From a virus, in the IMG/VR virus record IMGVR_UViG_3300007514_000023, positions 1 through 49,530 of that record: a stretch of 49,530 nucleotides of DNA. One strand, written 5' to 3'. The notes beneath the pieces were generated by a model, which worked only from the letters and a program-made list of their open reading frames with translations, made no database searches and was not told where the DNA came from. The position numbers and the translations under genes are program-made. How positions within the stretch are numbered: position 1 is the stretch's first letter; each line of letters opens with the position of its first letter. Positions 1 to 49,530 of this stretch are shown piece by piece.

Positions 1-170
1 ACTTGCTGTATTGTTGTATCATCCCTCATATCATTTCTAATATCGGGGTTCACATGAATCTGCATATTCAATTTATCTGGTGTTAATAATTGCTGTGCAG
101 TTCTTGTACCTCGTTCACTGGCACAGCCGATTGTAATACTCATTATCAAAATGAAAAATGTCAATCTCAT
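1..170 (-). CDS. Putative lipoprotein, 5' part only (runs off the left edge)
   Basis: An open frame begins at the ATG at 168-170, reads without a stop to base 1 and continues outside the window. The first residues, MRLTFFILIMSITIGC, form a short basic-plus-hydrophobic signal followed by a Cys at residue 16, preceded by T-I-G. This resembles a loose lipobox, so the mature protein may be lipid-anchored. The visible mature part is polar (ASERGTRTAQQLLTPDK). A good Shine-Dalgarno AGGAG lies 5 bases upstream. Function is unknown; small phage lipoproteins can act in lysis (spanin), superinfection exclusion or the envelope, but nothing here discriminates between these. Confidence 0.6.
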   Translation of the reverse strand, partial: MRLTFFILIMSITIGCASERGTRTAQQLLTPDKLNMQIHVNPDIRNDMRDDTTIQQ

Positions 171-208
171 CTTCTCTCCTTTTTTATTATTTATTAATTA
201 TTCACTAA

Positions 209-216
209 TACTTATA
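209..216 (-). promoter_or_regulatory. Possible late promoter variant TATAAGTA
   Basis: In the 105-base AT-rich gap between the lipoprotein start and the next gene, the minus strand reads TATAAGTA. This is one mismatch from the T4 late consensus TATAAATA and lies 38 bases upstream of the lipoprotein ATG. Given the AT richness it could be chance. Confidence 0.3.
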
Positions 217-275
217 AAAAAAGAGTTAGATTTTTGTTAGGATAAGATTAAACTTTTGTAAGTTTTTTGTAAAGA

Positions 276-476
276 TTAGAAATGTTTGTTTGCCATCTCT
301 AACATTTCATCATACTTTGCGACATTAGACATTTCCTCTGCCATTGTACCCAAAATGTCTGGATGATCCGCAACACCAACACCCTTATCAAGAATGTTGT
401 TGATATTTGCTTTATGTTTCGCAATATGACCTAAACAATAAACTTTAAAAGCTTCCATCATATTTTCTCTGCTCAT
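276..476 (-). CDS. Small hypothetical protein (66 aa)
   Basis: A 66-residue, probably all-helical, Met-rich protein (MSRENMMEAFKVYCLGHI...) with no transmembrane segment and no recognised motif. The ATG at 474-476 is preceded by a strong AAGGAGAAGGA ribosome binding site. It is the last complete gene of the left-end group and lies 12 bases after the 2OG oxygenase stop. Reading frame and ribosome site make it a real gene; I cannot assign a function. Confidence 0.7.
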   Translation of the reverse strand: MSRENMMEAFKVYCLGHIAKHKANINNILDKGVGVADHPDILGTMAEEMSNVAKYDEMLEMANKHF

Positions 477-488
477 TTTCCTTCTCCT

Positions 489-1112
489 TTAAGATTGATA
501 ATTTAACCACCCTGTAAGAACATACTTTTCATGTTCCTTAGTGATCTGACCCCTATGAGTATGAGTCCAATCAGATGGCCAGATTATAGTTAAACCTTGA
601 ATCGCTGGGACTATTAATTTTTGATACATGAATTCCGTACCCCCAGCTGGTACGGTATTCAAATACGTCATAAATGCTAGACAACGTGATTGTGTAGCAA
701 GTCCATTTCTTTCACAATGCCAATGATAAAATCCTTCACTTGGTTTGTACTTTTGCATATTTATAATTTCTTTTACTCCATACGATTCCATCTCATATGC
801 TTGTTTGAACTTATATTCATATTCAGCAATACATTTATTTAAACCGTCTATGTAATTATTTAAAACCAAGCGATCTTGAATATTATCCAAATCGAAATAT
901 ATATCTGTACTTTTCTTTCGTTTCTCATTCGAGACTAATGTATTTCTATGTTCATCACACGTTCCATACATTTGACCAGTATGATGCCTTCCAGTATTTA
1001 ATTCATAATACGATATTAAATCCTCACATATCTTTTCTTCTAGATAACACCCATGAATAAAAGTTTCATCAGGAAATTCATGCAACTTCAAACTTGTCGG
1101 TTTTTTTACCAC
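489..1112 (-). CDS. 2OG-Fe(II) oxygenase, prolyl-4-hydroxylase-like
   Basis: A 207-residue protein with the double-stranded beta-helix signature of 2-oxoglutarate/Fe(II) dioxygenases. An H-x-E pair sits at H132/E134 in 'YHWHCERN', followed by 'AFMTYLN', 'GGTEFMYQ', a distal His near 184-186 ('THTHRGQ') and a basic residue in 'KYVLTGW' that would bind 2-oxoglutarate. Glu in place of the commoner Asp is tolerated in some members. The family hydroxylates proline, lysine or small molecules using O2 and 2OG; the substrate is unknown. The start is GTG at 1110-1112: AAGGAG lies 7 bases upstream, and the ATG just before it is followed within two codons by a stop. It overlaps the end of the proline dehydrogenase gene by 35 bases, so the two are probably translationally coupled. 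Confidence 0.8.
   Translation of the reverse strand: MVKKPTSLKLHEFPDETFIHGCYLEEKICEDLISYYELNTGRHHTGQMYGTCDEHRNTLVSNEKRKKSTDIYFDLDNIQDRLVLNNYIDGLNKCIAEYEYKFKQAYEMESYGVKEIINMQKYKPSEGFYHWHCERNGLATQSRCLAFMTYLNTVPAGGTEFMYQKLIVPAIQGLTIIWPSDWTHTHRGQITKEHEKYVLTGWLNYQS
758..765 (-). promoter_or_regulatory. TATAAATA box inside the oxygenase gene
   Basis: An exact match to the T4 late -10 element on the minus strand, inside the 2OG oxygenase coding region (reading I-I-N-M) and about 280 bases upstream of the 66-residue gene. It may serve the downstream genes or be chance in AT-rich coding DNA. Confidence 0.2.
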
Positions 1113-1998
1113 TCCATAGCTCCTTCACAACATTTACCACCACCATTTTCATATTATCATACTCTTTCAATCTTCGTAGAGTATATGGCAACCATTCAGT
1201 TCCGAATGGAACATATAATCGAACCTTGTAACCTTTATCCTTTAATTCTTTACTTAAATCCCTACGAATACCATATAACATTTCAAAGTCCATATCATCT
1301 CTTGAGACATTAAACTTCTTCATGTTCTTTACAACTTCTGTTAATACATATTCATCATGCGTACCTACAGCAGATACAGGGGTTGTAATATCCTTAAAAT
1401 GATAATATGATCGACACCTATTTGTAATAATCTGAAATATATTTTTTATAAACAGTTGTCTAATTTGTTTTTTATTTTGATATGCTTCTTTATTAGTTTC
1501 CTTATATGCACCTTTAACAATCCTTAATGAAATCTTACTGTCTAACAAATCTTTAATATCTCTACTGGTTCTAAGTAAATTACTTTGTAATGCAATTCCA
1601 ACATTGTTAGAATGATCTCTTAACTGAAAACATAAATCAATAGTATCTTGTGTCAAAGAAGCATCTTCCATATCCAACCTAACAGTCATACCATTATGAT
1701 CTGCAAGGAAAGAAAGACTCCGCAATACCTTTTGACAATAATCTGTATCAAATTTCAGTCCTAACTGTGATGGTTTAATAGACAGATCAATCTTAATGTT
1801 CCTTTGAGAATAATAAGCTATAATCTCTAGGTATTGTCTATATGCTTTCTCACAATCTTCTCTAGTCTTACTTAATTCACCTAAGTAGTCTATTGAGACT
1901 TCAAATCCGTTTTGCATTAAATCAGCAATTACTGGTTTCGCAGAGTCAAAGTCATGTCCAGCAATAAATCGTTTTGCAAATGGATATAATAATTTCAT
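1078..1998 (-). CDS. Proline dehydrogenase (FAD-dependent PRODH), auxiliary metabolic gene
   Basis: A 306-residue protein, about the size of bacterial monofunctional proline dehydrogenases (roughly 300 aa), which oxidise L-proline to pyrroline-5-carboxylate with FAD and pass electrons to the quinone pool. Conserved PRODH blocks occur in order: 'TVRLDMEDA' (106-113), 'GIALQSNLLRT' (134-144), 'LRIVKGAYKE' (158-167, with the flavin-region Lys), 'GTHDEY' (212-217), 'FEMLYGIRRD' (238-247) and the C-terminal proline-binding block 'VRLYVPFG.EWLPYTLRRLKE' with the Arg pair at 275-276. All key blocks are present, so it looks active. The preceding zinc-ribbon gene overlaps its start by 4 bases and a 2OG oxygenase overlaps its end. 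It probably diverts host proline to energy or glutamate during infection, which is inference from the family. Confidence 0.85.
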   Translation of the reverse strand: MKLLYPFAKRFIAGHDFDSAKPVIADLMQNGFEVSIDYLGELSKTREDCEKAYRQYLEIIAYYSQRNIKIDLSIKPSQLGLKFDTDYCQKVLRSLSFLADHNGMTVRLDMEDASLTQDTIDLCFQLRDHSNNVGIALQSNLLRTSRDIKDLLDSKISLRIVKGAYKETNKEAYQNKKQIRQLFIKNIFQIITNRCRSYYHFKDITTPVSAVGTHDEYVLTEVVKNMKKFNVSRDDMDFEMLYGIRRDLSKELKDKGYKVRLYVPFGTEWLPYTLRRLKEYDNMKMVVVNVVKELWSGKKTDKFEVA

Positions 1999-2216
1999 TC
2001 TTTCTTTTCCTCTTTAGGTTTAGGGGGTTTCTTACCATAACCATCCTTATACCATCCACCACCTTTTAAATGAAATGACGGTGCATCCAATTCTCTAATC
2101 ATAACACCAGTACACCCTTCTTGTTCACAAGGAAATTTATTGTCTCTTTTTTTTATATCAACAAATGCTTCATCAACAAACCCACACAAAGTACAACGAT
2201 AACTATAAAGTGGCAT
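1995..2216 (-). CDS. FmdB-family zinc-ribbon protein
   Basis: A 73-residue protein starting MPLYSYRCTLCGFVDE, the typical FmdB-type zinc-ribbon N-terminus. Two Cys pairs (C8/C11 and C29/C34, 'FPCEQEGCTGVM') would bind one zinc. The tail is basic and Pro/Lys-rich (KKPPKPKEEKK), suggesting nucleic-acid or protein contact. FmdB proteins are described as putative regulators; their biochemical role is not settled. Its stop overlaps the proline dehydrogenase start by 4 bases (ATGA), so they are co-translated. Confidence 0.8.
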   Translation of the reverse strand: MPLYSYRCTLCGFVDEAFVDIKKRDNKFPCEQEGCTGVMIRELDAPSFHLKGGGWYKDGYGKKPPKPKEEKKE

Positions 2217-2218
2217 TT

Positions 2219-2404
2219 CTATTCCCTCGGAACAAAATCATATTTTAATACTTTCGTATAACAACCAGAATGATATTTTCCCACATGGTTCTGATTAAAC
2301 AACTTTGCTGTTAATAAACACTCATTTAACGAACCGTCAAATATACGTTTCTCAGCTGACAAATTAGATAATGTTAGTACCCACATAATTATAACGAAAT
2401 TCAC
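2219..2404 (-). CDS. Small exported hypothetical protein (61 aa)
   Basis: A 61-residue protein with a hydrophobic N-terminus (MNFVIIMWVLTLSNLSA) resembling a Sec signal peptide or a single membrane anchor, followed by a polar domain with two cysteines (C29 and C48) that could form a periplasmic disulfide. It overlaps the end of the upstream paralogue gene by 4 bases and lies 2 bases before the FmdB-like gene. Function unknown. Confidence 0.65.
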   Translation of the reverse strand: MNFVIIMWVLTLSNLSAEKRIFDGSLNECLLTAKLFNQNHVGKYHSGCYTKVLKYDFVPRE

Positions 2405-3030
2405 GATATTTTTTTATGTCTATTAAAATAATCACCGCCAGGCATTCCTAAATGTGTTCTTCCATCTAATACTTTATGATTAACACTTCCCTTTTTTATA
2501 TACTGTAACATTACTTGACCATAATAATCATGTTCGCAAGGTTCTCTCCAATTACTAGTAATAGAACCATCATATACTATCATATCACCAACATTCAAGT
2601 TTGCTTGAAACGACTCACCAGTTTTTAGTCCTACAAAAAAAGGATATAGTTTATCAGACCCATCATGTCCTAAGTGTACTGCAGCTGTAATGTTTTCTTC
2701 TGTACGTCCTGTACCTCTTGATGACATAATCACATTTCCCTTTAAATACATTCTACAATTAGAAACCATTGGTAATAATTCATGTCCAGAATACTTTTCC
2801 ACACTTTCCAGTTGTCTCATCATAACAAGATCAAATGCTGGATCACCAAACAATACGAATGAACCCTTACACTCAGGTTCATCCTCAAGAGTACCAAGAA
2901 AAGGTTGATCTGCAAACAAACCATTTTCATAAAAATACTTAGTTCTTAAATACTTAATAGTCTGGTACTCATATAAAAAATTACAATGTTCTTTTGATAA
3001 TGCATTTTCTATAACAACAGGTTTTAACAT
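2401..3030 (-). CDS. Degenerate 2OG-oxygenase-like paralogue, metal ligands lost
   Basis: This 209-residue protein is a clear paralogue of its upstream neighbour (3031-3675). Shared blocks include 'FLYEYQ.IKY', 'GDPAFD.V.MR.LE', 'L.PMVS..R.Y.KG', 'IT..VH.GH.G', 'N.GDM..Y', 'DYYGQ.ML.Y' and 'DGR..LGMP'. In the neighbour the Fe ligands would be H106, D108 and H161; here the aligned positions are S104, G106 and N160. All three are lost while the fold residues and the following Arg ('NWREPC') remain. It is therefore probably a non-catalytic pseudoenzyme, for instance a regulatory or heterodimer partner, or a binding protein. Its ATG directly follows the upstream TAA. Confidence 0.7.
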   Translation of the reverse strand: MLKPVVIENALSKEHCNFLYEYQTIKYLRTKYFYENGLFADQPFLGTLEDEPECKGSFVLFGDPAFDLVMMRQLESVEKYSGHELLPMVSNCRMYLKGNVIMSSRGTGRTEENITAAVHLGHDGSDKLYPFFVGLKTGESFQANLNVGDMIVYDGSITSNWREPCEHDYYGQVMLQYIKKGSVNHKVLDGRTHLGMPGGDYFNRHKKIS

Positions 3031-3675
3031 TTAGTTTCCCCCCTTTTCTTCATTTAACCAAGGCGGTGGCATACCAATATTAATTCTCCCATCTAAAAAC
3101 GGTACAGGTTTTCCTTCTGGTGTTAAATTACCCTTAGTTGCATAATGTAACATTAACTGACCATAATAATCATACTTACATGGATCACGCCAATGTTCCA
3201 GATCACCAACATATATTAACATATCACCAATATTTAAATGAACCTCTGCGAGTTCGCCTTCGGGAGATCGTACATATAAAGGCCATGTATCTTTTTCTTC
3301 CCCTTCGTGTCCTATATGTATTGTCGCAGTAATAGTTCTATCCCATGGCCTATCTTTGTGTCTTATAAGTTCATCACCCTTTTCATATAGTCTTGCATAA
3401 GAAACCATTGGTATTAAATCTAAACCAGATTCCTTTGATACTAATTCCAAATGTCTCATCAAAACAATATCAAAAGCAGGATCACCATATATCCAAAACG
3501 ATTTATCTTTTGACAAATAATCAGCACCAAAATCACCATGAATAGGATGTCTCTCAATTAAATTATTATCGTATAAGTGTTTAGTTGCTTCATATCTAAT
3601 GTTTTGATACTCAAATAAGAAGTTCGCATGAATATCTGGTATTACTTTCTGTATTACCTTATAAGGCGGTTTCAT
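3031..3675 (-). CDS. 2OG-Fe(II) oxygenase-like protein (intact ligands)
   Basis: A 214-residue protein with the pattern expected of a 2OG/Fe(II) dioxygenase: 'YEKGDELIRHKDRP' gives H106-x-D108, 'TITATIHIG' is the next strand, 'NIGDMLIYVGDLEHWRDPC' gives the distal His 161, and R163 follows. The family assignment rests on these ligands and their spacing; overall similarity to named enzymes is weak by eye. The start is well placed: GGAG lies 9 bases upstream and the ATG follows the gp46 stop directly (TAAATG). Its downstream neighbour is a paralogue without the ligands, so the pair arose by tandem duplication. Confidence 0.65.
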   Translation of the reverse strand: MKPPYKVIQKVIPDIHANFLFEYQNIRYEATKHLYDNNLIERHPIHGDFGADYLSKDKSFWIYGDPAFDIVLMRHLELVSKESGLDLIPMVSYARLYEKGDELIRHKDRPWDRTITATIHIGHEGEEKDTWPLYVRSPEGELAEVHLNIGDMLIYVGDLEHWRDPCKYDYYGQLMLHYATKGNLTPEGKPVPFLDGRINIGMPPPWLNEEKGGN

Positions 3676-5376
3676 TTATCTGTACTCCATAGTTGTAAAG
3701 TTTTTAAGTTTCTCTACTGTAATCTTGTCAGGAAACTTATCGTCTAGTATATCTAATTTATGAGATATAACAAACAAATTAGTTTTATCAAGTATCGCAA
3801 ACAATTTCATTAAATCATCCACTCCTGCTTGATCTAGACTTGCATCAAAAACTTCATCTAGTATTAACAAATTAACATTAACAGAGTTACGCATGGATGC
3901 AATATGTCTCCAAGTCAATAACAACGCAATATCAATTCTTTTCTTCTCACCTTCTGAAAAAGAATAATAGGAGAAATCGTCCCTGTGTCTACTCTTAATC
4001 GTTTCTTGAAAGTTCTCATCCAACTGGAAATTAACAAAGAAATCCATATCCTTCAAATACAAGTTTACATAATTATTAATAACTGGTAAATACTTGCGAA
4101 TAATCTTTGTCTTAATACCCTTGTCATTTAAAATCATTCCAAGAATATCATAATATCTCTTTTGTTCACCATATTGTGTTTTGAGTCCTTTTTGTTCTTC
4201 CAATTCCCTATTTAAAATATTTGTTTTTCCTGTATCAACTTCCTCTGCTTCTTCTTTCAATTCTTGATTTAAATGGTTTATAAATCTATTATGTGATTTT
4301 ATATGACCATTCTTTGAAGTTATTTCAGAGTTAATATGTTGTATCTCATCATTAACTAATTTAATATCTTCTAATCGGGATAAAACATTATTAACTTCCG
4401 TTTCCAATTTATCCAAACCATCATTCATCTCATCTATATCATCATCCAAGTCATTCAACTTAACCTTTTTGAATGATTCATCAATATCCTGCTCGCAAGT
4501 CGGACAATTAGTTTTCTCTTGAAAGAACCGTTTATCCTTATTCAATTTCTTTAGATTCTTATTAATTTGTGTCCGATACTTATCTAAATCCGAATTCTTT
4601 TTATGAACACTATTTTCATCTTTTATTTGTTTGTTTAACGTAAAGATAACTTCCTCATGCACTTCTATTTCTGCATGAAGTCTTGCAATATCTCTTTCTG
4701 CTTCTTCAATCTTTTCTAAATCTGTTTTTCTCTTTTTATCTGATTTCTCTTTAAGTTCTTCTAATTGTTTTTCATGTAATTTTATTTTCTCAACCAACAA
4801 CTTAACATTATATTCAACTTCACTTATTTCTTCTTTAAGAATAACATGGCGATCTTTAAGTAGGTTTCTCATAATAGAGAATATACCAATGTCCAGAATA
4901 TCCTCAATAATTATTCTACGATCACTAGCAGATAATTGCATAAAGGGAACAAATGATGCTGAACCTAAAACAACAATCTGTGTAAATGATTTAAAGTTTA
5001 ACTTTAATACTTTTTCTTCAAGATACTTTTGATAGTCCATAGACTTTGCATCTTGATTAACCAATTTACCACCACTAAAGATTTCAAACAACGCTGGTTT
5101 AATGCCACGTCTTATTTTCCATTCTGTCTTTCCTACCGTGAATTCAATCTCCGTAACAAGTTCTTTTTCGTTGATGGTATTCATCAACTGACCCTTACTT
5201 ATCTTTTTAAAAGGTTTCCCAAACAAAGAAAAGGTGATAGCATCAATCAATGTTGATTTACCAGCACCATTCTTACCCACAACTAATGTCATGGATTCCT
5301 TATCTAGTTTTACTTCTAAAAATTGATTCCCTGTCGATAGAAAGTTCTTCCAACGAACTGTCTGCAATCTTATCAT
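3676..5376 (-). CDS. 46: gp46 recombination endonuclease subunit (SbcC/Rad50-like ATPase)
   Basis: A 566-residue SMC-like ATPase with Walker A 'GKNGAGKST' at 34-42, long coiled coils around 185-400 interrupted by a zinc hook 'CPTC' at 291-294, the ABC signature 'FSEGEKKR' at 473-480 and Walker B 'LLILDEVFDASLD' at 503-515. In T4, gp46/gp47 form the Rad50/Mre11-type nuclease that resects DNA ends for recombination-dependent replication and also helps degrade host DNA. Its length matches T4 gp46 (560 aa). The start overlaps the gp47 stop by one base (TAATG), giving coupled translation of the two subunits. Confidence 0.95.
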   Translation of the reverse strand: MIRLQTVRWKNFLSTGNQFLEVKLDKESMTLVVGKNGAGKSTLIDAITFSLFGKPFKKISKGQLMNTINEKELVTEIEFTVGKTEWKIRRGIKPALFEIFSGGKLVNQDAKSMDYQKYLEEKVLKLNFKSFTQIVVLGSASFVPFMQLSASDRRIIIEDILDIGIFSIMRNLLKDRHVILKEEISEVEYNVKLLVEKIKLHEKQLEELKEKSDKKRKTDLEKIEEAERDIARLHAEIEVHEEVIFTLNKQIKDENSVHKKNSDLDKYRTQINKNLKKLNKDKRFFQEKTNCPTCEQDIDESFKKVKLNDLDDDIDEMNDGLDKLETEVNNVLSRLEDIKLVNDEIQHINSEITSKNGHIKSHNRFINHLNQELKEEAEEVDTGKTNILNRELEEQKGLKTQYGEQKRYYDILGMILNDKGIKTKIIRKYLPVINNYVNLYLKDMDFFVNFQLDENFQETIKSRHRDDFSYYSFSEGEKKRIDIALLLTWRHIASMRNSVNVNLLILDEVFDASLDQAGVDDLMKLFAILDKTNLFVISHKLDILDDKFPDKITVEKLKNFTTMEYR

Positions 5377-6443
5377 TATTCTTCCATGTTAAGTGCTTCA
5401 TTGTATATAACTTTTAATAGTTTCTTTATCTTTATCTTTTCGTCATCCCCATTATCAGGTAATGTGTCAACATACTCATCTAAAAAATCAGATGTATTTC
5501 CAACTTCTATATCATCATCACCCTCACCTTCATACCTCGCACTATACTCACTCAAATCTTCCAGTATAGTTAAGTCTGATAAATCGGACACATATAGTCT
5601 ATCGACAAACGATTCGTATTGTACTGAATCGTTTTTCTTTTCTACAATTAACTTTACAATCTTATCTTTATATTCGGACGTATCAATGTTTGTATAATCA
5701 TATGAATCGTCATCATAATATATCTTTTCAAACAAACGAAACTTGTTTTGTATAAATTCCAATTCCCTTGTTTCCGTATCGAACACATGAAACCCTCTAG
5801 GATCATCATAGTCATTCCATGTTATTTCATAAGGCGCACCTAGATAATGAATGTTACCTTGACTTGACTTGTGATGGTAATGTCCAGAACAAACTACCTC
5901 ATATCCTTTAAATAAAGATTTGGGTATTCCTTCCTCTGCATTATAACCCTTGTACATGGCAAACCCTGCTACTTCTAAATGACCAAACAGAACTTGATTT
6001 TTAGATTCCCTAATAAACTTTATTGTTTCATCATAGTTCTCAGAATTAAGCCATGGAATAATATCAATTTCAAGATCATCAAGTAAAACACTTGCTGGTT
6101 TAGAAAATGTTTCAACATTATTATAATGTCCATAAAGTAATTCAGAACTATTAACTGAATTCGTATTCCTATAATATGTCGAGTGGTTTCCTACAATAGA
6201 ATGTAAGTTAATACCACGTTCACACAAAACATCAAAATAGAATTTCTTTACTTCATTTAATATATTAAAGTTTACAAACTTTCGCCTATCAAATGTATCA
6301 CCTAAATCAATAACGGTGTCAATATTGTTTTCTTTTAAATACGGAAAGAACTGTTGTTCATAAAACTTTCTTATGTAATTCAAAAAGTTCTGACTGTCTT
6401 GTTTCCCGCCGAAGTGCTGATCCGTTATTAGTGCTACCTTCAT
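5376..6443 (-). CDS. 47: gp47 recombination endonuclease subunit (SbcD/Mre11-like)
   Basis: A 355-residue metallophosphoesterase with the Mre11 motifs in order: 'DQH' at residues 8-10, 'DLGDTFDRR', 'VGNHSTYYRN', 'FGHLEVAG' and 'SGHYHHKS'. It supplies the Mn-dependent nuclease of the gp46/gp47 complex. The frame is open 40 codons further upstream, but gp47 proteins begin 'MKVALITDQHFGG', so I place the start at the ATG at 6441-6443; the extra residues do not look like the family. The ribosome site is weak (AAAGAA). The start lies inside the 3' end of a zinc-ribbon gene (86-base overlap), so translation may depend on that gene. Confidence 0.93.
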   Translation of the reverse strand: MKVALITDQHFGGKQDSQNFLNYIRKFYEQQFFPYLKENNIDTVIDLGDTFDRRKFVNFNILNEVKKFYFDVLCERGINLHSIVGNHSTYYRNTNSVNSSELLYGHYNNVETFSKPASVLLDDLEIDIIPWLNSENYDETIKFIRESKNQVLFGHLEVAGFAMYKGYNAEEGIPKSLFKGYEVVCSGHYHHKSSQGNIHYLGAPYEITWNDYDDPRGFHVFDTETRELEFIQNKFRLFEKIYYDDDSYDYTNIDTSEYKDKIVKLIVEKKNDSVQYESFVDRLYVSDLSDLTILEDLSEYSARYEGEGDDDIEVGNTSDFLDEYVDTLPDNGDDEKIKIKKLLKVIYNEALNMEE

Positions 6444-6585
6444 ATTTCTTTGTCCATTTTTTTCCACACCTACTACATTCAAATTCTTGTAATACACATC
6501 CATCAGACATTCGACTAACTGTAAATCCACAATGCGTTTCTTTACAGTCGGAACATAACTCAAACATCATAACGTGATAATCCAA
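6358..6585 (-). CDS. Small zinc-ribbon protein overlapping gp47
   Basis: A 75-residue protein with a Cys4 zinc ribbon: 'CSDC' near the N-terminus and 'ECSRCGKKW' about 25 residues later. The basic C-terminal tail is encoded in the same DNA as the first 28 residues of gp47 in another frame. I favour the TTG start at 6583-6585, because AAGGA lies 7 bases upstream; ATG codons at residues 6 and 7 lack such a site. The ribbon suggests binding to nucleic acid or polymerase. Function unknown. Confidence 0.65.
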   Translation of the reverse strand: MDYHVMMFELCSDCKETHCGFTVSRMSDGCVLQEFECSRCGKKWTKKYEGSTNNGSALRRETRQSELFELHKKVL

Positions 6586-6618
6586 ATTATTATCCTTATT
6601 AGGCTAACATACTGGTTA

Positions 6619-6645
6619 TTAAAAAACAAGGAAAAATCTTCCTGG
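6619..6645 (-). terminator. Weak terminator after gp55
   Basis: Downstream of the gp55 stop the minus strand can pair AGGAA with TTCCT across a 5-base loop (GATTT), with one more outer pair beyond a mismatch, followed by TGTTTTTT. The stem is short, so this is a weak intrinsic terminator candidate between gp55 and the zinc-ribbon/gp47/gp46 group. Confidence 0.4.
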
Positions 6646-6653
6646 CCGGAAAA

Positions 6654-7175
6654 TTATTCAAAATAGAGTTCTAAATTGGGCGTTTTCTTCTTTTTCTTAT
6701 CAGGATTTGTAGCATATTTCTCATGGGTCTTTAAATATTCGATCCATGTCTTTGTAATTTTCTTATTTTCTTCATTATCTGGATTTAACTCATCTAGAAT
6801 ACCTGATCGCTCAACGAAAAGATATTTAATGTGCATCAATTTTCTTTCTTTAACAATTCTCCTAACGTATGCATGATGTATAATCTGTGTAAAATATGAA
6901 AAAGGATTCTTAGATTTTTCTGGATTGAAATTGTGAGCATATAACAAACAATTCTCAATACCGTCAGAAATCAGATCATCTCGGAATGTGTAATTAATAA
7001 AATTAGGGCGCATAATTAAATGTTCACAAATCTTCAAAAAACATTCACCCATATATTCAGTAGAAGGCGGATCATCTTCTTCAACTTCCCTTGCATCAAT
7101 AACCCGCTGTTTCCATTTTTTCATTTCTTTAAAAAACTTCTCATTATCTACATAATGTTTTCTTTTATCAGTCAT
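6654..7175 (-). CDS. 55: gp55, sigma factor for late transcription
   Basis: A 173-residue protein matching the T4 gp55 family (185 aa in T4), the small sigma factor that directs host RNA polymerase to TATAAATA late promoters with the help of gp33 and the gp45 clamp. Family features include the 'DPPSTEYMGECFLKICEHLIMR' block, 'NFNPEKSKNPFSYFTQIIHHAYVRRI' (a sigma region 2-like helix with aromatic residues), and a basic C-terminus ending 'NLELYFE', a likely clamp-binding tail. Its start overlaps the dUTPase stop by 4 bases. Its presence fits the eight well-placed TATAAATA boxes in this window. Confidence 0.9.
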   Translation of the reverse strand: MTDKRKHYVDNEKFFKEMKKWKQRVIDAREVEEDDPPSTEYMGECFLKICEHLIMRPNFINYTFRDDLISDGIENCLLYAHNFNPEKSKNPFSYFTQIIHHAYVRRIVKERKLMHIKYLFVERSGILDELNPDNEENKKITKTWIEYLKTHEKYATNPDKKKKKTPNLELYFE

Positions 7176-7636
7176 TTCCCTGTACTCCCAAATCCACCCT
7201 CACCACGTTCTGATTCCGCAATAGAAGGAACTTCAATAAACTTTGCAACGGTTACTGGTGCAACAACCATCTGTGCAACTCTATCACCTTTCTTTACGTC
7301 ATATCCTTGAAAATGATTATTGTTTAAAATAACTTTAATCTCACCACGATAACCCGAATCAATAGTGCCTGGTGAGTTCAAAACATTAAGACCATGTTTC
7401 CATGCAAGACCAGACCTTGACCTTATTTGTATTTCATAACCGTATGGAAGTTCAACATACAGTCCAGTAGGAATAAGTGCTTTGTTAAAAGGTTTTATCA
7501 TCACATCTTCGCTTGCACGAATATCCATACCAGCATCCCCAATCTTTGCATAGTCTGGTAATGGGTTATCACTTTTGTTTACCATCTTAATCTTAATGTC
7601 TACTCCACTATGATTTCCATCTTCGTCATAATACAT
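7172..7636 (-). CDS. dut: dUTP diphosphatase (trimeric dUTPase)
   Basis: A 154-residue dUTPase that hydrolyses dUTP to dUMP and pyrophosphate, keeping uracil out of phage DNA and supplying thymidylate synthesis. All five family motifs are present: 'DAGMDIRA' (1), 'RSRSGLAWKHGL' (2), 'SPGTIDSGYRGEIKV' (3), 'KGDRVAQMVVAPV' (4) and the C-terminal 'RGEGGFGSTGK' (5). Cellular-type dUTPases have the same size. It sits between a zinc-ribbon gene and gp55, with a 4-base overlap into gp55. Confidence 0.95.
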   Translation of the reverse strand: MYYDEDGNHSGVDIKIKMVNKSDNPLPDYAKIGDAGMDIRASEDVMIKPFNKALIPTGLYVELPYGYEIQIRSRSGLAWKHGLNVLNSPGTIDSGYRGEIKVILNNNHFQGYDVKKGDRVAQMVVAPVTVAKFIEVPSIAESERGEGGFGSTGK

Positions 7637-7647
7637 TGTCTTATCCT

Positions 7648-7839
7648 CTAGTTAACACACCATTCAGTTACAAACTTAGGATTACCTCTCTTTTTCTCTA
7701 ACATAATACAATCACATTCTAAACAATACCAATCTTCGTAATAGGTTGTTCCAGCAAAACCCTCACTCCGATTCTCTTGTGTCGTTTTCTTCTTGCACCT
7801 CTCGCACTTCGCCATTCTCGTCCAGTTCCTCTTGTCCAT
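7648..7839 (-). CDS. Small zinc-ribbon protein
   Basis: A small protein (about 63 aa) with two Cys pairs, 'CERC' and 'CLEC', spaced about 29 residues apart: a zinc ribbon. The start is ambiguous. Three start-type codons lie in a row (TTG-ATG-ATG, 7845-7837), and AAGGGG is best spaced (6 bases) for the last one, which I used; another ATG (7815) precedes 'MAKCERC'. Its first 25 codons overlap the end of the 58-residue gene upstream. Function unknown. Confidence 0.6.
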   Translation of the reverse strand: MDKRNWTRMAKCERCKKKTTQENRSEGFAGTTYYEDWYCLECDCIMLEKKRGNPKFVTEWCVN

Positions 7840-7939
7840 CATCAACCCCTTCTATGAATTTACGTTTTTTGTTTTTGTACTTGTTAAACTTCTTTTTCTC
7901 AAACCTATTCTTTACAAACTTTCTATAGGTCTTACTCAT
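7763..7939 (-). CDS. Very small basic/acidic hypothetical protein (58 aa)
   Basis: A 58-residue open frame from the ATG at 7937-7939 to TGA at 7763-7765. The N-terminal half is strongly basic (MSKTYRKFVKNRFEKKKFNK) and the C-terminal half strongly acidic (GQEELDENGEVREVQEEND). AAGGAG lies 8 bases upstream, and the ATG overlaps the UvsW stop (ATGA), so it is very likely translated. It overlaps the zinc-ribbon gene downstream. Function unknown; the charge split suggests binding to nucleic acid or a basic partner. Confidence 0.65.
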   Translation of the reverse strand: MSKTYRKFVKNRFEKKKFNKYKNKKRKFIEGVDDGQEELDENGEVREVQEENDTRESE

Positions 7940-9420
7940 AAAACGATCTCCTTACACATATAATCAAATTTTTCATTTAAGTAAGTATTAACTCTTTGTT
8001 CCCAATGTTTAATACCATAGTTTTGGTGTTTCTTCCATTGTAAATCATCAACAATATCAAATAGAATAGCTTTGTTTTCTTTATTATCCAAACGCAATAC
8101 CCTTCCTATAGATTGCAAGTTTCTAATCTTCCCTTTATAGGGATGTGCGAATATTAAACTTTGCAAGTTTCTAATACTAACGCCCGTTGATAATACACCA
8201 GACGAAGCCACAATAATTGAATCTTCAACTTCCGCTAAATTCCTGATTTCTTCTCGAACCTCAACTTCTGTTTCTCCTGCTATAAAAAACACATTTCTTT
8301 TTTTCTTGTTTTTCTTTTTTATCATTTCAAATAATGGTTTACCATGTTTCTCTACAAAGTTAAATAAAACTAAAACATTACCTTTCCTAAGTAAAGCAAG
8401 ATCACGAATAAACTCATTTCTCTTTTGATGAGATACAATAAAATCTATCTCCTCTCTATATGTATATTTCGCACTTCTCTGTCTTTCTGTTTCCGAATAT
8501 TTTAATCGTAAACAATCAATCCTCAAATCGGATATGTATTTATCTTCCATTAGCTGTTTAGAAGTAACCGCCTGATAGGTCTTACCAAACAATCCTTCTA
8601 ATACTAATTTATGTGTCTTGGAGTCAGTAATAGTTCCAGTAGTTCCATAACGGTATCTACAGTTGGTCATTTTCTCCAAGATACCTTTTAGACTTTGGGC
8701 ATTACAAAGGTGTGCTTCATCACCAACAACCATACCAAATTTCTTAAAATATGGGGCCCCAAGTCTATAAAGGGATTGCCATGTACTTATATATATCTGT
8801 TTATCGGAGTCTTTTTCTTTTCCAGAATAGATTATATGACAATTATCTTCTACATTCCACTTTTTATCTTTTGAAGAATACTCTTTAAAGTCATTGAACA
8901 TCTGTTGAACTAGATTTGTGGTAGGAACTAGGATAAGAATTTTATCGTTATCTAAAAACTCTTGGTGCCATCTTATTAAGGAATAGATAACCAAACTCTT
9001 TCCAGAGGATGTTGGGGAAAGTAATAACGCACGTTCTTTTCTAACACAATGACAAAACGATTCGATTTGATATGTTCTTGCGGAGATGTTCTCACCTCTC
9101 GCCATTGGTTTTAAACCAAGCATATACTTGTAACAACTATCATAGTCAGTATTGAGAGACTCTACCTGTACTATGTCGCTTTCGATTTTATAATCATGTT
9201 TCAATGCCCATTCTTGTAAGTAAGGATATAAACCAAGATACATCTTACCTGTGTTTATATTGAATAACCTTATTTTTCCATCCCATAACTTTGCTTTAAA
9301 TTTGGGATGAAACTGAGCGTTAGGTACTTTAAAAGAAAAGTATTCATTAAGCTCATATGCGATATGTCTCTCACAAGAGATTTGCATAAAGGTTTCGTTA
9401 AATTTTCCTACTACAATCAT
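7936..9420 (-). CDS. uvsW: UvsW helicase (RNA-DNA and DNA-DNA)
   Basis: A 494-residue superfamily-2 helicase close to T4 UvsW (502 aa). An N-terminal DNA-binding domain (about 1-100, with 'FHPKFKAKLWDGKIRLFN') precedes Walker A 'PTSSGKS' at 136-142, 'GDEAH' at 233-237, 'TGTI' (motif III) and C-terminal helicase motifs 'STGVSIRNLQ' and 'QSIGRVLR'. In T4 UvsW unwinds origin R-loops and branched recombination intermediates, helping the switch from origin-dependent to recombination-dependent replication. The gene overlaps UvsY by 4 bases, in the same order as in T4 relatives. Confidence 0.93.
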   Translation of the reverse strand: MIVVGKFNETFMQISCERHIAYELNEYFSFKVPNAQFHPKFKAKLWDGKIRLFNINTGKMYLGLYPYLQEWALKHDYKIESDIVQVESLNTDYDSCYKYMLGLKPMARGENISARTYQIESFCHCVRKERALLLSPTSSGKSLVIYSLIRWHQEFLDNDKILILVPTTNLVQQMFNDFKEYSSKDKKWNVEDNCHIIYSGKEKDSDKQIYISTWQSLYRLGAPYFKKFGMVVGDEAHLCNAQSLKGILEKMTNCRYRYGTTGTITDSKTHKLVLEGLFGKTYQAVTSKQLMEDKYISDLRIDCLRLKYSETERQRSAKYTYREEIDFIVSHQKRNEFIRDLALLRKGNVLVLFNFVEKHGKPLFEMIKKKNKKKRNVFFIAGETEVEVREEIRNLAEVEDSIIVASSGVLSTGVSIRNLQSLIFAHPYKGKIRNLQSIGRVLRLDNKENKAILFDIVDDLQWKKHQNYGIKHWEQRVNTYLNEKFDYMCKEIVL

Positions 9421-9854
9421 CCAAGTTCACCACTCAAAAACTTCTTCCACTTAATCGCATTACCAATATTAAAAGATGCAGATGCTATAGACTTTGTGAA
9501 TTCTGTTATTAAATTAATCTTAACTTCTTGTAGTGCAATCTTATTTTTTTGTTGGTTTAGTATCGTATCTGCATTTAAAAACTTATCAACATCTGTTTTT
9601 AATATTTTATGATCGAATGGTTCTTCTGCATAAACATCAGGATCGGATTTTCCCATGTAATACATCCACCTATCTCTATAAAAAGTATCATATTGTTCTT
9701 TCAATAATCGCAAACTCATAGTTTCATCAGAGATTAGTTGATGATATTTCCCGCTCAATTCGGGAATAGATAAAGATGCAACATCTATATTTGCTTCATC
9801 TTTAAGAAAGAGAGAATCCTTGTTAATCATTTCTTTAATATCATTTATATTCAT
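9417..9854 (-). CDS. uvsY: UvsY recombination mediator
   Basis: A 145-residue helical protein matching the T4 UvsY family in size (137 aa) and position next to UvsW. UvsY loads the UvsX recombinase onto gp32-coated single-stranded DNA. Supporting residues are 'LRLLKEQYDTFYRDRWMYYMGKSDPD', which resembles the family's 'ALKARLDYYSGRGD' region, and the C-terminal 'IASASFNIGNAIKWKKFLSGELG'. Similarity to T4 itself is low, as is normal for this family, so position is part of the evidence. Confidence 0.8.
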   Translation of the reverse strand: MNINDIKEMINKDSLFLKDEANIDVASLSIPELSGKYHQLISDETMSLRLLKEQYDTFYRDRWMYYMGKSDPDVYAEEPFDHKILKTDVDKFLNADTILNQQKNKIALQEVKINLITEFTKSIASASFNIGNAIKWKKFLSGELG

Positions 9855-9883
9855 ATACTAATCATACCAAAATAAGATGCATA

Positions 9884-9901
9884 ATGTAAGGAAAAAGTTA
9901 A
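9884..9901. repeat. 18-bp direct repeat, copy 1
   Basis: ATGTAAGGAAAAAGTTAA on the plus strand, identical to the copy at 10508-10525. It contains the stop codon of gp3 and the bases right after it. Confidence 0.85.
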
Positions 9902-10422
9902 ACTATTTTATCTATATTAAATTGTCCTACATAACCGAATGTAGCTGCAACTGTGATAGGATCAACAGAGGATATATTAGACCCAAACGTGATGCCCCCT
10001 AGACTTACAGGAAAAGCATCTCTAAAGGTTATCTCATAATTGGGGTTGGATTTGTTTGTGTGAATGATAATAGACATATCTGATTTCAAGTTAGCAGTAG
10101 TTGATGATAATGCCAAAGAATCTTTCAAAGAAAATTGTTCAAAATTTTCGGGGAATCCAATAGCGAGAATCCAATTATATAACTCTAAATAATTGCTAAA
10201 ATCTTCCGCAACTATGAATGACATACTTAATTGCTCGAATTGAACCTTATCACCTTCAATCGGTATATCGCTAAATAGCGATTGATAAGTAGTCATTCCA
10301 AGCGAAAGCGAGGGAACTGATACTTCGGTACAAGTGAAACTTGCATCAGGCATTCGTTGGAAATTAGTTTCAAAAGCATTTGCTTTCAAATAATTTATTT
10401 CTGTTGGTACATTAATAGACAT
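9898..10422 (-). CDS. 3: gp3-like tail completion protein
   Basis: A 174-residue protein that I match to T4 gp3 (176 aa), the head-proximal tail tube and sheath terminator. The blocks line up in order: 'NAFETNFQRMP..SFTCTEVSVPSLSLG' with gp3's 'KTNFVVSIP..AFTLNAQSVPIPG'; 'EQLSMSFIVAEDFSNYLELYNWI' with its 'DPLIVRFIVDEELKSWIGMYEWM'; and a C-terminal 'VAATFGYVGQFNID' strand with 'CTATIPYTYFQVE'. The fold belongs to the tail-tube superfamily, so another tube-like protein remains possible. A late promoter lies 30 bases upstream, and the gene is flanked by an 18-bp direct repeat. Confidence 0.75.
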   Translation of the reverse strand: MSINVPTEINYLKANAFETNFQRMPDASFTCTEVSVPSLSLGMTTYQSLFSDIPIEGDKVQFEQLSMSFIVAEDFSNYLELYNWILAIGFPENFEQFSLKDSLALSSTTANLKSDMSIIIHTNKSNPNYEITFRDAFPVSLGGITFGSNISSVDPITVAATFGYVGQFNIDKIV

Positions 10423-10452
10423 AAGATATGCTTTGTTTAATTGTTATATAAG

Positions 10453-10460
10453 TATTTATA
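10453..10460 (-). promoter_or_regulatory. Late promoter TATAAATA upstream of gp3
   Basis: An exact T4 late consensus on the minus strand in the intergenic space, 30 bases before the gp3 ATG. Confidence 0.75.
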
Positions 10461-10507
10461 ATCTTCATCCAACCGACAAGCACTAAGCTATCAAAAAAAA
10501 AGTGTCA

Positions 10508-10525
10508 ATGTAAGGAAAAAGTTAA
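10508..10525. repeat. 18-bp direct repeat, copy 2
   Basis: ATGTAAGGAAAAAGTTAA, identical to the copy at 9884-9901. It covers the stop codon of the nuclease gene and the bases after it. The two copies bracket the gp3 gene and its promoter. Confidence 0.85.
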
Positions 10526-10938
10526 TAAAATTTAAATCCTTTTCTGGATAGAGCGACTCTGTTTACTTGATGTTCTTTTTGTATTTCTTCTTTTGACTGT
10601 CCTTCGTATAACACAGCGAGGTTTTCTTCAACCATTTGTTCATTTAACGAAACATTGTTGACTATAATATCACCTAGTATTCTCCCAAACTTTCCTTTTT
10701 TATCTAGATGTGTTCTTAACTTTATTACAGTTCCTTTAGGGCAATAATCATTTAAAAAGTCTTTTGCAAGAGTTCCGTAATACTTTTCCTCTTTATCTTT
10801 CGTGCGTGATTCTGGTGCATCTATGCCATATAATCGTACAGTTTGATTAGTAAGAAACATATCAAACCCCAAGTCAATATCACACTTAATAGTATCGCCA
10901 TCGACAATCCTTGTAACACGAGCTCGGTATTCATACAT
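10522..10938 (-). CDS. Staphylococcal-nuclease-like (thermonuclease-family) protein
   Basis: About 138 residues forming one SNase-like OB-fold: 'ARVTRIVDGDTIKCDIDLGF', 'VRLYGIDAPESRTKDKEEKYYG..AKDFL' and 'DKKGKFGRILGDI'. The catalytic set is recognisable: Asp in 'VDGDT', Arg in 'VRLYGIDAPE', the Asp-Ala-Pro-Glu box and Arg in 'KFGRILG'. The family cleaves DNA and RNA with Ca2+. There is no signal peptide, so it should act in the cytoplasm. The open frame begins 11 codons earlier at a TTG; I choose the ATG at 10936-10938 because GAGG lies 8 bases upstream. It follows the HNH endonuclease gene. Confidence 0.85.
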   Translation of the reverse strand: MYEYRARVTRIVDGDTIKCDIDLGFDMFLTNQTVRLYGIDAPESRTKDKEEKYYGTLAKDFLNDYCPKGTVIKLRTHLDKKGKFGRILGDIIVNNVSLNEQMVEENLAVLYEGQSKEEIQKEHQVNRVALSRKGFKFY

Positions 10939-11003
10939 AACCATATCCTCTCTACTACTTCCAGAATCCAAATAATTAAGTTTTTCATCCTTGAAAAACT
11001 CCT

Positions 11004-11501
11004 TTATAACTTTGCAGACTTTCTCCTATTTTCTGAGATGGTTATTATCTGCAAATTGTAATGAACGTGAAGTCCACCCTTACTTATAGGGTGAATGTGA
11101 TCCACTTCATATCCTTCTGGGCAATTATAGTATATATCATTTATCTTTTGTTGATCCGCCCACGGTGGCATTTGTTTTAACTTCTTTGCACGATACCTCG
11201 CAATTTTTGCTTTGCTTAGTTTTCTGCCGTGTTCGGTATTTTGATATGCACTTTGTTTTTTCTTCTCTCTCTTTTTATTTAATTGATACCATTCAGCATG
11301 ATATTTTGCTTTCTTTTCTTTGTATGTAGATCGCCACTTTGTATCATATTCTTTTTGTCGTTCTTTGATTCTTTCTGCATTGGCATCATAATACGCTTTA
11401 TCTCTTACTCTACGACATTCGACACAATGATCGTTTGAAATGTATCTTAGCGTATGACCGCCGTTTCTACAAGGGTTTCCATTATAAGTAATAGTAGGCA
11501 T
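11004..11501 (-). CDS. HNH endonuclease (probably free-standing homing endonuclease)
   Basis: A 165-residue protein. The N-terminal module has Cys/His pairs (C11, H16, C26, C29; 'GHTLRYISNDHCVECRR') resembling the zinc-binding start of phage HNH proteins. A long basic helical linker (about 30-110) follows, and the C-terminal HNH core is 'GYEVDHIHPISKGGLHVHYNLQIITISENRRKS', with DH, the Asn in 'YNLQ' and a final His/Asn motif. Such genes spread by cutting phage genomes that lack them. It lies just downstream of the gp23 terminator with its own TATAAATA box, typical of an inserted selfish gene next to a conserved capsid gene. Confidence 0.88.
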   Translation of the reverse strand: MPTITYNGNPCRNGGHTLRYISNDHCVECRRVRDKAYYDANAERIKERQKEYDTKWRSTYKEKKAKYHAEWYQLNKKREKKKQSAYQNTEHGRKLSKAKIARYRAKKLKQMPPWADQQKINDIYYNCPEGYEVDHIHPISKGGLHVHYNLQIITISENRRKSAKL

Positions 11502-11537
11502 GATAGCTACTCCTATAGTTATTGTGTTTAGGTATAT

Positions 11538-11559
11538 GGGGGAAGTGTCTGCTTCCCTC
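11538..11559 (-). other. Hairpin in the HNH gene leader
   Basis: Bases 11538-11545 pair with 11552-11559 (GGGAAG/CTTCCC core, 6-base loop) in the leader between the late promoter at 11568-11575 and the HNH ATG. It has no U tract, so it is more likely a leader structure than a terminator. It does not directly cover the start codon. Confidence 0.4.
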
Positions 11560-11567
11560 TATACTGC

Positions 11568-11575
11568 TATTTATA
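11568..11575 (-). promoter_or_regulatory. Late promoter TATAAATA upstream of the HNH gene
   Basis: An exact T4 late consensus on the minus strand, 66 bases before the HNH ATG and just downstream of the gp23 terminator. Confidence 0.7.
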
Positions 11576-11595
11576 ATACTTAGGAACTCTGGGCC

Positions 11596-11629
11596 AAAAA
11601 AAAAGGGCAGGGAACTAAGTTCCCCACCC
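11596..11629 (-). terminator. Strong intrinsic terminator of gp23
   Basis: On the minus strand an 11-bp stem (GGG, two wobble pairs, then GGGAAC/GTTCCC) with a TTA loop at 11605-11629 is followed by nine T residues (11604-11596). Two shorter perfect hairpins lie between it and gp23: 11640-11655 (6-bp stem) and 11661-11676 (6-bp stem that includes the gp23 stop codon). The cluster should end or stabilise the abundant capsid mRNA. Confidence 0.9.
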
Positions 11630-11664
11630 ATTTTAAAACCTAACTGAAAAGTTAGAAACAAACC

Positions 11665-12903
11665 TTAGATAAGGTTGCTCACTTTTACTTTTCTGTAGTA
11701 TTGGTTTTCGTTTGCAGTCATGGTTTCACTTCCATCTCCCACGAATGGATTCTTAATCATTCCATAACGTGTTTTGAACCCTATTTTGGGTTGGAACGTA
11801 TTCTCACCCATGGCCCGCACCATTTGAAGCGGAACGTAAGGACAATAGAATAAACCAGCATCATAAGGACTTGAACCCTTATAACCAACTACATAGAACT
11901 GACCAGCATTACTTGTGTAGTAAGGATCAACGTAAACTTTCATTCCGTTCATCATACCAGCATAAGTTGACATGGTATCGTCTACATTCAGAGCATGACC
12001 AGACTCGAGCATACCGCCCATTGACATAGCAGAAGCAACGTCAGCAGAACAGATCAGGAAGTTTCCTTTTCCTCGGCGTGTCTCATGTCCAACTTCATTT
12101 CGATCACGTTCAATTTGATACATCAAACCTTTAAATTTTTCAACTGACCAACGACCACTAGAGTCAACGTCCAAGTTGAAAGTATAAGGTGTAGATGCGG
12201 TTGTAGCACCACGTTTAGCAGTTACATAAATTGTGCGGATAACTTCACGGTTAATCTCTTGCAAGATTTCCGTAGAAAGAATACCAGCCAATTCTGTTTC
12301 AGCGTCAAGACCATGAATTGCTTTCAAGTCTTGTGCTAACTCAGTAGAGTATTCTGCTTTAAGAGCACGTGATTTAGCAGTTACGGAAGTTTTGTCGATA
12401 GTGAAAGCCATCTCTGCGAAAACTCCACCAGCGCCAAGGTCTTCAGCGTCTGCGGTAGCCATACCAGTACCGTATGTCCATGTGCCACCAAAAGGATTAT
12501 TGGTGTCGTCAGTAGTAACGTGCGTACCTGTACCAGAATGATCGGTATCAGCTTCGTCTGCACCTGTACCAGCAGCACCAAATGCTTCTGCACCACCCTG
12601 AGTTCCGTATTTTGCTTTCATAGCAAAAATCAGACCTGTCGGGCCAGTCATAGGTTGCACACCACAAACATCATAAGCAATCATCTGAGGCATAGAACGC
12701 CTTACCAGACTGATTAAAATTGGATCCCAGTTATCTACGTTACCACCAGTTGAATTTGTAGGAGCAGCTTCTTTAAGAAACTTCTCTTGATTTTCCAACA
12801 AGCGCAACGTAACATCTCTGCGATACGAATCTTTAATCTCAGGAAGGTCTTTGTGTTCCATAACACCTTGCCACTTCTCTGTGATTTGTTCGGATAAATA
12901 CAT
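11665..12903 (-). CDS. 23: gp23 major capsid protein
   Basis: A 412-residue HK97-fold major capsid protein of the T4 family, shorter than T4 gp23 (521 aa). Diagnostic blocks are 'WDPILISLVRRSMPQMIAYDVCGVQPMTGPTGLIFAM', 'SRALKAEYSTELAQDLKAIHGLDAETELAGILSTEILQEINREV', 'VGHETRRGKGNFLICS', 'VGYKGSSPYDAGLFYCPYVPLQMVRA' and 'FQPKIGFKTRYG'. The N-terminal scaffold-interacting segment is short: a likely gp21 cleavage site 'LKE|A' follows residue 45, aligned with T4 'LTE|A' after residue 65. The start MYLSEQITEKW has a CAAGGAG site. A strong terminator follows. Confidence 0.97.
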   Translation of the reverse strand: MYLSEQITEKWQGVMEHKDLPEIKDSYRRDVTLRLLENQEKFLKEAAPTNSTGGNVDNWDPILISLVRRSMPQMIAYDVCGVQPMTGPTGLIFAMKAKYGTQGGAEAFGAAGTGADEADTDHSGTGTHVTTDDTNNPFGGTWTYGTGMATADAEDLGAGGVFAEMAFTIDKTSVTAKSRALKAEYSTELAQDLKAIHGLDAETELAGILSTEILQEINREVIRTIYVTAKRGATTASTPYTFNLDVDSSGRWSVEKFKGLMYQIERDRNEVGHETRRGKGNFLICSADVASAMSMGGMLESGHALNVDDTMSTYAGMMNGMKVYVDPYYTSNAGQFYVVGYKGSSPYDAGLFYCPYVPLQMVRAMGENTFQPKIGFKTRYGMIKNPFVGDGSETMTANENQYYRKVKVSNLI

Positions 12904-12974
12904 AATTGTACTCCTTGTTAATATTTTTTGTTAATTAATAAAAGTTAAAAGTCAATCAATCCATAAAAACGAGT

Positions 12975-14249
12975 TTACTGTTTTTTAGATAGACTTGCGA
13001 TTGCACTCATAACACTATCCATTTTACCATCACTTGATCCATCAACAACGGGGTTGTTAGTGCCAGCAGTCGCTTTACTATCAACAGTTGTTTTTGCTTT
13101 ATCAGACTTGAAATAGCTATTCTTGATGACGTTCAATTTCTCCGCATACTGTTCATCAGTATCATAAGAGACATCTTCTGTCAACTCTTTAAACTTTTCA
13201 ACGTCTGTGTCAACCATACCTTCAGATACGGTCTTAAAAACAGAAGCAGCTTTATATGTATTTAATTCTTTCACCGTTTCCATGTGCTTCTCTGTTTGTT
13301 CGTCTAATTTTGTTTCAAGTTCTGCAACTTCAACAACTAGACTTTCAAATACATCTTCTTTTTCTTCGGGAACGTCAATATAATGTTCCTCGAACAATTT
13401 TTTCAAACCAGTAATGAATGATTCAGTTACTTCGTTACGAACACCAGACTCAACAGCGAGTTTGTTCTCCGTCATCCACTCTTGAACTGCATAATTGAGA
13501 TACTGGTCAACATTAGCATTCATTTCTACTTGCAAGGTTTCGATACGTTCATCCTGTTCCTTCTTAGACTCTGTACGGATTTGTTTACGAACTTTTGCAA
13601 TTTTAGATTTAACAGCGGCTTCGAAGATTGTAGCAGCTTTTGTTTTGAATTCTTCGGAAAGTTCTTCACCGTCAATCAATGCAGCTACATCTTCATCTAC
13701 ATTAATGTCGATTTCTTCTTTCTTAGATTTCTTGGACTCCATTTCTTCTTCGTCCTCATCTTCTTCATCTTCATCTTCCTCTGTTACTTCTTCTTCGTCC
13801 TCATCTTCTTCATCATTTTCTTTTCGAGATTTCTTAGACTCTTTACGAGTTTTCTTTTTGGATTCCATTTCTTCTTCATCTTCTTCTTCATCATCCTCTA
13901 CGTCATCCATGTCCATCTCTTTTTTGGTTTTTCTTTTAGATTCCTTTTTGGATTTTTTATTTTCTTCCCAATCTTCTTCATCTTCTTCTTCATCATCCAT
14001 CTCTTTACGAGTTTTCTTTTTGGATTCTGCTTTAGCAGATGCATGAGAACTAGAAGTTTTAGGATCAGCACCTTTTTTCAATCCTGCTGTTTCATCTTCC
14101 TCATCCTCATCCCGACCTTTAAGGGGATCAATATCTATTGCACCATCGGGGCCGTCTTTTTTCTCTAGGCGTGCGATTCGTCTTTCTATTTCAGCATCAC
14201 GTTTTTCCATAATTTCTTCATCGCTTTGTCCATGTTGTTTTTTTGCCAT
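12975..14249 (-). CDS. 22: gp22 prohead scaffold protein with a long charged extension
   Basis: A 424-residue scaffold protein lying between gp21 and gp23 as in T4, where gp22 (269 aa) forms the prohead core and is later digested by gp21. The C-terminal ~230 residues look like normal scaffold (helical, acidic: 'VAALIDGEELSEEFKTKAATIFEAAVKSKI', 'MDSVMSAIASLSKKQ'). Residues about 50-185 are low-complexity and alternate acidic blocks (runs of D/E) with basic 'ESKKKTRKE'-like repeats, an expansion absent from T4. The coding DNA there is purine-rich and repetitive, so length variation by slippage is likely. Confidence 0.88.
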   Translation of the reverse strand: MAKKQHGQSDEEIMEKRDAEIERRIARLEKKDGPDGAIDIDPLKGRDEDEEDETAGLKKGADPKTSSSHASAKAESKKKTRKEMDDEEEDEEDWEENKKSKKESKRKTKKEMDMDDVEDDEEEDEEEMESKKKTRKESKKSRKENDEEDEDEEEVTEEDEDEEDEDEEEMESKKSKKEEIDINVDEDVAALIDGEELSEEFKTKAATIFEAAVKSKIAKVRKQIRTESKKEQDERIETLQVEMNANVDQYLNYAVQEWMTENKLAVESGVRNEVTESFITGLKKLFEEHYIDVPEEKEDVFESLVVEVAELETKLDEQTEKHMETVKELNTYKAASVFKTVSEGMVDTDVEKFKELTEDVSYDTDEQYAEKLNVIKNSYFKSDKAKTTVDSKATAGTNNPVVDGSSDGKMDSVMSAIASLSKKQ

Positions 14250-14272
14250 TGTTCAAACTCCTTTAAATTAAC

Positions 14273-14896
14273 TTATAAGTTTTTAATAAATTTAGAAAAT
14301 AATTCAATTTTCTTTTGATCTAGTCTTTTGGATAATGTACTTTTGATCTCTTTACGAATATCGTACTCAATTTCGCCCGTTAAACTAAATTCCCTACCTT
14401 CCATAATACCATTAACAAATGCATCAGGAGCACTTGGATCAGAAACAATATCAACAGTTGAAAGAACAAAGTCATCTTGAACTTCATTCACACCCGCTTT
14501 ATTTGTTTTAACCGAACCTAGACCTCTAGACGAAACACCCAAGCGAACGCCCGATTCGAGAAGATTTTTAACAATCTTTCCATTAGGCGTATCAATTACT
14601 TTTGCTTTACCTACAAAGTTTTTTCCATCTTCGTATAATTCTGTTATCAAATGAGAAACCCTGTCGAGATTAACAGTCGGGCCTGCAGGATGTCCTAACT
14701 CTCCTAATGCACGATCTTTCTTTACAAAATTCTCATTGAACTTGCGTACTTGTTTTTTAAGAACCGCATAAGGATAAACTCTACCATTCTGATTTTTAAT
14801 ATCAGATTGAAGAAAAACACCTTTAATATATTGTTGTTTATTTTTACCTTCAACAATATATTCAACTTCGGTAGTATGTTCTGTTATTAACTTCAT
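14273..14896 (-). CDS. 21: gp21 prohead core protease
   Basis: A 207-residue serine protease of the T4 gp21 / herpesvirus assemblin-like group, which matures the prohead by cutting scaffold and capsid proteins after Leu/Ile-x-Glu. 'IKGVFLQSDIKNQNGRVYP' marks the N-terminal strand, 'RALGELGHPAGPTVN' carries the catalytic His (69), and 'GVRLGVSSRGLGSV' the catalytic Ser (122-123). It resembles T4 gp21 in size (212 aa). Its start overlaps the basic prohead gene upstream by 4 bases. Confidence 0.95.
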   Translation of the reverse strand: MKLITEHTTEVEYIVEGKNKQQYIKGVFLQSDIKNQNGRVYPYAVLKKQVRKFNENFVKKDRALGELGHPAGPTVNLDRVSHLITELYEDGKNFVGKAKVIDTPNGKIVKNLLESGVRLGVSSRGLGSVKTNKAGVNEVQDDFVLSTVDIVSDPSAPDAFVNGIMEGREFSLTGEIEYDIRKEIKSTLSKRLDQKKIELFSKFIKNL

Positions 14897-15231
14897 TCTT
14901 TCCCCCTCATTTGTTTAAGTCTTTCGTTCTCTGCCTTTTTAACAGCAGGGTACAACTTCTTTGCAATCTTTTTAATAACCCCTTTTTTCTTAGCAAGTGC
15001 TTTTTCTATTTTTTCTCTTTGTCCAAAACCAACATCCTTAAACTCTTTACCAGCAGTTAATTTTTTTTGTAATATACCACGTGCTTTTTTCATAGCACGT
15101 TTCATTAATTTTTCAGGACTCGCTCTTTTTTTCATTGCTATAGCTTTTTTCTTTTGGATAAGTTTAGACTTCATCTTCATTATCCTAGAACGCTTTAGAC
15201 GTTGAGCGACTGTAAGAGCTTCTCGCAACAT
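14893..15231 (-). CDS. 68: gp68-like basic prohead core protein
   Basis: A 112-residue, extremely Lys/Arg-rich helical protein (MLREALTVAQRLKRSRIMKMKSK...). Its place directly before gp21 is that of T4 gene 68, a minor prohead core protein. The pattern '(K)RAMKKARGILQKKLTAGKEF' followed by 'REKIEKALAKKKGVIKKIAKKLYP' resembles the prohead core proteins of other T4-like marine phages as I know them. Position and composition drive the call; direct similarity to T4 gp68 is weak. Confidence 0.6.
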   Translation of the reverse strand: MLREALTVAQRLKRSRIMKMKSKLIQKKKAIAMKKRASPEKLMKRAMKKARGILQKKLTAGKEFKDVGFGQREKIEKALAKKKGVIKKIAKKLYPAVKKAENERLKQMRGKE

Positions 15232-15537
15232 TTATTTTTCCTTTTTCTTTTTCTTCTTGTTGAGAGATTGTTGTTTACGAATTTTAGCTTTTACTTTTTC
15301 TTGATCTAATTTATTACTAAGGTCTGTCATGGCAGCACTATGCTTAGCACCTACATCTCCCTCATCCATTGTTGTATCTTCCTTTTTAACTTCAGCTGCT
15401 TTAGTTGTTACATATTTAAAATTATTTTTGAAATCTGTAATAGCATCAAATGCTTTATTCTTAAGCATATCATGTAACACAACATTGGCTTTTGTAAACT
15501 TTTTATCCAATAAGTCTTTAATCATTTTAACACTCAT
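15232..15537 (-). CDS. 67: gp67-like prohead core protein
   Basis: A 101-residue protein with an amphipathic N-terminal helix (MSVKMIKDLLDKKFTKANVVLHDML) and a Lys-rich C-terminus. It occupies the slot of T4 gene 67, a small prohead core component digested during maturation. 'AAMTDLSNKL' could contain gp21-type sites, but no clean Leu/Ile-x-Glu is obvious. AAGGA lies 6 bases before the ATG. The call is mainly positional. Confidence 0.45.
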   Translation of the reverse strand: MSVKMIKDLLDKKFTKANVVLHDMLKNKAFDAITDFKNNFKYVTTKAAEVKKEDTTMDEGDVGAKHSAAMTDLSNKLDQEKVKAKIRKQQSLNKKKKKKEK

Positions 15538-15760
15538 TTTTTTTCCTTTCTGTTAGTACGAAAGAGTCATCATTAATTTTCTCTCTAAGTTCGTCCTCAT
15601 TAATATTAAATTTAATAGATGCTTCTGCAATCGCTTTATTAATTCTAACAATACCATACTGGTCTGTTAGATCAAACGCATAATAGACTGCCTCTGCAAG
15701 TTTATCATCATTCTTGTCGGAAACTTTGTTTTTATAGTTATCTAAAAAACTAGAAGTCAT
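15527..15760 (-). CDS. Small hypothetical protein between gp20 and gp67-like gene
   Basis: The frame is open much further upstream into gp20, but I choose the ATG at 15758-15760 (77 residues, MTSSFLDNYKNKVSDKND...), because it overlaps the gp20 stop by only 11 bases; longer versions would overlap gp20 extensively. A second ATG three codons earlier is also possible. The product is soluble and helical (LAEAVYYAFDLTDQYGIVRINKAIAEASIKFN). Function unknown; the place suggests a head-assembly role. Confidence 0.55.
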   Translation of the reverse strand: MTSSFLDNYKNKVSDKNDDKLAEAVYYAFDLTDQYGIVRINKAIAEASIKFNINEDELREKINDDSFVLTERKKNEC

Positions 15761-17276
15761 CGCCACCATCCCCATTATCATCTCCGCCAGGAAATTCCTC
15801 ATCATCCTCTTTTTCACGATCAATTTGTTTGTTGATCTCTCGAATATCTGCATCCGTTTGTCGGAGGATGTTTTTACGAACCCATTCATTAGAAACATAC
15901 TTACCAATGTATTCTTCCATTGATTGCATGATTTCAAATCTCTCTCTATAGATTTCATTTTCCTTCAATTCAACATAATGTGAATCTCTAGTCCAAACAT
16001 AATCTATACCATCTTTTATTTCTTCCCAATCTTCCTCTTTACAAATTCCTTTAAGAATTAATTGTACTCTAAGTAATTCTGTAAATAAAACTGCAAAACG
16101 ACCTCTTAATCTCTGAATAAATTTTGCAAACTTTATTTCATCTCTATTAATCTCTGATGTTCTTCCAAGATTAAATGCGGTTTGTTCCGTTCCCTCTATT
16201 CTAGAAATTGGAACATTCAATGATTGATATAGTTTCTTTCTAAAATATTCTATATCTTCAATCTCACCAAGATTCTGTCCACTAGGTAAGGTATTAATCT
16301 CTGTACCTCTACCACCTTCCCTTCGTGGCAACCAAAAATCTTCCAACATTGACATTTGTTTTTTCTGATCTTCTACTTCACCAGTAGTTTGATTGTATAC
16401 AACTTTCTGTTTATACTTATCCATTACAGAACGCAAATATTGTTCTGCTTTTAACTTGGGTAAGTTACCAACATCTATATAAAAAATTCTTCGTTCTGGT
16501 GCCCTTGCTAATCTATATATAACAAGAGAATCCTCAATCATCCTTAGTTGGTTATAAGGTTTGATTGATTTATAAAGTTGACCTATTACAACTTGTTTTT
16601 CTGAATCAATAGTTCCTGAGTGAACATAAGATATACAATCAGGTGTTACCCTAACTTCCTGTCCTTGATTCCAACCAGGCATCATCTGACCACTTACATT
16701 ATCAGGTGTGTAAATAAAATATTCTTCTATTTCCTTTACAAATTCAATTCCTGTTTCAATATCTTTTTCTTTTCTTATCTCACGAACCTTTTTGATGTCA
16801 AGTGCATCAATAGGAATTAACTGTTGAATGCCTTCCTGTGGTTTCTCTGTATCAACAATAATATGATGATAAAGTTTACCATCAACATACCATTTCTTAA
16901 AAAGATCACTACCAATTTGATTAAAATCTAAAAGTTTTAGTATGCGTGTATATTCATCCTGTATTTTAGATTTAATACTTTCTGGTTGATCTAATAAGTC
17001 CAGAGAAAGATTTACAGAATTCTTTCCGTATTCATGTAAAACAGCTTCATTAATTACATCTGTTATTGCAAGATCGACTTCTTGAGTCATTGACATTTCA
17101 CGATACTTTTTGATTAAAAGATTCTCATCCTTTGCATCAATATCAGTATTAAAATATGTTCCTACAAATCCACCACCTTCAACATAAGTTAACGCACCAT
17201 CATCATTATCGGGTGTTACAAATGTATTTTGTTGCTGTTTTTTTGATACTGTAAATCCAAATAAATCGAAAGCCAT
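15750..17276 (-). CDS. 20: gp20 portal vertex protein
   Basis: A 508-residue T4-type portal protein (T4 gp20: 524 aa). It forms the 12-subunit ring at the unique head vertex, initiates prohead assembly and docks terminase and neck. Recognised blocks include 'YREMSMTQEVDLAITDVINEAV', 'FKKWYVDGKLYHHIIVD', 'IPIDALDIKKVREI', 'YRLARAPERRIFYIDVGNLPK', 'MLEDFWLPRREGGRGTEI.TLPSGQNLGEIEDIEYF' and 'LNVPISRIEG'. The C-terminus is acidic and Gly/Asp-rich. The hairpin at 17305-17326 separates it from gp19. Confidence 0.96.
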   Translation of the reverse strand: MAFDLFGFTVSKKQQQNTFVTPDNDDGALTYVEGGGFVGTYFNTDIDAKDENLLIKKYREMSMTQEVDLAITDVINEAVLHEYGKNSVNLSLDLLDQPESIKSKIQDEYTRILKLLDFNQIGSDLFKKWYVDGKLYHHIIVDTEKPQEGIQQLIPIDALDIKKVREIRKEKDIETGIEFVKEIEEYFIYTPDNVSGQMMPGWNQGQEVRVTPDCISYVHSGTIDSEKQVVIGQLYKSIKPYNQLRMIEDSLVIYRLARAPERRIFYIDVGNLPKLKAEQYLRSVMDKYKQKVVYNQTTGEVEDQKKQMSMLEDFWLPRREGGRGTEINTLPSGQNLGEIEDIEYFRKKLYQSLNVPISRIEGTEQTAFNLGRTSEINRDEIKFAKFIQRLRGRFAVLFTELLRVQLILKGICKEEDWEEIKDGIDYVWTRDSHYVELKENEIYRERFEIMQSMEEYIGKYVSNEWVRKNILRQTDADIREINKQIDREKEDDEEFPGGDDNGDGGDDF

Positions 17277-17304
17277 ATTTTTATCCTTTATGCATTATTA
17301 AGAG

Positions 17305-17326
17305 ATGGGGGAGCGAACTCCCCCAT
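17305..17326 (-). other. Strong hairpin between gp19 and gp20
   Basis: A perfect 9-bp stem ATGGGGGAG/CTCCCCCAT with a tetraloop (TTCG on the minus strand) lies just after the gp19 stop. It is followed by CTCTTAATAATG rather than a T run, so it is a poor terminator on its own. It may protect the 3' end of gp19 mRNA or partly attenuate gp20. Confidence 0.75.
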
Positions 17327-17333
17327 GTCAAGA

Positions 17334-17930
17334 TTAGATAGCACCTCTGATGTTAATACCACCAAGATTAATTTGTCCAGATAATGCAATATCAATTCCT
17401 GTACCAGTAGCACCACCATCAACTCCGTTACCATCAATGATGTAATTGTTTATTGCGAATGTTACCTGAAATTCCTCTACGGTGTCGTTGTTACCCATAC
17501 CTAATTCGATAGCGGCACATTCTGTCGGGAACATATCTTGAATACGATACGTTCTCAAAGTTTTACCATCTCGACTTAGTTGAGAAACAGCTGCGTTACC
17601 ATAAACATCAGCGTTAGTGATAGAACTTAAATTTTGTGAATGTTCAGTAATAGCATTCATCCATTGTTCTATCTTAGTGCGATTGACCCAATCTGGATCA
17701 TTCAAAATTGTTATCGTCCAATCAGCAAAAATCCTGTCGCCAGGTACTGCTAATTTTCTACCACGATAATCAACTTCAAATTTATTGACAGTAGATGAAG
17801 GAATCTGAGTAGCCTTACCCAAGAATTGTAAATCCATCTGGCCAAAGATTGGAGCATTAATTATAACTTGAAAGAGATTAGGTCTTACCCCACCTCTAAA
17901 ATTATTCTTAAAATCCGAAATTGTTGCCAT
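17334..17930 (-). CDS. 19: gp19 tail tube protein
   Basis: A 198-residue tail tube subunit (T4 gp19: 163 aa) that forms stacked hexameric rings inside the sheath. The family start 'MATISDFKNNFRGGVRPNLFQV', 'FLGKATQIPSSTVNKFEVDYRGRKLAVPGDR.FADWTITILND', 'WMNAI', 'YRIQDMFPTE' and 'EEFQVTFAINNYI' are clear. The extra length is a Gly-rich C-terminus (NGVDGGATGTGIDIALSG...). A late promoter lies 25 bases upstream and a hairpin directly downstream, as expected for a highly expressed gene. Confidence 0.95.
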   Translation of the reverse strand: MATISDFKNNFRGGVRPNLFQVIINAPIFGQMDLQFLGKATQIPSSTVNKFEVDYRGRKLAVPGDRIFADWTITILNDPDWVNRTKIEQWMNAITEHSQNLSSITNADVYGNAAVSQLSRDGKTLRTYRIQDMFPTECAAIELGMGNNDTVEEFQVTFAINNYIIDGNGVDGGATGTGIDIALSGQINLGGINIRGAI

Positions 17931-17955
17931 TGTTTATTACTCCTTTGTTTTAGTA

Positions 17956-17963
17956 TATTTATA
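17956..17963 (-). promoter_or_regulatory. Late promoter TATAAATA upstream of gp19
   Basis: An exact consensus on the minus strand in the 37-base gap between gp18 and gp19, 25 bases before the gp19 ATG. Confidence 0.8.
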
Positions 17964-17967
17964 AGAC

Positions 17968-19737
17968 TTAACCACCGATTTCTGAAAAAGCTACATCTGA
18001 ACGAGCGGCAATAAAGTTCAACTGGATAAAGTTGATTGATCGTGTCGGTTTGATGAATATATCTCCAACAAACTGATTGGCGTCAACTATTTGGCCAGGA
18101 TTATTTGAACTATCACAAACTACTTTAAAGTCTGTAACACCCCTTCGCCCCTGTACTTCTCTCAAGAATGGAGCAATTAAATTAACAAACTGAGAACGTG
18201 TAAACTCATCATTGAATTCAAATAACATTGACTTAGCAACGATTGAGATTGCCTTCTCAAGAATAATAAACAATCTTCGTACATTAATTCGATCAAATGC
18301 ACTCGGAACTGTTTGCATAGTTTTATCACCAAAGAGAACTACACCACTACCTCTTTGAGTAATAATCGGATTAACTGAAATCTGATAGAGAACATCTCGG
18401 TCTGCCTTTGTCGGCTCCCAAGAAAGTTTAATGATATTCTTAATCGTTCCTCTAGTCAGACCAGCAGGACTCCACCATGTATCATGCGTGAAATCTGTTC
18501 TTGCACATAAACCACCAATATCACCGTTCATTGGAATATAACGGAAAACATCATTATACTGATCGTACTGATACTTATATGCACTATCCATGATAGCATA
18601 ACTTGAAGAACCCAAAAATGTATTATCAGTTGTCAAAGCAGCAACTTGACCAGTTCCAGCATTAACAACAGATGACAAGTTTGGAGAAACACAAGCAACA
18701 CAATCTTTTCTTGCATCTGCAATATTGTCTATAATGTATTTACCAACTGTAGTATTACCTTCACCAGACATGACGATATTGAAATCGACAACTTGTGGTT
18801 CACGATACAATGCATAAGCAGCATTCAGTTCAGCATCAGTCAGTCTATCTGTCTGAGCACTTGTCGTTCCACCAGCAAGTCTACCACCTGGCATTGTTTC
18901 AATTAATGTTGCACTATCGAATGATTTAAAAGAACTTGTTTTGTCAGAACCAGCATCTGCACCAGCTGCAACTGCATTATTTGTTAGTTCTGTTACATCA
19001 CCCATCCAAACATATTCTGATTCTCTATTCAAAACTTCGTAAACGTAGTTTGAAGAACCATCAATACGTTTAGCGTCAGACGCCTTACTTACGAAAGCGT
19101 GTCGTTCAAGAACTTCGCCCGCAACACCTGACATAGCACCACCAGCATCTATAACTACAACGTGCATTTCGTCATTACTACCACCAGCGGTATTCGCACT
19201 AGTAGATGTACCTGGCGCACGATCAAAGTTATTGATGAAATATGCTTCTTCCGTAGTTCTATTACTAGCATCTTTTGCCGCAGCAACTCCCCAACCATGT
19301 GAGTCGATTGCATGGACTTTTAAACTGTTACCCAAAATACTTGGATATTTTGCAACAAACAACTGATCTGTAAAAGAACTTTGTACAACATCATAGCTGT
19401 GTGTTGTTCCTTCTGAATTGTCTACTCTGATAGGTGTACCAGCATCATTGTCTCCAACAACAGCGTTACGTGCTGTTGATAAAACATTTCTTACAACAAT
19501 CAAGTTGTTAGAATATGCAAGATAATTAGCAGCACTAAAAAAGGATCGTGCTGTATCATCATTCGGTTCACCAAAAACTCTTACTAAATCTTCTTCTCTT
19601 GTTATTCCTGTTCTTTCCATTACTGGGCCCCATTGAAAGGCACCAGCGATTGCACCAATACTGGTTGCAACATTGGGAACAACGGTAGTTAAATCAGTTT
19701 CCGTGATATTAACCCCTGGCGATACTTGAAATGGCAT
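17968..19737 (-). CDS. 18: gp18 contractile tail sheath protein
   Basis: A 589-residue sheath subunit (T4 gp18: 659 aa). The family start 'FQVSPGVNITETDLTTVVPNVATSIGAIAGAFQWGPV.ER..I..EEDLVRVFG.PND', the central 'NIVMSGEGNTTVGKYIIDNIADARKDCVA', and the C-terminal conserved domain 'FGDKTMQTVPSAFDRINVRRLFIILEKAIS..AKS.LFEFNDEFTRSQF' and 'FKVVCDSSNNPGQIVD' are all present. The protein contracts to drive the tube into the cell. AAGGAG precedes the ATG; a sigma70-like promoter may lie just upstream. Confidence 0.97.
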   Translation of the reverse strand: MPFQVSPGVNITETDLTTVVPNVATSIGAIAGAFQWGPVMERTGITREEDLVRVFGEPNDDTARSFFSAANYLAYSNNLIVVRNVLSTARNAVVGDNDAGTPIRVDNSEGTTHSYDVVQSSFTDQLFVAKYPSILGNSLKVHAIDSHGWGVAAAKDASNRTTEEAYFINNFDRAPGTSTSANTAGGSNDEMHVVVIDAGGAMSGVAGEVLERHAFVSKASDAKRIDGSSNYVYEVLNRESEYVWMGDVTELTNNAVAAGADAGSDKTSSFKSFDSATLIETMPGGRLAGGTTSAQTDRLTDAELNAAYALYREPQVVDFNIVMSGEGNTTVGKYIIDNIADARKDCVACVSPNLSSVVNAGTGQVAALTTDNTFLGSSSYAIMDSAYKYQYDQYNDVFRYIPMNGDIGGLCARTDFTHDTWWSPAGLTRGTIKNIIKLSWEPTKADRDVLYQISVNPIITQRGSGVVLFGDKTMQTVPSAFDRINVRRLFIILEKAISIVAKSMLFEFNDEFTRSQFVNLIAPFLREVQGRRGVTDFKVVCDSSNNPGQIVDANQFVGDIFIKPTRSINFIQLNFIAARSDVAFSEIGG

Positions 19738-19751
19738 TTGATTCTCCTTTA

Positions 19752-19788
19752 CAATTAATTACATTTTTTATATTAATATATCGTCAAC
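19752..19788 (-). promoter_or_regulatory. Possible sigma70-like promoter upstream of gp18
   Basis: On the minus strand TTGACG is followed by a 17-base AT spacer and TGTAAT, five of six matches to each box, about 20 bases before the gp18 ATG. Transcription would begin almost at the ribosome binding site. In DNA this AT-rich such matches are easily found, so confidence is low. Confidence 0.3.
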
Positions 19789-19812
19789 AAAAATAAATAA
19801 TATAATTTTTTC

Positions 19813-21432
19813 CTAAGAAACTGTTTCCCATACTGTCCCATCCGAATCCACTTCAAATCTATCCTGATTTATACCATTATTAATAATTCCAAAAGGCGTT
19901 GTCATATCTTCCAACTGGTTTAGTTGGTTTTTATATAAATTATCTCTAATATTTTGATTACTCAAATCTTTAAAGTATTGTTGATCTACTAACCACGCAA
20001 ATAAAACTAACGTAATTACCAAATCATCATTTGTTCCATCTTCGCCCGAATAGGTTTCACCGACAGAAATAAATGTTGTTAGTTCTGATATAATATCGTA
20101 GTCGTTGAATAAAAGTTTATTTTCTTCTATAAGTGATTTTAAATTTGAACAACCTATTTTCTTCATAGATTTGGTTGTTCTTACACCGAAACAAGAATCC
20201 TTTTTAGCGCCGCTAGATACTTGCTGTCCGTGTCTCCCATACCATGAAGTTGAATACAAATGTTCATATTCGAGATCATGGTGAAGCACGTCAGCAACTT
20301 GTGAACCAATGTCGTTAATTTCTACCAAAATATACGCATAATTATATCTCTTTCCTACTGTATTTATAATATTGGGAAAGTGTAGGGGTGCTACCATGTT
20401 ATCACGATATTTTGCGACTATTTTGTACGGAATTTCGGTAATATCGAACACCGAAAAGGCAGAATAGTCGTTTCCTTGCCCCCTTGCCACGTCAACTGTG
20501 ATATTATATGTATGATCCTCTTTCGGTTCTTCAAAAACATCCAGACCTTCTCTTGAGAAAATTGGGTCATTGAAAGACATTTCCTGTAATCTTTCAGTTG
20601 AGATCAGCGTATTTGTAGAACCTAAGAACTCCGCTTCGTACTCTTGCCTAAAAGAATCCGCACCGATTGTCGATACAGTTCTCTTATACCATTCATCATC
20701 ACGGCCAGGAACATTTGACCAATGAACTTTGAATGGGAAAAATGTATTATTTCCAGATTCAGCATCATTCCAAAACTTGTAAAACAAGTTAAATCCATTT
20801 GGAGTCGATACTATAATAACCTTTGTATCTTTACCAGATGAAATTGTCGGATAAACAGAACGAATAAATTCGTTTGCAATATGTCTTTGAACATGGGCAA
20901 ACTCATCAAGTAAGATACAGGAAAAAGAAAATCCACGAATAGCACTTGATGATGTGGAAGAAGCAATAACTTTACTTCCATTCTCAAGTTCTAATGAACC
21001 CTTATTCCATTCTCGTAAACCTTGTTGTAAAAACTTGGGAAGATGTTGGTAGGATGTTTGAAGTCTACTTAATAATTCTCTTGCAGTAATTGCTTTATTC
21101 GCAAGAATACCTACAATCTTTTCTTGATTAAAAAGAATGTAATGTAACAACCAACCAATAGTAGTTGTTGACTTACCTACCTGTCTCCCTGATTTTACAA
21201 TAACATTTCTATTTTCAGTTATCGTTTCAACTAATTCTCTTTGAAATTTATACATCTTAAAAGGTATTAAACCTTTATCAACATGAACAACCTGTACATA
21301 GTTTTCCAAAAAGTAAACAACATCATCTTTACATTTGATGTATTCCGCTACTTCTTTTTTAGTAAACTTATGCGGTACGTTCAAACCTTTTAAAAGGTTA
21401 TTACCTAAATAAGAATTATCGTCTTTTGGCAT
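19813..21432 (-). CDS. 17: gp17 terminase large subunit
   Basis: A 539-residue packaging motor (T4 gp17: 610 aa). The ATPase domain has Walker A 'SGRQVGKST' at 81-89, Walker B 'ILLDE' at 173-177 and the coupling motif 'VSTPNG'. The RNase H-like nuclease domain begins at 'TVDVARGQGNDYS' (312-324; catalytic Asp 314) with later acidic positions in 'LVEINDIGSQVAD' and 'TNDDLVITLVLFAW'. It cuts concatemeric DNA and pumps it into the prohead. A TATAAATA sequence occurs inside at 20361-20368. Confidence 0.97.
   Translation of the reverse strand: MPKDDNSYLGNNLLKGLNVPHKFTKKEVAEYIKCKDDVVYFLENYVQVVHVDKGLIPFKMYKFQRELVETITENRNVIVKSGRQVGKSTTTIGWLLHYILFNQEKIVGILANKAITARELLSRLQTSYQHLPKFLQQGLREWNKGSLELENGSKVIASSTSSSAIRGFSFSCILLDEFAHVQRHIANEFIRSVYPTISSGKDTKVIIVSTPNGFNLFYKFWNDAESGNNTFFPFKVHWSNVPGRDDEWYKRTVSTIGADSFRQEYEAEFLGSTNTLISTERLQEMSFNDPIFSREGLDVFEEPKEDHTYNITVDVARGQGNDYSAFSVFDITEIPYKIVAKYRDNMVAPLHFPNIINTVGKRYNYAYILVEINDIGSQVADVLHHDLEYEHLYSTSWYGRHGQQVSSGAKKDSCFGVRTTKSMKKIGCSNLKSLIEENKLLFNDYDIISELTTFISVGETYSGEDGTNDDLVITLVLFAWLVDQQYFKDLSNQNIRDNLYKNQLNQLEDMTTPFGIINNGINQDRFEVDSDGTVWETVS
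20361..20368 (-). promoter_or_regulatory. TATAAATA box inside gp17
   Basis: An exact late-promoter match on the minus strand within gp17 coding DNA (codons reading I-I-N-T), about 620 bases before gp18. It may add internal late transcription toward gp18 or be chance. Confidence 0.25.
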
Positions 21433-21433
21433 A

Positions 21434-21850
21434 CTATTTCTTCTTTTGTTCTAACAACTCTTGCAGTTCCTTTGTACTTCCAATGAAAAGATTGTTTTCT
21501 GTTTTAGTAGCAGACTTATCCTTCTTTTCAATCTCTCCTTTTGTTTTTTGCAACTGCAAAAGTTCTTTAGTTGTCGCTGTTAATGAATTTATTAATTGAG
21601 TCGCAACTTCAAATGCTCTTGGTTGTTCGCCCTCTTTTGCAATCGTTAAGAGTTCTTCAAGGGCGTCATTACCTTTTTCAATTAATGTTTGATATTGATC
21701 TCTTGAAAATTGATAATCACTTGTTAAGTCTGTAGTGTTTACATCTACAGTTGGTGATTTCTTTACAATTTCTTTAGGTTCTTCAACATCAATAATATCA
21801 TCAGCAATATCTAAAACATTATTTAATTTTTGTAAATTTTCTTTCTTCAC
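21434..21850 (-). CDS. 16: gp16 terminase small subunit
   Basis: A 138-residue helical protein (T4 gp16: 164 aa) placed between gp15 and gp17 as in T4. The central 'YQFSRDQYQTLIEKGNDALEELLTIAKEGEQPRAFEVATQLINSLTATTKELLQLQ' is the conserved coiled-coil region of this family, which recognises DNA and regulates the large subunit. It ends 1 base before the gp17 ATG and its start abuts the gp15 stop. Confidence 0.88.
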   Translation of the reverse strand: MKKENLQKLNNVLDIADDIIDVEEPKEIVKKSPTVDVNTTDLTSDYQFSRDQYQTLIEKGNDALEELLTIAKEGEQPRAFEVATQLINSLTATTKELLQLQKTKGEIEKKDKSATKTENNLFIGSTKELQELLEQKKK

Positions 21851-22614
21851 TAAGTTATATCCGTTACAGTAGTAGTAAATCCAAAATCATCATCAGGGTT
21901 AGCATCAATCGGATTCGGTTTCACATCAACATTAAGATCAAATTTTATTGGGTCTGGTATTTGCATCCCAAGATTAACATCAACTTCCCTGATTAAACCA
22001 GTAGTTGTTGATGGCCCATAAACATAACCCATTACAGTAAAATTTAAAGTATGTATTAATGCCCGTCTAGTAATCATATCACCTTCGTATGTATCACTAG
22101 TAGTTATAGAGGTCATAACAATAGGTATATCTCTTTTAATACCTAGTGCTTGTGATTCATTCATGGTAACATGAAATTCAGGACTAAAGTAGGGCATTAT
22201 TTGTTCTAGTATCTGAGCTCCATCATCACTATTCTTAACCATTATATTTAATTCAACTTCAAAATTATAAGGTACTGGTGTATATCCTGTTGTTACTTTT
22301 GAATTATCACTTGGTAATGCTTCTTTATATCTTTTTGTTTTTTGAAATTTCCTAATAGCATCATATGTCATCGCTGTAATTTCAAAAGACATTCTCGGTA
22401 ATGTCATAGCAATACTATAATCAACATCTGCAATATTTCTTTCGTCTAGTCTTGCTAAATACTTTTCTTTCGGCCCATATGCAATAGGAACTTTAAACTT
22501 TTGATCTAATGTTCCATCAGTCTTAGTTCTGTGTACAGAAATATCGTTAAATACTGTTCCAAACAATATAACAATATTTCTAATGTTTTTATTATAGAAA
22601 TATGTTCCAAACAT
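21850..22614 (-). CDS. 15: gp15 tail sheath stabiliser / tail completion protein
   Basis: About 254 residues beginning 'MFGTYFYNKNIRNIVILFGTVFNDISVHRT', the usual gp15 start (T4 gp15: 272 aa). gp15 hexamers cap the tail and connect it to the neck. Other family blocks are 'KVPIAYGPKEKYLARL', 'LPRMSFEITAMTYDA.RK' and 'PVPYNFEVELNIMVKNSDDGAQILEQIMPYF.PEF'. The frame is open seven codons earlier, but AAGGAG lies 7 bases before the ATG at 22612-22614, which overlaps the gp14 stop (TAATG). Confidence 0.95.
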   Translation of the reverse strand: MFGTYFYNKNIRNIVILFGTVFNDISVHRTKTDGTLDQKFKVPIAYGPKEKYLARLDERNIADVDYSIAMTLPRMSFEITAMTYDAIRKFQKTKRYKEALPSDNSKVTTGYTPVPYNFEVELNIMVKNSDDGAQILEQIMPYFSPEFHVTMNESQALGIKRDIPIVMTSITTSDTYEGDMITRRALIHTLNFTVMGYVYGPSTTTGLIREVDVNLGMQIPDPIKFDLNVDVKPNPIDANPDDDFGFTTTVTDIT

Positions 22615-23483
22615 TATAAGTCTCCTTCGCTCCAAGGATCAAGTTCACTAAAATCTAAAATGTTATCACCTTCGGTTTCAAAAGTTTTATTATCCGCATG
22701 AGGAATATTTAAACTTTCCTGATCGTCTGCGCTTGCAAGTTGTCTTGTTGTTCCACTTGTATCACCTATGACATCTCCATCAGCAGGTTTGAATGTTCCT
22801 ATTTCGTTATATACAGAAAGTCTATTTGTAAAACTATTCCAAGACTGAACAAAAGCTTTTGCTGTTGCATTTTCAAAATCAGCACCCTGATAAACATTTT
22901 CTCCAAGAGTATAATTACCAGCACCAGCAGAAAGATTAAGAGTTATGGTTTGTACAAACTCTCTTTCAATCGCATCAAACAATGCACCATCTTGACCAGC
23001 AGGAATTTCAAATTTCTCATTACTGTAAACGAATTTCTCACAAGTTAATTCGTAAACATAATTTTTACCTAATGTGTAAAAAGGTCTTTCATGTTCGACA
23101 AACTTGATTTCAAATAAACCTTTATTCAAACGTAAATATATAAGATCACCTTCTCTTGGAATATCTATTCCAGATACTTCTTTTTTAAATCTTTCTTTAT
23201 TGACTGTAAGTATTACTTCGTCTTGAACATCCAAACCAAATTTAGTTAACTGATCTCCAGCACCACCAAACGCATCTACTGAATTAAGATACATTTCTAC
23301 CTCATGGGCCATAGTAAACTTTGAAAGAGCATCCTCTCCCATTACATTATCTCTTTTTACAGTCGTGCGAGGAAGATACAATACATTTGTACCACTCATT
23401 TGTATAACTTCTTTGGTTAAAGAGTCAACTAAATTTTGTTGTGGTACAGAGTCATATTTTTTAAAATATTGGTTCGTTGCCAT
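22614..23483 (-). CDS. 14: gp14 neck protein
   Basis: A 289-residue neck protein of the T4 gp14 family (256 aa in T4), acting with gp13 to seal the head and receive the tail. The start 'MATNQYFKKYDSVPQQNLVDSLTKEVIQMSGTNVLYLPRT' and 'AHEVEMYLNSVDAFGGAGDQLTKFGLDVQDEVILTV' are characteristic. The C-terminus is acidic and ends 'DILDFSELDPWSEGDL', typical of the family. The spacing to gp13 is 3 bases. Confidence 0.95.
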   Translation of the reverse strand: MATNQYFKKYDSVPQQNLVDSLTKEVIQMSGTNVLYLPRTTVKRDNVMGEDALSKFTMAHEVEMYLNSVDAFGGAGDQLTKFGLDVQDEVILTVNKERFKKEVSGIDIPREGDLIYLRLNKGLFEIKFVEHERPFYTLGKNYVYELTCEKFVYSNEKFEIPAGQDGALFDAIEREFVQTITLNLSAGAGNYTLGENVYQGADFENATAKAFVQSWNSFTNRLSVYNEIGTFKPADGDVIGDTSGTTRQLASADDQESLNIPHADNKTFETEGDNILDFSELDPWSEGDL

Positions 23484-23486
23484 ATC

Positions 23487-24233
23487 TTAACCCATATATC
23501 CGTCAGCGGGAAGTTCGTATTTAAGACTTACTTGTTCTTCTATCGCTCTTATTTCTTCTACCGCTTCATCATAAATCGTTTTTCCATCAAGGGTAACTCC
23601 GCCTGGAAGCTGAACTCCTGTAAACTTTTTCAGGTTCTCTCCCCATTGTCTTTTAATTAATGCGGTAGCATATTGTTTTAAAAACATATCATTATATACT
23701 TGTGTCCATGTATTAGGATTAAGTATTTTATATGCTTCTATAATTAGTATATCTCCAACAGTAAATTTTTCTGCCCAATCCGCTTCTAAATAAACTCTAT
23801 CTTGTTTTCTATTAAAAAACATTGTCGGTGTAATATTAAATAACTGATGAATCTCTGCAAAATTCCTTAGACTCATACTCCATTGAATTAAGGATGAACC
23901 ACTAAAGTTATTTAAATCATTTAACCGCATTTGATATTCTTCATTGAAGAAACCACCAGAAAAAGAATCGAAAGCAGGAATAGGTAATACCCTAACCACA
24001 CTAATAATAGAATTATCAGTATTGATGTATTCGTTGTCAATATCAGTTTGAGTAATTGCGTGTTTAGTAAAAACTTTCTCTACACCGTCAAAATGATATT
24101 CTTGGAAAAACTCCAACGCATCATCAATTCTTTCTTCTAATTGATCGTCATCAATGTTTATTTCAATTACAGGTTGTCCTAACCTTCGTAAACAATAATC
24201 TATTAAACTCTGCCTTGAATTAACTGTGGCCAT
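23487..24233 (-). CDS. 13: gp13 neck protein
   Basis: A 248-residue protein of the T4 gp13 family (309 aa in T4). Conserved features are the start 'SRQSLIDYCLRRLGQPVIEINIDDDQLEERIDDALEFFQEYHFDGV' and the C-terminal 'IIEAYKILNPNTWTQVYNDMFLKQYATALIKRQWGENLKKFTGVQLPGGVTLDG'. It binds the portal and the gp14 ring to complete the head. It starts the compact gp13-gp19 run. Confidence 0.95.
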   Translation of the reverse strand: MATVNSRQSLIDYCLRRLGQPVIEINIDDDQLEERIDDALEFFQEYHFDGVEKVFTKHAITQTDIDNEYINTDNSIISVVRVLPIPAFDSFSGGFFNEEYQMRLNDLNNFSGSSLIQWSMSLRNFAEIHQLFNITPTMFFNRKQDRVYLEADWAEKFTVGDILIIEAYKILNPNTWTQVYNDMFLKQYATALIKRQWGENLKKFTGVQLPGGVTLDGKTIYDEAVEEIRAIEEQVSLKYELPADGYMG

Positions 24234-24245
24234 AGTATTATATCC

Positions 24246-24488
24246 TTACTTTTTTTCAGATTTAATTCCCATATCTTTTAACTGGGCTTCAATTCCTGCT
24301 CTATCTTCTAATGCAAGTTGTAATTTTGCTTCTAATTGTACAACTATACCATTAAATTCATTTACCTTTGTTTGTAAATTCCTAATAATTGTTTGTGCAT
24401 ATCTAACTTGACCTTGTAGTTCAATAACCTTTTCAGGGTCAGTCATATCTTCAAACTTTTTCTGTGGTACTGCTGCTGTTTCATTCAT
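24246..24488 (-). CDS. Small coiled-coil hypothetical protein (80 aa)
   Basis: An 80-residue protein, nearly all predicted coiled coil with heptad-spaced I/L/V (about residues 20-72: 'VIELQGQVRYAQTIIRNLQTKVNEF...LEAKLQLAL'). No catalytic motif. It lies 12 bases before gp13 and after the small membrane protein gene. It could be a small structural or assembly protein; function unknown. Confidence 0.65.
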   Translation of the reverse strand: MNETAAVPQKKFEDMTDPEKVIELQGQVRYAQTIIRNLQTKVNEFNGIVVQLEAKLQLALEDRAGIEAQLKDMGIKSEKK

Positions 24489-24515
24489 TTCACATTACTC
24501 CTTAATATAAAATTA

Positions 24516-24809
24516 TTATTTAGTTCTTTTGTTTTTTCTTCTAACTTCATCTGCTCTTGAGATTCTTTCTTCGTCTGCATCCAAACCATAGCGAGTTCTT
24601 ATCATAGTATCTAATTTTAAAATGTCTGTTTGCAATACACGAATTCTATCTATAAGTTGTATAAGTATATCCGTTTGATAACTTATTTTTCCTGTCATAG
24701 ATTCTTGTAACCACTTAACAACTTTCCAGAAACCCCACCCTACCAATAATAAACCAACAATCGGCATACCTAACTTTTCAATTAGGTCTGCGGTTTGGTC
24801 GAATTCCAT
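24516..24809 (-). CDS. Small membrane protein with one TM segment (possibly holin-like)
   Basis: A 97-residue protein with one hydrophobic stretch at about 13-30 ('LGMPIVGLLLVGWGFWKVV'), then an amphipathic helix or coiled coil and a strongly basic end (DEVRRKNKRTK). This layout resembles small phage holin-like proteins (BhlA/UviB type), but no lysis gene is adjacent, so the role is uncertain. Its late promoter lies 18 bases upstream, right after a terminator, making it the first gene of the neck/tail/head transcription unit. Confidence 0.65.
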   Translation of the reverse strand: MEFDQTADLIEKLGMPIVGLLLVGWGFWKVVKWLQESMTGKISYQTDILIQLIDRIRVLQTDILKLDTMIRTRYGLDADEERISRADEVRRKNKRTK

Positions 24810-24827
24810 TCTTCACCTACCTAGTTA

Positions 24828-24835
24828 TATTTATA
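24828..24835 (-). promoter_or_regulatory. Late promoter TATAAATA for the neck/head unit
   Basis: An exact consensus on the minus strand, 18 bases before the ATG of the small membrane protein and just after the terminator at 24840-24877. Together they separate the fibre locus from the neck/head genes. Confidence 0.8.
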
Positions 24836-24839
24836 CTGG

Positions 24840-24877
24840 AAAAAAAAAGGGGATAAGGAATAACCCTTATCCCCTTT
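24840..24877 (-). terminator. Strong intrinsic terminator after the fibre locus
   Basis: On the minus strand a perfect 13-bp stem (AAAGGGGATAAGG/CCTTATCCCCTTT) with a 6-base loop runs into an uninterrupted T tract. It ends transcription of the last fibre gene. Confidence 0.93.
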
Positions 24878-24914
24878 CAGTCAAACTCTGTACTCCGTTA
24901 GATTAAAACTAATC

Positions 24915-26141
24915 TTACCAAGTACCACCATCTAAGCTATTAGACCATACAGGACTTCCAGATACGATACGCATCATTTGTCCTTCAGAGCCAGGAGATA
25001 GAACTGTCATGTTACCAGCGCCGGCACCCAAGAGGATTCCGTCTGTAGCAACAGTTGAAAGTCCAGTACCACCAACTCCAACGTCAAGATTACTTTCGTA
25101 TGACCATGTTCCACCAGTTACAACTGCAACACCAGTAGCAGATGAAGAATCTCCACCTGTACCACCGTATAGAGGAGCAACTGCTGTACCGTTCCAAACA
25201 CCAGTTCCGATTGTACCAACACCAGTAATGTTCGGTTGTGAAGCGGTTGTTAACGTACCAGCGATGTTACCGAAAGCAACATTACCAGCAGAACCACTAA
25301 ATACTTCAGCATTATTTGTCGCATCAGCGATAAATGTAAATGCATCAGCACTATTATCCCAACCAAAATAACCTGTCTTGGCAGAACCATCATAGTAATT
25401 GAATTCAATACCACGATCTTTTCCGTCATCAGAACCACCCGCTTCACCCATTACAAAAATAGGATCAGCAACGCTTACCGTTGTGGAATCAACTGTAGTT
25501 GTAGCACCGTTAACAACCAAGTTACCAGCGATTGTTACGTTTGAACTCAATGCAATCGTTGTAGCAGCAGACTCACCACCACTACCTGTAACGTCTATGT
25601 TATCACCACCAGTAATGGTAGCAACATACGCACCAGTTGTCTGAGAACCAAGAGCAACAGCGTTAGCAGCAACATCACTAACAACCGTAGCACCATCTGC
25701 ACCAATAGATACATGACCAGACATTGCTTTGTTTTCCCAGTTATTACCAGTAGCGGAATTGAAAAGCAACATATCTCCATCAGCAGCACCAGAAATAGAA
25801 ACATCTCCAATGTCATTCAGGAAGTCAATCTGTGCATTAGCAACTGCTAAATCAACATATGCAGTTGTAGCAAGTTTCGTAGAGTTATCAGACTGACTCT
25901 GCGTTGTAGCAGTAGGACTACCAGTAAGAGCAGAATTGTCCAACAATTCTAATCCCCAACCTGGGCCACCGATTTTTCGGTTAACTGCTGTACCTGTGGT
26001 GAGATCACCAATGTACAAGAAACCAGCTGAACCACCATTACCAGCAACTGCATTGTTATCCGACCATGCAAGTTCACCAGCAAGTAATCCAGTTGGTGCG
26101 GAGGTATCACCTTTTCTTTTGATTTGTATATTATTAGCCAT
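24915..26141 (-). CDS. Tail-fibre-like virion protein (408 aa)
   Basis: A 408-residue, Gly/Ser/Thr/Ala-rich, beta-repeat protein. It begins 'MANNIQIKRKGDTSAPTGLLAGELAWSD', a common N-terminal head of marine phage fibre and appendage proteins, then 'DNSTKLATTAYVDLAVANAQ' and the 'VTIAGNLVVNGATTTVDSTTVSVADPIFVMGE' module seen in many phage fibres. It ends in 'DGGTW', a tail shared with the next gene upstream. No peptidase or intramolecular chaperone domain is visible. It is probably a fibre or adhesin; receptor unknown. Confidence 0.7.
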   Translation of the reverse strand: MANNIQIKRKGDTSAPTGLLAGELAWSDNNAVAGNGGSAGFLYIGDLTTGTAVNRKIGGPGWGLELLDNSALTGSPTATTQSQSDNSTKLATTAYVDLAVANAQIDFLNDIGDVSISGAADGDMLLFNSATGNNWENKAMSGHVSIGADGATVVSDVAANAVALGSQTTGAYVATITGGDNIDVTGSGGESAATTIALSSNVTIAGNLVVNGATTTVDSTTVSVADPIFVMGEAGGSDDGKDRGIEFNYYDGSAKTGYFGWDNSADAFTFIADATNNAEVFSGSAGNVAFGNIAGTLTTASQPNITGVGTIGTGVWNGTAVAPLYGGTGGDSSSATGVAVVTGGTWSYESNLDVGVGGTGLSTVATDGILLGAGAGNMTVLSPGSEGQMMRIVSGSPVWSNSLDGGTW

Positions 26142-26271
26142 TTTTTATTCCTTAAAAAAATGTTAATGATTTCAATTAATTCATTGTCAACATAATATTC
26201 TTATATAATGTAATTCATATCTTTAATATGTTCATTGATTTTTTAACTATCAAACAAAGTTTTAATTTCTT

Positions 26272-26538
26272 TTACCATGTACCACCATCATTATTGTTAA
26301 TTACTTCAGCGTCTACTGGTTTAAATTTACCAGTAAGTTGATCGTAAACCAGAACATCATTATCATTTAAACCTGTAGCATCAACATCACCTAATTGTGT
26401 CATCCACTCTTGAGGATCAACAGTCATTTGTACTGCCGTAGTAGTCGCAGGCGGAATTGCTGGTACTTGTAGTCCACCTTGAGTTGGACTTGAAAAAACT
26501 ACAGGGTTTGTTGACGTATTTGACATTACTTTAATCAT
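26272..26538 (-). CDS. Small virion-associated hypothetical protein ending in DGGTW
   Basis: An 88-residue protein with a Pro/Thr-rich N-terminal half and 'LGDVDATGLNDNDVLVYDQLTGKFKPV', a module found in phage fibre proteins ('...ND.L.YD..TG.W.'). It ends in 'NNNDGGTW', matching the end of the 408-residue protein. The ATG overlaps the upstream stop (ATGA), with AGAGG 7 bases before it. About 130 bases of AT-rich DNA follow it, without a clear signal apart from one isolated TTGACA. It probably belongs to the appendage set. Confidence 0.6.
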   Translation of the reverse strand: MIKVMSNTSTNPVVFSSPTQGGLQVPAIPPATTTAVQMTVDPQEWMTQLGDVDATGLNDNDVLVYDQLTGKFKPVDAEVINNNDGGTW

Positions 26539-27080
26539 CTTGTTACCTCTGGTCGCATTTCTATTGTACCTTCTATAATTCTTTCTTTCCTTCCTAAAAG
26601 ATTTGCACTAGAAATAGTAGCAGTATATGCATTTCCACTATCACCAGTTATTACTTCGTCTAGATGAAATGTTCCAAGTGATCTAGCATAAGTTACTACA
26701 CCGTTTTCATGTTTAAGTACCGTACCAGTTGCTCCAGATGTTCCACCTGTAATTATTTCATCAACTACAAATATACCTGATTGATTCGTAACCGTTAATG
26801 TAGGTGCATTAAACATTTCTATATCATAAATATATCTTCCGTCTTTTAAAGAAGTAGTTTGAGCTTCTGTTAATTTTACTTGCATACTTCCCGCTACAGC
26901 ATCTAGAATAGTAACATCAATCGTTGTCTTTGCTTCAGCAGATTTATAATGTCTCCTAATTTGTGATTCAAACCCACAACCTCTCAAACTACGTGCTACT
27001 CCATTAGCATCAGCAAGTACAAGTGATGCTATCCATTCTTCACCAGCGTTTAAATTTTGATTCCATATTGTTGATGCCAT
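26535..27080 (-). CDS. Virion structural protein, baseplate/appendage type (181 aa)
   Basis: A 181-residue protein. The N-terminal half ('GEEWIASLVLADANGVARSLRGCGFESQIRRHYKSAEA...GSMQVKLTEAQTTSLKDGRYIYDIEMF') has the pattern of small baseplate or appendage adaptor domains that anchor fibres. The C-terminal half carries two copies of a short module, 'FVVDEIITGGTSGATGTV' and 'FHLDEVITGDSGNAYTATI', also present in marine T4-like virion proteins. It is probably a connector between baseplate and fibres, by inference. Confidence 0.6.
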   Translation of the reverse strand: MASTIWNQNLNAGEEWIASLVLADANGVARSLRGCGFESQIRRHYKSAEAKTTIDVTILDAVAGSMQVKLTEAQTTSLKDGRYIYDIEMFNAPTLTVTNQSGIFVVDEIITGGTSGATGTVLKHENGVVTYARSLGTFHLDEVITGDSGNAYTATISSANLLGRKERIIEGTIEMRPEVTR

Positions 27081-27086
27081 AATTGT

Positions 27087-27770
27087 TTATCCTAATGCTA
27101 TTGACATTACTACTGCATGAGAAGTTGTTAGTTGTTGACCCGCTGTAGATGTTTCACTAACTGTTCCATCTATACTGAGTAAAGTATGTGAATGACCCTC
27201 AGTTTCGGATGTTTGTACAACTGTTCCATCAACCGCAAGTGCAGTATGTGTGTGTTCACCACTACTACCTAAACCTTCTGTAGTAAGCATTGAAGTACCA
27301 TCAGCAAAAAATACTCCTTTACCAGTTGAAAGATGTATACCATCAGATTTAATTGTAGCTACATTTTCAACAGTACCAGAATTTATAACGTGAATTTCTA
27401 ACTCACCTACTTCAGTCGTATTCGTTGCATCATTTATTTTACTAACAAGTTTTGCAAATACTTTTTTATCACTATTATCGTTCTCACCAGAGAAATCAAT
27501 TTTGCCCAATTCATCCGAAGCGAATGGAGAAAAAGAATTTCTAAATAAATCTAAACCAGGCCCGGCAGAGGAACCAGCATCCGTAGATGTTAGTTCTAAC
27601 TCTGCCTGTCCTGTCGTTTTATCTGAAACTGTTACAATATTTCCACTTGCATTTTTAGTATAGAAGATTCCATCAGCAATATTAATACAAATCTCACCAA
27701 CCTCTAAATCACCAGAGGCGGGTACAGACCCTGCTGTTTCACTTCTTTTCAGTTTTATTATATTCGCCAT
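27087..27770 (-). CDS. Tail-fibre-like protein with HxH motifs (227 aa)
   Basis: A 227-residue fibre-like protein. The head 'MANIIKLKRSETAGSVPASGDLEVGEICINIADGIFYTKN' is the common appendage start, followed by 'GKGVFFADGTSMLTTEGL'. Near the C-terminus are two His-x-His motifs, 'GEHTHTALAVDGTVVQTSE' and 'EGHSHTLLSIDGTVSETS', a tandem repeat of about 19 residues. In T4 gp37 His-x-His motifs bind iron along the fibre axis, and the same may occur here in a trimer. The C-terminus 'VVMSIALG' resembles that of the 589-residue fibre protein. Confidence 0.65.
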   Translation of the reverse strand: MANIIKLKRSETAGSVPASGDLEVGEICINIADGIFYTKNASGNIVTVSDKTTGQAELELTSTDAGSSAGPGLDLFRNSFSPFASDELGKIDFSGENDNSDKKVFAKLVSKINDATNTTEVGELEIHVINSGTVENVATIKSDGIHLSTGKGVFFADGTSMLTTEGLGSSGEHTHTALAVDGTVVQTSETEGHSHTLLSIDGTVSETSTAGQQLTTSHAVVMSIALG

Positions 27771-27831
27771 AATATGTCAATAAAATATTAGTTACTAAAA
27801 TCAACTATATATTATACAGTTCCTTTTTTTG

Positions 27832-28194
27832 TTAAGCCCATTTAGGCATATGTGTTCTCGCATAATGTTTTTCATCCGTTACGTTATATTCTTTCATAAA
27901 CCATTCTTTTGATTTATAAAATTCCTCACTACATCTCATGGCAATAAAGAAACCATGATAATATTTATTATGCGTTAAAATCTGCCCAGTATTTAAAATA
28001 CGAGCAGGAGTACGAACTAACTTACCAAATGGATTTATATTATAATCAGGAGTTGCTAATTGCCATATCATCTCTCCTGTATCAATATGTGCCATTGTTA
28101 AAAAAGGCATACCTTCCATCATAGCTTTTTCACCTTGCGTACTCATAAGTAAAACATCTTTCATTTTGTACACATCTTTATAATAGTCTTTCAT
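27832..28194 (-). CDS. Hypothetical protein (120 aa)
   Basis: A 120-residue soluble protein with no repeat or signal peptide. Aromatic- and His-rich segments stand out ('NKYYHGFFIAMRCSEEFYKSKEWFMKEYNV'). AAGGAG lies 6 bases before the ATG. It sits between two fibre genes and differs from them in composition, so it might be a fibre assembly chaperone or accessory protein. No family recognised. Confidence 0.55.
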   Translation of the reverse strand: MKDYYKDVYKMKDVLLMSTQGEKAMMEGMPFLTMAHIDTGEMIWQLATPDYNINPFGKLVRTPARILNTGQILTHNKYYHGFFIAMRCSEEFYKSKEWFMKEYNVTDEKHYARTHMPKWA

Positions 28195-28215
28195 TGTATT
28201 CTCCTTTAGGTGAAA

Positions 28216-29985
28216 TTAACCAAGAGCGATTGCCATTGGGATTGCCTTAGATGTTGCAGTTGGATCAGCTTCCGCACTTACAAACGTAGCCCATTGTCCA
28301 TCACCACGCAAGTAAGTTGTCGCATCAGCAGTTCCACCAGCACTAATCTTAGGAATACTAACTGCACCATCTTGAATTTCAGATACCGTAACTGCATTAG
28401 CAGCAATATCTTCAGCAAGAATAATGTCAACTCCCAAATGAGCAGATGTAATTTGGTTATCAGCAATATGAGCAGCAAGAATTGAATCGTCAGCATAATG
28501 TTCTGATCCAATACTATCGTCAGCAATCTTAGTTCCATCAACAGCGTCAGCACCAATTTTATTAATTGTTACCGCACCATTAATGATCTTAGATTCGAGA
28601 ACTGAATCCGCCATAAGTTTATCTGCACCAATAGTATTATCTGCAACCGTTCCCAATTCAGAAAGTTGAAGTGTAGACATATCTGTATTAACTTCAACAG
28701 ATAAATTCTGCAAATCATTATTGGAAATACGTTGAGAATAAATACGGAAACCTTTGATCCATCCACTACCAGAAGTAGCATAACCTGTACCATGAAAGAA
28801 TTTAATACTATAATTAGAAGCATTAGATTTCAAAGGTACATCAACGGATGTATCAGGTAAGTTAGCAGAAAGAACACCATTGTTTGCATAATGGAGATCG
28901 TTAGTTTTCATAGCAACAATACTTCGATATTGTGTTCCAGCAACTGTTGCGAAACCAGTATCAAAAGGATTAGTTGCCATTTGACTTACACTATTTGTTA
29001 AAACTTTCATCTTACCATCATTCAGTATAGTTACATAGTTAGCATTAGTATCATCAGCATAATGGATAACAGGTGTCTGTGTTCCATCTGCTTTTCTAAC
29101 TACATAATCCACATACAAAGAAAGTCCAGAGTTCCAGTTCCACTTCGCATCTGTGTCTGTAACAGAAGCAGAATCAGCAGCTCTGTTTGCAGAAGCAGTA
29201 GTAGTTGGAATATAGGAAGTCATCATTTCTGTATTTTCTACTTGTGCTCCCCACAAATACATTTTGTCATTCAATGTATGAGCAGTTTCTGTATTTACTG
29301 CGTTATCATTACGAGCACCAAAATAGATTTGACCTTCACTTGTAGAACCTGTGAATGTTACTGCACACCTATACCATCCACCAGAATATTCTTGGATTTC
29401 AGTAGAATCAACTGTACCCTCTGAATTTCCTACTGTACCATTGGTAAGATTAAATGCCTGTGCGAAAGTAAAACCACCACCCATCATAGAATTATCTTGA
29501 TCCTCATTAGAGATTTCTAGATAATCATAACCTTGAGAAGCGGGTTTCTTTGCCCAAACAGATACAGTATATTTTTGACCATCTGTAAAAGTCATACCAG
29601 TTTGTCGAGTTGCAACTATACCACTAGCAGTAGAACCAGCATACAATGTATCAGATGTAAACGTGCCTGCTGGATCCATCCAATCTGTTTGATTAGCACT
29701 AACCGCACCAATGTTAGTTTTTGATCCTGCTGTTTGTGCCCAAGTTGTTGAGAAATCAGCAGATTGCAAACACATATTTGTTGAAGCTTGTTCAATCAAA
29801 TATCCTTTGTGAACACCAATCATTGTGGGTTCAGGATAATGATCGAAACGAATTGTTCCAGCAGCGACGCTTTCAATATGACCAATATTATTAACTCTAG
29901 TGGCCGTGCTGTTCCGAGTGAAAGTCATAGAGTTGGCTTTATGCTCGGAAGAATTTATTGATAATGAAGCATTTAATTGAGCCAT
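28216..29985 (-). CDS. Tail fibre/adhesin with carbohydrate-binding-like domain (589 aa)
   Basis: A 589-residue protein. The N-terminal 'STATRVNNIGHIESVAAGTIRFDHYPE' and 'KGYLIEQASTNMCLQSADFST.W' and the following beta-sandwich ('QKYTVSVWAKKP...GGWYRCAVTFTGS...MYLWGAQVENTEMMTSYIPT') have the pattern of phage virion proteins with a carbohydrate-binding or LamG-like jelly roll. The C-terminal third has repeats of 'I.DDSIGSEHYADDSILAAHIADNQI', a common fibre shaft, and 'TYLRGDGQWATF'. It ends 'AIPMAIALG'. This is the best candidate for a glycan-binding adhesin in the locus. Confidence 0.7.
   Translation of the reverse strand: MAQLNASLSINSSEHKANSMTFTRNSTATRVNNIGHIESVAAGTIRFDHYPEPTMIGVHKGYLIEQASTNMCLQSADFSTTWAQTAGSKTNIGAVSANQTDWMDPAGTFTSDTLYAGSTASGIVATRQTGMTFTDGQKYTVSVWAKKPASQGYDYLEISNEDQDNSMMGGGFTFAQAFNLTNGTVGNSEGTVDSTEIQEYSGGWYRCAVTFTGSTSEGQIYFGARNDNAVNTETAHTLNDKMYLWGAQVENTEMMTSYIPTTTASANRAADSASVTDTDAKWNWNSGLSLYVDYVVRKADGTQTPVIHYADDTNANYVTILNDGKMKVLTNSVSQMATNPFDTGFATVAGTQYRSIVAMKTNDLHYANNGVLSANLPDTSVDVPLKSNASNYSIKFFHGTGYATSGSGWIKGFRIYSQRISNNDLQNLSVEVNTDMSTLQLSELGTVADNTIGADKLMADSVLESKIINGAVTINKIGADAVDGTKIADDSIGSEHYADDSILAAHIADNQITSAHLGVDIILAEDIAANAVTVSEIQDGAVSIPKISAGGTADATTYLRGDGQWATFVSAEADPTATSKAIPMAIALG
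28297..28319. repeat. 23-bp exact repeat, copy 1 (YLRGDG module)
   Basis: The stretch encoding 'TYLRGDG' is identical at the DNA level over 23 bases to 35227-35249 in another fibre gene 7 kb away, while the flanks differ. It suggests recombination between fibre genes or strong constraint. Confidence 0.8.
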
Positions 29986-30030
29986 TTGTTTACCCCTAAG
30001 TTAAAATTATTTTTAAATTATGTTAAATGT

Positions 30031-30288
30031 TTATACGTCTGCTTCGCCTAAATCGAAACATAAGAATTCAATTCTGTCAGCAGTATCTGCGCCAGAAGCG
30101 AGAACAACTGTTGTTCCGTTAGTTGCCGTATAATCTGTACCACTAATCAATTTAACACCATTTAGAAAAACCATAAGACGATCAGGGATATATACTACAT
30201 TCCAAGTGGTTTGTCCAGCAGTAGGTGTTTCAACACCAGACCTAACTGTAAAGGGATGATTCCCTATAAATTCGTGATGTGATGACAT
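30031..30288 (-). CDS. Small virion protein consisting of one 'FLNGVKL' module (85 aa)
   Basis: An 85-residue protein that is essentially one module, 'TPTAGQTTWNVVYIPDRLMVFLNGVKLISGTDYTATNGTTVVLASGADTADRIEF'. The same module ends the 294- and 291-residue fibre proteins of this locus, so it is a free-standing copy. It occurs widely in marine phage appendage proteins and is thought to be structural. A variant late box (TATAAACA, 30312-30319) lies upstream. Confidence 0.65.
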   Translation of the reverse strand: MSSHHEFIGNHPFTVRSGVETPTAGQTTWNVVYIPDRLMVFLNGVKLISGTDYTATNGTTVVLASGADTADRIEFLCFDLGEADV

Positions 30289-30343
30289 ATTATTTATCCT
30301 TTATTAAAAGTTGTTTATAAGTGAGTTAAAAGATTATTATATA

Positions 30344-30670
30344 TTAATTAACATCTTCTAAAACTGAACAAACAACGTCTACCGCTACATCACTTGTTAC
30401 TGAAATATAATCATCACCATCTAAAACTATTTTCTGTCCTGAAACTACTTTCATAGCAGAACCTGTCAAAACATTTGCGCCCTTCGTAAGATAACAATTT
30501 GTACCAGCAGAATTATCATAAACTCTTACATCAACTGCGGCAGTAGAAGCACCAACATTAGCTACGTCAACTTCAAGAAGAATAGATGCTTTCCCTGTAG
30601 GTGAAGTATAAATTGTAGTTTGACCAGTAATACCAGCTGATTGAGCATTTTTAAAAGTATTTGTTGCCAT
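30344..30670 (-). CDS. Small virion-associated hypothetical protein (108 aa)
   Basis: A 108-residue beta-rich protein ('TTIYTSPTGKASILLEVDVANVGASTAAVDVRVYDNSAG...QKIVLDGDDYISVTSDVAVDVVCSVLE'), a small jelly-roll-like appendage protein pattern found in marine phages near fibre genes. No enzyme motif. It lies between two proteins that share the FLNGVKL module, so it is probably part of the same appendage. Confidence 0.6.
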   Translation of the reverse strand: MATNTFKNAQSAGITGQTTIYTSPTGKASILLEVDVANVGASTAAVDVRVYDNSAGTNCYLTKGANVLTGSAMKVVSGQKIVLDGDDYISVTSDVAVDVVCSVLEDVN

Positions 30671-30725
30671 TTGTTTTTTTCCTTATCTTAATAAGTTATT
30701 AAGTAAATATAATCCTTCTCAGTTA

Positions 30726-31610
30726 TTAGATACCATGTAATTGAAAATCAATAGTTGTGTTCGCTGTCGAAACAGCATTGGTTAAACTTACACTTGTTCC
30801 ATTATTAGCTGTAAAATCTTGTCCATTAATTAATTTAATACCATTCATATATACAAAAATATTATCAACAATATAATTAATATTAAATGTCTGTTCTCCT
30901 ACATTCGGAGTAATAGAACTTAAAGTAACTGATGGTTTAAAGGATAATGTTCCAGCACCATCAGTTGTCATAATATGATTCTGTGTACCATCAACAATAT
31001 CAAGTTCGGGAATACCAATTTTATTAGATTCTATTTCTAATGATTCACAAGGCCCTGATAAATCTTGTCCACCAGCAATATTTATAAAAATTAAATTTCC
31101 AGCACCATCTGTGCCTGGAAATTGTTGTATACCATTTGTATACTGAGTTGTCTTATCTAATTCAGGTGTGCCTATAGTATTAGGATCAATGTCTGCATTA
31201 TCAATCGTACCTGAAAGATCACTGCCCCAGTTTGCAGAAATCATTGCTGTTGATATTTTTAAATCAGTAAATTCTGTTGTAGCAATTTTAGTTGAACTAT
31301 CACCTTGACCAGTAGTTACACCAGTTACACTTGTGGTTAATGCTACATCCATATAACCATTAATATTAATATTACCTACACCCATAATATCATGGTTGTT
31401 TACATCTAAGTCATCACCAAGTTGTGGCGACTTGTCATCATGGATTGTACTAAGGAATCCGTCAAAATCTGCTTTCTTCTCATTAATAGATTCAACCAAA
31501 GAAGATTTAATCGTAGTGTTTAAATTATCTAATTCCCCATGATCTATGGGTATTAGATTAGTCTTTTCAATCCAAAGTTTTAAATTATCTTTTTTAGTTA
31601 CTGTTATCAT
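30726..31610 (-). CDS. Tail-fibre-like virion protein (294 aa)
   Basis: A 294-residue fibre protein. The head 'LKLWIEKTNLIPIDHGELDNLNTTIKSSLVESINEKKADFDGFLSTIHDDKSPQLGDDLDVNNHDIMG' resembles T4-like appendage N-termini. It continues with 'DSSTKIATTEFTDLKI', two TDGAG modules ('TDGAGNLIF' and 'MTTDGAGTLSF') and the C-terminal FLNGVKL-type module ('NIFVYMNGIKLINGQDFTANNGTSV'). Its ATG lies within the last 17 bases of the radical SAM gene, so both are made from one mRNA. A TATAAATA at 31079-31086 inside it may be chance. Confidence 0.7.
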   Translation of the reverse strand: MITVTKKDNLKLWIEKTNLIPIDHGELDNLNTTIKSSLVESINEKKADFDGFLSTIHDDKSPQLGDDLDVNNHDIMGVGNININGYMDVALTTSVTGVTTGQGDSSTKIATTEFTDLKISTAMISANWGSDLSGTIDNADIDPNTIGTPELDKTTQYTNGIQQFPGTDGAGNLIFINIAGGQDLSGPCESLEIESNKIGIPELDIVDGTQNHIMTTDGAGTLSFKPSVTLSSITPNVGEQTFNINYIVDNIFVYMNGIKLINGQDFTANNGTSVSLTNAVSTANTTIDFQLHGI

Positions 31611-32991
31611 GTACCGCTTCCTCTATACCAAATATATTTATTCTATCTTCTGGTGTTTCCGTTTCACCTTCAATTCTATAAAGAAGTTTGGCATCTCCCA
31701 TATGTGCTGTTATTTGATATAGAGCAGCAGTCAACCAAACAACATTATCACTAAAAGCATTATTACAAGATATATCCCATAACTCTGAATCGGGTTCAAG
31801 AAACAAACATGATCCTTGACAAAGTTGCAATACTGGACAATTAGAACAATCTTTTCTATCAGACCAATGTGTTCCAGCATTAATTTTAAGTTTATCTAAA
31901 CCTTCATCACCATTATCAAGACTACCAATGTTATGACTTATCCCCGCTGTATTAGATGATGATGCTGTAACATTTTGACAAGTTGTAATAGTTCCGTTTA
32001 AATCAACTGAAAGGGTATCAGGACTATCCATACCACATTTTTGATTTAATGCTTCAGCGGGTCTTTGTGATTGCAAAGTTTGAATGAAGTTTTCTGTTTT
32101 CTGTGAAAGTATATTAAACCTAGATACTTTCTGATTGGTAATTTCATAAATTGATTTTTTTCTATATTCAATATGTTCTTCGGGTGTACTCCAAGAATTA
32201 TTTTTTCCACCTTCATCATATGCATCAACAGTACCACCCTCACCTATCGGAAGAATACCAACTTTATTTTCAAACCATTTTGCAATATCACCACGACTCT
32301 CATTATATTTGTGAACCATACTATTAAAAGATATATGACCTAGAGGTGCTAATTTGTTTTTCAATTTTTGAATCATCTTAGCTTTTTCAGGATCATCAAA
32401 TGGGTCTGGCCCTCTAGTTGGTTGTCCTGGCCCATCATGCGAAATAGATATACGAACATCATGTTTCTCAATAAAATCAATTATCTCATCTGTAAACAAC
32501 GATCCATTTGTTATAATACTATAAGTAGATTTTGGATATTTCTCATGTAGTTGTTCGACTAAAGGTTTTAGAGTTTTCCAATAAAGGAAAGGTTCTCCAC
32601 CCCATAATTCAAAATGTGGTTCGTCTTGAATTGATATGTTGTCAAACTTCTTAACATATGCTTCTACTTCATCATCTCCAATATGATACATATCGGATGT
32701 GTCCAAATGATCGTCTTTATTTCTTGGTACAAATCGTTGTGAACAATAATCACAAGAATAATTACACTTTAAACCTAAACTTATTTTTATCTTTTTTAAA
32801 TTTCTTTTACCAGCAGACATTCCCCAACTATCTTGTTTACTCCAATCCATAAAATTAGTTTGTGGTATAACAATATCACCATTGGATTGACGTAGTTCAG
32901 AAGTCATATTATCATAAGTCATATAAAATTCATCATTATTATTTTCATCAGCGTTTCTTACACTTGACATATAAAATTTAAATTTAGCCAT
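31594..32991 (-). CDS. Radical SAM/SPASM enzyme, peptide or protein maturase type
   Basis: About 465 residues. The radical SAM core has 'LKCNYSCDYC' (CxxxCxxC; C76, C80, C83), which binds the [4Fe-4S] cluster that cleaves S-adenosylmethionine, and 'ELWGGEPFLYW' (GGEP, 131-134). The C-terminal SPASM domain matches the canonical pattern in full: C319-x13-G-x4-C338, then C382-x2-C385-x5-C391-x3-C395 and C409, enough for two auxiliary Fe-S clusters. SPASM enzymes (anSME, sactipeptide and ranthipeptide synthases, PqqE) modify peptides or proteins. No precursor-recognition (RRE) domain is obvious. I use the ATG at 32989-32991, which has GAGG 6 bases upstream. It follows a 2OG oxygenase by 2 bases and overlaps a fibre gene. 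Confidence 0.9.
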   Translation of the reverse strand: MAKFKFYMSSVRNADENNNDEFYMTYDNMTSELRQSNGDIVIPQTNFMDWSKQDSWGMSAGKRNLKKIKISLGLKCNYSCDYCSQRFVPRNKDDHLDTSDMYHIGDDEVEAYVKKFDNISIQDEPHFELWGGEPFLYWKTLKPLVEQLHEKYPKSTYSIITNGSLFTDEIIDFIEKHDVRISISHDGPGQPTRGPDPFDDPEKAKMIQKLKNKLAPLGHISFNSMVHKYNESRGDIAKWFENKVGILPIGEGGTVDAYDEGGKNNSWSTPEEHIEYRKKSIYEITNQKVSRFNILSQKTENFIQTLQSQRPAEALNQKCGMDSPDTLSVDLNGTITTCQNVTASSSNTAGISHNIGSLDNGDEGLDKLKINAGTHWSDRKDCSNCPVLQLCQGSCLFLEPDSELWDISCNNAFSDNVVWLTAALYQITAHMGDAKLLYRIEGETETPEDRINIFGIEEAVHDNSN

Positions 32992-32993
32992 TA

Positions 32994-33845
32994 TCAACCT
33001 CGGAATGTTTTTAGAAGTTCGTTATACCCATGTGATATAATTCTAAAGTTAGTTACAATACAAACTCTTGTTCCTTTACCCAGCCAAGGATTAGTTTCAT
33101 GCCATAAATAGTTTGGATGAATTATTGTTAATCCAACTCTAGGTGTAATAGCGTAAACCTTTTCCCAATAAGGATAAGAAATTGCTGGTCTTGGGTCTTG
33201 AAACAAAACCTGATGTGTTCCATTTCTAGGTGATTGTTCCTGACCAACTAAAACCTGATCTTCTAATGCAACATTCTCATCACCCATCGCTAAATAGGTA
33301 ACTACAACTCCATTAATGTCTTGATGATAATGTGGATAGGTTCGTGCTCCACCCAACTCACTATCTCTTTGTACATTACCAAAACATCTCCCCTCAATAA
33401 TCATATCATCTGCTTGTCTTATTCCCCATCCATAACGAATGTAATAACGAATTTGTTGACAAACAATCTGTTCATATGCTAATATAGATTCTTTTTCATT
33501 TGGAAATTCATCCATATCTTTATCATCAAAAAGATTATAATGCGTAGTAGCATAAAATCCTTTTGATTTAGCCATATCATGGAAATCAGGTTCTTTAGTT
33601 TTAATATCTTCCATTGATAATTCTTTTGCAGTTAAGACTTTACACAAGTCTTTATTGATTTTATCAGGAAGTGTCGAATCCATTTCCATAAATGGTGTAG
33701 TCCACTTATGATCTATGTTTGCGTGTTTATGAAAGGGATGATCGGTTTTATCTTCGGCTTCAGGTTCTAAATCTTTCCAATACTGTATGTGTTCTGGTGT
33801 TTGTTCATTATACGCTTCATACTCATTCGTTTTGAAGATTCCCAT
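32994..33845 (-). CDS. 2OG-Fe(II) oxygenase in the fibre locus (intact ligands)
   Basis: A 283-residue 2OG/Fe(II) dioxygenase-like protein. 'TYPHYHQDINGVVVTYL' gives H174-x-D176, 'LFQDPRPAISYPYW' is a family block, 'PNYLWHETNPW' gives the distal His 249, and 'GKGTRVCIVTNFRI' the 2OG-binding Arg 260. It is a paralogue of the 35634-36515 protein ('THYNLFDD.D', 'FGN.Q', 'DPRPAI.YPY', 'VWHE'). The frame is open 21 codons upstream, but that region is a terminator stem and AAGGA lies 6 bases before the ATG at 33843-33845, so I start there. Two bases separate it from the radical SAM gene. Confidence 0.82.
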   Translation of the reverse strand: MGIFKTNEYEAYNEQTPEHIQYWKDLEPEAEDKTDHPFHKHANIDHKWTTPFMEMDSTLPDKINKDLCKVLTAKELSMEDIKTKEPDFHDMAKSKGFYATTHYNLFDDKDMDEFPNEKESILAYEQIVCQQIRYYIRYGWGIRQADDMIIEGRCFGNVQRDSELGGARTYPHYHQDINGVVVTYLAMGDENVALEDQVLVGQEQSPRNGTHQVLFQDPRPAISYPYWEKVYAITPRVGLTIIHPNYLWHETNPWLGKGTRVCIVTNFRIISHGYNELLKTFRG

Positions 33846-33870
33846 TTTAATCCTTCCATCATATTTGTTA

Positions 33871-33902
33871 AAAATATTATGGGGGGCATAATTACCCCCC
33901 AT
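33871..33902 (-). terminator. Intrinsic terminator after the 339-aa virion protein
   Basis: On the minus strand ATGGGGGG/CCCCCCAT pair across an 8-base loop and are followed by AATATTTTT. It lies between the virion protein gene (stop at 33914) and the 2OG oxygenase start, so the oxygenase and radical SAM genes depend on read-through or an unseen promoter. Confidence 0.75.
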
Positions 33903-33913
33903 CTTCAAATATT

Positions 33914-34933
33914 TTATGCTACAGTATAATCAACATCAGCAAGACCAGAATAATTCCTAAATCCAATCTTTACTTTAAATGTATCACCAGCAGACATTCC
34001 CAAAGCACCGACTTTAAATGAACCAGTACCGTCTGTTATACTAACACGTTGTTTTGGTAGATAACCGCCTGTATGTTCAAGATAAACATCAGTTGCATGG
34101 TTAATCGTAGAACCATCACTATCAACCATTTTAAAGTCAACTGTTTCGTATGCATCAGCATCAATACCACCACCACCATTTGTTACTACAAATGTAGGTA
34201 ATGCTTCTGTCATATGTCCAACATAATCATAACCAGTTCCACTTTCCCAACCACTTGTGGTATTTGTACTAAAACCATAAGCCTTGTTATATTTAATAGT
34301 ATATGAAGCATCCATAAAAGAAGTATCAGTAAATGGTCGATAACAAAGTAAAGCACACGGAGCTCCAGAATGTCTGGATTCTCTCAATGGATGTGATTTA
34401 GTGTTATAGGTTTTACCGATAGAATTAAAAGCGGGTTGTGTATAATGCCATCCACCTACTTTGGCACCCATTCTGACTGGCCAAACTGAAGGTACTGTAG
34501 CAAAACCAACACCAACAGTCCAAACAGCAGCATCAGAATTTTCTGCACCCATAGAAGGATCAGTAGGATCAATCCACGAATAAGAAGCACATCTGAAATA
34601 TTTACCAGCCATTTTAGCGGTATAAGTACCCTTAATATTATCAGGCATATGAACAAGAAGTTCCTCACCAGTTATTTTAGCACCATAAAGTCTTGAGGTT
34701 GGAAGTTTTGTGTGAAAAATTCCTGAATTATTACCAGGCCAGTCCATATGGTCTACGCTGGAATCTCCAACCAAACTTCTTTCAGGAGTTCTACCAATAT
34801 CAGCTTCCATACTATCGCTCTCATACATTTCTTCGTCTATTTCCATCCAGTTTTTCAAACATATAAAATCATCATTGACTAACAATTCCAGATGCGTCGG
34901 CATGGAAAGACTGTCATAAGATCGTCTAAACAT
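33914..34933 (-). CDS. Virion structural protein of the fibre locus (339 aa)
   Basis: A 339-residue protein, unlike the repetitive fibres: aromatic-rich central region ('YFRCASYSWIDP', 'VGGWHYTQPAFNSIGKTYN') and a C-terminal Ig-like beta domain ('DVYLEHTGGYLPKQRVSITDGTGSFKVGALGMSAGDTFKVKIGF'). Such Ig-like ends are common on phage surface proteins. The central part has no family I can name. It ends at an intrinsic terminator. Probably a surface-exposed appendage protein. Confidence 0.6.
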   Translation of the reverse strand: MFRRSYDSLSMPTHLELLVNDDFICLKNWMEIDEEMYESDSMEADIGRTPERSLVGDSSVDHMDWPGNNSGIFHTKLPTSRLYGAKITGEELLVHMPDNIKGTYTAKMAGKYFRCASYSWIDPTDPSMGAENSDAAVWTVGVGFATVPSVWPVRMGAKVGGWHYTQPAFNSIGKTYNTKSHPLRESRHSGAPCALLCYRPFTDTSFMDASYTIKYNKAYGFSTNTTSGWESGTGYDYVGHMTEALPTFVVTNGGGGIDADAYETVDFKMVDSDGSTINHATDVYLEHTGGYLPKQRVSITDGTGSFKVGALGMSAGDTFKVKIGFRNYSGLADVDYTVA

Positions 34934-34980
34934 TTTGCATATTCTCCTATTTAATTATTTTTGATAAGTTATATGTAAGA

Positions 34981-35565
34981 TTAACAATTACAAGCACAGG
35001 CACAGTCGCAGGCACAAGCACAAGCAGTCTGACAATTATATTCTCCTAGAAGAACATTTGCACCTGACGTTGTATTTTGCAACCCAATTCGGCCCCCACA
35101 AGCAGTACCACCAAAGCCTGGATTTGTCGGGCCCCAAATACTAACCTGACCAGTACCACCAGTAATCGTTCCTGTTCCACCAGCAGTAGCACAGTTAGCA
35201 TGGTTTGTACAGTTTGTTACCCATGTTCCATCACCACGCAAGTAAGTTGAACTGTTTTGAGTTCCAGAACCCAAACGTGCTCGGTTGATAGTTCCCGAAC
35301 TAATGTTAGCAGCATTTGTAGTATCTGTCGTAGCACTAGCTGCTAACCCACTAACTTGACCGGCAGGCAAATTAGATATACGAGCATTCGGCAACGTACC
35401 CGAACTAATATTATCAGCATTCGTAGTGTCTGTCGTAGCAGAAGCAACTAGAGAAGGTTTATTTAGAATCGTATTCCAATCACTTGCTGGAACATTATCC
35501 AAAGCACCAGATACAACATCTCCACCTGAATCTATAAGATCAGCGATTTGTCTTGCTATAGTCAT
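34981..35565 (-). CDS. Fibre-like protein with an alternating Ala-Cys C-terminus (194 aa)
   Basis: A 194-residue protein. Residues 1-105 are ordinary fibre repeats ('PASDWNTILNKPSLVASATTDTTNADNISSGTLPNARI' and 'SATTDTTNAANISSGTINRARL'), then 'STYLRGDGTWV'. The C-terminal third is Cys-containing ('NCTNHANC', 'GGTACGG') and ends CQTACACACDCACACNC, eight cysteines in 17 residues, confirmed codon by codon to the TAA. Alternating Cys on a beta strand would all face one side; in a trimer this could form a metal site or disulfide tip, or be a substrate for the radical SAM/SPASM enzyme encoded 2 kb downstream. Both are inferences. Confidence 0.75.
   Translation of the reverse strand: MTIARQIADLIDSGGDVVSGALDNVPASDWNTILNKPSLVASATTDTTNADNISSGTLPNARISNLPAGQVSGLAASATTDTTNAANISSGTINRARLGSGTQNSSTYLRGDGTWVTNCTNHANCATAGGTGTITGGTGQVSIWGPTNPGFGGTACGGRIGLQNTTSGANVLLGEYNCQTACACACDCACACNC
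35227..35249. repeat. 23-bp exact repeat, copy 2 (YLRGDG module)
   Basis: Identical to 28297-28319 and encodes the same 'TYLRGDG' segment in the Ala-Cys protein. Confidence 0.8.
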
Positions 35566-35633
35566 TTGTTTATTCCTTTTTAAAAATTAATTGATAATGT
35601 TAATATAGATATGATGTAAATATAGTTGTTGAT

Positions 35634-36515
35634 TTATGTTTTAATCAATGGTTTAACCAATCCATTATTATTGTATGTATTGACACGATAATTAATCACC
35701 ACCGCTGCTCTTATACCTCTACCACTAAAAGTGTTAGATTCGTGCCATACATAAGCAGGATGAAATAAAGTCGTTCCAATCTTAGGAACATAATCTTTTG
35801 CCTTACTATTATACGGATAATTAATAGCAGGTCTAGGGTCTAACAGTAATAACGCACCCTCTGTTTCATTAGGCATATCTTCCTTCTTTAAATCAAAATC
35901 AGCATAATTTGCAACCGTTCCCTTTCGTCCTTCACTATCATCATCAGATTTAAGTTCACAAATTGTCGAGCCAGGAGCTACAAGTTGTAAATCATCATCC
36001 CCATCAACGTCAGTAGTTAAAGCAAACTCACCACCAAGCGTTAAGTATGTAATCATAACACCATCAAAAGCGTGATGGTAGTGTGGAAAGGTTCTGCGGC
36101 CAGTAGTTTGCATATTACCAAACCCCCGACACTCAATGTCTAACTGATCAGCATTTTTTACATTGTAAGCGTTTGCGACATAGTATCGTATTAATTCACT
36201 CGATATTTCTTCATAACCTTTTATGGCAGGATTGTTGTCTCTGTCATCAAAAAGATTATAATGATTTCTTTCAAACTCTATTGTCATGGTTCTCTTATGA
36301 GTACCCATTGTCGTACAATAACCTTTAGAAGCAATATACTCTATTAAACCAACTCTCATATCTTCAGGTAAATTTAATTCTATTCTTCCTATAGGCGTAA
36401 CCCACTCAGGAGTTATTTGTAGATTACCGTCTAAAGGATGACCACCAAGATACTTATCTTGTCTTTCTAGTTCTTCTTGGGATAACCTATAACCAGTTTC
36501 CGTTTTAGTTTCCAT
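35634..36515 (-). CDS. 2OG-oxygenase paralogue with an altered metal site (HxA)
   Basis: A 293-residue paralogue of the oxygenase at 32994-33845. Shared blocks include 'HYNLFDDRDN', 'ECRGFGNMQ', 'LLLLDPRPAINYPY', 'FHPAYVWHESN' (distal His 258) and 'GRGIRAAVVINYRV' (Arg 269). The ligand region reads 'TFPHYHHAFDGVMITYL'; where the paralogue has H-Q-D, this one has H147-H148-A149. Ala at the carboxylate position is known from SyrB2-type 2OG halogenases, where chloride takes the site. D151 or the extra His could compensate instead, or the protein may be inactive. A 40-residue acidic insertion (about 165-205) is unique to it. Confidence 0.72.
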   Translation of the reverse strand: METKTETGYRLSQEELERQDKYLGGHPLDGNLQITPEWVTPIGRIELNLPEDMRVGLIEYIASKGYCTTMGTHKRTMTIEFERNHYNLFDDRDNNPAIKGYEEISSELIRYYVANAYNVKNADQLDIECRGFGNMQTTGRRTFPHYHHAFDGVMITYLTLGGEFALTTDVDGDDDLQLVAPGSTICELKSDDDSEGRKGTVANYADFDLKKEDMPNETEGALLLLDPRPAINYPYNSKAKDYVPKIGTTLFHPAYVWHESNTFSGRGIRAAVVINYRVNTYNNNGLVKPLIKT

Positions 36516-36524
36516 ACACCTACC

Positions 36525-37400
36525 TTAGCAATAAACGTGAAATTCTACCCTATCTGACGTATCAAGCGCCTGACCACCAATCAATGTTACACTTGTTCCA
36601 TTGTCAGCAGTAAAGTCTGAATCTTTGACTAGTTTAACACCATTTAAAAATACAACAATTCTTCCAACATTGTATGTAATTGTAAATTCAGTTTGACTTG
36701 CTGTTGGCGTAACTGTTGTTTCTGTAACTACTGGTTGAAAACTAACAGTACCAGCACCATCCGTAACTAGGGCATTACCCATTGAACCTTCTGATGCGTT
36801 TAATTCATTAACACCAACTGTATTTGCATTAATTTGAGCATTACTTAATGTTCCACTTACATCACCCGACAGAGTTAAATCAACATCAATAAAACTTAAA
36901 TTTCCAGCACCATCCGTAGAAAGTATTTGTCCATTCGTTCCATCTGCAACATTTAATTCAGTAATACCAACCACATTTGCAATAATCTGAGCATTTCCGA
37001 TTGAACCTGAAATATCACCACCAACAGGAGCCATTTGTATTTCATTTTGAACGTATGCAGTAGTTGCTATTTTAGTTGAATTATCACCAGTTGAATGTGT
37101 TACGCCAACCGTATCTGCATGAAGTGTACCTGTATAACTCCCTGATATATTAATATTACCAGTACCAGTAATATTTGCATTGAATATATCTAAGTCGCCA
37201 CCCAACTGAGGTGTCAAATCTTCAACAACATTTTCTAATTTACCAGTTATATAAGTAGATAATTCATTTATAGCAGACACCAAATCGACTTGACTTGAAG
37301 TTGTCAACGCTGTTAGATCACCACTATTTGTGGAAATCGTATTGGTCTTGATTCTCCACTCATCAAAGGTGTCTATTAAGTTTACAGTTACTAATGCCAT
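36525..37400 (-). CDS. Tail-fibre-like virion protein (291 aa)
   Basis: A 291-residue fibre protein. Its N-terminal head 'NLIDTFDEWRIKTNTISTNSGDLTAL' is the usual start of marine T4-like appendage proteins. Then come 'GDNSTKIATTAYVQNEI', two modules 'DGTNGQILSTDGAGNLSF' and 'EGSMGNALVTDGAGTVSF', and the C-terminal FLNGVKL module. A late promoter lies 18 bases upstream, so it probably starts a transcription unit that includes the oxygenase, the Ala-Cys protein and the 339-residue protein. Confidence 0.7.
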   Translation of the reverse strand: MALVTVNLIDTFDEWRIKTNTISTNSGDLTALTTSSQVDLVSAINELSTYITGKLENVVEDLTPQLGGDLDIFNANITGTGNINISGSYTGTLHADTVGVTHSTGDNSTKIATTAYVQNEIQMAPVGGDISGSIGNAQIIANVVGITELNVADGTNGQILSTDGAGNLSFIDVDLTLSGDVSGTLSNAQINANTVGVNELNASEGSMGNALVTDGAGTVSFQPVVTETTVTPTASQTEFTITYNVGRIVVFLNGVKLVKDSDFTADNGTSVTLIGGQALDTSDRVEFHVYC

Positions 37401-37418
37401 TGTTACCTGTCCTTTAAA

Positions 37419-37426
37419 TATTTATA
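37419..37426 (-). promoter_or_regulatory. Late promoter TATAAATA inside the fibre locus
   Basis: An exact consensus on the minus strand, 18 bases before the ATG of the 291-residue fibre gene. Confidence 0.75.
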
Positions 37427-37465
37427 ATTTTCATTACTTATGTTTTAGTTAAAACGGATTTAATT

Positions 37466-38080
37466 TTAATTTATTTTTGGTTGATGCGTATAAAAGTGCG
37501 TAATACACCATCTACCATAACCCTTACCAACATTCTCCTGATCCATACTTACCATATCTACCTCATGTAGATAATAACTTGGGAAGATAACCATTCTGTT
37601 GTGTTTACATTCAACTATACTATCTGATTGAGGAAACTTTAAATCCCCACCAGTAAACCTCTTTGGTTCTCTGTAAAACCATATCAAACAAGTATGCATG
37701 AAAGTATCAAAATGAGTTTTATATTCATCTTGATTTTCATAATAACTAACTATTGACTGATCTATGTTACACGATAACCATGTTCTCCATGAAGGAGTCG
37801 TTTTTTGATATTGTTCTACAACAGGTAATGAACAAACTCTCCCATGATGTCTTAATATACTTGACTTATCTCTTTGACCCCTATAAAAATAATCTAATGC
37901 AAGTCTACTTAGTATTGCTGGATTTTCTTCACTAGAACCAATAGGGATTTTATCCTTAACACAATACCTTTCAAGATAGTCTAATTCTTTCAAGATTTCT
38001 TCTTCTTGATTCCTATCATAAAAATCATCTACCATCAAGTAAGGGTAAATATTATATTCATTATATATTTTAAATTTCAT
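37466..38080 (-). CDS. 2OG-Fe(II) oxygenase, prolyl-hydroxylase-like
   Basis: A 204-residue 2OG/Fe(II) dioxygenase. 'EYKTHFDTFMHTCLIWFYR' gives H123-x-D125, 'FTGGDLKFP' is the family's GG.L strand, 'NRMVIFPSYYLHEVDMV' gives the distal His 172, and R190 in 'GYGRWCITHFY' would bind 2OG. All key residues are present, so it should be active; prolyl or lysyl hydroxylation of a protein is likely. It is a different subfamily from the other two in the fibre locus. Its ATG directly follows the stop of the 554-residue fibre gene. Confidence 0.85.
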   Translation of the reverse strand: MKFKIYNEYNIYPYLMVDDFYDRNQEEEILKELDYLERYCVKDKIPIGSSEENPAILSRLALDYFYRGQRDKSSILRHHGRVCSLPVVEQYQKTTPSWRTWLSCNIDQSIVSYYENQDEYKTHFDTFMHTCLIWFYREPKRFTGGDLKFPQSDSIVECKHNRMVIFPSYYLHEVDMVSMDQENVGKGYGRWCITHFYTHQPKIN

Positions 38081-39745
38081 TTATCCTAAAAATATCCCAT
38101 ACGCTTGTACCACAACACCTGTAGCATTTTGAGCAACATTAAATACACAACCATCACTAGTAAAATTTGTAAATGAATAATCAGTAAATTTATTAGTACC
38201 AAGCGTTGGTGTATCACCAATACTTAAAATCTTGCCAGCATTTGCTTCATTACTCATAGCGCCGGTATATCCTTGAATTTTTGGAAATCCACCTGTACCA
38301 ATTCCTACATTATCATTAAATGCAGTTGCGATTGCACATTGAGTAGTTCCATCTGTAAAACCTACTGACCATCTCATTTCTCCACCAGTACCTATCACTA
38401 TAAGTGCTTTCGGTTCAAACGCAATACCAGTAATAGTTCTAGGGCCTGCATTACTAGGGTCTATTCCCATATCACCGTCTACATGAACTTGTAACGCACC
38501 ACCACTTGTCCATGCTGGTACGCCTCCTACTACCGATAGTATTTGTCCAAGAGTACCAATAGGTAATCTTTCAAAGTCTGTACCATTATAGCGTAACAAA
38601 TCACCAAGAGCATCAGAACCCATAGCGATATGTGTTCCGTTTACAGAATTCGTAGCGATGTCTTGTGCAACAATAACACCGTTCCCGATCATAGCAGATG
38701 TAATAGTATTATTCGGAATTGTAATATTAGAAACCGTACCCGACAAATCACCACCAACAGCAGTTCCACCAACATCCGTAGAATCATTTGAGAATGATAA
38801 TACACCAGCACCGTTTGTTGTAAGTACCTGTCCTGCTGTACCATCCGCTACTGCAAGTTTCTCTATGGTAACTGAATTATTAGCTAATTTAATAGTTGTT
38901 ACACTATCATCAGCAACTGTACTTGCGATTCCTAAGTGTAATACTTTTATTGCAGAACCATTTGGGGGAGCGGGAGTGAAAGTAATACTAGTTGTTGTTG
39001 GTAAAGTATATGAACTGGTTGGTTGAGAAACACCATCAACAAAAGCCATGAGACTTTCTTCGGAAGGTGCAGCTGTACTTAAAGTGAATGTATCAGTTGT
39101 ACCATCACCAGAAAAAGTATCTTCAATAAAATTAGAACTACCAGAACCACCAACACCACTTTGAGTTACGAATGATAAGTTACCCATACCGTCTGTGGAT
39201 AAGACTTGACCATTTGAACCATCAGAAACATTTATTTCTGTTATACCAACTGAATTGGGCCCAAGTTGATTTACATCTTGAAAACTAATAGTACCAGCAC
39301 CATCCGTAGTTATTACTTGACCAGTTGTACCATCACTTAATTCTAATTCATCAATACCGATACTTGGTAAGGCAAAGGATATGTTACCTGATCCATCAGT
39401 TTGTAAATGTGATCCTGCTGGGCCATCCGAGGTTTGGAGTTGAAGTACACCAACTGAATTAGGCGACATCCCACCAGCTGCAACGAAACTTATTTGACCA
39501 GCGCCATCTGTTTGTAATACCCAACCAGCGTTACCATCTATTGTTGCGAGTTCTGCAACATTAATTCTATTCGCAAGATTAATATTAGATGCATCTGCCT
39601 TTCCTAATGGATAACCGCCAAGGGTTACTCCATCATGGACGACTACCGTATTCGCTGTGGTATCAACAGTTATTTCTCCAACGGCACCTGTAAAGGCGTC
39701 GTGTTCAACAGTTGTACCCCTTCGTCTTTTTACTTGTTTAGCCAT
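38081..39745 (-). CDS. Tail fibre protein with repeated TDGAG modules (554 aa)
   Basis: A 554-residue fibre protein. The head 'KRRRGTTVEHDAFTGAVGEITVDTTANTVVVHDGVTLGGYPLGKAD' is shared with the 364-residue protein. The shaft has five copies of a module with pattern DGxxGxxLxTDGxGxxSF, then 'FTLSTAAPSEESLMAFVDGVSQPTSSYTL' and a C-terminal domain ('GMRWSVGFTDGTTQCAIATAFNDN' style) ending 'AYGIFLG'. It is probably a long trimeric fibre or shaft, with the C-terminal domain as a candidate receptor-binding end. Confidence 0.72.
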   Translation of the reverse strand: MAKQVKRRRGTTVEHDAFTGAVGEITVDTTANTVVVHDGVTLGGYPLGKADASNINLANRINVAELATIDGNAGWVLQTDGAGQISFVAAGGMSPNSVGVLQLQTSDGPAGSHLQTDGSGNISFALPSIGIDELELSDGTTGQVITTDGAGTISFQDVNQLGPNSVGITEINVSDGSNGQVLSTDGMGNLSFVTQSGVGGSGSSNFIEDTFSGDGTTDTFTLSTAAPSEESLMAFVDGVSQPTSSYTLPTTTSITFTPAPPNGSAIKVLHLGIASTVADDSVTTIKLANNSVTIEKLAVADGTAGQVLTTNGAGVLSFSNDSTDVGGTAVGGDLSGTVSNITIPNNTITSAMIGNGVIVAQDIATNSVNGTHIAMGSDALGDLLRYNGTDFERLPIGTLGQILSVVGGVPAWTSGGALQVHVDGDMGIDPSNAGPRTITGIAFEPKALIVIGTGGEMRWSVGFTDGTTQCAIATAFNDNVGIGTGGFPKIQGYTGAMSNEANAGKILSIGDTPTLGTNKFTDYSFTNFTSDGCVFNVAQNATGVVVQAYGIFLG

Positions 39746-39760
39746 AAGATTTCCACCTTT

Positions 39761-40051
39761 TTATTTGTTCCAATAACCTTTAGGACATTTTGATTTGTTA
39801 AACAATGTTTTCGCAGGCATAAAGCAAGCACATACATTACATTGTCTTGTCAGTTTTCTAAATTCAGAACAATCTTCACATACTGCATATCGTTCCGCTT
39901 GTATATCTTTTTCTATAAAACCACTAGTTACCGCTGTTGTGATGTCTCTTAATCTACTAATACTGTCATCACGAATTTCCTGCCATGTCATACTCTTTTC
40001 TTTTTCTGCTTGAGTACGTTGTGCTTGTCTTGCTTCAGTTCCAGTTCTCAT
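39761..40051 (-). CDS. Small zinc-binding-like protein (96 aa)
   Basis: A 96-residue protein with a helical, polar N-terminal half and a Cys cluster at the end: 'CEDCSEF.....RQCNVCACFM', then 'KSKCPKGYW'. These six cysteines would form one or two zinc sites. The pattern 'ERYAVCEDCSEF...TRQCNVCACFM.AKT' is found in many marine phages as an uncharacterised small protein. It begins 3 bases after the previous gene. Function unknown. Confidence 0.7.
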   Translation of the reverse strand: MRTGTEARQAQRTQAEKEKSMTWQEIRDDSISRLRDITTAVTSGFIEKDIQAERYAVCEDCSEFRKLTRQCNVCACFMPAKTLFNKSKCPKGYWNK

Positions 40052-40054
40052 AAA

Positions 40055-40558
40055 TTACCATCTCCATCCCACATCATTAAAAGGATATTCTTCATCTTCA
40101 TACTTCGGTAAATCTTCCAGATAATATTTTGAATCTGGATTGTATTGCGAATGAGAATCAGAAGTGTCCCAGCGATCAAACCACTCACCATGCTCTTGAT
40201 AGTGATCTTCATCCCAAACAAATCTATTAGGCCCACCGTCTAATCCCTCTGGATAAGGGATAGGGGGTTCATACCTCATAGTTGTTTCGTTTAATACAAA
40301 ACTTGGAAATGGTTTCGGAGGTATAAACGCATCCTTTACTGAATCATAAGTAAAATTTATCCCAGCATAATTATATCTTATTGCTGGTTTATCATCTTCC
40401 AAACTAGTATTAGGATCGTAATGTTTTCCACCATATGTATTGTAAGAGGTTTTAATCCACTCACCACCCAAACCATCATCATAGTTATCTATGAAATCTT
40501 TTGTAGCGGCAATAACATTAACAACCTTACCATCAATTACTTTTGCATAACTTCCCAT
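40055..40558 (-). CDS. Conserved fibre-associated protein (167 aa)
   Basis: About 167 residues beginning 'MGSYAKVIDGKVVNVIAATKDFID', then 'WIKTSYNTYGGKHYDP', 'AIRYNYAGINFTYDSVKDAFIPPKPFPSFVLNETTMRYEPPIPYPEG' and a Trp-rich end (DVGWRW). The pattern is common in marine T4-like phages next to fibre genes; it may be a fibre accessory protein or chaperone. The open frame starts 14 codons earlier, but AAGGA lies 7 bases before the ATG at 40556-40558, so I use that. Confidence 0.7.
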   Translation of the reverse strand: MGSYAKVIDGKVVNVIAATKDFIDNYDDGLGGEWIKTSYNTYGGKHYDPNTSLEDDKPAIRYNYAGINFTYDSVKDAFIPPKPFPSFVLNETTMRYEPPIPYPEGLDGGPNRFVWDEDHYQEHGEWFDRWDTSDSHSQYNPDSKYYLEDLPKYEDEEYPFNDVGWRW

Positions 40559-40568
40559 TTCAATTTCC

Positions 40569-41417
40569 TTATGGTATTGGGAAAGGTGCTCTAATAACAA
40601 CTATACCCCTTCCACCTGTGCCTGGATTTGAACCACTACCTTGCCCATGTCCACCACCACCTTGATTTTCACCACCGTCAGCAGCTCCTGGCGATGAGCC
40701 TGGATTTCCCCCGCCACCGTTACCGCCTGGAGCTTCACCAGCATTACCAGATGTGTTACCGCCTCCGCCTCCGCCGCCTCCAGCGTAGAATTGTCCTGCT
40801 CCTGTACGATATGCGTTTTGTAATCCAACACCACCAGCACCAGAACCGCCACCGTTACATCCACCACAGCCTGGACATCCACCAAAACCTGGCGCTCCAT
40901 TACCAGCGGCTCCTGCACCGCCTCCGCCACCGCCACCAGTTACAGCTCCGCAGTTTGTTCCACCACCACCTTGATTTCCTTGACCTGCTGTTCCAGCACC
41001 GCCACCCTGACCATTTACACCGCCACCGCCACCAGAACCTCCAGCTATATTCTGTCCAAGTCCACCACCAACAGCAGTTGGTACACCAGAAATTCCTGTG
41101 GTAGTATCAAAACCAGATGAAGTTTGTGTTCCACCATTTCCAACTACAATATTATATTCGCCAGGAACAATAACTGTAGAAGGTTGTTCGACCATGCCTC
41201 CTGCTCCACCACCGCCATGGTTTCCTGCTCCACCCCCGCCACCAGCGATTGCAAGTACATCACAAGTTACATCTTTACTACCTTTAACTTCAAATGTTCC
41301 AGATGTTAAAAATGTGTGTATCTTAAAATTACCGTAGAAGGTTTCAGTTCCACCGAGAGTTTCGGGTTCTCCTAAACCAACAGTTCCAATATGTCTACCT
41401 TGATTAATAAATGCCAT
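40569..41417 (-). CDS. Glycine-rich adhesin-like protein (282 aa)
   Basis: A 282-residue protein. 'FKIHTFLTSGTFEVKGSKDVTCDVLAIAGGGGGAG' is the usual start of the Gly-rich phage/bacterial domain, and the protein ends 'GGRGIVVIRAPFPIP'. Between them lie about 200 residues of poly-Gly runs separated by short N/S/T/Q segments, which should form a polyglycine-II-like bundle as in gp38 adhesins of some T-even relatives. One segment has a Cys cluster, 'GGCPGCGGCNGGG'. It is probably a distal receptor-binding tip with variable loops between the Gly runs. Confidence 0.78.
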   Translation of the reverse strand: MAFINQGRHIGTVGLGEPETLGGTETFYGNFKIHTFLTSGTFEVKGSKDVTCDVLAIAGGGGGAGNHGGGGAGGMVEQPSTVIVPGEYNIVVGNGGTQTSSGFDTTTGISGVPTAVGGGLGQNIAGGSGGGGGVNGQGGGAGTAGQGNQGGGGTNCGAVTGGGGGGGAGAAGNGAPGFGGCPGCGGCNGGGSGAGGVGLQNAYRTGAGQFYAGGGGGGGGNTSGNAGEAPGGNGGGGNPGSSPGAADGGENQGGGGHGQGSGSNPGTGGRGIVVIRAPFPIP

Positions 41418-41422
41418 TTAGA

Positions 41423-42517
41423 CTATACCTTACATTTCATCATAAACCTTAAACCAGTACCAGCAGTTCCAGAACCAACTTGTGTTACTCTAAAAGTAAC
41501 TCTATCACCAGCAACGAAATCCGTTGTAGATAATACACCAGCAGTTAATCCGCCTGCACCAGCAGCATCTGCATACTGTGGTTTGGTAGAATAGATTGAT
41601 GCTCCATTTTTCTCTATGTCAATAATTAATGCAGAACCAGCAGGGCCAACTTCTATGTGTGCTTGTTCACCTTCAAATGTTCCAGTTCTTGCCATAACCA
41701 TTTCACCATACTTTTGAACAACTATATCTATTGGTAATGTTTCAATATCATATCCTGCTAAAAAAGATACGTCATAAGGATTAATATGGGTATGACTATT
41801 AGGATTAATATTTGTTAATGCATTACCATCAAGTGCAGGCATAGCGCCTACTAGTTTAGCAGATGACAATGAAAGTATCTTATCATTAGTTACAGCTCCA
41901 TCTACTATCTTAATTGCGGTTACTGAATCCGTTGCAAGTTTATCATTAGTTACATTAAGGTCTTTGATATTTACTGTTTCAACAGCATCACCCGCTAATT
42001 CAGCAGTGGTAACAGAGTTCACAACTAATTGTGCATTACCTACTGTACCAGAAAGATCACCACCAACAACAGCACTACTAACATCAACCGTACTGCCAAA
42101 ACTTATATTACCAGCACCGTCTGTCATTAATACTTGTCCAGATGTACCGTCTGACAAATTAAGTTCTACGACACCAACTGTATTAGCGCCAAGGTGAGCG
42201 TTCCCAACCGTTCCTGTAAGATCACCACCAACACTTGAACCAGTAACGTCAGGTTGACTAGTAAAACTAATTGTACCAGCTCCATCCGTTTGTAATACTT
42301 GTCCTACTGTGCCGTCTGATAATTTTAATTGAGGAATACCAACTTGATCTGCAACATTGGTCATGTCCTCTCTTGCAAGTGGAAATCCACCAGCAGTAGC
42401 TCCGTCATGGACAACAACTGTTTCTTTGTCCAAGTCAATAGTTATTTCGCCTTCAGCACCTGTGAATGTAGCGTGTTGGGCGGTATTACCCCTTCGTCTT
42501 TGTATAATATTAGCCAT
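41423..42517 (-). CDS. Tail-fibre-like virion protein (364 aa)
   Basis: A 364-residue fibre protein. The head 'MANIIQRRRGNTAQHATFTGAEGEITIDLDKETVVVHDGATAGGFPLARED' matches the 554-residue protein. Two TDGAG modules and a shaft of short repeats ('VGNAHLGANTVGVVEL', 'NDKLATDSVTAIKI') follow. The C-terminal ~120 residues ('PIDIVVQKYGEMVMARTGTFEGEQAHIEVGPAGSALIIDIEKNG') form a beta domain known from other marine phage fibres. A late promoter lies 60 bases upstream within the preceding small gene. Confidence 0.7.
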   Translation of the reverse strand: MANIIQRRRGNTAQHATFTGAEGEITIDLDKETVVVHDGATAGGFPLAREDMTNVADQVGIPQLKLSDGTVGQVLQTDGAGTISFTSQPDVTGSSVGGDLTGTVGNAHLGANTVGVVELNLSDGTSGQVLMTDGAGNISFGSTVDVSSAVVGGDLSGTVGNAQLVVNSVTTAELAGDAVETVNIKDLNVTNDKLATDSVTAIKIVDGAVTNDKILSLSSAKLVGAMPALDGNALTNINPNSHTHINPYDVSFLAGYDIETLPIDIVVQKYGEMVMARTGTFEGEQAHIEVGPAGSALIIDIEKNGASIYSTKPQYADAAGAGGLTAGVLSTTDFVAGDRVTFRVTQVGSGTAGTGLRFMMKCKV

Positions 42518-42716
42518 TTTGTTTTCCTAAAAGTTGTGCGACCATTTCTTTAAGTTCAGCAATATCGTTTTTCATATTATTTATATCCTCTATTTCTTTC
42601 AACCGTTTCATACGTTCCATCTTATATCGTTCTAATGCAGTTTTACTAGTATTCAATACCGCTTTAGAATACATATCACGTTCTAACTTTGAGTTTTCAA
42701 TTTTTACAGTTTTCAT
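42510..42716 (-). CDS. Small coiled-coil protein (68 aa)
   Basis: About 68 residues (MKTVKIENSKLERDMYSKAVLNTSKTALERYKMERMKRLKEIEDINNMKND...). Residues 25-62 form a heptad coiled coil. I use the ATG at 42714-42716; the frame is open five codons further into the giant gene. Similar small proteins accompany the giant virion protein in marine T4-like phages. No clear ribosome site, so it may be coupled to the upstream gene. Function unknown. Confidence 0.6.
   Translation of the reverse strand: MKTVKIENSKLERDMYSKAVLNTSKTALERYKMERMKRLKEIEDINNMKNDIAELKEMVAQLLGKQNG
42578..42585 (-). promoter_or_regulatory. Late promoter TATAAATA before the 364-aa fibre gene
   Basis: An exact consensus on the minus strand inside the small coiled-coil gene, 60 bases before the ATG of the 364-residue fibre gene. 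Confidence 0.55.
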
Positions 42717-42717
42717 A

Positions 42718-45700
42718 TTACGCCAATGCAATACATCTCAAGTCTTTAATAAGAGGAACTCTAGTAGTCTGTCCTTGTGATGCTGTCATTACAATTTTAA
42801 TTGCAAAAGTTTTAAAACTAGAATATGTTGTAGTACCAACAGTATAAGAAATATTATTTGTAGTTGGTGTGAATTCAAGTTCTAAGTATTCTTCATCATC
42901 CTCAGTTTTAGAAACTGAATTTACATTTGTTACTTCTTGCATTACTGTCCAAGATTTATCATCAAAAATATCAGGATCAAATTGTGAAAGAACTTTATAA
43001 TAACAAGTTACAACAGTTCCACTTTGTCTGTTAGCAGTCAAATAGATTTTTAAATCTTGTGCATCAAAACCATCCTTCAACGTAACACGGCGAGTCAAGT
43101 ATCTTGCAAGTGCATCTCCACCTTCTTTTGCTTCTTCACCTGTTGTCAAATGGTTAATAACATTCTCAATGGTAATCACACTATTTCTTGCAGTATCAAT
43201 TACAGGAGAAATATGTTTACTATTTGATGCCAATGTAGCTCGTGATACATAACTTCCAGCACCTGTAGTAAGTTTTTTCTGTACATCAAGAATATGATTA
43301 GTATATGGCGTAACACTAAAATACTCCATATCCAAATTACTATTATCCACGCCAGTCATCTTAACACCCCAATCAATACCAGTATTATTGATTCTAACTT
43401 CTTGTGGAATTATATCAATAATGTCTGCTTTGATTTCAGAAGAAAGTGTTCCATCTTTAAATACCGCATGAGAAGTACCATCAATAGTAAAGTCTGCACG
43501 ATTCAATTTAAACATCAAGTCCTGATTTTGATCTGGACTCCATGTTGAAGCATTCTGTGATTTAAAGAATACACCAGCATAAGGTTGTTCAGATACTTTG
43601 CGATTTGTACCAATAATGTTTTCACCCATCTCTGCAATATATGCTTCGTATTTTGTACTATTACTAATTACAACTATTGAATATTCACCAGGCTGTAAAT
43701 AAACCAATGATGGGAATGTAAACTTAGTTGCACTTGTCGCATCTTCACTTACAGTAACACTATCAGGATTTAAACTAACATCCGAGAATGGTAAGATTGT
43801 TTGAGTTGGATAACCATTCAATGTATCTCTAATCTGTACTGATACAGGAAGTCCATCCGTATCTTTTGTTTTGAAAAACAAATCAATATCCGATAGAAAA
43901 ATACCATCTGGATATAATGCTTCATCAACTAAAAATGTTTCAGCGAGAGGATCGAACCAACCGACTACTGCATTTCTGGTAAATTGATTTGTCGTTGTTC
44001 TAAACTCTGTAGCACTACCCATAGCAAGTTGTTGTACTCTAGGAACTCTTGAAGCGACAACAACATTTTCTCTTGTCTGTAATAATCCCTGTGCTTGGTA
44101 AACAACTTCCGCATAAGTTCCAGCAGTTACCAGATCACCAGTTGTATTATCTACTAACAAGAATTGTCTTTCACCAGTTCTGAATCTTAACGTATCACTA
44201 TTGGGAATTGTAAAAACCAATCCAGTAATAGTACCAGAAGAATCTGTATAAACCGCATCACCTAAAGCACCCCCATTAGGAGTAACGAAAGCGGAAACAT
44301 CCTCACCATCAAAGAAAGAATACACTCTTGTATTTGGTTTCATTCCAGTAACAGAAACCGCTACATCCCTTGAACGAATAAACGGTATAACAGAAACATC
44401 AACTACTCTTTCACCAATACTGTTTCTTACTGTTTCCGTTCCAGTAATTTCATTTCTAATACCAGTTCGTGTTTGTTGTTGATCTACTTCAACAGTTTGT
44501 CGTTGAATGATAGCACGTCCAGAAGTAAAATTTCCCTGTGTACCTACTACTCTTTCGTTTCTACCAGTACCAATATCCATCCAATCGTTAAACTGTGTAC
44601 CAAATCCCAAACCAACTAATCTTGACCACGCATCATTCTCACCTTGAAGATTAACAACAACTTCGGGTTGTGTGGTAGTATCAATCCAGTTATCGTTTGG
44701 CGGTGTCAAGTCAACAGTACCAACCCATGCAAGTACAGCATATGGATTAACATTAATTGATTTACTTGCGATTGGTTGATCTACAAATGATACCGTACTA
44801 TATGGAAGTGTAATCAAATCACCAGTTTTTTGTACACCAGTAGAATCACCACTATCATAAACAACATCTGTATTTTCGGAATTAAAACTTGGTCGCAAAA
44901 TCTTTTCGTTAAAATCAATAGCACATTTGTAATCGCTACTTGCAACATCACCAACACTATGACCTCTAAACGAATCAGCCAATATTCCATTTTTAAATCT
45001 ATCCAAACCAGTAGCCGCATCTTTAATAGTTAGATTTTCCGTTTCACTTTCTAGTAACGATAATGATGTATAGTATTCTAGATTATCAATTCGTTTTTCT
45101 AATCTTCCTATATCTCGCATTGTATATCTTTTGTTTTCGATATACTTCGCATTAACATCCGTTGCTTTAAATGTATAAGCAGGAATCTCTAGTATGTACA
45201 AATTCATAGTACCATCTAAACGAATAGGCGGTACTGGTATTAAAGAAGGTACACCTTTATTACTTCCAAACTTTCTTTCCCTACTTAAATAAACTGTATC
45301 AGTTCTTGGTAAATAATAACTATAATCAGCAGACCAGTTCGTATTCGGTGCTGGTAATTCAACATTTGAAATTGTATCTGCACCATCCATTCGTCTTGGT
45401 CTAAAGTCAATACAATCTCTCAACTCAACTTCCTCACCAGTTACAGGTGAAGTATAAGTTGGGATGTTTTCAAAACCAACTACCGCATAAGAGTCAACAG
45501 AAAAATATCCTACGCCAGTATGAGTAAAGTAATCAAAGATAACACTAATTCTTCCAGTAGGTGCAGTTCCACCATCCTTTAATATAATTCTTCCATGATC
45601 GTAGAAGTTATCTCTTTGACCATTATCCATAGTATATTGATCTGTTATATTATTTGAACCAACAATCACACTTGTAACTGTTTTTGTAAAACCAGATGTT

Positions 45701-48096
45701 GCACCGAGAATATCCTCTGAAACAAAAGTTCCAGAAACAGGAACGTAAGTTAAATCCGTTGAACCACCAGCACCACTAATAACTAATCCTGTAGCAGCAG
45801 ATGTTGCACCAGTAATCGTTTCACCAGGCGTCATGGTATCTGAGGTTGAGGTAACAACCAATGTTGGAAGTACGGGATCATTATTCACATCAGCAGAATC
45901 ATATACTGCTCTGAGAGCATGAAGGTCTGCACGTTCCAATGAATCAGCCAATAGATTAGTTGTGTTTGGTGTAGCAATAGTTTTTGTACTAGACTTGACT
46001 ATCGCTTTCGTTTTCTCTTGTTTACCATCAATGTTAAGTGTTGCAATAATATCTGCGGTAAAATTAACAGACTGTTTTAGATCAAAAGTAAGTGTCGTGT
46101 TTGAAGGTGCATTAACAATAATATCAGCGGGGTCTGAAAAATCTACTATATCACCAACAGCAAAACCTGATGTACCAACACTCTTTACAGTAACAAGATA
46201 GTTATCTAATTTATTAGCATCACTTGTATCACTTGTACCTATAAAGGTTTCAGTAGAACCAGCACTTGCAATCGTTGCTACACCAGCAGTAAACGAAACA
46301 CTTTCAAATGTTCTCTTAGTTGTATAACTTGTGTCAATAGCACTCTGGTCATCACGAATAGTTTGTATTGTATTCTGTGGCAACTTAAACAACATAGTAT
46401 TGTTTTGCGTTTCTTGAAGTATTAAATCACCGATAGTCTGTCCAAGCAACTTACCACTATCATCCATGTTACATCTACCATTAAGAACAACAGGAGTTGC
46501 ATTGAGATCATCAGGTATTGTAACAACTGATTCAACATTCTCAAATTTATCAGTTGTAATTTTTATATCGTAAAGATATAAATGAGAAATCATAGCAGTA
46601 GAAGCACCTGTTACATGGGTGATACTTCTAACACGGGCTGTACCAATTTTAGTAAGTATATAAGTTGATTGGTCTGTTACATTAATCGAACCATGTGCTA
46701 CGTTATGAAGATCAACAGTTTCGTTTTCAGTAATATCATAATAACCTTTGAGATTATTAACAATAACATAATTACCATACTGCATTAAACGATCAAAGTT
46801 ATTTACATTAACAATCGTTCTTGCTTTATCTATCGTAATGTTTTGAGATATAATAGTCTCGTATTCAAAACCTTCAATAAACGCTTTGCCAGGATCAAGT
46901 CTAACTATAAATTTTGTACTATCGTTTGGATCATCTTTTAATTGAACATTAAAAGGTCTTACAGTATAACTACCCGATTCGTCAAAAGTTCTTCGTGCAA
47001 ATGTTTTTTCTAATTCGGAATACAGAGGTACTAAAATCTCAGCTTGTTTCAAACCATCCTTGAGTCTTAATACTTCAAAGAAGTCTGTGTCATCTGTAGA
47101 GTCAAGTGTTTTCTTTGCAAATGTTAATGCAAGCATTAAACGATCTGCGCCAGGAGCAGAGAAGTTAAAAGAACCCTGTGCATTATCCAACAATGTTGAA
47201 TCATCACCAGAAGTTATAATCTTTTCTGTAACCGTTACACCAACTTTATAAGAAGGTTCGTTTGTGTACTTATCTAGAACTAATGTTTGACTTGCATTTT
47301 TAATAAAGTTACCATTAACATAAAAGACACCTTCTGCGATTGATACCGAACTACCTTTACCAGTTGGTGCTGAAGTTGCAGCTAAAGCGGCAACTGCGAG
47401 ATCGGTTGAGTTAATTCTCTCTCCTGCAAGAAAAGCGGGTTGTGTTTCTATTGTAGCGGTTGCGGTTGTAGAACTTCCACCACCACCAGTAAATGTAATT
47501 GTTGGTGCTGACAAATAACCAGAACCAGGCGTTTGCATATCGACTGAAGTTACTTCACCATTGTTTACATTTGCAATAGCAGTAGCACCATTTCCACCAT
47601 TTGTCGGTGTAATAACTACGGTAGGAATACTAGTATAACCAGAGCCATTAGTATCAACTTTAATTCCCTGTACACCATCTGTTATTGATCCACCTGTAAG
47701 GTATCTAACAAAAAGGGTATCAGGATCGCCTGCATCTGTATCTTCAGCTACGTTACCTATTACTAGTGCTTTAGTACCTGATTGATTACCAACAACAGTT
47801 TTACCTTCAAAGTTTGCAACATTTATATCAACACCGTTTAATTGATTTTGTAATTTAACAAATTCATAATCTAGGTTTAATGTTACGTCAGCGCCAGTTA
47901 CCTTACTACCATTCTTGAAAACATGATCGCCTAACTTCTTTATCTGATCTCGGTGAATGGATTGCTGAGTAGTTAACTCTCTTGCCTGTACAGGCAGAGA
48001 TGGCTTGTACATGACTTGATGAAAATTCTTATTGTCATCAAAATCATCAAAGTAAGGACTTTGGTTTGTATTAATTGTAATATTATTTTCAGACAT
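42718..48096 (-). CDS. Giant virion structural protein, DUF4815 type (1792 aa)
   Basis: The largest gene here, 1792 residues. The start 'NQSPYFDDFDDNKNFHQVMYKPSLPVQARELTTQQSIHRDQIKKLGDHVFKNGSKV' is the DUF4815 N-terminus typical of T4-like cyanophage and SAR11-phage baseplate/fibre proteins. An insertion of Gly-rich beta repeats follows at about 150-215 ('GSGYTSIPTVVITPTNGGNGATAIANVNNGEVTSV'). The middle and C-terminal parts are beta-rich ('FDPLAETFLVDEALYPDGIFLSDIDLFFKTKD', 'VSEQPYAGVFFKSQNASTWSPDQNQDLMFKLNRADF'). It lies downstream of gp8 with its own late promoter. It probably forms the peripheral baseplate to which fibres attach. Confidence 0.88.
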   Translation of the reverse strand: MSENNITINTNQSPYFDDFDDNKNFHQVMYKPSLPVQARELTTQQSIHRDQIKKLGDHVFKNGSKVTGADVTLNLDYEFVKLQNQLNGVDINVANFEGKTVVGNQSGTKALVIGNVAEDTDAGDPDTLFVRYLTGGSITDGVQGIKVDTNGSGYTSIPTVVITPTNGGNGATAIANVNNGEVTSVDMQTPGSGYLSAPTITFTGGGGSSTTATATIETQPAFLAGERINSTDLAVAALAATSAPTGKGSSVSIAEGVFYVNGNFIKNASQTLVLDKYTNEPSYKVGVTVTEKIITSGDDSTLLDNAQGSFNFSAPGADRLMLALTFAKKTLDSTDDTDFFEVLRLKDGLKQAEILVPLYSELEKTFARRTFDESGSYTVRPFNVQLKDDPNDSTKFIVRLDPGKAFIEGFEYETIISQNITIDKARTIVNVNNFDRLMQYGNYVIVNNLKGYYDITENETVDLHNVAHGSINVTDQSTYILTKIGTARVRSITHVTGASTAMISHLYLYDIKITTDKFENVESVVTIPDDLNATPVVLNGRCNMDDSGKLLGQTIGDLILQETQNNTMLFKLPQNTIQTIRDDQSAIDTSYTTKRTFESVSFTAGVATIASAGSTETFIGTSDTSDANKLDNYLVTVKSVGTSGFAVGDIVDFSDPADIIVNAPSNTTLTFDLKQSVNFTADIIATLNIDGKQEKTKAIVKSSTKTIATPNTTNLLADSLERADLHALRAVYDSADVNNDPVLPTLVVTSTSDTMTPGETITGATSAATGLVISGAGGSTDLTYVPVSGTFVSEDILGATSGFTKTVTSVIVGSNNITDQYTMDNGQRDNFYDHGRIILKDGGTAPTGRISVIFDYFTHTGVGYFSVDSYAVVGFENIPTYTSPVTGEEVELRDCIDFRPRRMDGADTISNVELPAPNTNWSADYSYYLPRTDTVYLSRERKFGSNKGVPSLIPVPPIRLDGTMNLYILEIPAYTFKATDVNAKYIENKRYTMRDIGRLEKRIDNLEYYTSLSLLESETENLTIKDAATGLDRFKNGILADSFRGHSVGDVASSDYKCAIDFNEKILRPSFNSENTDVVYDSGDSTGVQKTGDLITLPYSTVSFVDQPIASKSINVNPYAVLAWVGTVDLTPPNDNWIDTTTQPEVVVNLQGENDAWSRLVGLGFGTQFNDWMDIGTGRNERVVGTQGNFTSGRAIIQRQTVEVDQQQTRTGIRNEITGTETVRNSIGERVVDVSVIPFIRSRDVAVSVTGMKPNTRVYSFFDGEDVSAFVTPNGGALGDAVYTDSSGTITGLVFTIPNSDTLRFRTGERQFLLVDNTTGDLVTAGTYAEVVYQAQGLLQTRENVVVASRVPRVQQLAMGSATEFRTTTNQFTRNAVVGWFDPLAETFLVDEALYPDGIFLSDIDLFFKTKDTDGLPVSVQIRDTLNGYPTQTILPFSDVSLNPDSVTVSEDATSATKFTFPSLVYLQPGEYSIVVISNSTKYEAYIAEMGENIIGTNRKVSEQPYAGVFFKSQNASTWSPDQNQDLMFKLNRADFTIDGTSHAVFKDGTLSSEIKADIIDIIPQEVRINNTGIDWGVKMTGVDNSNLDMEYFSVTPYTNHILDVQKKLTTGAGSYVSRATLASNSKHISPVIDTARNSVITIENVINHLTTGEEAKEGGDALARYLTRRVTLKDGFDAQDLKIYLTANRQSGTVVTCYYKVLSQFDPDIFDDKSWTVMQEVTNVNSVSKTEDDEEYLELEFTPTTNNISYTVGTTTYSSFKTFAIKIVMTASQGQTTRVPLIKDLRCIALA

Positions 48097-48120
48097 AATT
48101 TACCCTTATTGTTTTATTTT

Positions 48121-48128
48121 TATTTATA
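48121..48128 (-). promoter_or_regulatory. Late promoter TATAAATA before the giant virion gene
   Basis: An exact consensus on the minus strand immediately after the gp8 stop, 24 bases before the ATG. Confidence 0.8.
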
Positions 48129-49469
48129 CTAGAATTCGACAACTAGTTTTATATCCTCTGTAGAATCAGATGCTCTATTAATTGGAGTTCTGAATTCTGT
48201 ATAAATCATTTCTCCCGATCCATCATCAATTTCAAGAGCGTTATAAGTTGTAGCAGTTGCTGGTACTCCACCTGTGGTTGGATTAGATAGAAGATGTACT
48301 TTTCTAAAATCATCTCCTACTGGAAAGTCAGCACCTTCCGCACCGATCAGTCTAGCGTTCAACATAACATACGCACCACCTAATTCTGCAACAGCATCTG
48401 AACCATGTCCACCAGAGGGAGACATTCTTGGTTCGAGTACGCAAGCAGTTCCACCACCACCAGAAATAGCAGCAGTCGCAAACCTATATCCTGTGCCTGC
48501 GGAAATCATAGCAATCTTTTTAATAACTCCACCAACAACACTTGAAACTCTTGCAACAGCACCAGCAGCACTTGTACTTGCATCTTTTGTAATTGTAACA
48601 GCGGGTGATACTATATAAACACTAGTATTGTTTGGTGTTTGTCCAGCTGCCCAATCACTATCAACTGTCGCAACTTTTGACGTACCATCATAACCAGTAA
48701 TTGTTTTGAACTGATTTATACCAGTACCTTGAGTAATATAAACTGTCAATCCATTATAATAATCATCATTCGCATCTGCACCCGCTTCTAAGGTAATAGT
48801 ATTCGTTGTTCCTGTTTGTGCTGTTCCTGTGTTTGACTTATAACTACTCCCACCATTAGTTACGTCAATATGATCTAACGCACCATCAACAGCGGCGGTC
48901 TGTACATCCCATTGTTCACTTGTGTCATCAGCAGGTAATTTCTTAACTGGAATCCAATCACTTGTTACAAATTTCAAAACCTCTCCCTGTGGAACTTCAA
49001 ACATAAACTTCCATCTATAGTTATCTGCTGTTTCAATAATATCCGTTGAAACACCAGTAGGTTCTACAGTAGAAACAGCTCCATCAAAATTACTAATACA
49101 TTTATAAACTCTAAAGGTACTTGTAAAAACAAAGAAGTCCTCATCTATAATATCATCAATCGTATGACTGTATTCTGTGTAAACCGTACCACTAGTCCAG
49201 TTAACTCTCTTGATAACATGAGATGCACTTGACAATGGAATTAATTTAGCTGCAATCATATCCTTGTGATGTAGGAATGGAGCGATTGTTGTATCAATAG
49301 GAATAGGAATCAACGCATCATTGGGAGTTGTTTCCGAATATTCACCAGCGCTAGCTCCAGACCACGGCGAATCTTTACCTATCATCAGATAAACTTTATT
49401 TGTTCCGATAGATGTGATAAAGTTATCTGCATTGTATTTTCTAAAACTGTTATGGATTATAGCACTCAT
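48129..49469 (-). CDS. 8: gp8 baseplate wedge protein
   Basis: A 446-residue homologue of T4 gp8 (334 aa), a baseplate wedge component. 'HNSFRKYNADNFITSIGTNKVYLMIGKDSPWS' matches T4's 'TSKFRTEKMLNFYNSIG...IFITFGRSEPWS'; 'MIAAKLIPLSSASHVIKRVNW', 'NYRWKFMFEVP' and the C-terminal 'FRKVHLLSNPT...GSGEMIYTEFRTPINRASDSTEDIKLVVEF' continue the alignment. The extra ~110 residues are an insertion around 200-330 with Gly-rich beta repeats ('VTNGGSSYKSNTGT', 'ISAGTGYRFATAAISGGGG'), similar to an insertion in the giant protein downstream. Confidence 0.92.
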   Translation of the reverse strand: MSAIIHNSFRKYNADNFITSIGTNKVYLMIGKDSPWSGASAGEYSETTPNDALIPIPIDTTIAPFLHHKDMIAAKLIPLSSASHVIKRVNWTSGTVYTEYSHTIDDIIDEDFFVFTSTFRVYKCISNFDGAVSTVEPTGVSTDIIETADNYRWKFMFEVPQGEVLKFVTSDWIPVKKLPADDTSEQWDVQTAAVDGALDHIDVTNGGSSYKSNTGTAQTGTTNTITLEAGADANDDYYNGLTVYITQGTGINQFKTITGYDGTSKVATVDSDWAAGQTPNNTSVYIVSPAVTITKDASTSAAGAVARVSSVVGGVIKKIAMISAGTGYRFATAAISGGGGTACVLEPRMSPSGGHGSDAVAELGGAYVMLNARLIGAEGADFPVGDDFRKVHLLSNPTTGGVPATATTYNALEIDDGSGEMIYTEFRTPINRASDSTEDIKLVVEF

Positions 49470-49502
49470 AATTACATTTTCCTTTTAATGTTTGTCTTTG
49501 TA

Positions 49503-49510
49503 TATTTATA
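49503..49510 (-). promoter_or_regulatory. Late promoter TATAAATA before gp8
   Basis: An exact consensus on the minus strand, 33 bases before the gp8 ATG. The remaining bases to the right edge are AT-rich with no visible gene. Confidence 0.75.
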
Positions 49511-49530
49511 ATACTTTTTTAAAATTTATG

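Follow-up and report, generated by a model that had tools for sequence, protein, structure and literature searches.

A gene at positions 1078-1998 of the window, which is the whole 49,530-nt stretch of viral DNA analysed here, probably codes for a functional FAD-dependent, monofunctional L-proline dehydrogenase (PRODH) and, as judged from sequence comparisons, would represent accessory metabolic cargo of a clade of marine T4-like phages. The enzyme itself is an ordinary one, and its occurrence in a phage setting is apparently new as far as our search extended. Proline is a common osmolyte in the sea and serves as a source of carbon and nitrogen; a proline-burning enzyme of phages would link infection directly to amino acid respiration, and such a cargo falls outside the usual themes of marine phages, namely photosynthesis, phosphate, and nucleotides.

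The PRODH Gene and Its Surroundings

The IMG/VR record of 49.5 kb is T4-like with respect to its genes for capsid, portal, terminase, sheath, gp46/47, gp55, uvsW, and uvsY. The features of the PRODH region are as follows:

489-1112, minus strand: 2OG-Fe(II) oxygenase gene, directly downstream of PRODH (PF13640, 5.9e-9; phrog_61, 6.5e-33)
1078-1998, minus strand: PRODH gene, 306 aa, ATG start (assigned by Pfam, PDB, structural model, residues, and dN/dS)
1995-2216, minus strand: FmdB-like zinc-ribbon gene, directly upstream of PRODH (phrog_1076, FmdB-like, 4.7e-6)
3676-5376, minus strand: gp46, SbcC-like recombination nuclease subunit, T4 core gene and locus marker (phrog_77, 2.6e-163)
5376-6563, minus strand: gp47, SbcD-like subunit, T4 core gene and locus marker (phrog_100, 4.9e-112)
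6654-7175, minus strand: gp55, late sigma factor (phrog_234, 2.7e-53)

The 306-aa protein matches Pfam family PF01619 (Pro_dh) with an E-value of 2.6e-30 and a score of 106.4 bits, the cut-off being 27, over positions 4-268 of the 278 in the profile, and its gene is the sole Pro_dh match in the whole record. A sequence search of the PDB returned the PRODHs of Thermus (2ekg, 3.8e-40) and Deinococcus (4h6q, 2.6e-33). The best NCBIfam model is ProDh_Thermus (NF045947; 1.2e-51), whose equivalog cut-off of 500 bits is missed by the score of 175.7 bits, indicating a homologous protein that is not filed in that family, and no PHROGs family matches it. The protein consists of a single domain and contains no fused pyrroline-5-carboxylate (P5C) dehydrogenase domain, and is thus not a PutA. 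Taken together with the predicted fold and the active-site residues described below, these matches confirm the assignment to the monofunctional PRODHs, and the gene appears to be complete.

The stop codon of the FmdB-like gene overlaps the PRODH start by 4 bp (ATGA), and the final 35 bp of PRODH are shared with the 2OG-Fe(II) oxygenase gene; the match of the FmdB-like protein to PF09723 (1.1e-5) lies under the Pfam cut-off. GC and GC3 of the PRODH gene match those of its phage neighbours, so its acquisition does not look recent. The late-promoter-like motif ATAAATA does not occur in the record above chance, and none is found near the PRODH start. Among isolates, Methylophilales phage Melnitz and the Pelagibacter phages HTVC008M and Mosig come closest, with 60-64% identical capsid proteins. 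Their hosts belong to the SAR11 and OM43 bacteria, from which that of the PRODH-bearing phage cannot be deduced; the three isolates share the gene order uvsW - gp55 - gp47 - gp46 but lack PRODH.

Predicted Fold, Active Site, and Selection

An AlphaFold2 model of the protein, calculated on an alignment of 19 viral PRODH sequences, reached a pLDDT of 82.8 and a pTM of 0.83. Its top Foldseek matches are the PRODHs of Deinococcus and Thermus (E about 1e-20, TM 0.82), with 4h6q as the best PDB structure (E 1.6e-20, TM 0.82). The viral PRODHs begin later than their bacterial relatives and do not contain the N-terminal helices; a crystal structure (5m42) exists of a Thermus PRODH without helices A-C.

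The residues of E. coli PutA were mapped onto the phage protein via a 73-sequence alignment with 36 viral rows. Those which we take to form the proline pocket of PutA (K329, D370, Y437, Y540, Y552, R555, R556, and E559) correspond to K75, D109, Y165, Y262, Y272, R275, R276, and E279, and those presumably located on the FAD side (Q404, R431, K434, T486, and H487) to Q138, R159, K162, T213, and H214. All of these positions are invariant in 36 of 36 viral rows. The sequence-only reading had recognized all main PRODH blocks and a C-terminal Arg pair binding the proline carboxylate, and both stand: the Pfam profile is nearly fully covered, the fold matches, every catalytic or proline-contacting residue checked is kept, and the Arg pair is R275-R276, aligned to PutA R555/R556. 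A loss of FAD-binding residues, raised there as an argument against the enzyme, is not observed, as all five are retained by alignment. Values of dN/dS (Nei-Gojobori) range from 0.10 to 0.34 for pairs with useful divergence, which supports purifying selection on a gene that seems to be maintained rather than decaying after capture.

Related Genes in Other Viral Contigs

Three scans of IMG/VR for PRODH were performed, the widest of which yielded 69 contigs; with relatives encoded by that many viral contigs, the observation is far beyond chance. As judged from the gene neighbourhoods, they represent three unrelated types of uncultured phages: about 47 contigs belong to a T4-like clade carrying PRODH near gp55/gp47/gp46 (group A), 16 to other large tailed phages (group B), and four to myoviruses (group C), with two short fragments left unassigned. 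The phage nature of the latter two groups is apparent from a group B contig with genes for a phage DNA polymerase, a DnaB-like helicase, terminase, and rIIA (G010), and a group C contig with a T4-type portal, terminase, and tail sheath (G013).

Within group A, the gene is found either after gp46/FmdB, as in the subclade of the window, or between gp55 and gp47 in the remaining members, and in most group A relatives it begins within the stop codon of gp55. Because the tree keeps the arrangement of the window together, PRODH must have moved at least once inside the group. The pair of PRODH and 2OG-Fe(II) oxygenase genes recurs at both genomic positions (L001, L003, L006, and L011). The 4-bp gene overlaps and the same site near gp55/gp47/gp46 are repeated in dozens of contigs, and with T4 core genes directly adjacent in so many relatives of a T4-like record, PRODH is truly phage-borne, as had been claimed from the sequence of the window. 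The gene is not present in all members of the clade: five of them that span the gp55-gp47 junction carry no PRODH there (L132, L133, L134, L139, and L142), L132 spans the second site as well and contains no PRODH, and none was seen in those 47 T4-like contigs that the gp55 search returned as more distant (less than 60% identity in gp55), many of which are short. PRODH is therefore a frequent yet dispensable cargo of one T4-like clade. Note that one PRODH-bearing T4-like phage contig (L027, PBHE01000046.1) is found inside a species genome labelled Acidimicrobiaceae and is probably misbinned. This taxon was considered as a donor of the gene and rejected, as the contig carries uvsW-gp55-PRODH-gp47-gp46 and represents phage DNA.

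Genes Accompanying PRODH

In group B, a gene of the ornithine cyclodeaminase (OCD) family adjoins PRODH in four contigs (L053, L055, L056, and L220). Among the group B records searched, six contain an OCD-family gene and six an aldehyde dehydrogenase gene, five records being common to both. In group C, PRODH is followed by a saccharopine-dehydrogenase-like gene, and three of the four contigs code for an aldehyde dehydrogenase. None of these three types of partner genes was found in the T4-like records searched, all of which are fragments, and P5C reductase (PF14748) was recorded in none of 18 viral records, T4-like contigs included. A scan with the group B OCD protein returned its own contigs only and is too narrow to judge the T4-like phages.

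The OCD-family gene next to PRODH and the aldehyde dehydrogenase on the same contigs make group B fit a proline metabolism, and the adjacency of the former gene supports proline as the metabolite, with the reservation that the specificity of this OCD-family enzyme is itself uncertain. Its best model is archaeal alanine dehydrogenase, followed by pyrroline-2-carboxylate reductase and OCD, none of which reaches its cut-off; that it produces proline is guessed from its position next to PRODH. An assignment of the group B and C aldehyde dehydrogenases as P5C dehydrogenases finds no support in the NCBIfam models, the best of which are of ketoglutarate-semialdehyde dehydrogenase types, all below cut-off. 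Other genes also border PRODH in these groups. The gene directly upstream of it in a group B contig (L056:6712-7815) matches histidine decarboxylase with 489.9 bits against an NCBIfam cut-off of 305, and a tyrosine phenol-lyase/tryptophanase-like gene overlaps the PRODH start in a group C contig (L063:6643-8004), its score of 643 bits being under the cut-off for tyrosine phenol-lyase and over that of the broader tryptophanase subfamily.

Phylogeny and Origin

A maximum-likelihood tree was calculated from 73 rows, of which the 37 cellular-type ones represent only two phyla, plasmids, and PDB entries along with PutA. It unites groups A, B, and C in a single clan that excludes all 37 cellular-type rows (support 98/96), and groups A and B come together with a support of 98/98. 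The viral PRODHs share about 35% identity with the closest of the cellular sequences in the sample. When 84,980 species, each represented by one genome, were scanned with exact peptide patterns, a method that reaches close relatives only, nothing was returned but the misbinned phage contig L027 and a single distantly related gene from a bacterium. The viral PRODHs thus appear to be a deep lineage of their own, seen so far only in viruses within a narrow cellular sampling, and the donor possibly lies outside the sampled cellular set. The phylogeny that had been suggested for tracing the donor therefore separates a viral clan from the cellular-type rows, and a recent donor is unsupported in view of the low identity and the phage-like GC content.

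A more far-reaching reading, which we regard as tentative and rather doubtful as a whole, combines the exchange of a virus-specific PRODH lineage among unrelated marine phages with a proline-making and -oxidizing route in group B, where the OCD-family enzyme would make proline, PRODH would convert it to P5C, and the aldehyde dehydrogenase would finish the pathway. If it were true, phages would supply their own amino acid-fuelled electrons; the gene sets of group B offer a pathway hypothesis that is open to testing.

Relation to Known Enzymes and Viruses

The phage protein shares fold (TM about 0.82), active-site residues, and one-enzyme layout with the PRODHs of Thermus thermophilus (2g37/2ekg) and Deinococcus radiodurans (4h6q), but is only about 31% identical to them, has its start shifted downstream by about 20-50 residues and lacks the N-terminal helices, is encoded in a phage genome, and belongs to a separate clan of the tree. 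The fold and residues of the PRODH domain are also common to the bifunctional PutA, which differs by its additional P5C dehydrogenase domain and is only a remote relative (E. coli PutA, 24% identical).

Virus-borne PRODHs have been described from the algal virus OtV5, where the gene was called host-like, and from haptophyte viruses of the Phaeocystis/Haptolina type (PMC2386258, PMC11953307); these are eukaryotic giant viruses rather than tailed phages, and the likeness is one of description only. For marine viromes, 'arginine and proline metabolism' is listed only as a broad category (PMC10653327), and the papers on the phage group of HTVC008M, Mosig, and Melnitz do not mention proline. A phage PRODH was reported in no paper found; subscription papers and supplementary tables were beyond the search, and an earlier automatic annotation is possible. 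The viral structure library BFVD contains no phage PRODH, its best match being a protein of Mimiviridae, and no genuine PRODH was found among the isolate phages of INPHARED. Five INPHARED 'phage' records with PRODH were rejected as precedents, being only 29-32% identical and, where placed in the tree, located among the cellular rows. Two of them, Staphylococcus phage UPMK_1 (MG543995.1) and Microcystis phage MaAM05 (MW495066.1), look like bacterial chromosomes around PRODH, with a riboflavin operon and pomA/ompA/murJ, respectively, and may be contaminated or mislabelled; the other three carry no annotation.

Proposed Function and Alternatives

Cellular PRODH oxidizes proline to P5C with FAD and passes the electrons to quinone. 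During infection, the phage enzyme would likewise oxidize host proline to P5C and may feed the electrons into the membrane quinone pool, and the P5C would be converted to glutamate by the P5C dehydrogenase of the host or returned to proline by host ProC. Since no aldehyde dehydrogenase or P5C reductase occurs in the T4-like contigs searched, the fate of P5C should depend on the host in these phages, unless such genes are located outside the fragments. The description as an auxiliary metabolic gene holds well at the level of the enzyme and of an accessory cargo under selection; the energy or nitrogen benefit attached to it is, like the activity, electron acceptor, host, and timing, something we infer, the benefit being seen in respiratory electrons and P5C/glutamate. 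SAR11 bacteria possess genes for the transport and degradation of proline (PMC3686209), which renders the earlier idea of a proline-using host plausible. The proposed function is weakened by the clade members without PRODH, the missed NCBIfam equivalog cut-off, and the lack of a P5C partner in the T4-like contigs.

It seems unlikely that this flavoenzyme of the PRODH fold acts mainly on another substrate, such as hydroxyproline, pipecolate, or N-methylated proline, possibly together with the adjacent 2OG-Fe(II) oxygenase. The low identity to characterized enzymes, the company of the oxygenase at both genomic positions, and the saccharopine-dehydrogenase-like gene of group C would agree with such a role, but the whole proline pocket is kept, together with Tyr262, which corresponds to PutA Y540; the hydroxyproline-bound PDB entry 3e2q is a Y540S mutant, and many group A members do not code for the oxygenase. 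A proline-active enzyme may also serve a purpose other than energy, altering host physiology or defence by proline depletion, by P5C as stress factor or signal, or by reduction of O2 to peroxide. Some reactivity with O2 is known for monofunctional PRODHs and would agree with this, as would the missing P5C dehydrogenase or reductase in the T4-like contigs; we consider it quite improbable, as the aldehyde dehydrogenases in groups B and C fit an onward metabolism and no gene near PRODH suggests defence. That some phages of this clade do not carry the gene might point to a host gene captured by chance or undergoing decay, or else to bacterial contamination of the assembly, with no role in the phage. 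This is highly improbable and contradicted by synteny and low dN/dS, given the full-length ORFs under purifying selection, the invariant active site, and the recurrence of its site near T4 core genes across dozens of different contigs.

Other Genes of the Window

Two paralogous proteins encoded between PRODH and gp46 (2401-3030 and 3031-3675) match PHROGs families labelled 'ferrochelatase'. This label seems doubtful, as the sequence looks like a 2OG-Fe(II) oxygenase, with an HxD...H pattern recognized by eye in 3031-3675. A region at 31594-38080 codes for a radical-SAM protein (31594-32997) and, interspersed with tail genes, for several proteins that weakly match 2OG-Fe(II) oxygenases, and this cluster possibly plays a role in glycan or tail modification. 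By far the largest ORF of the window, coding for 1792 aa, is located at 42718-48096.
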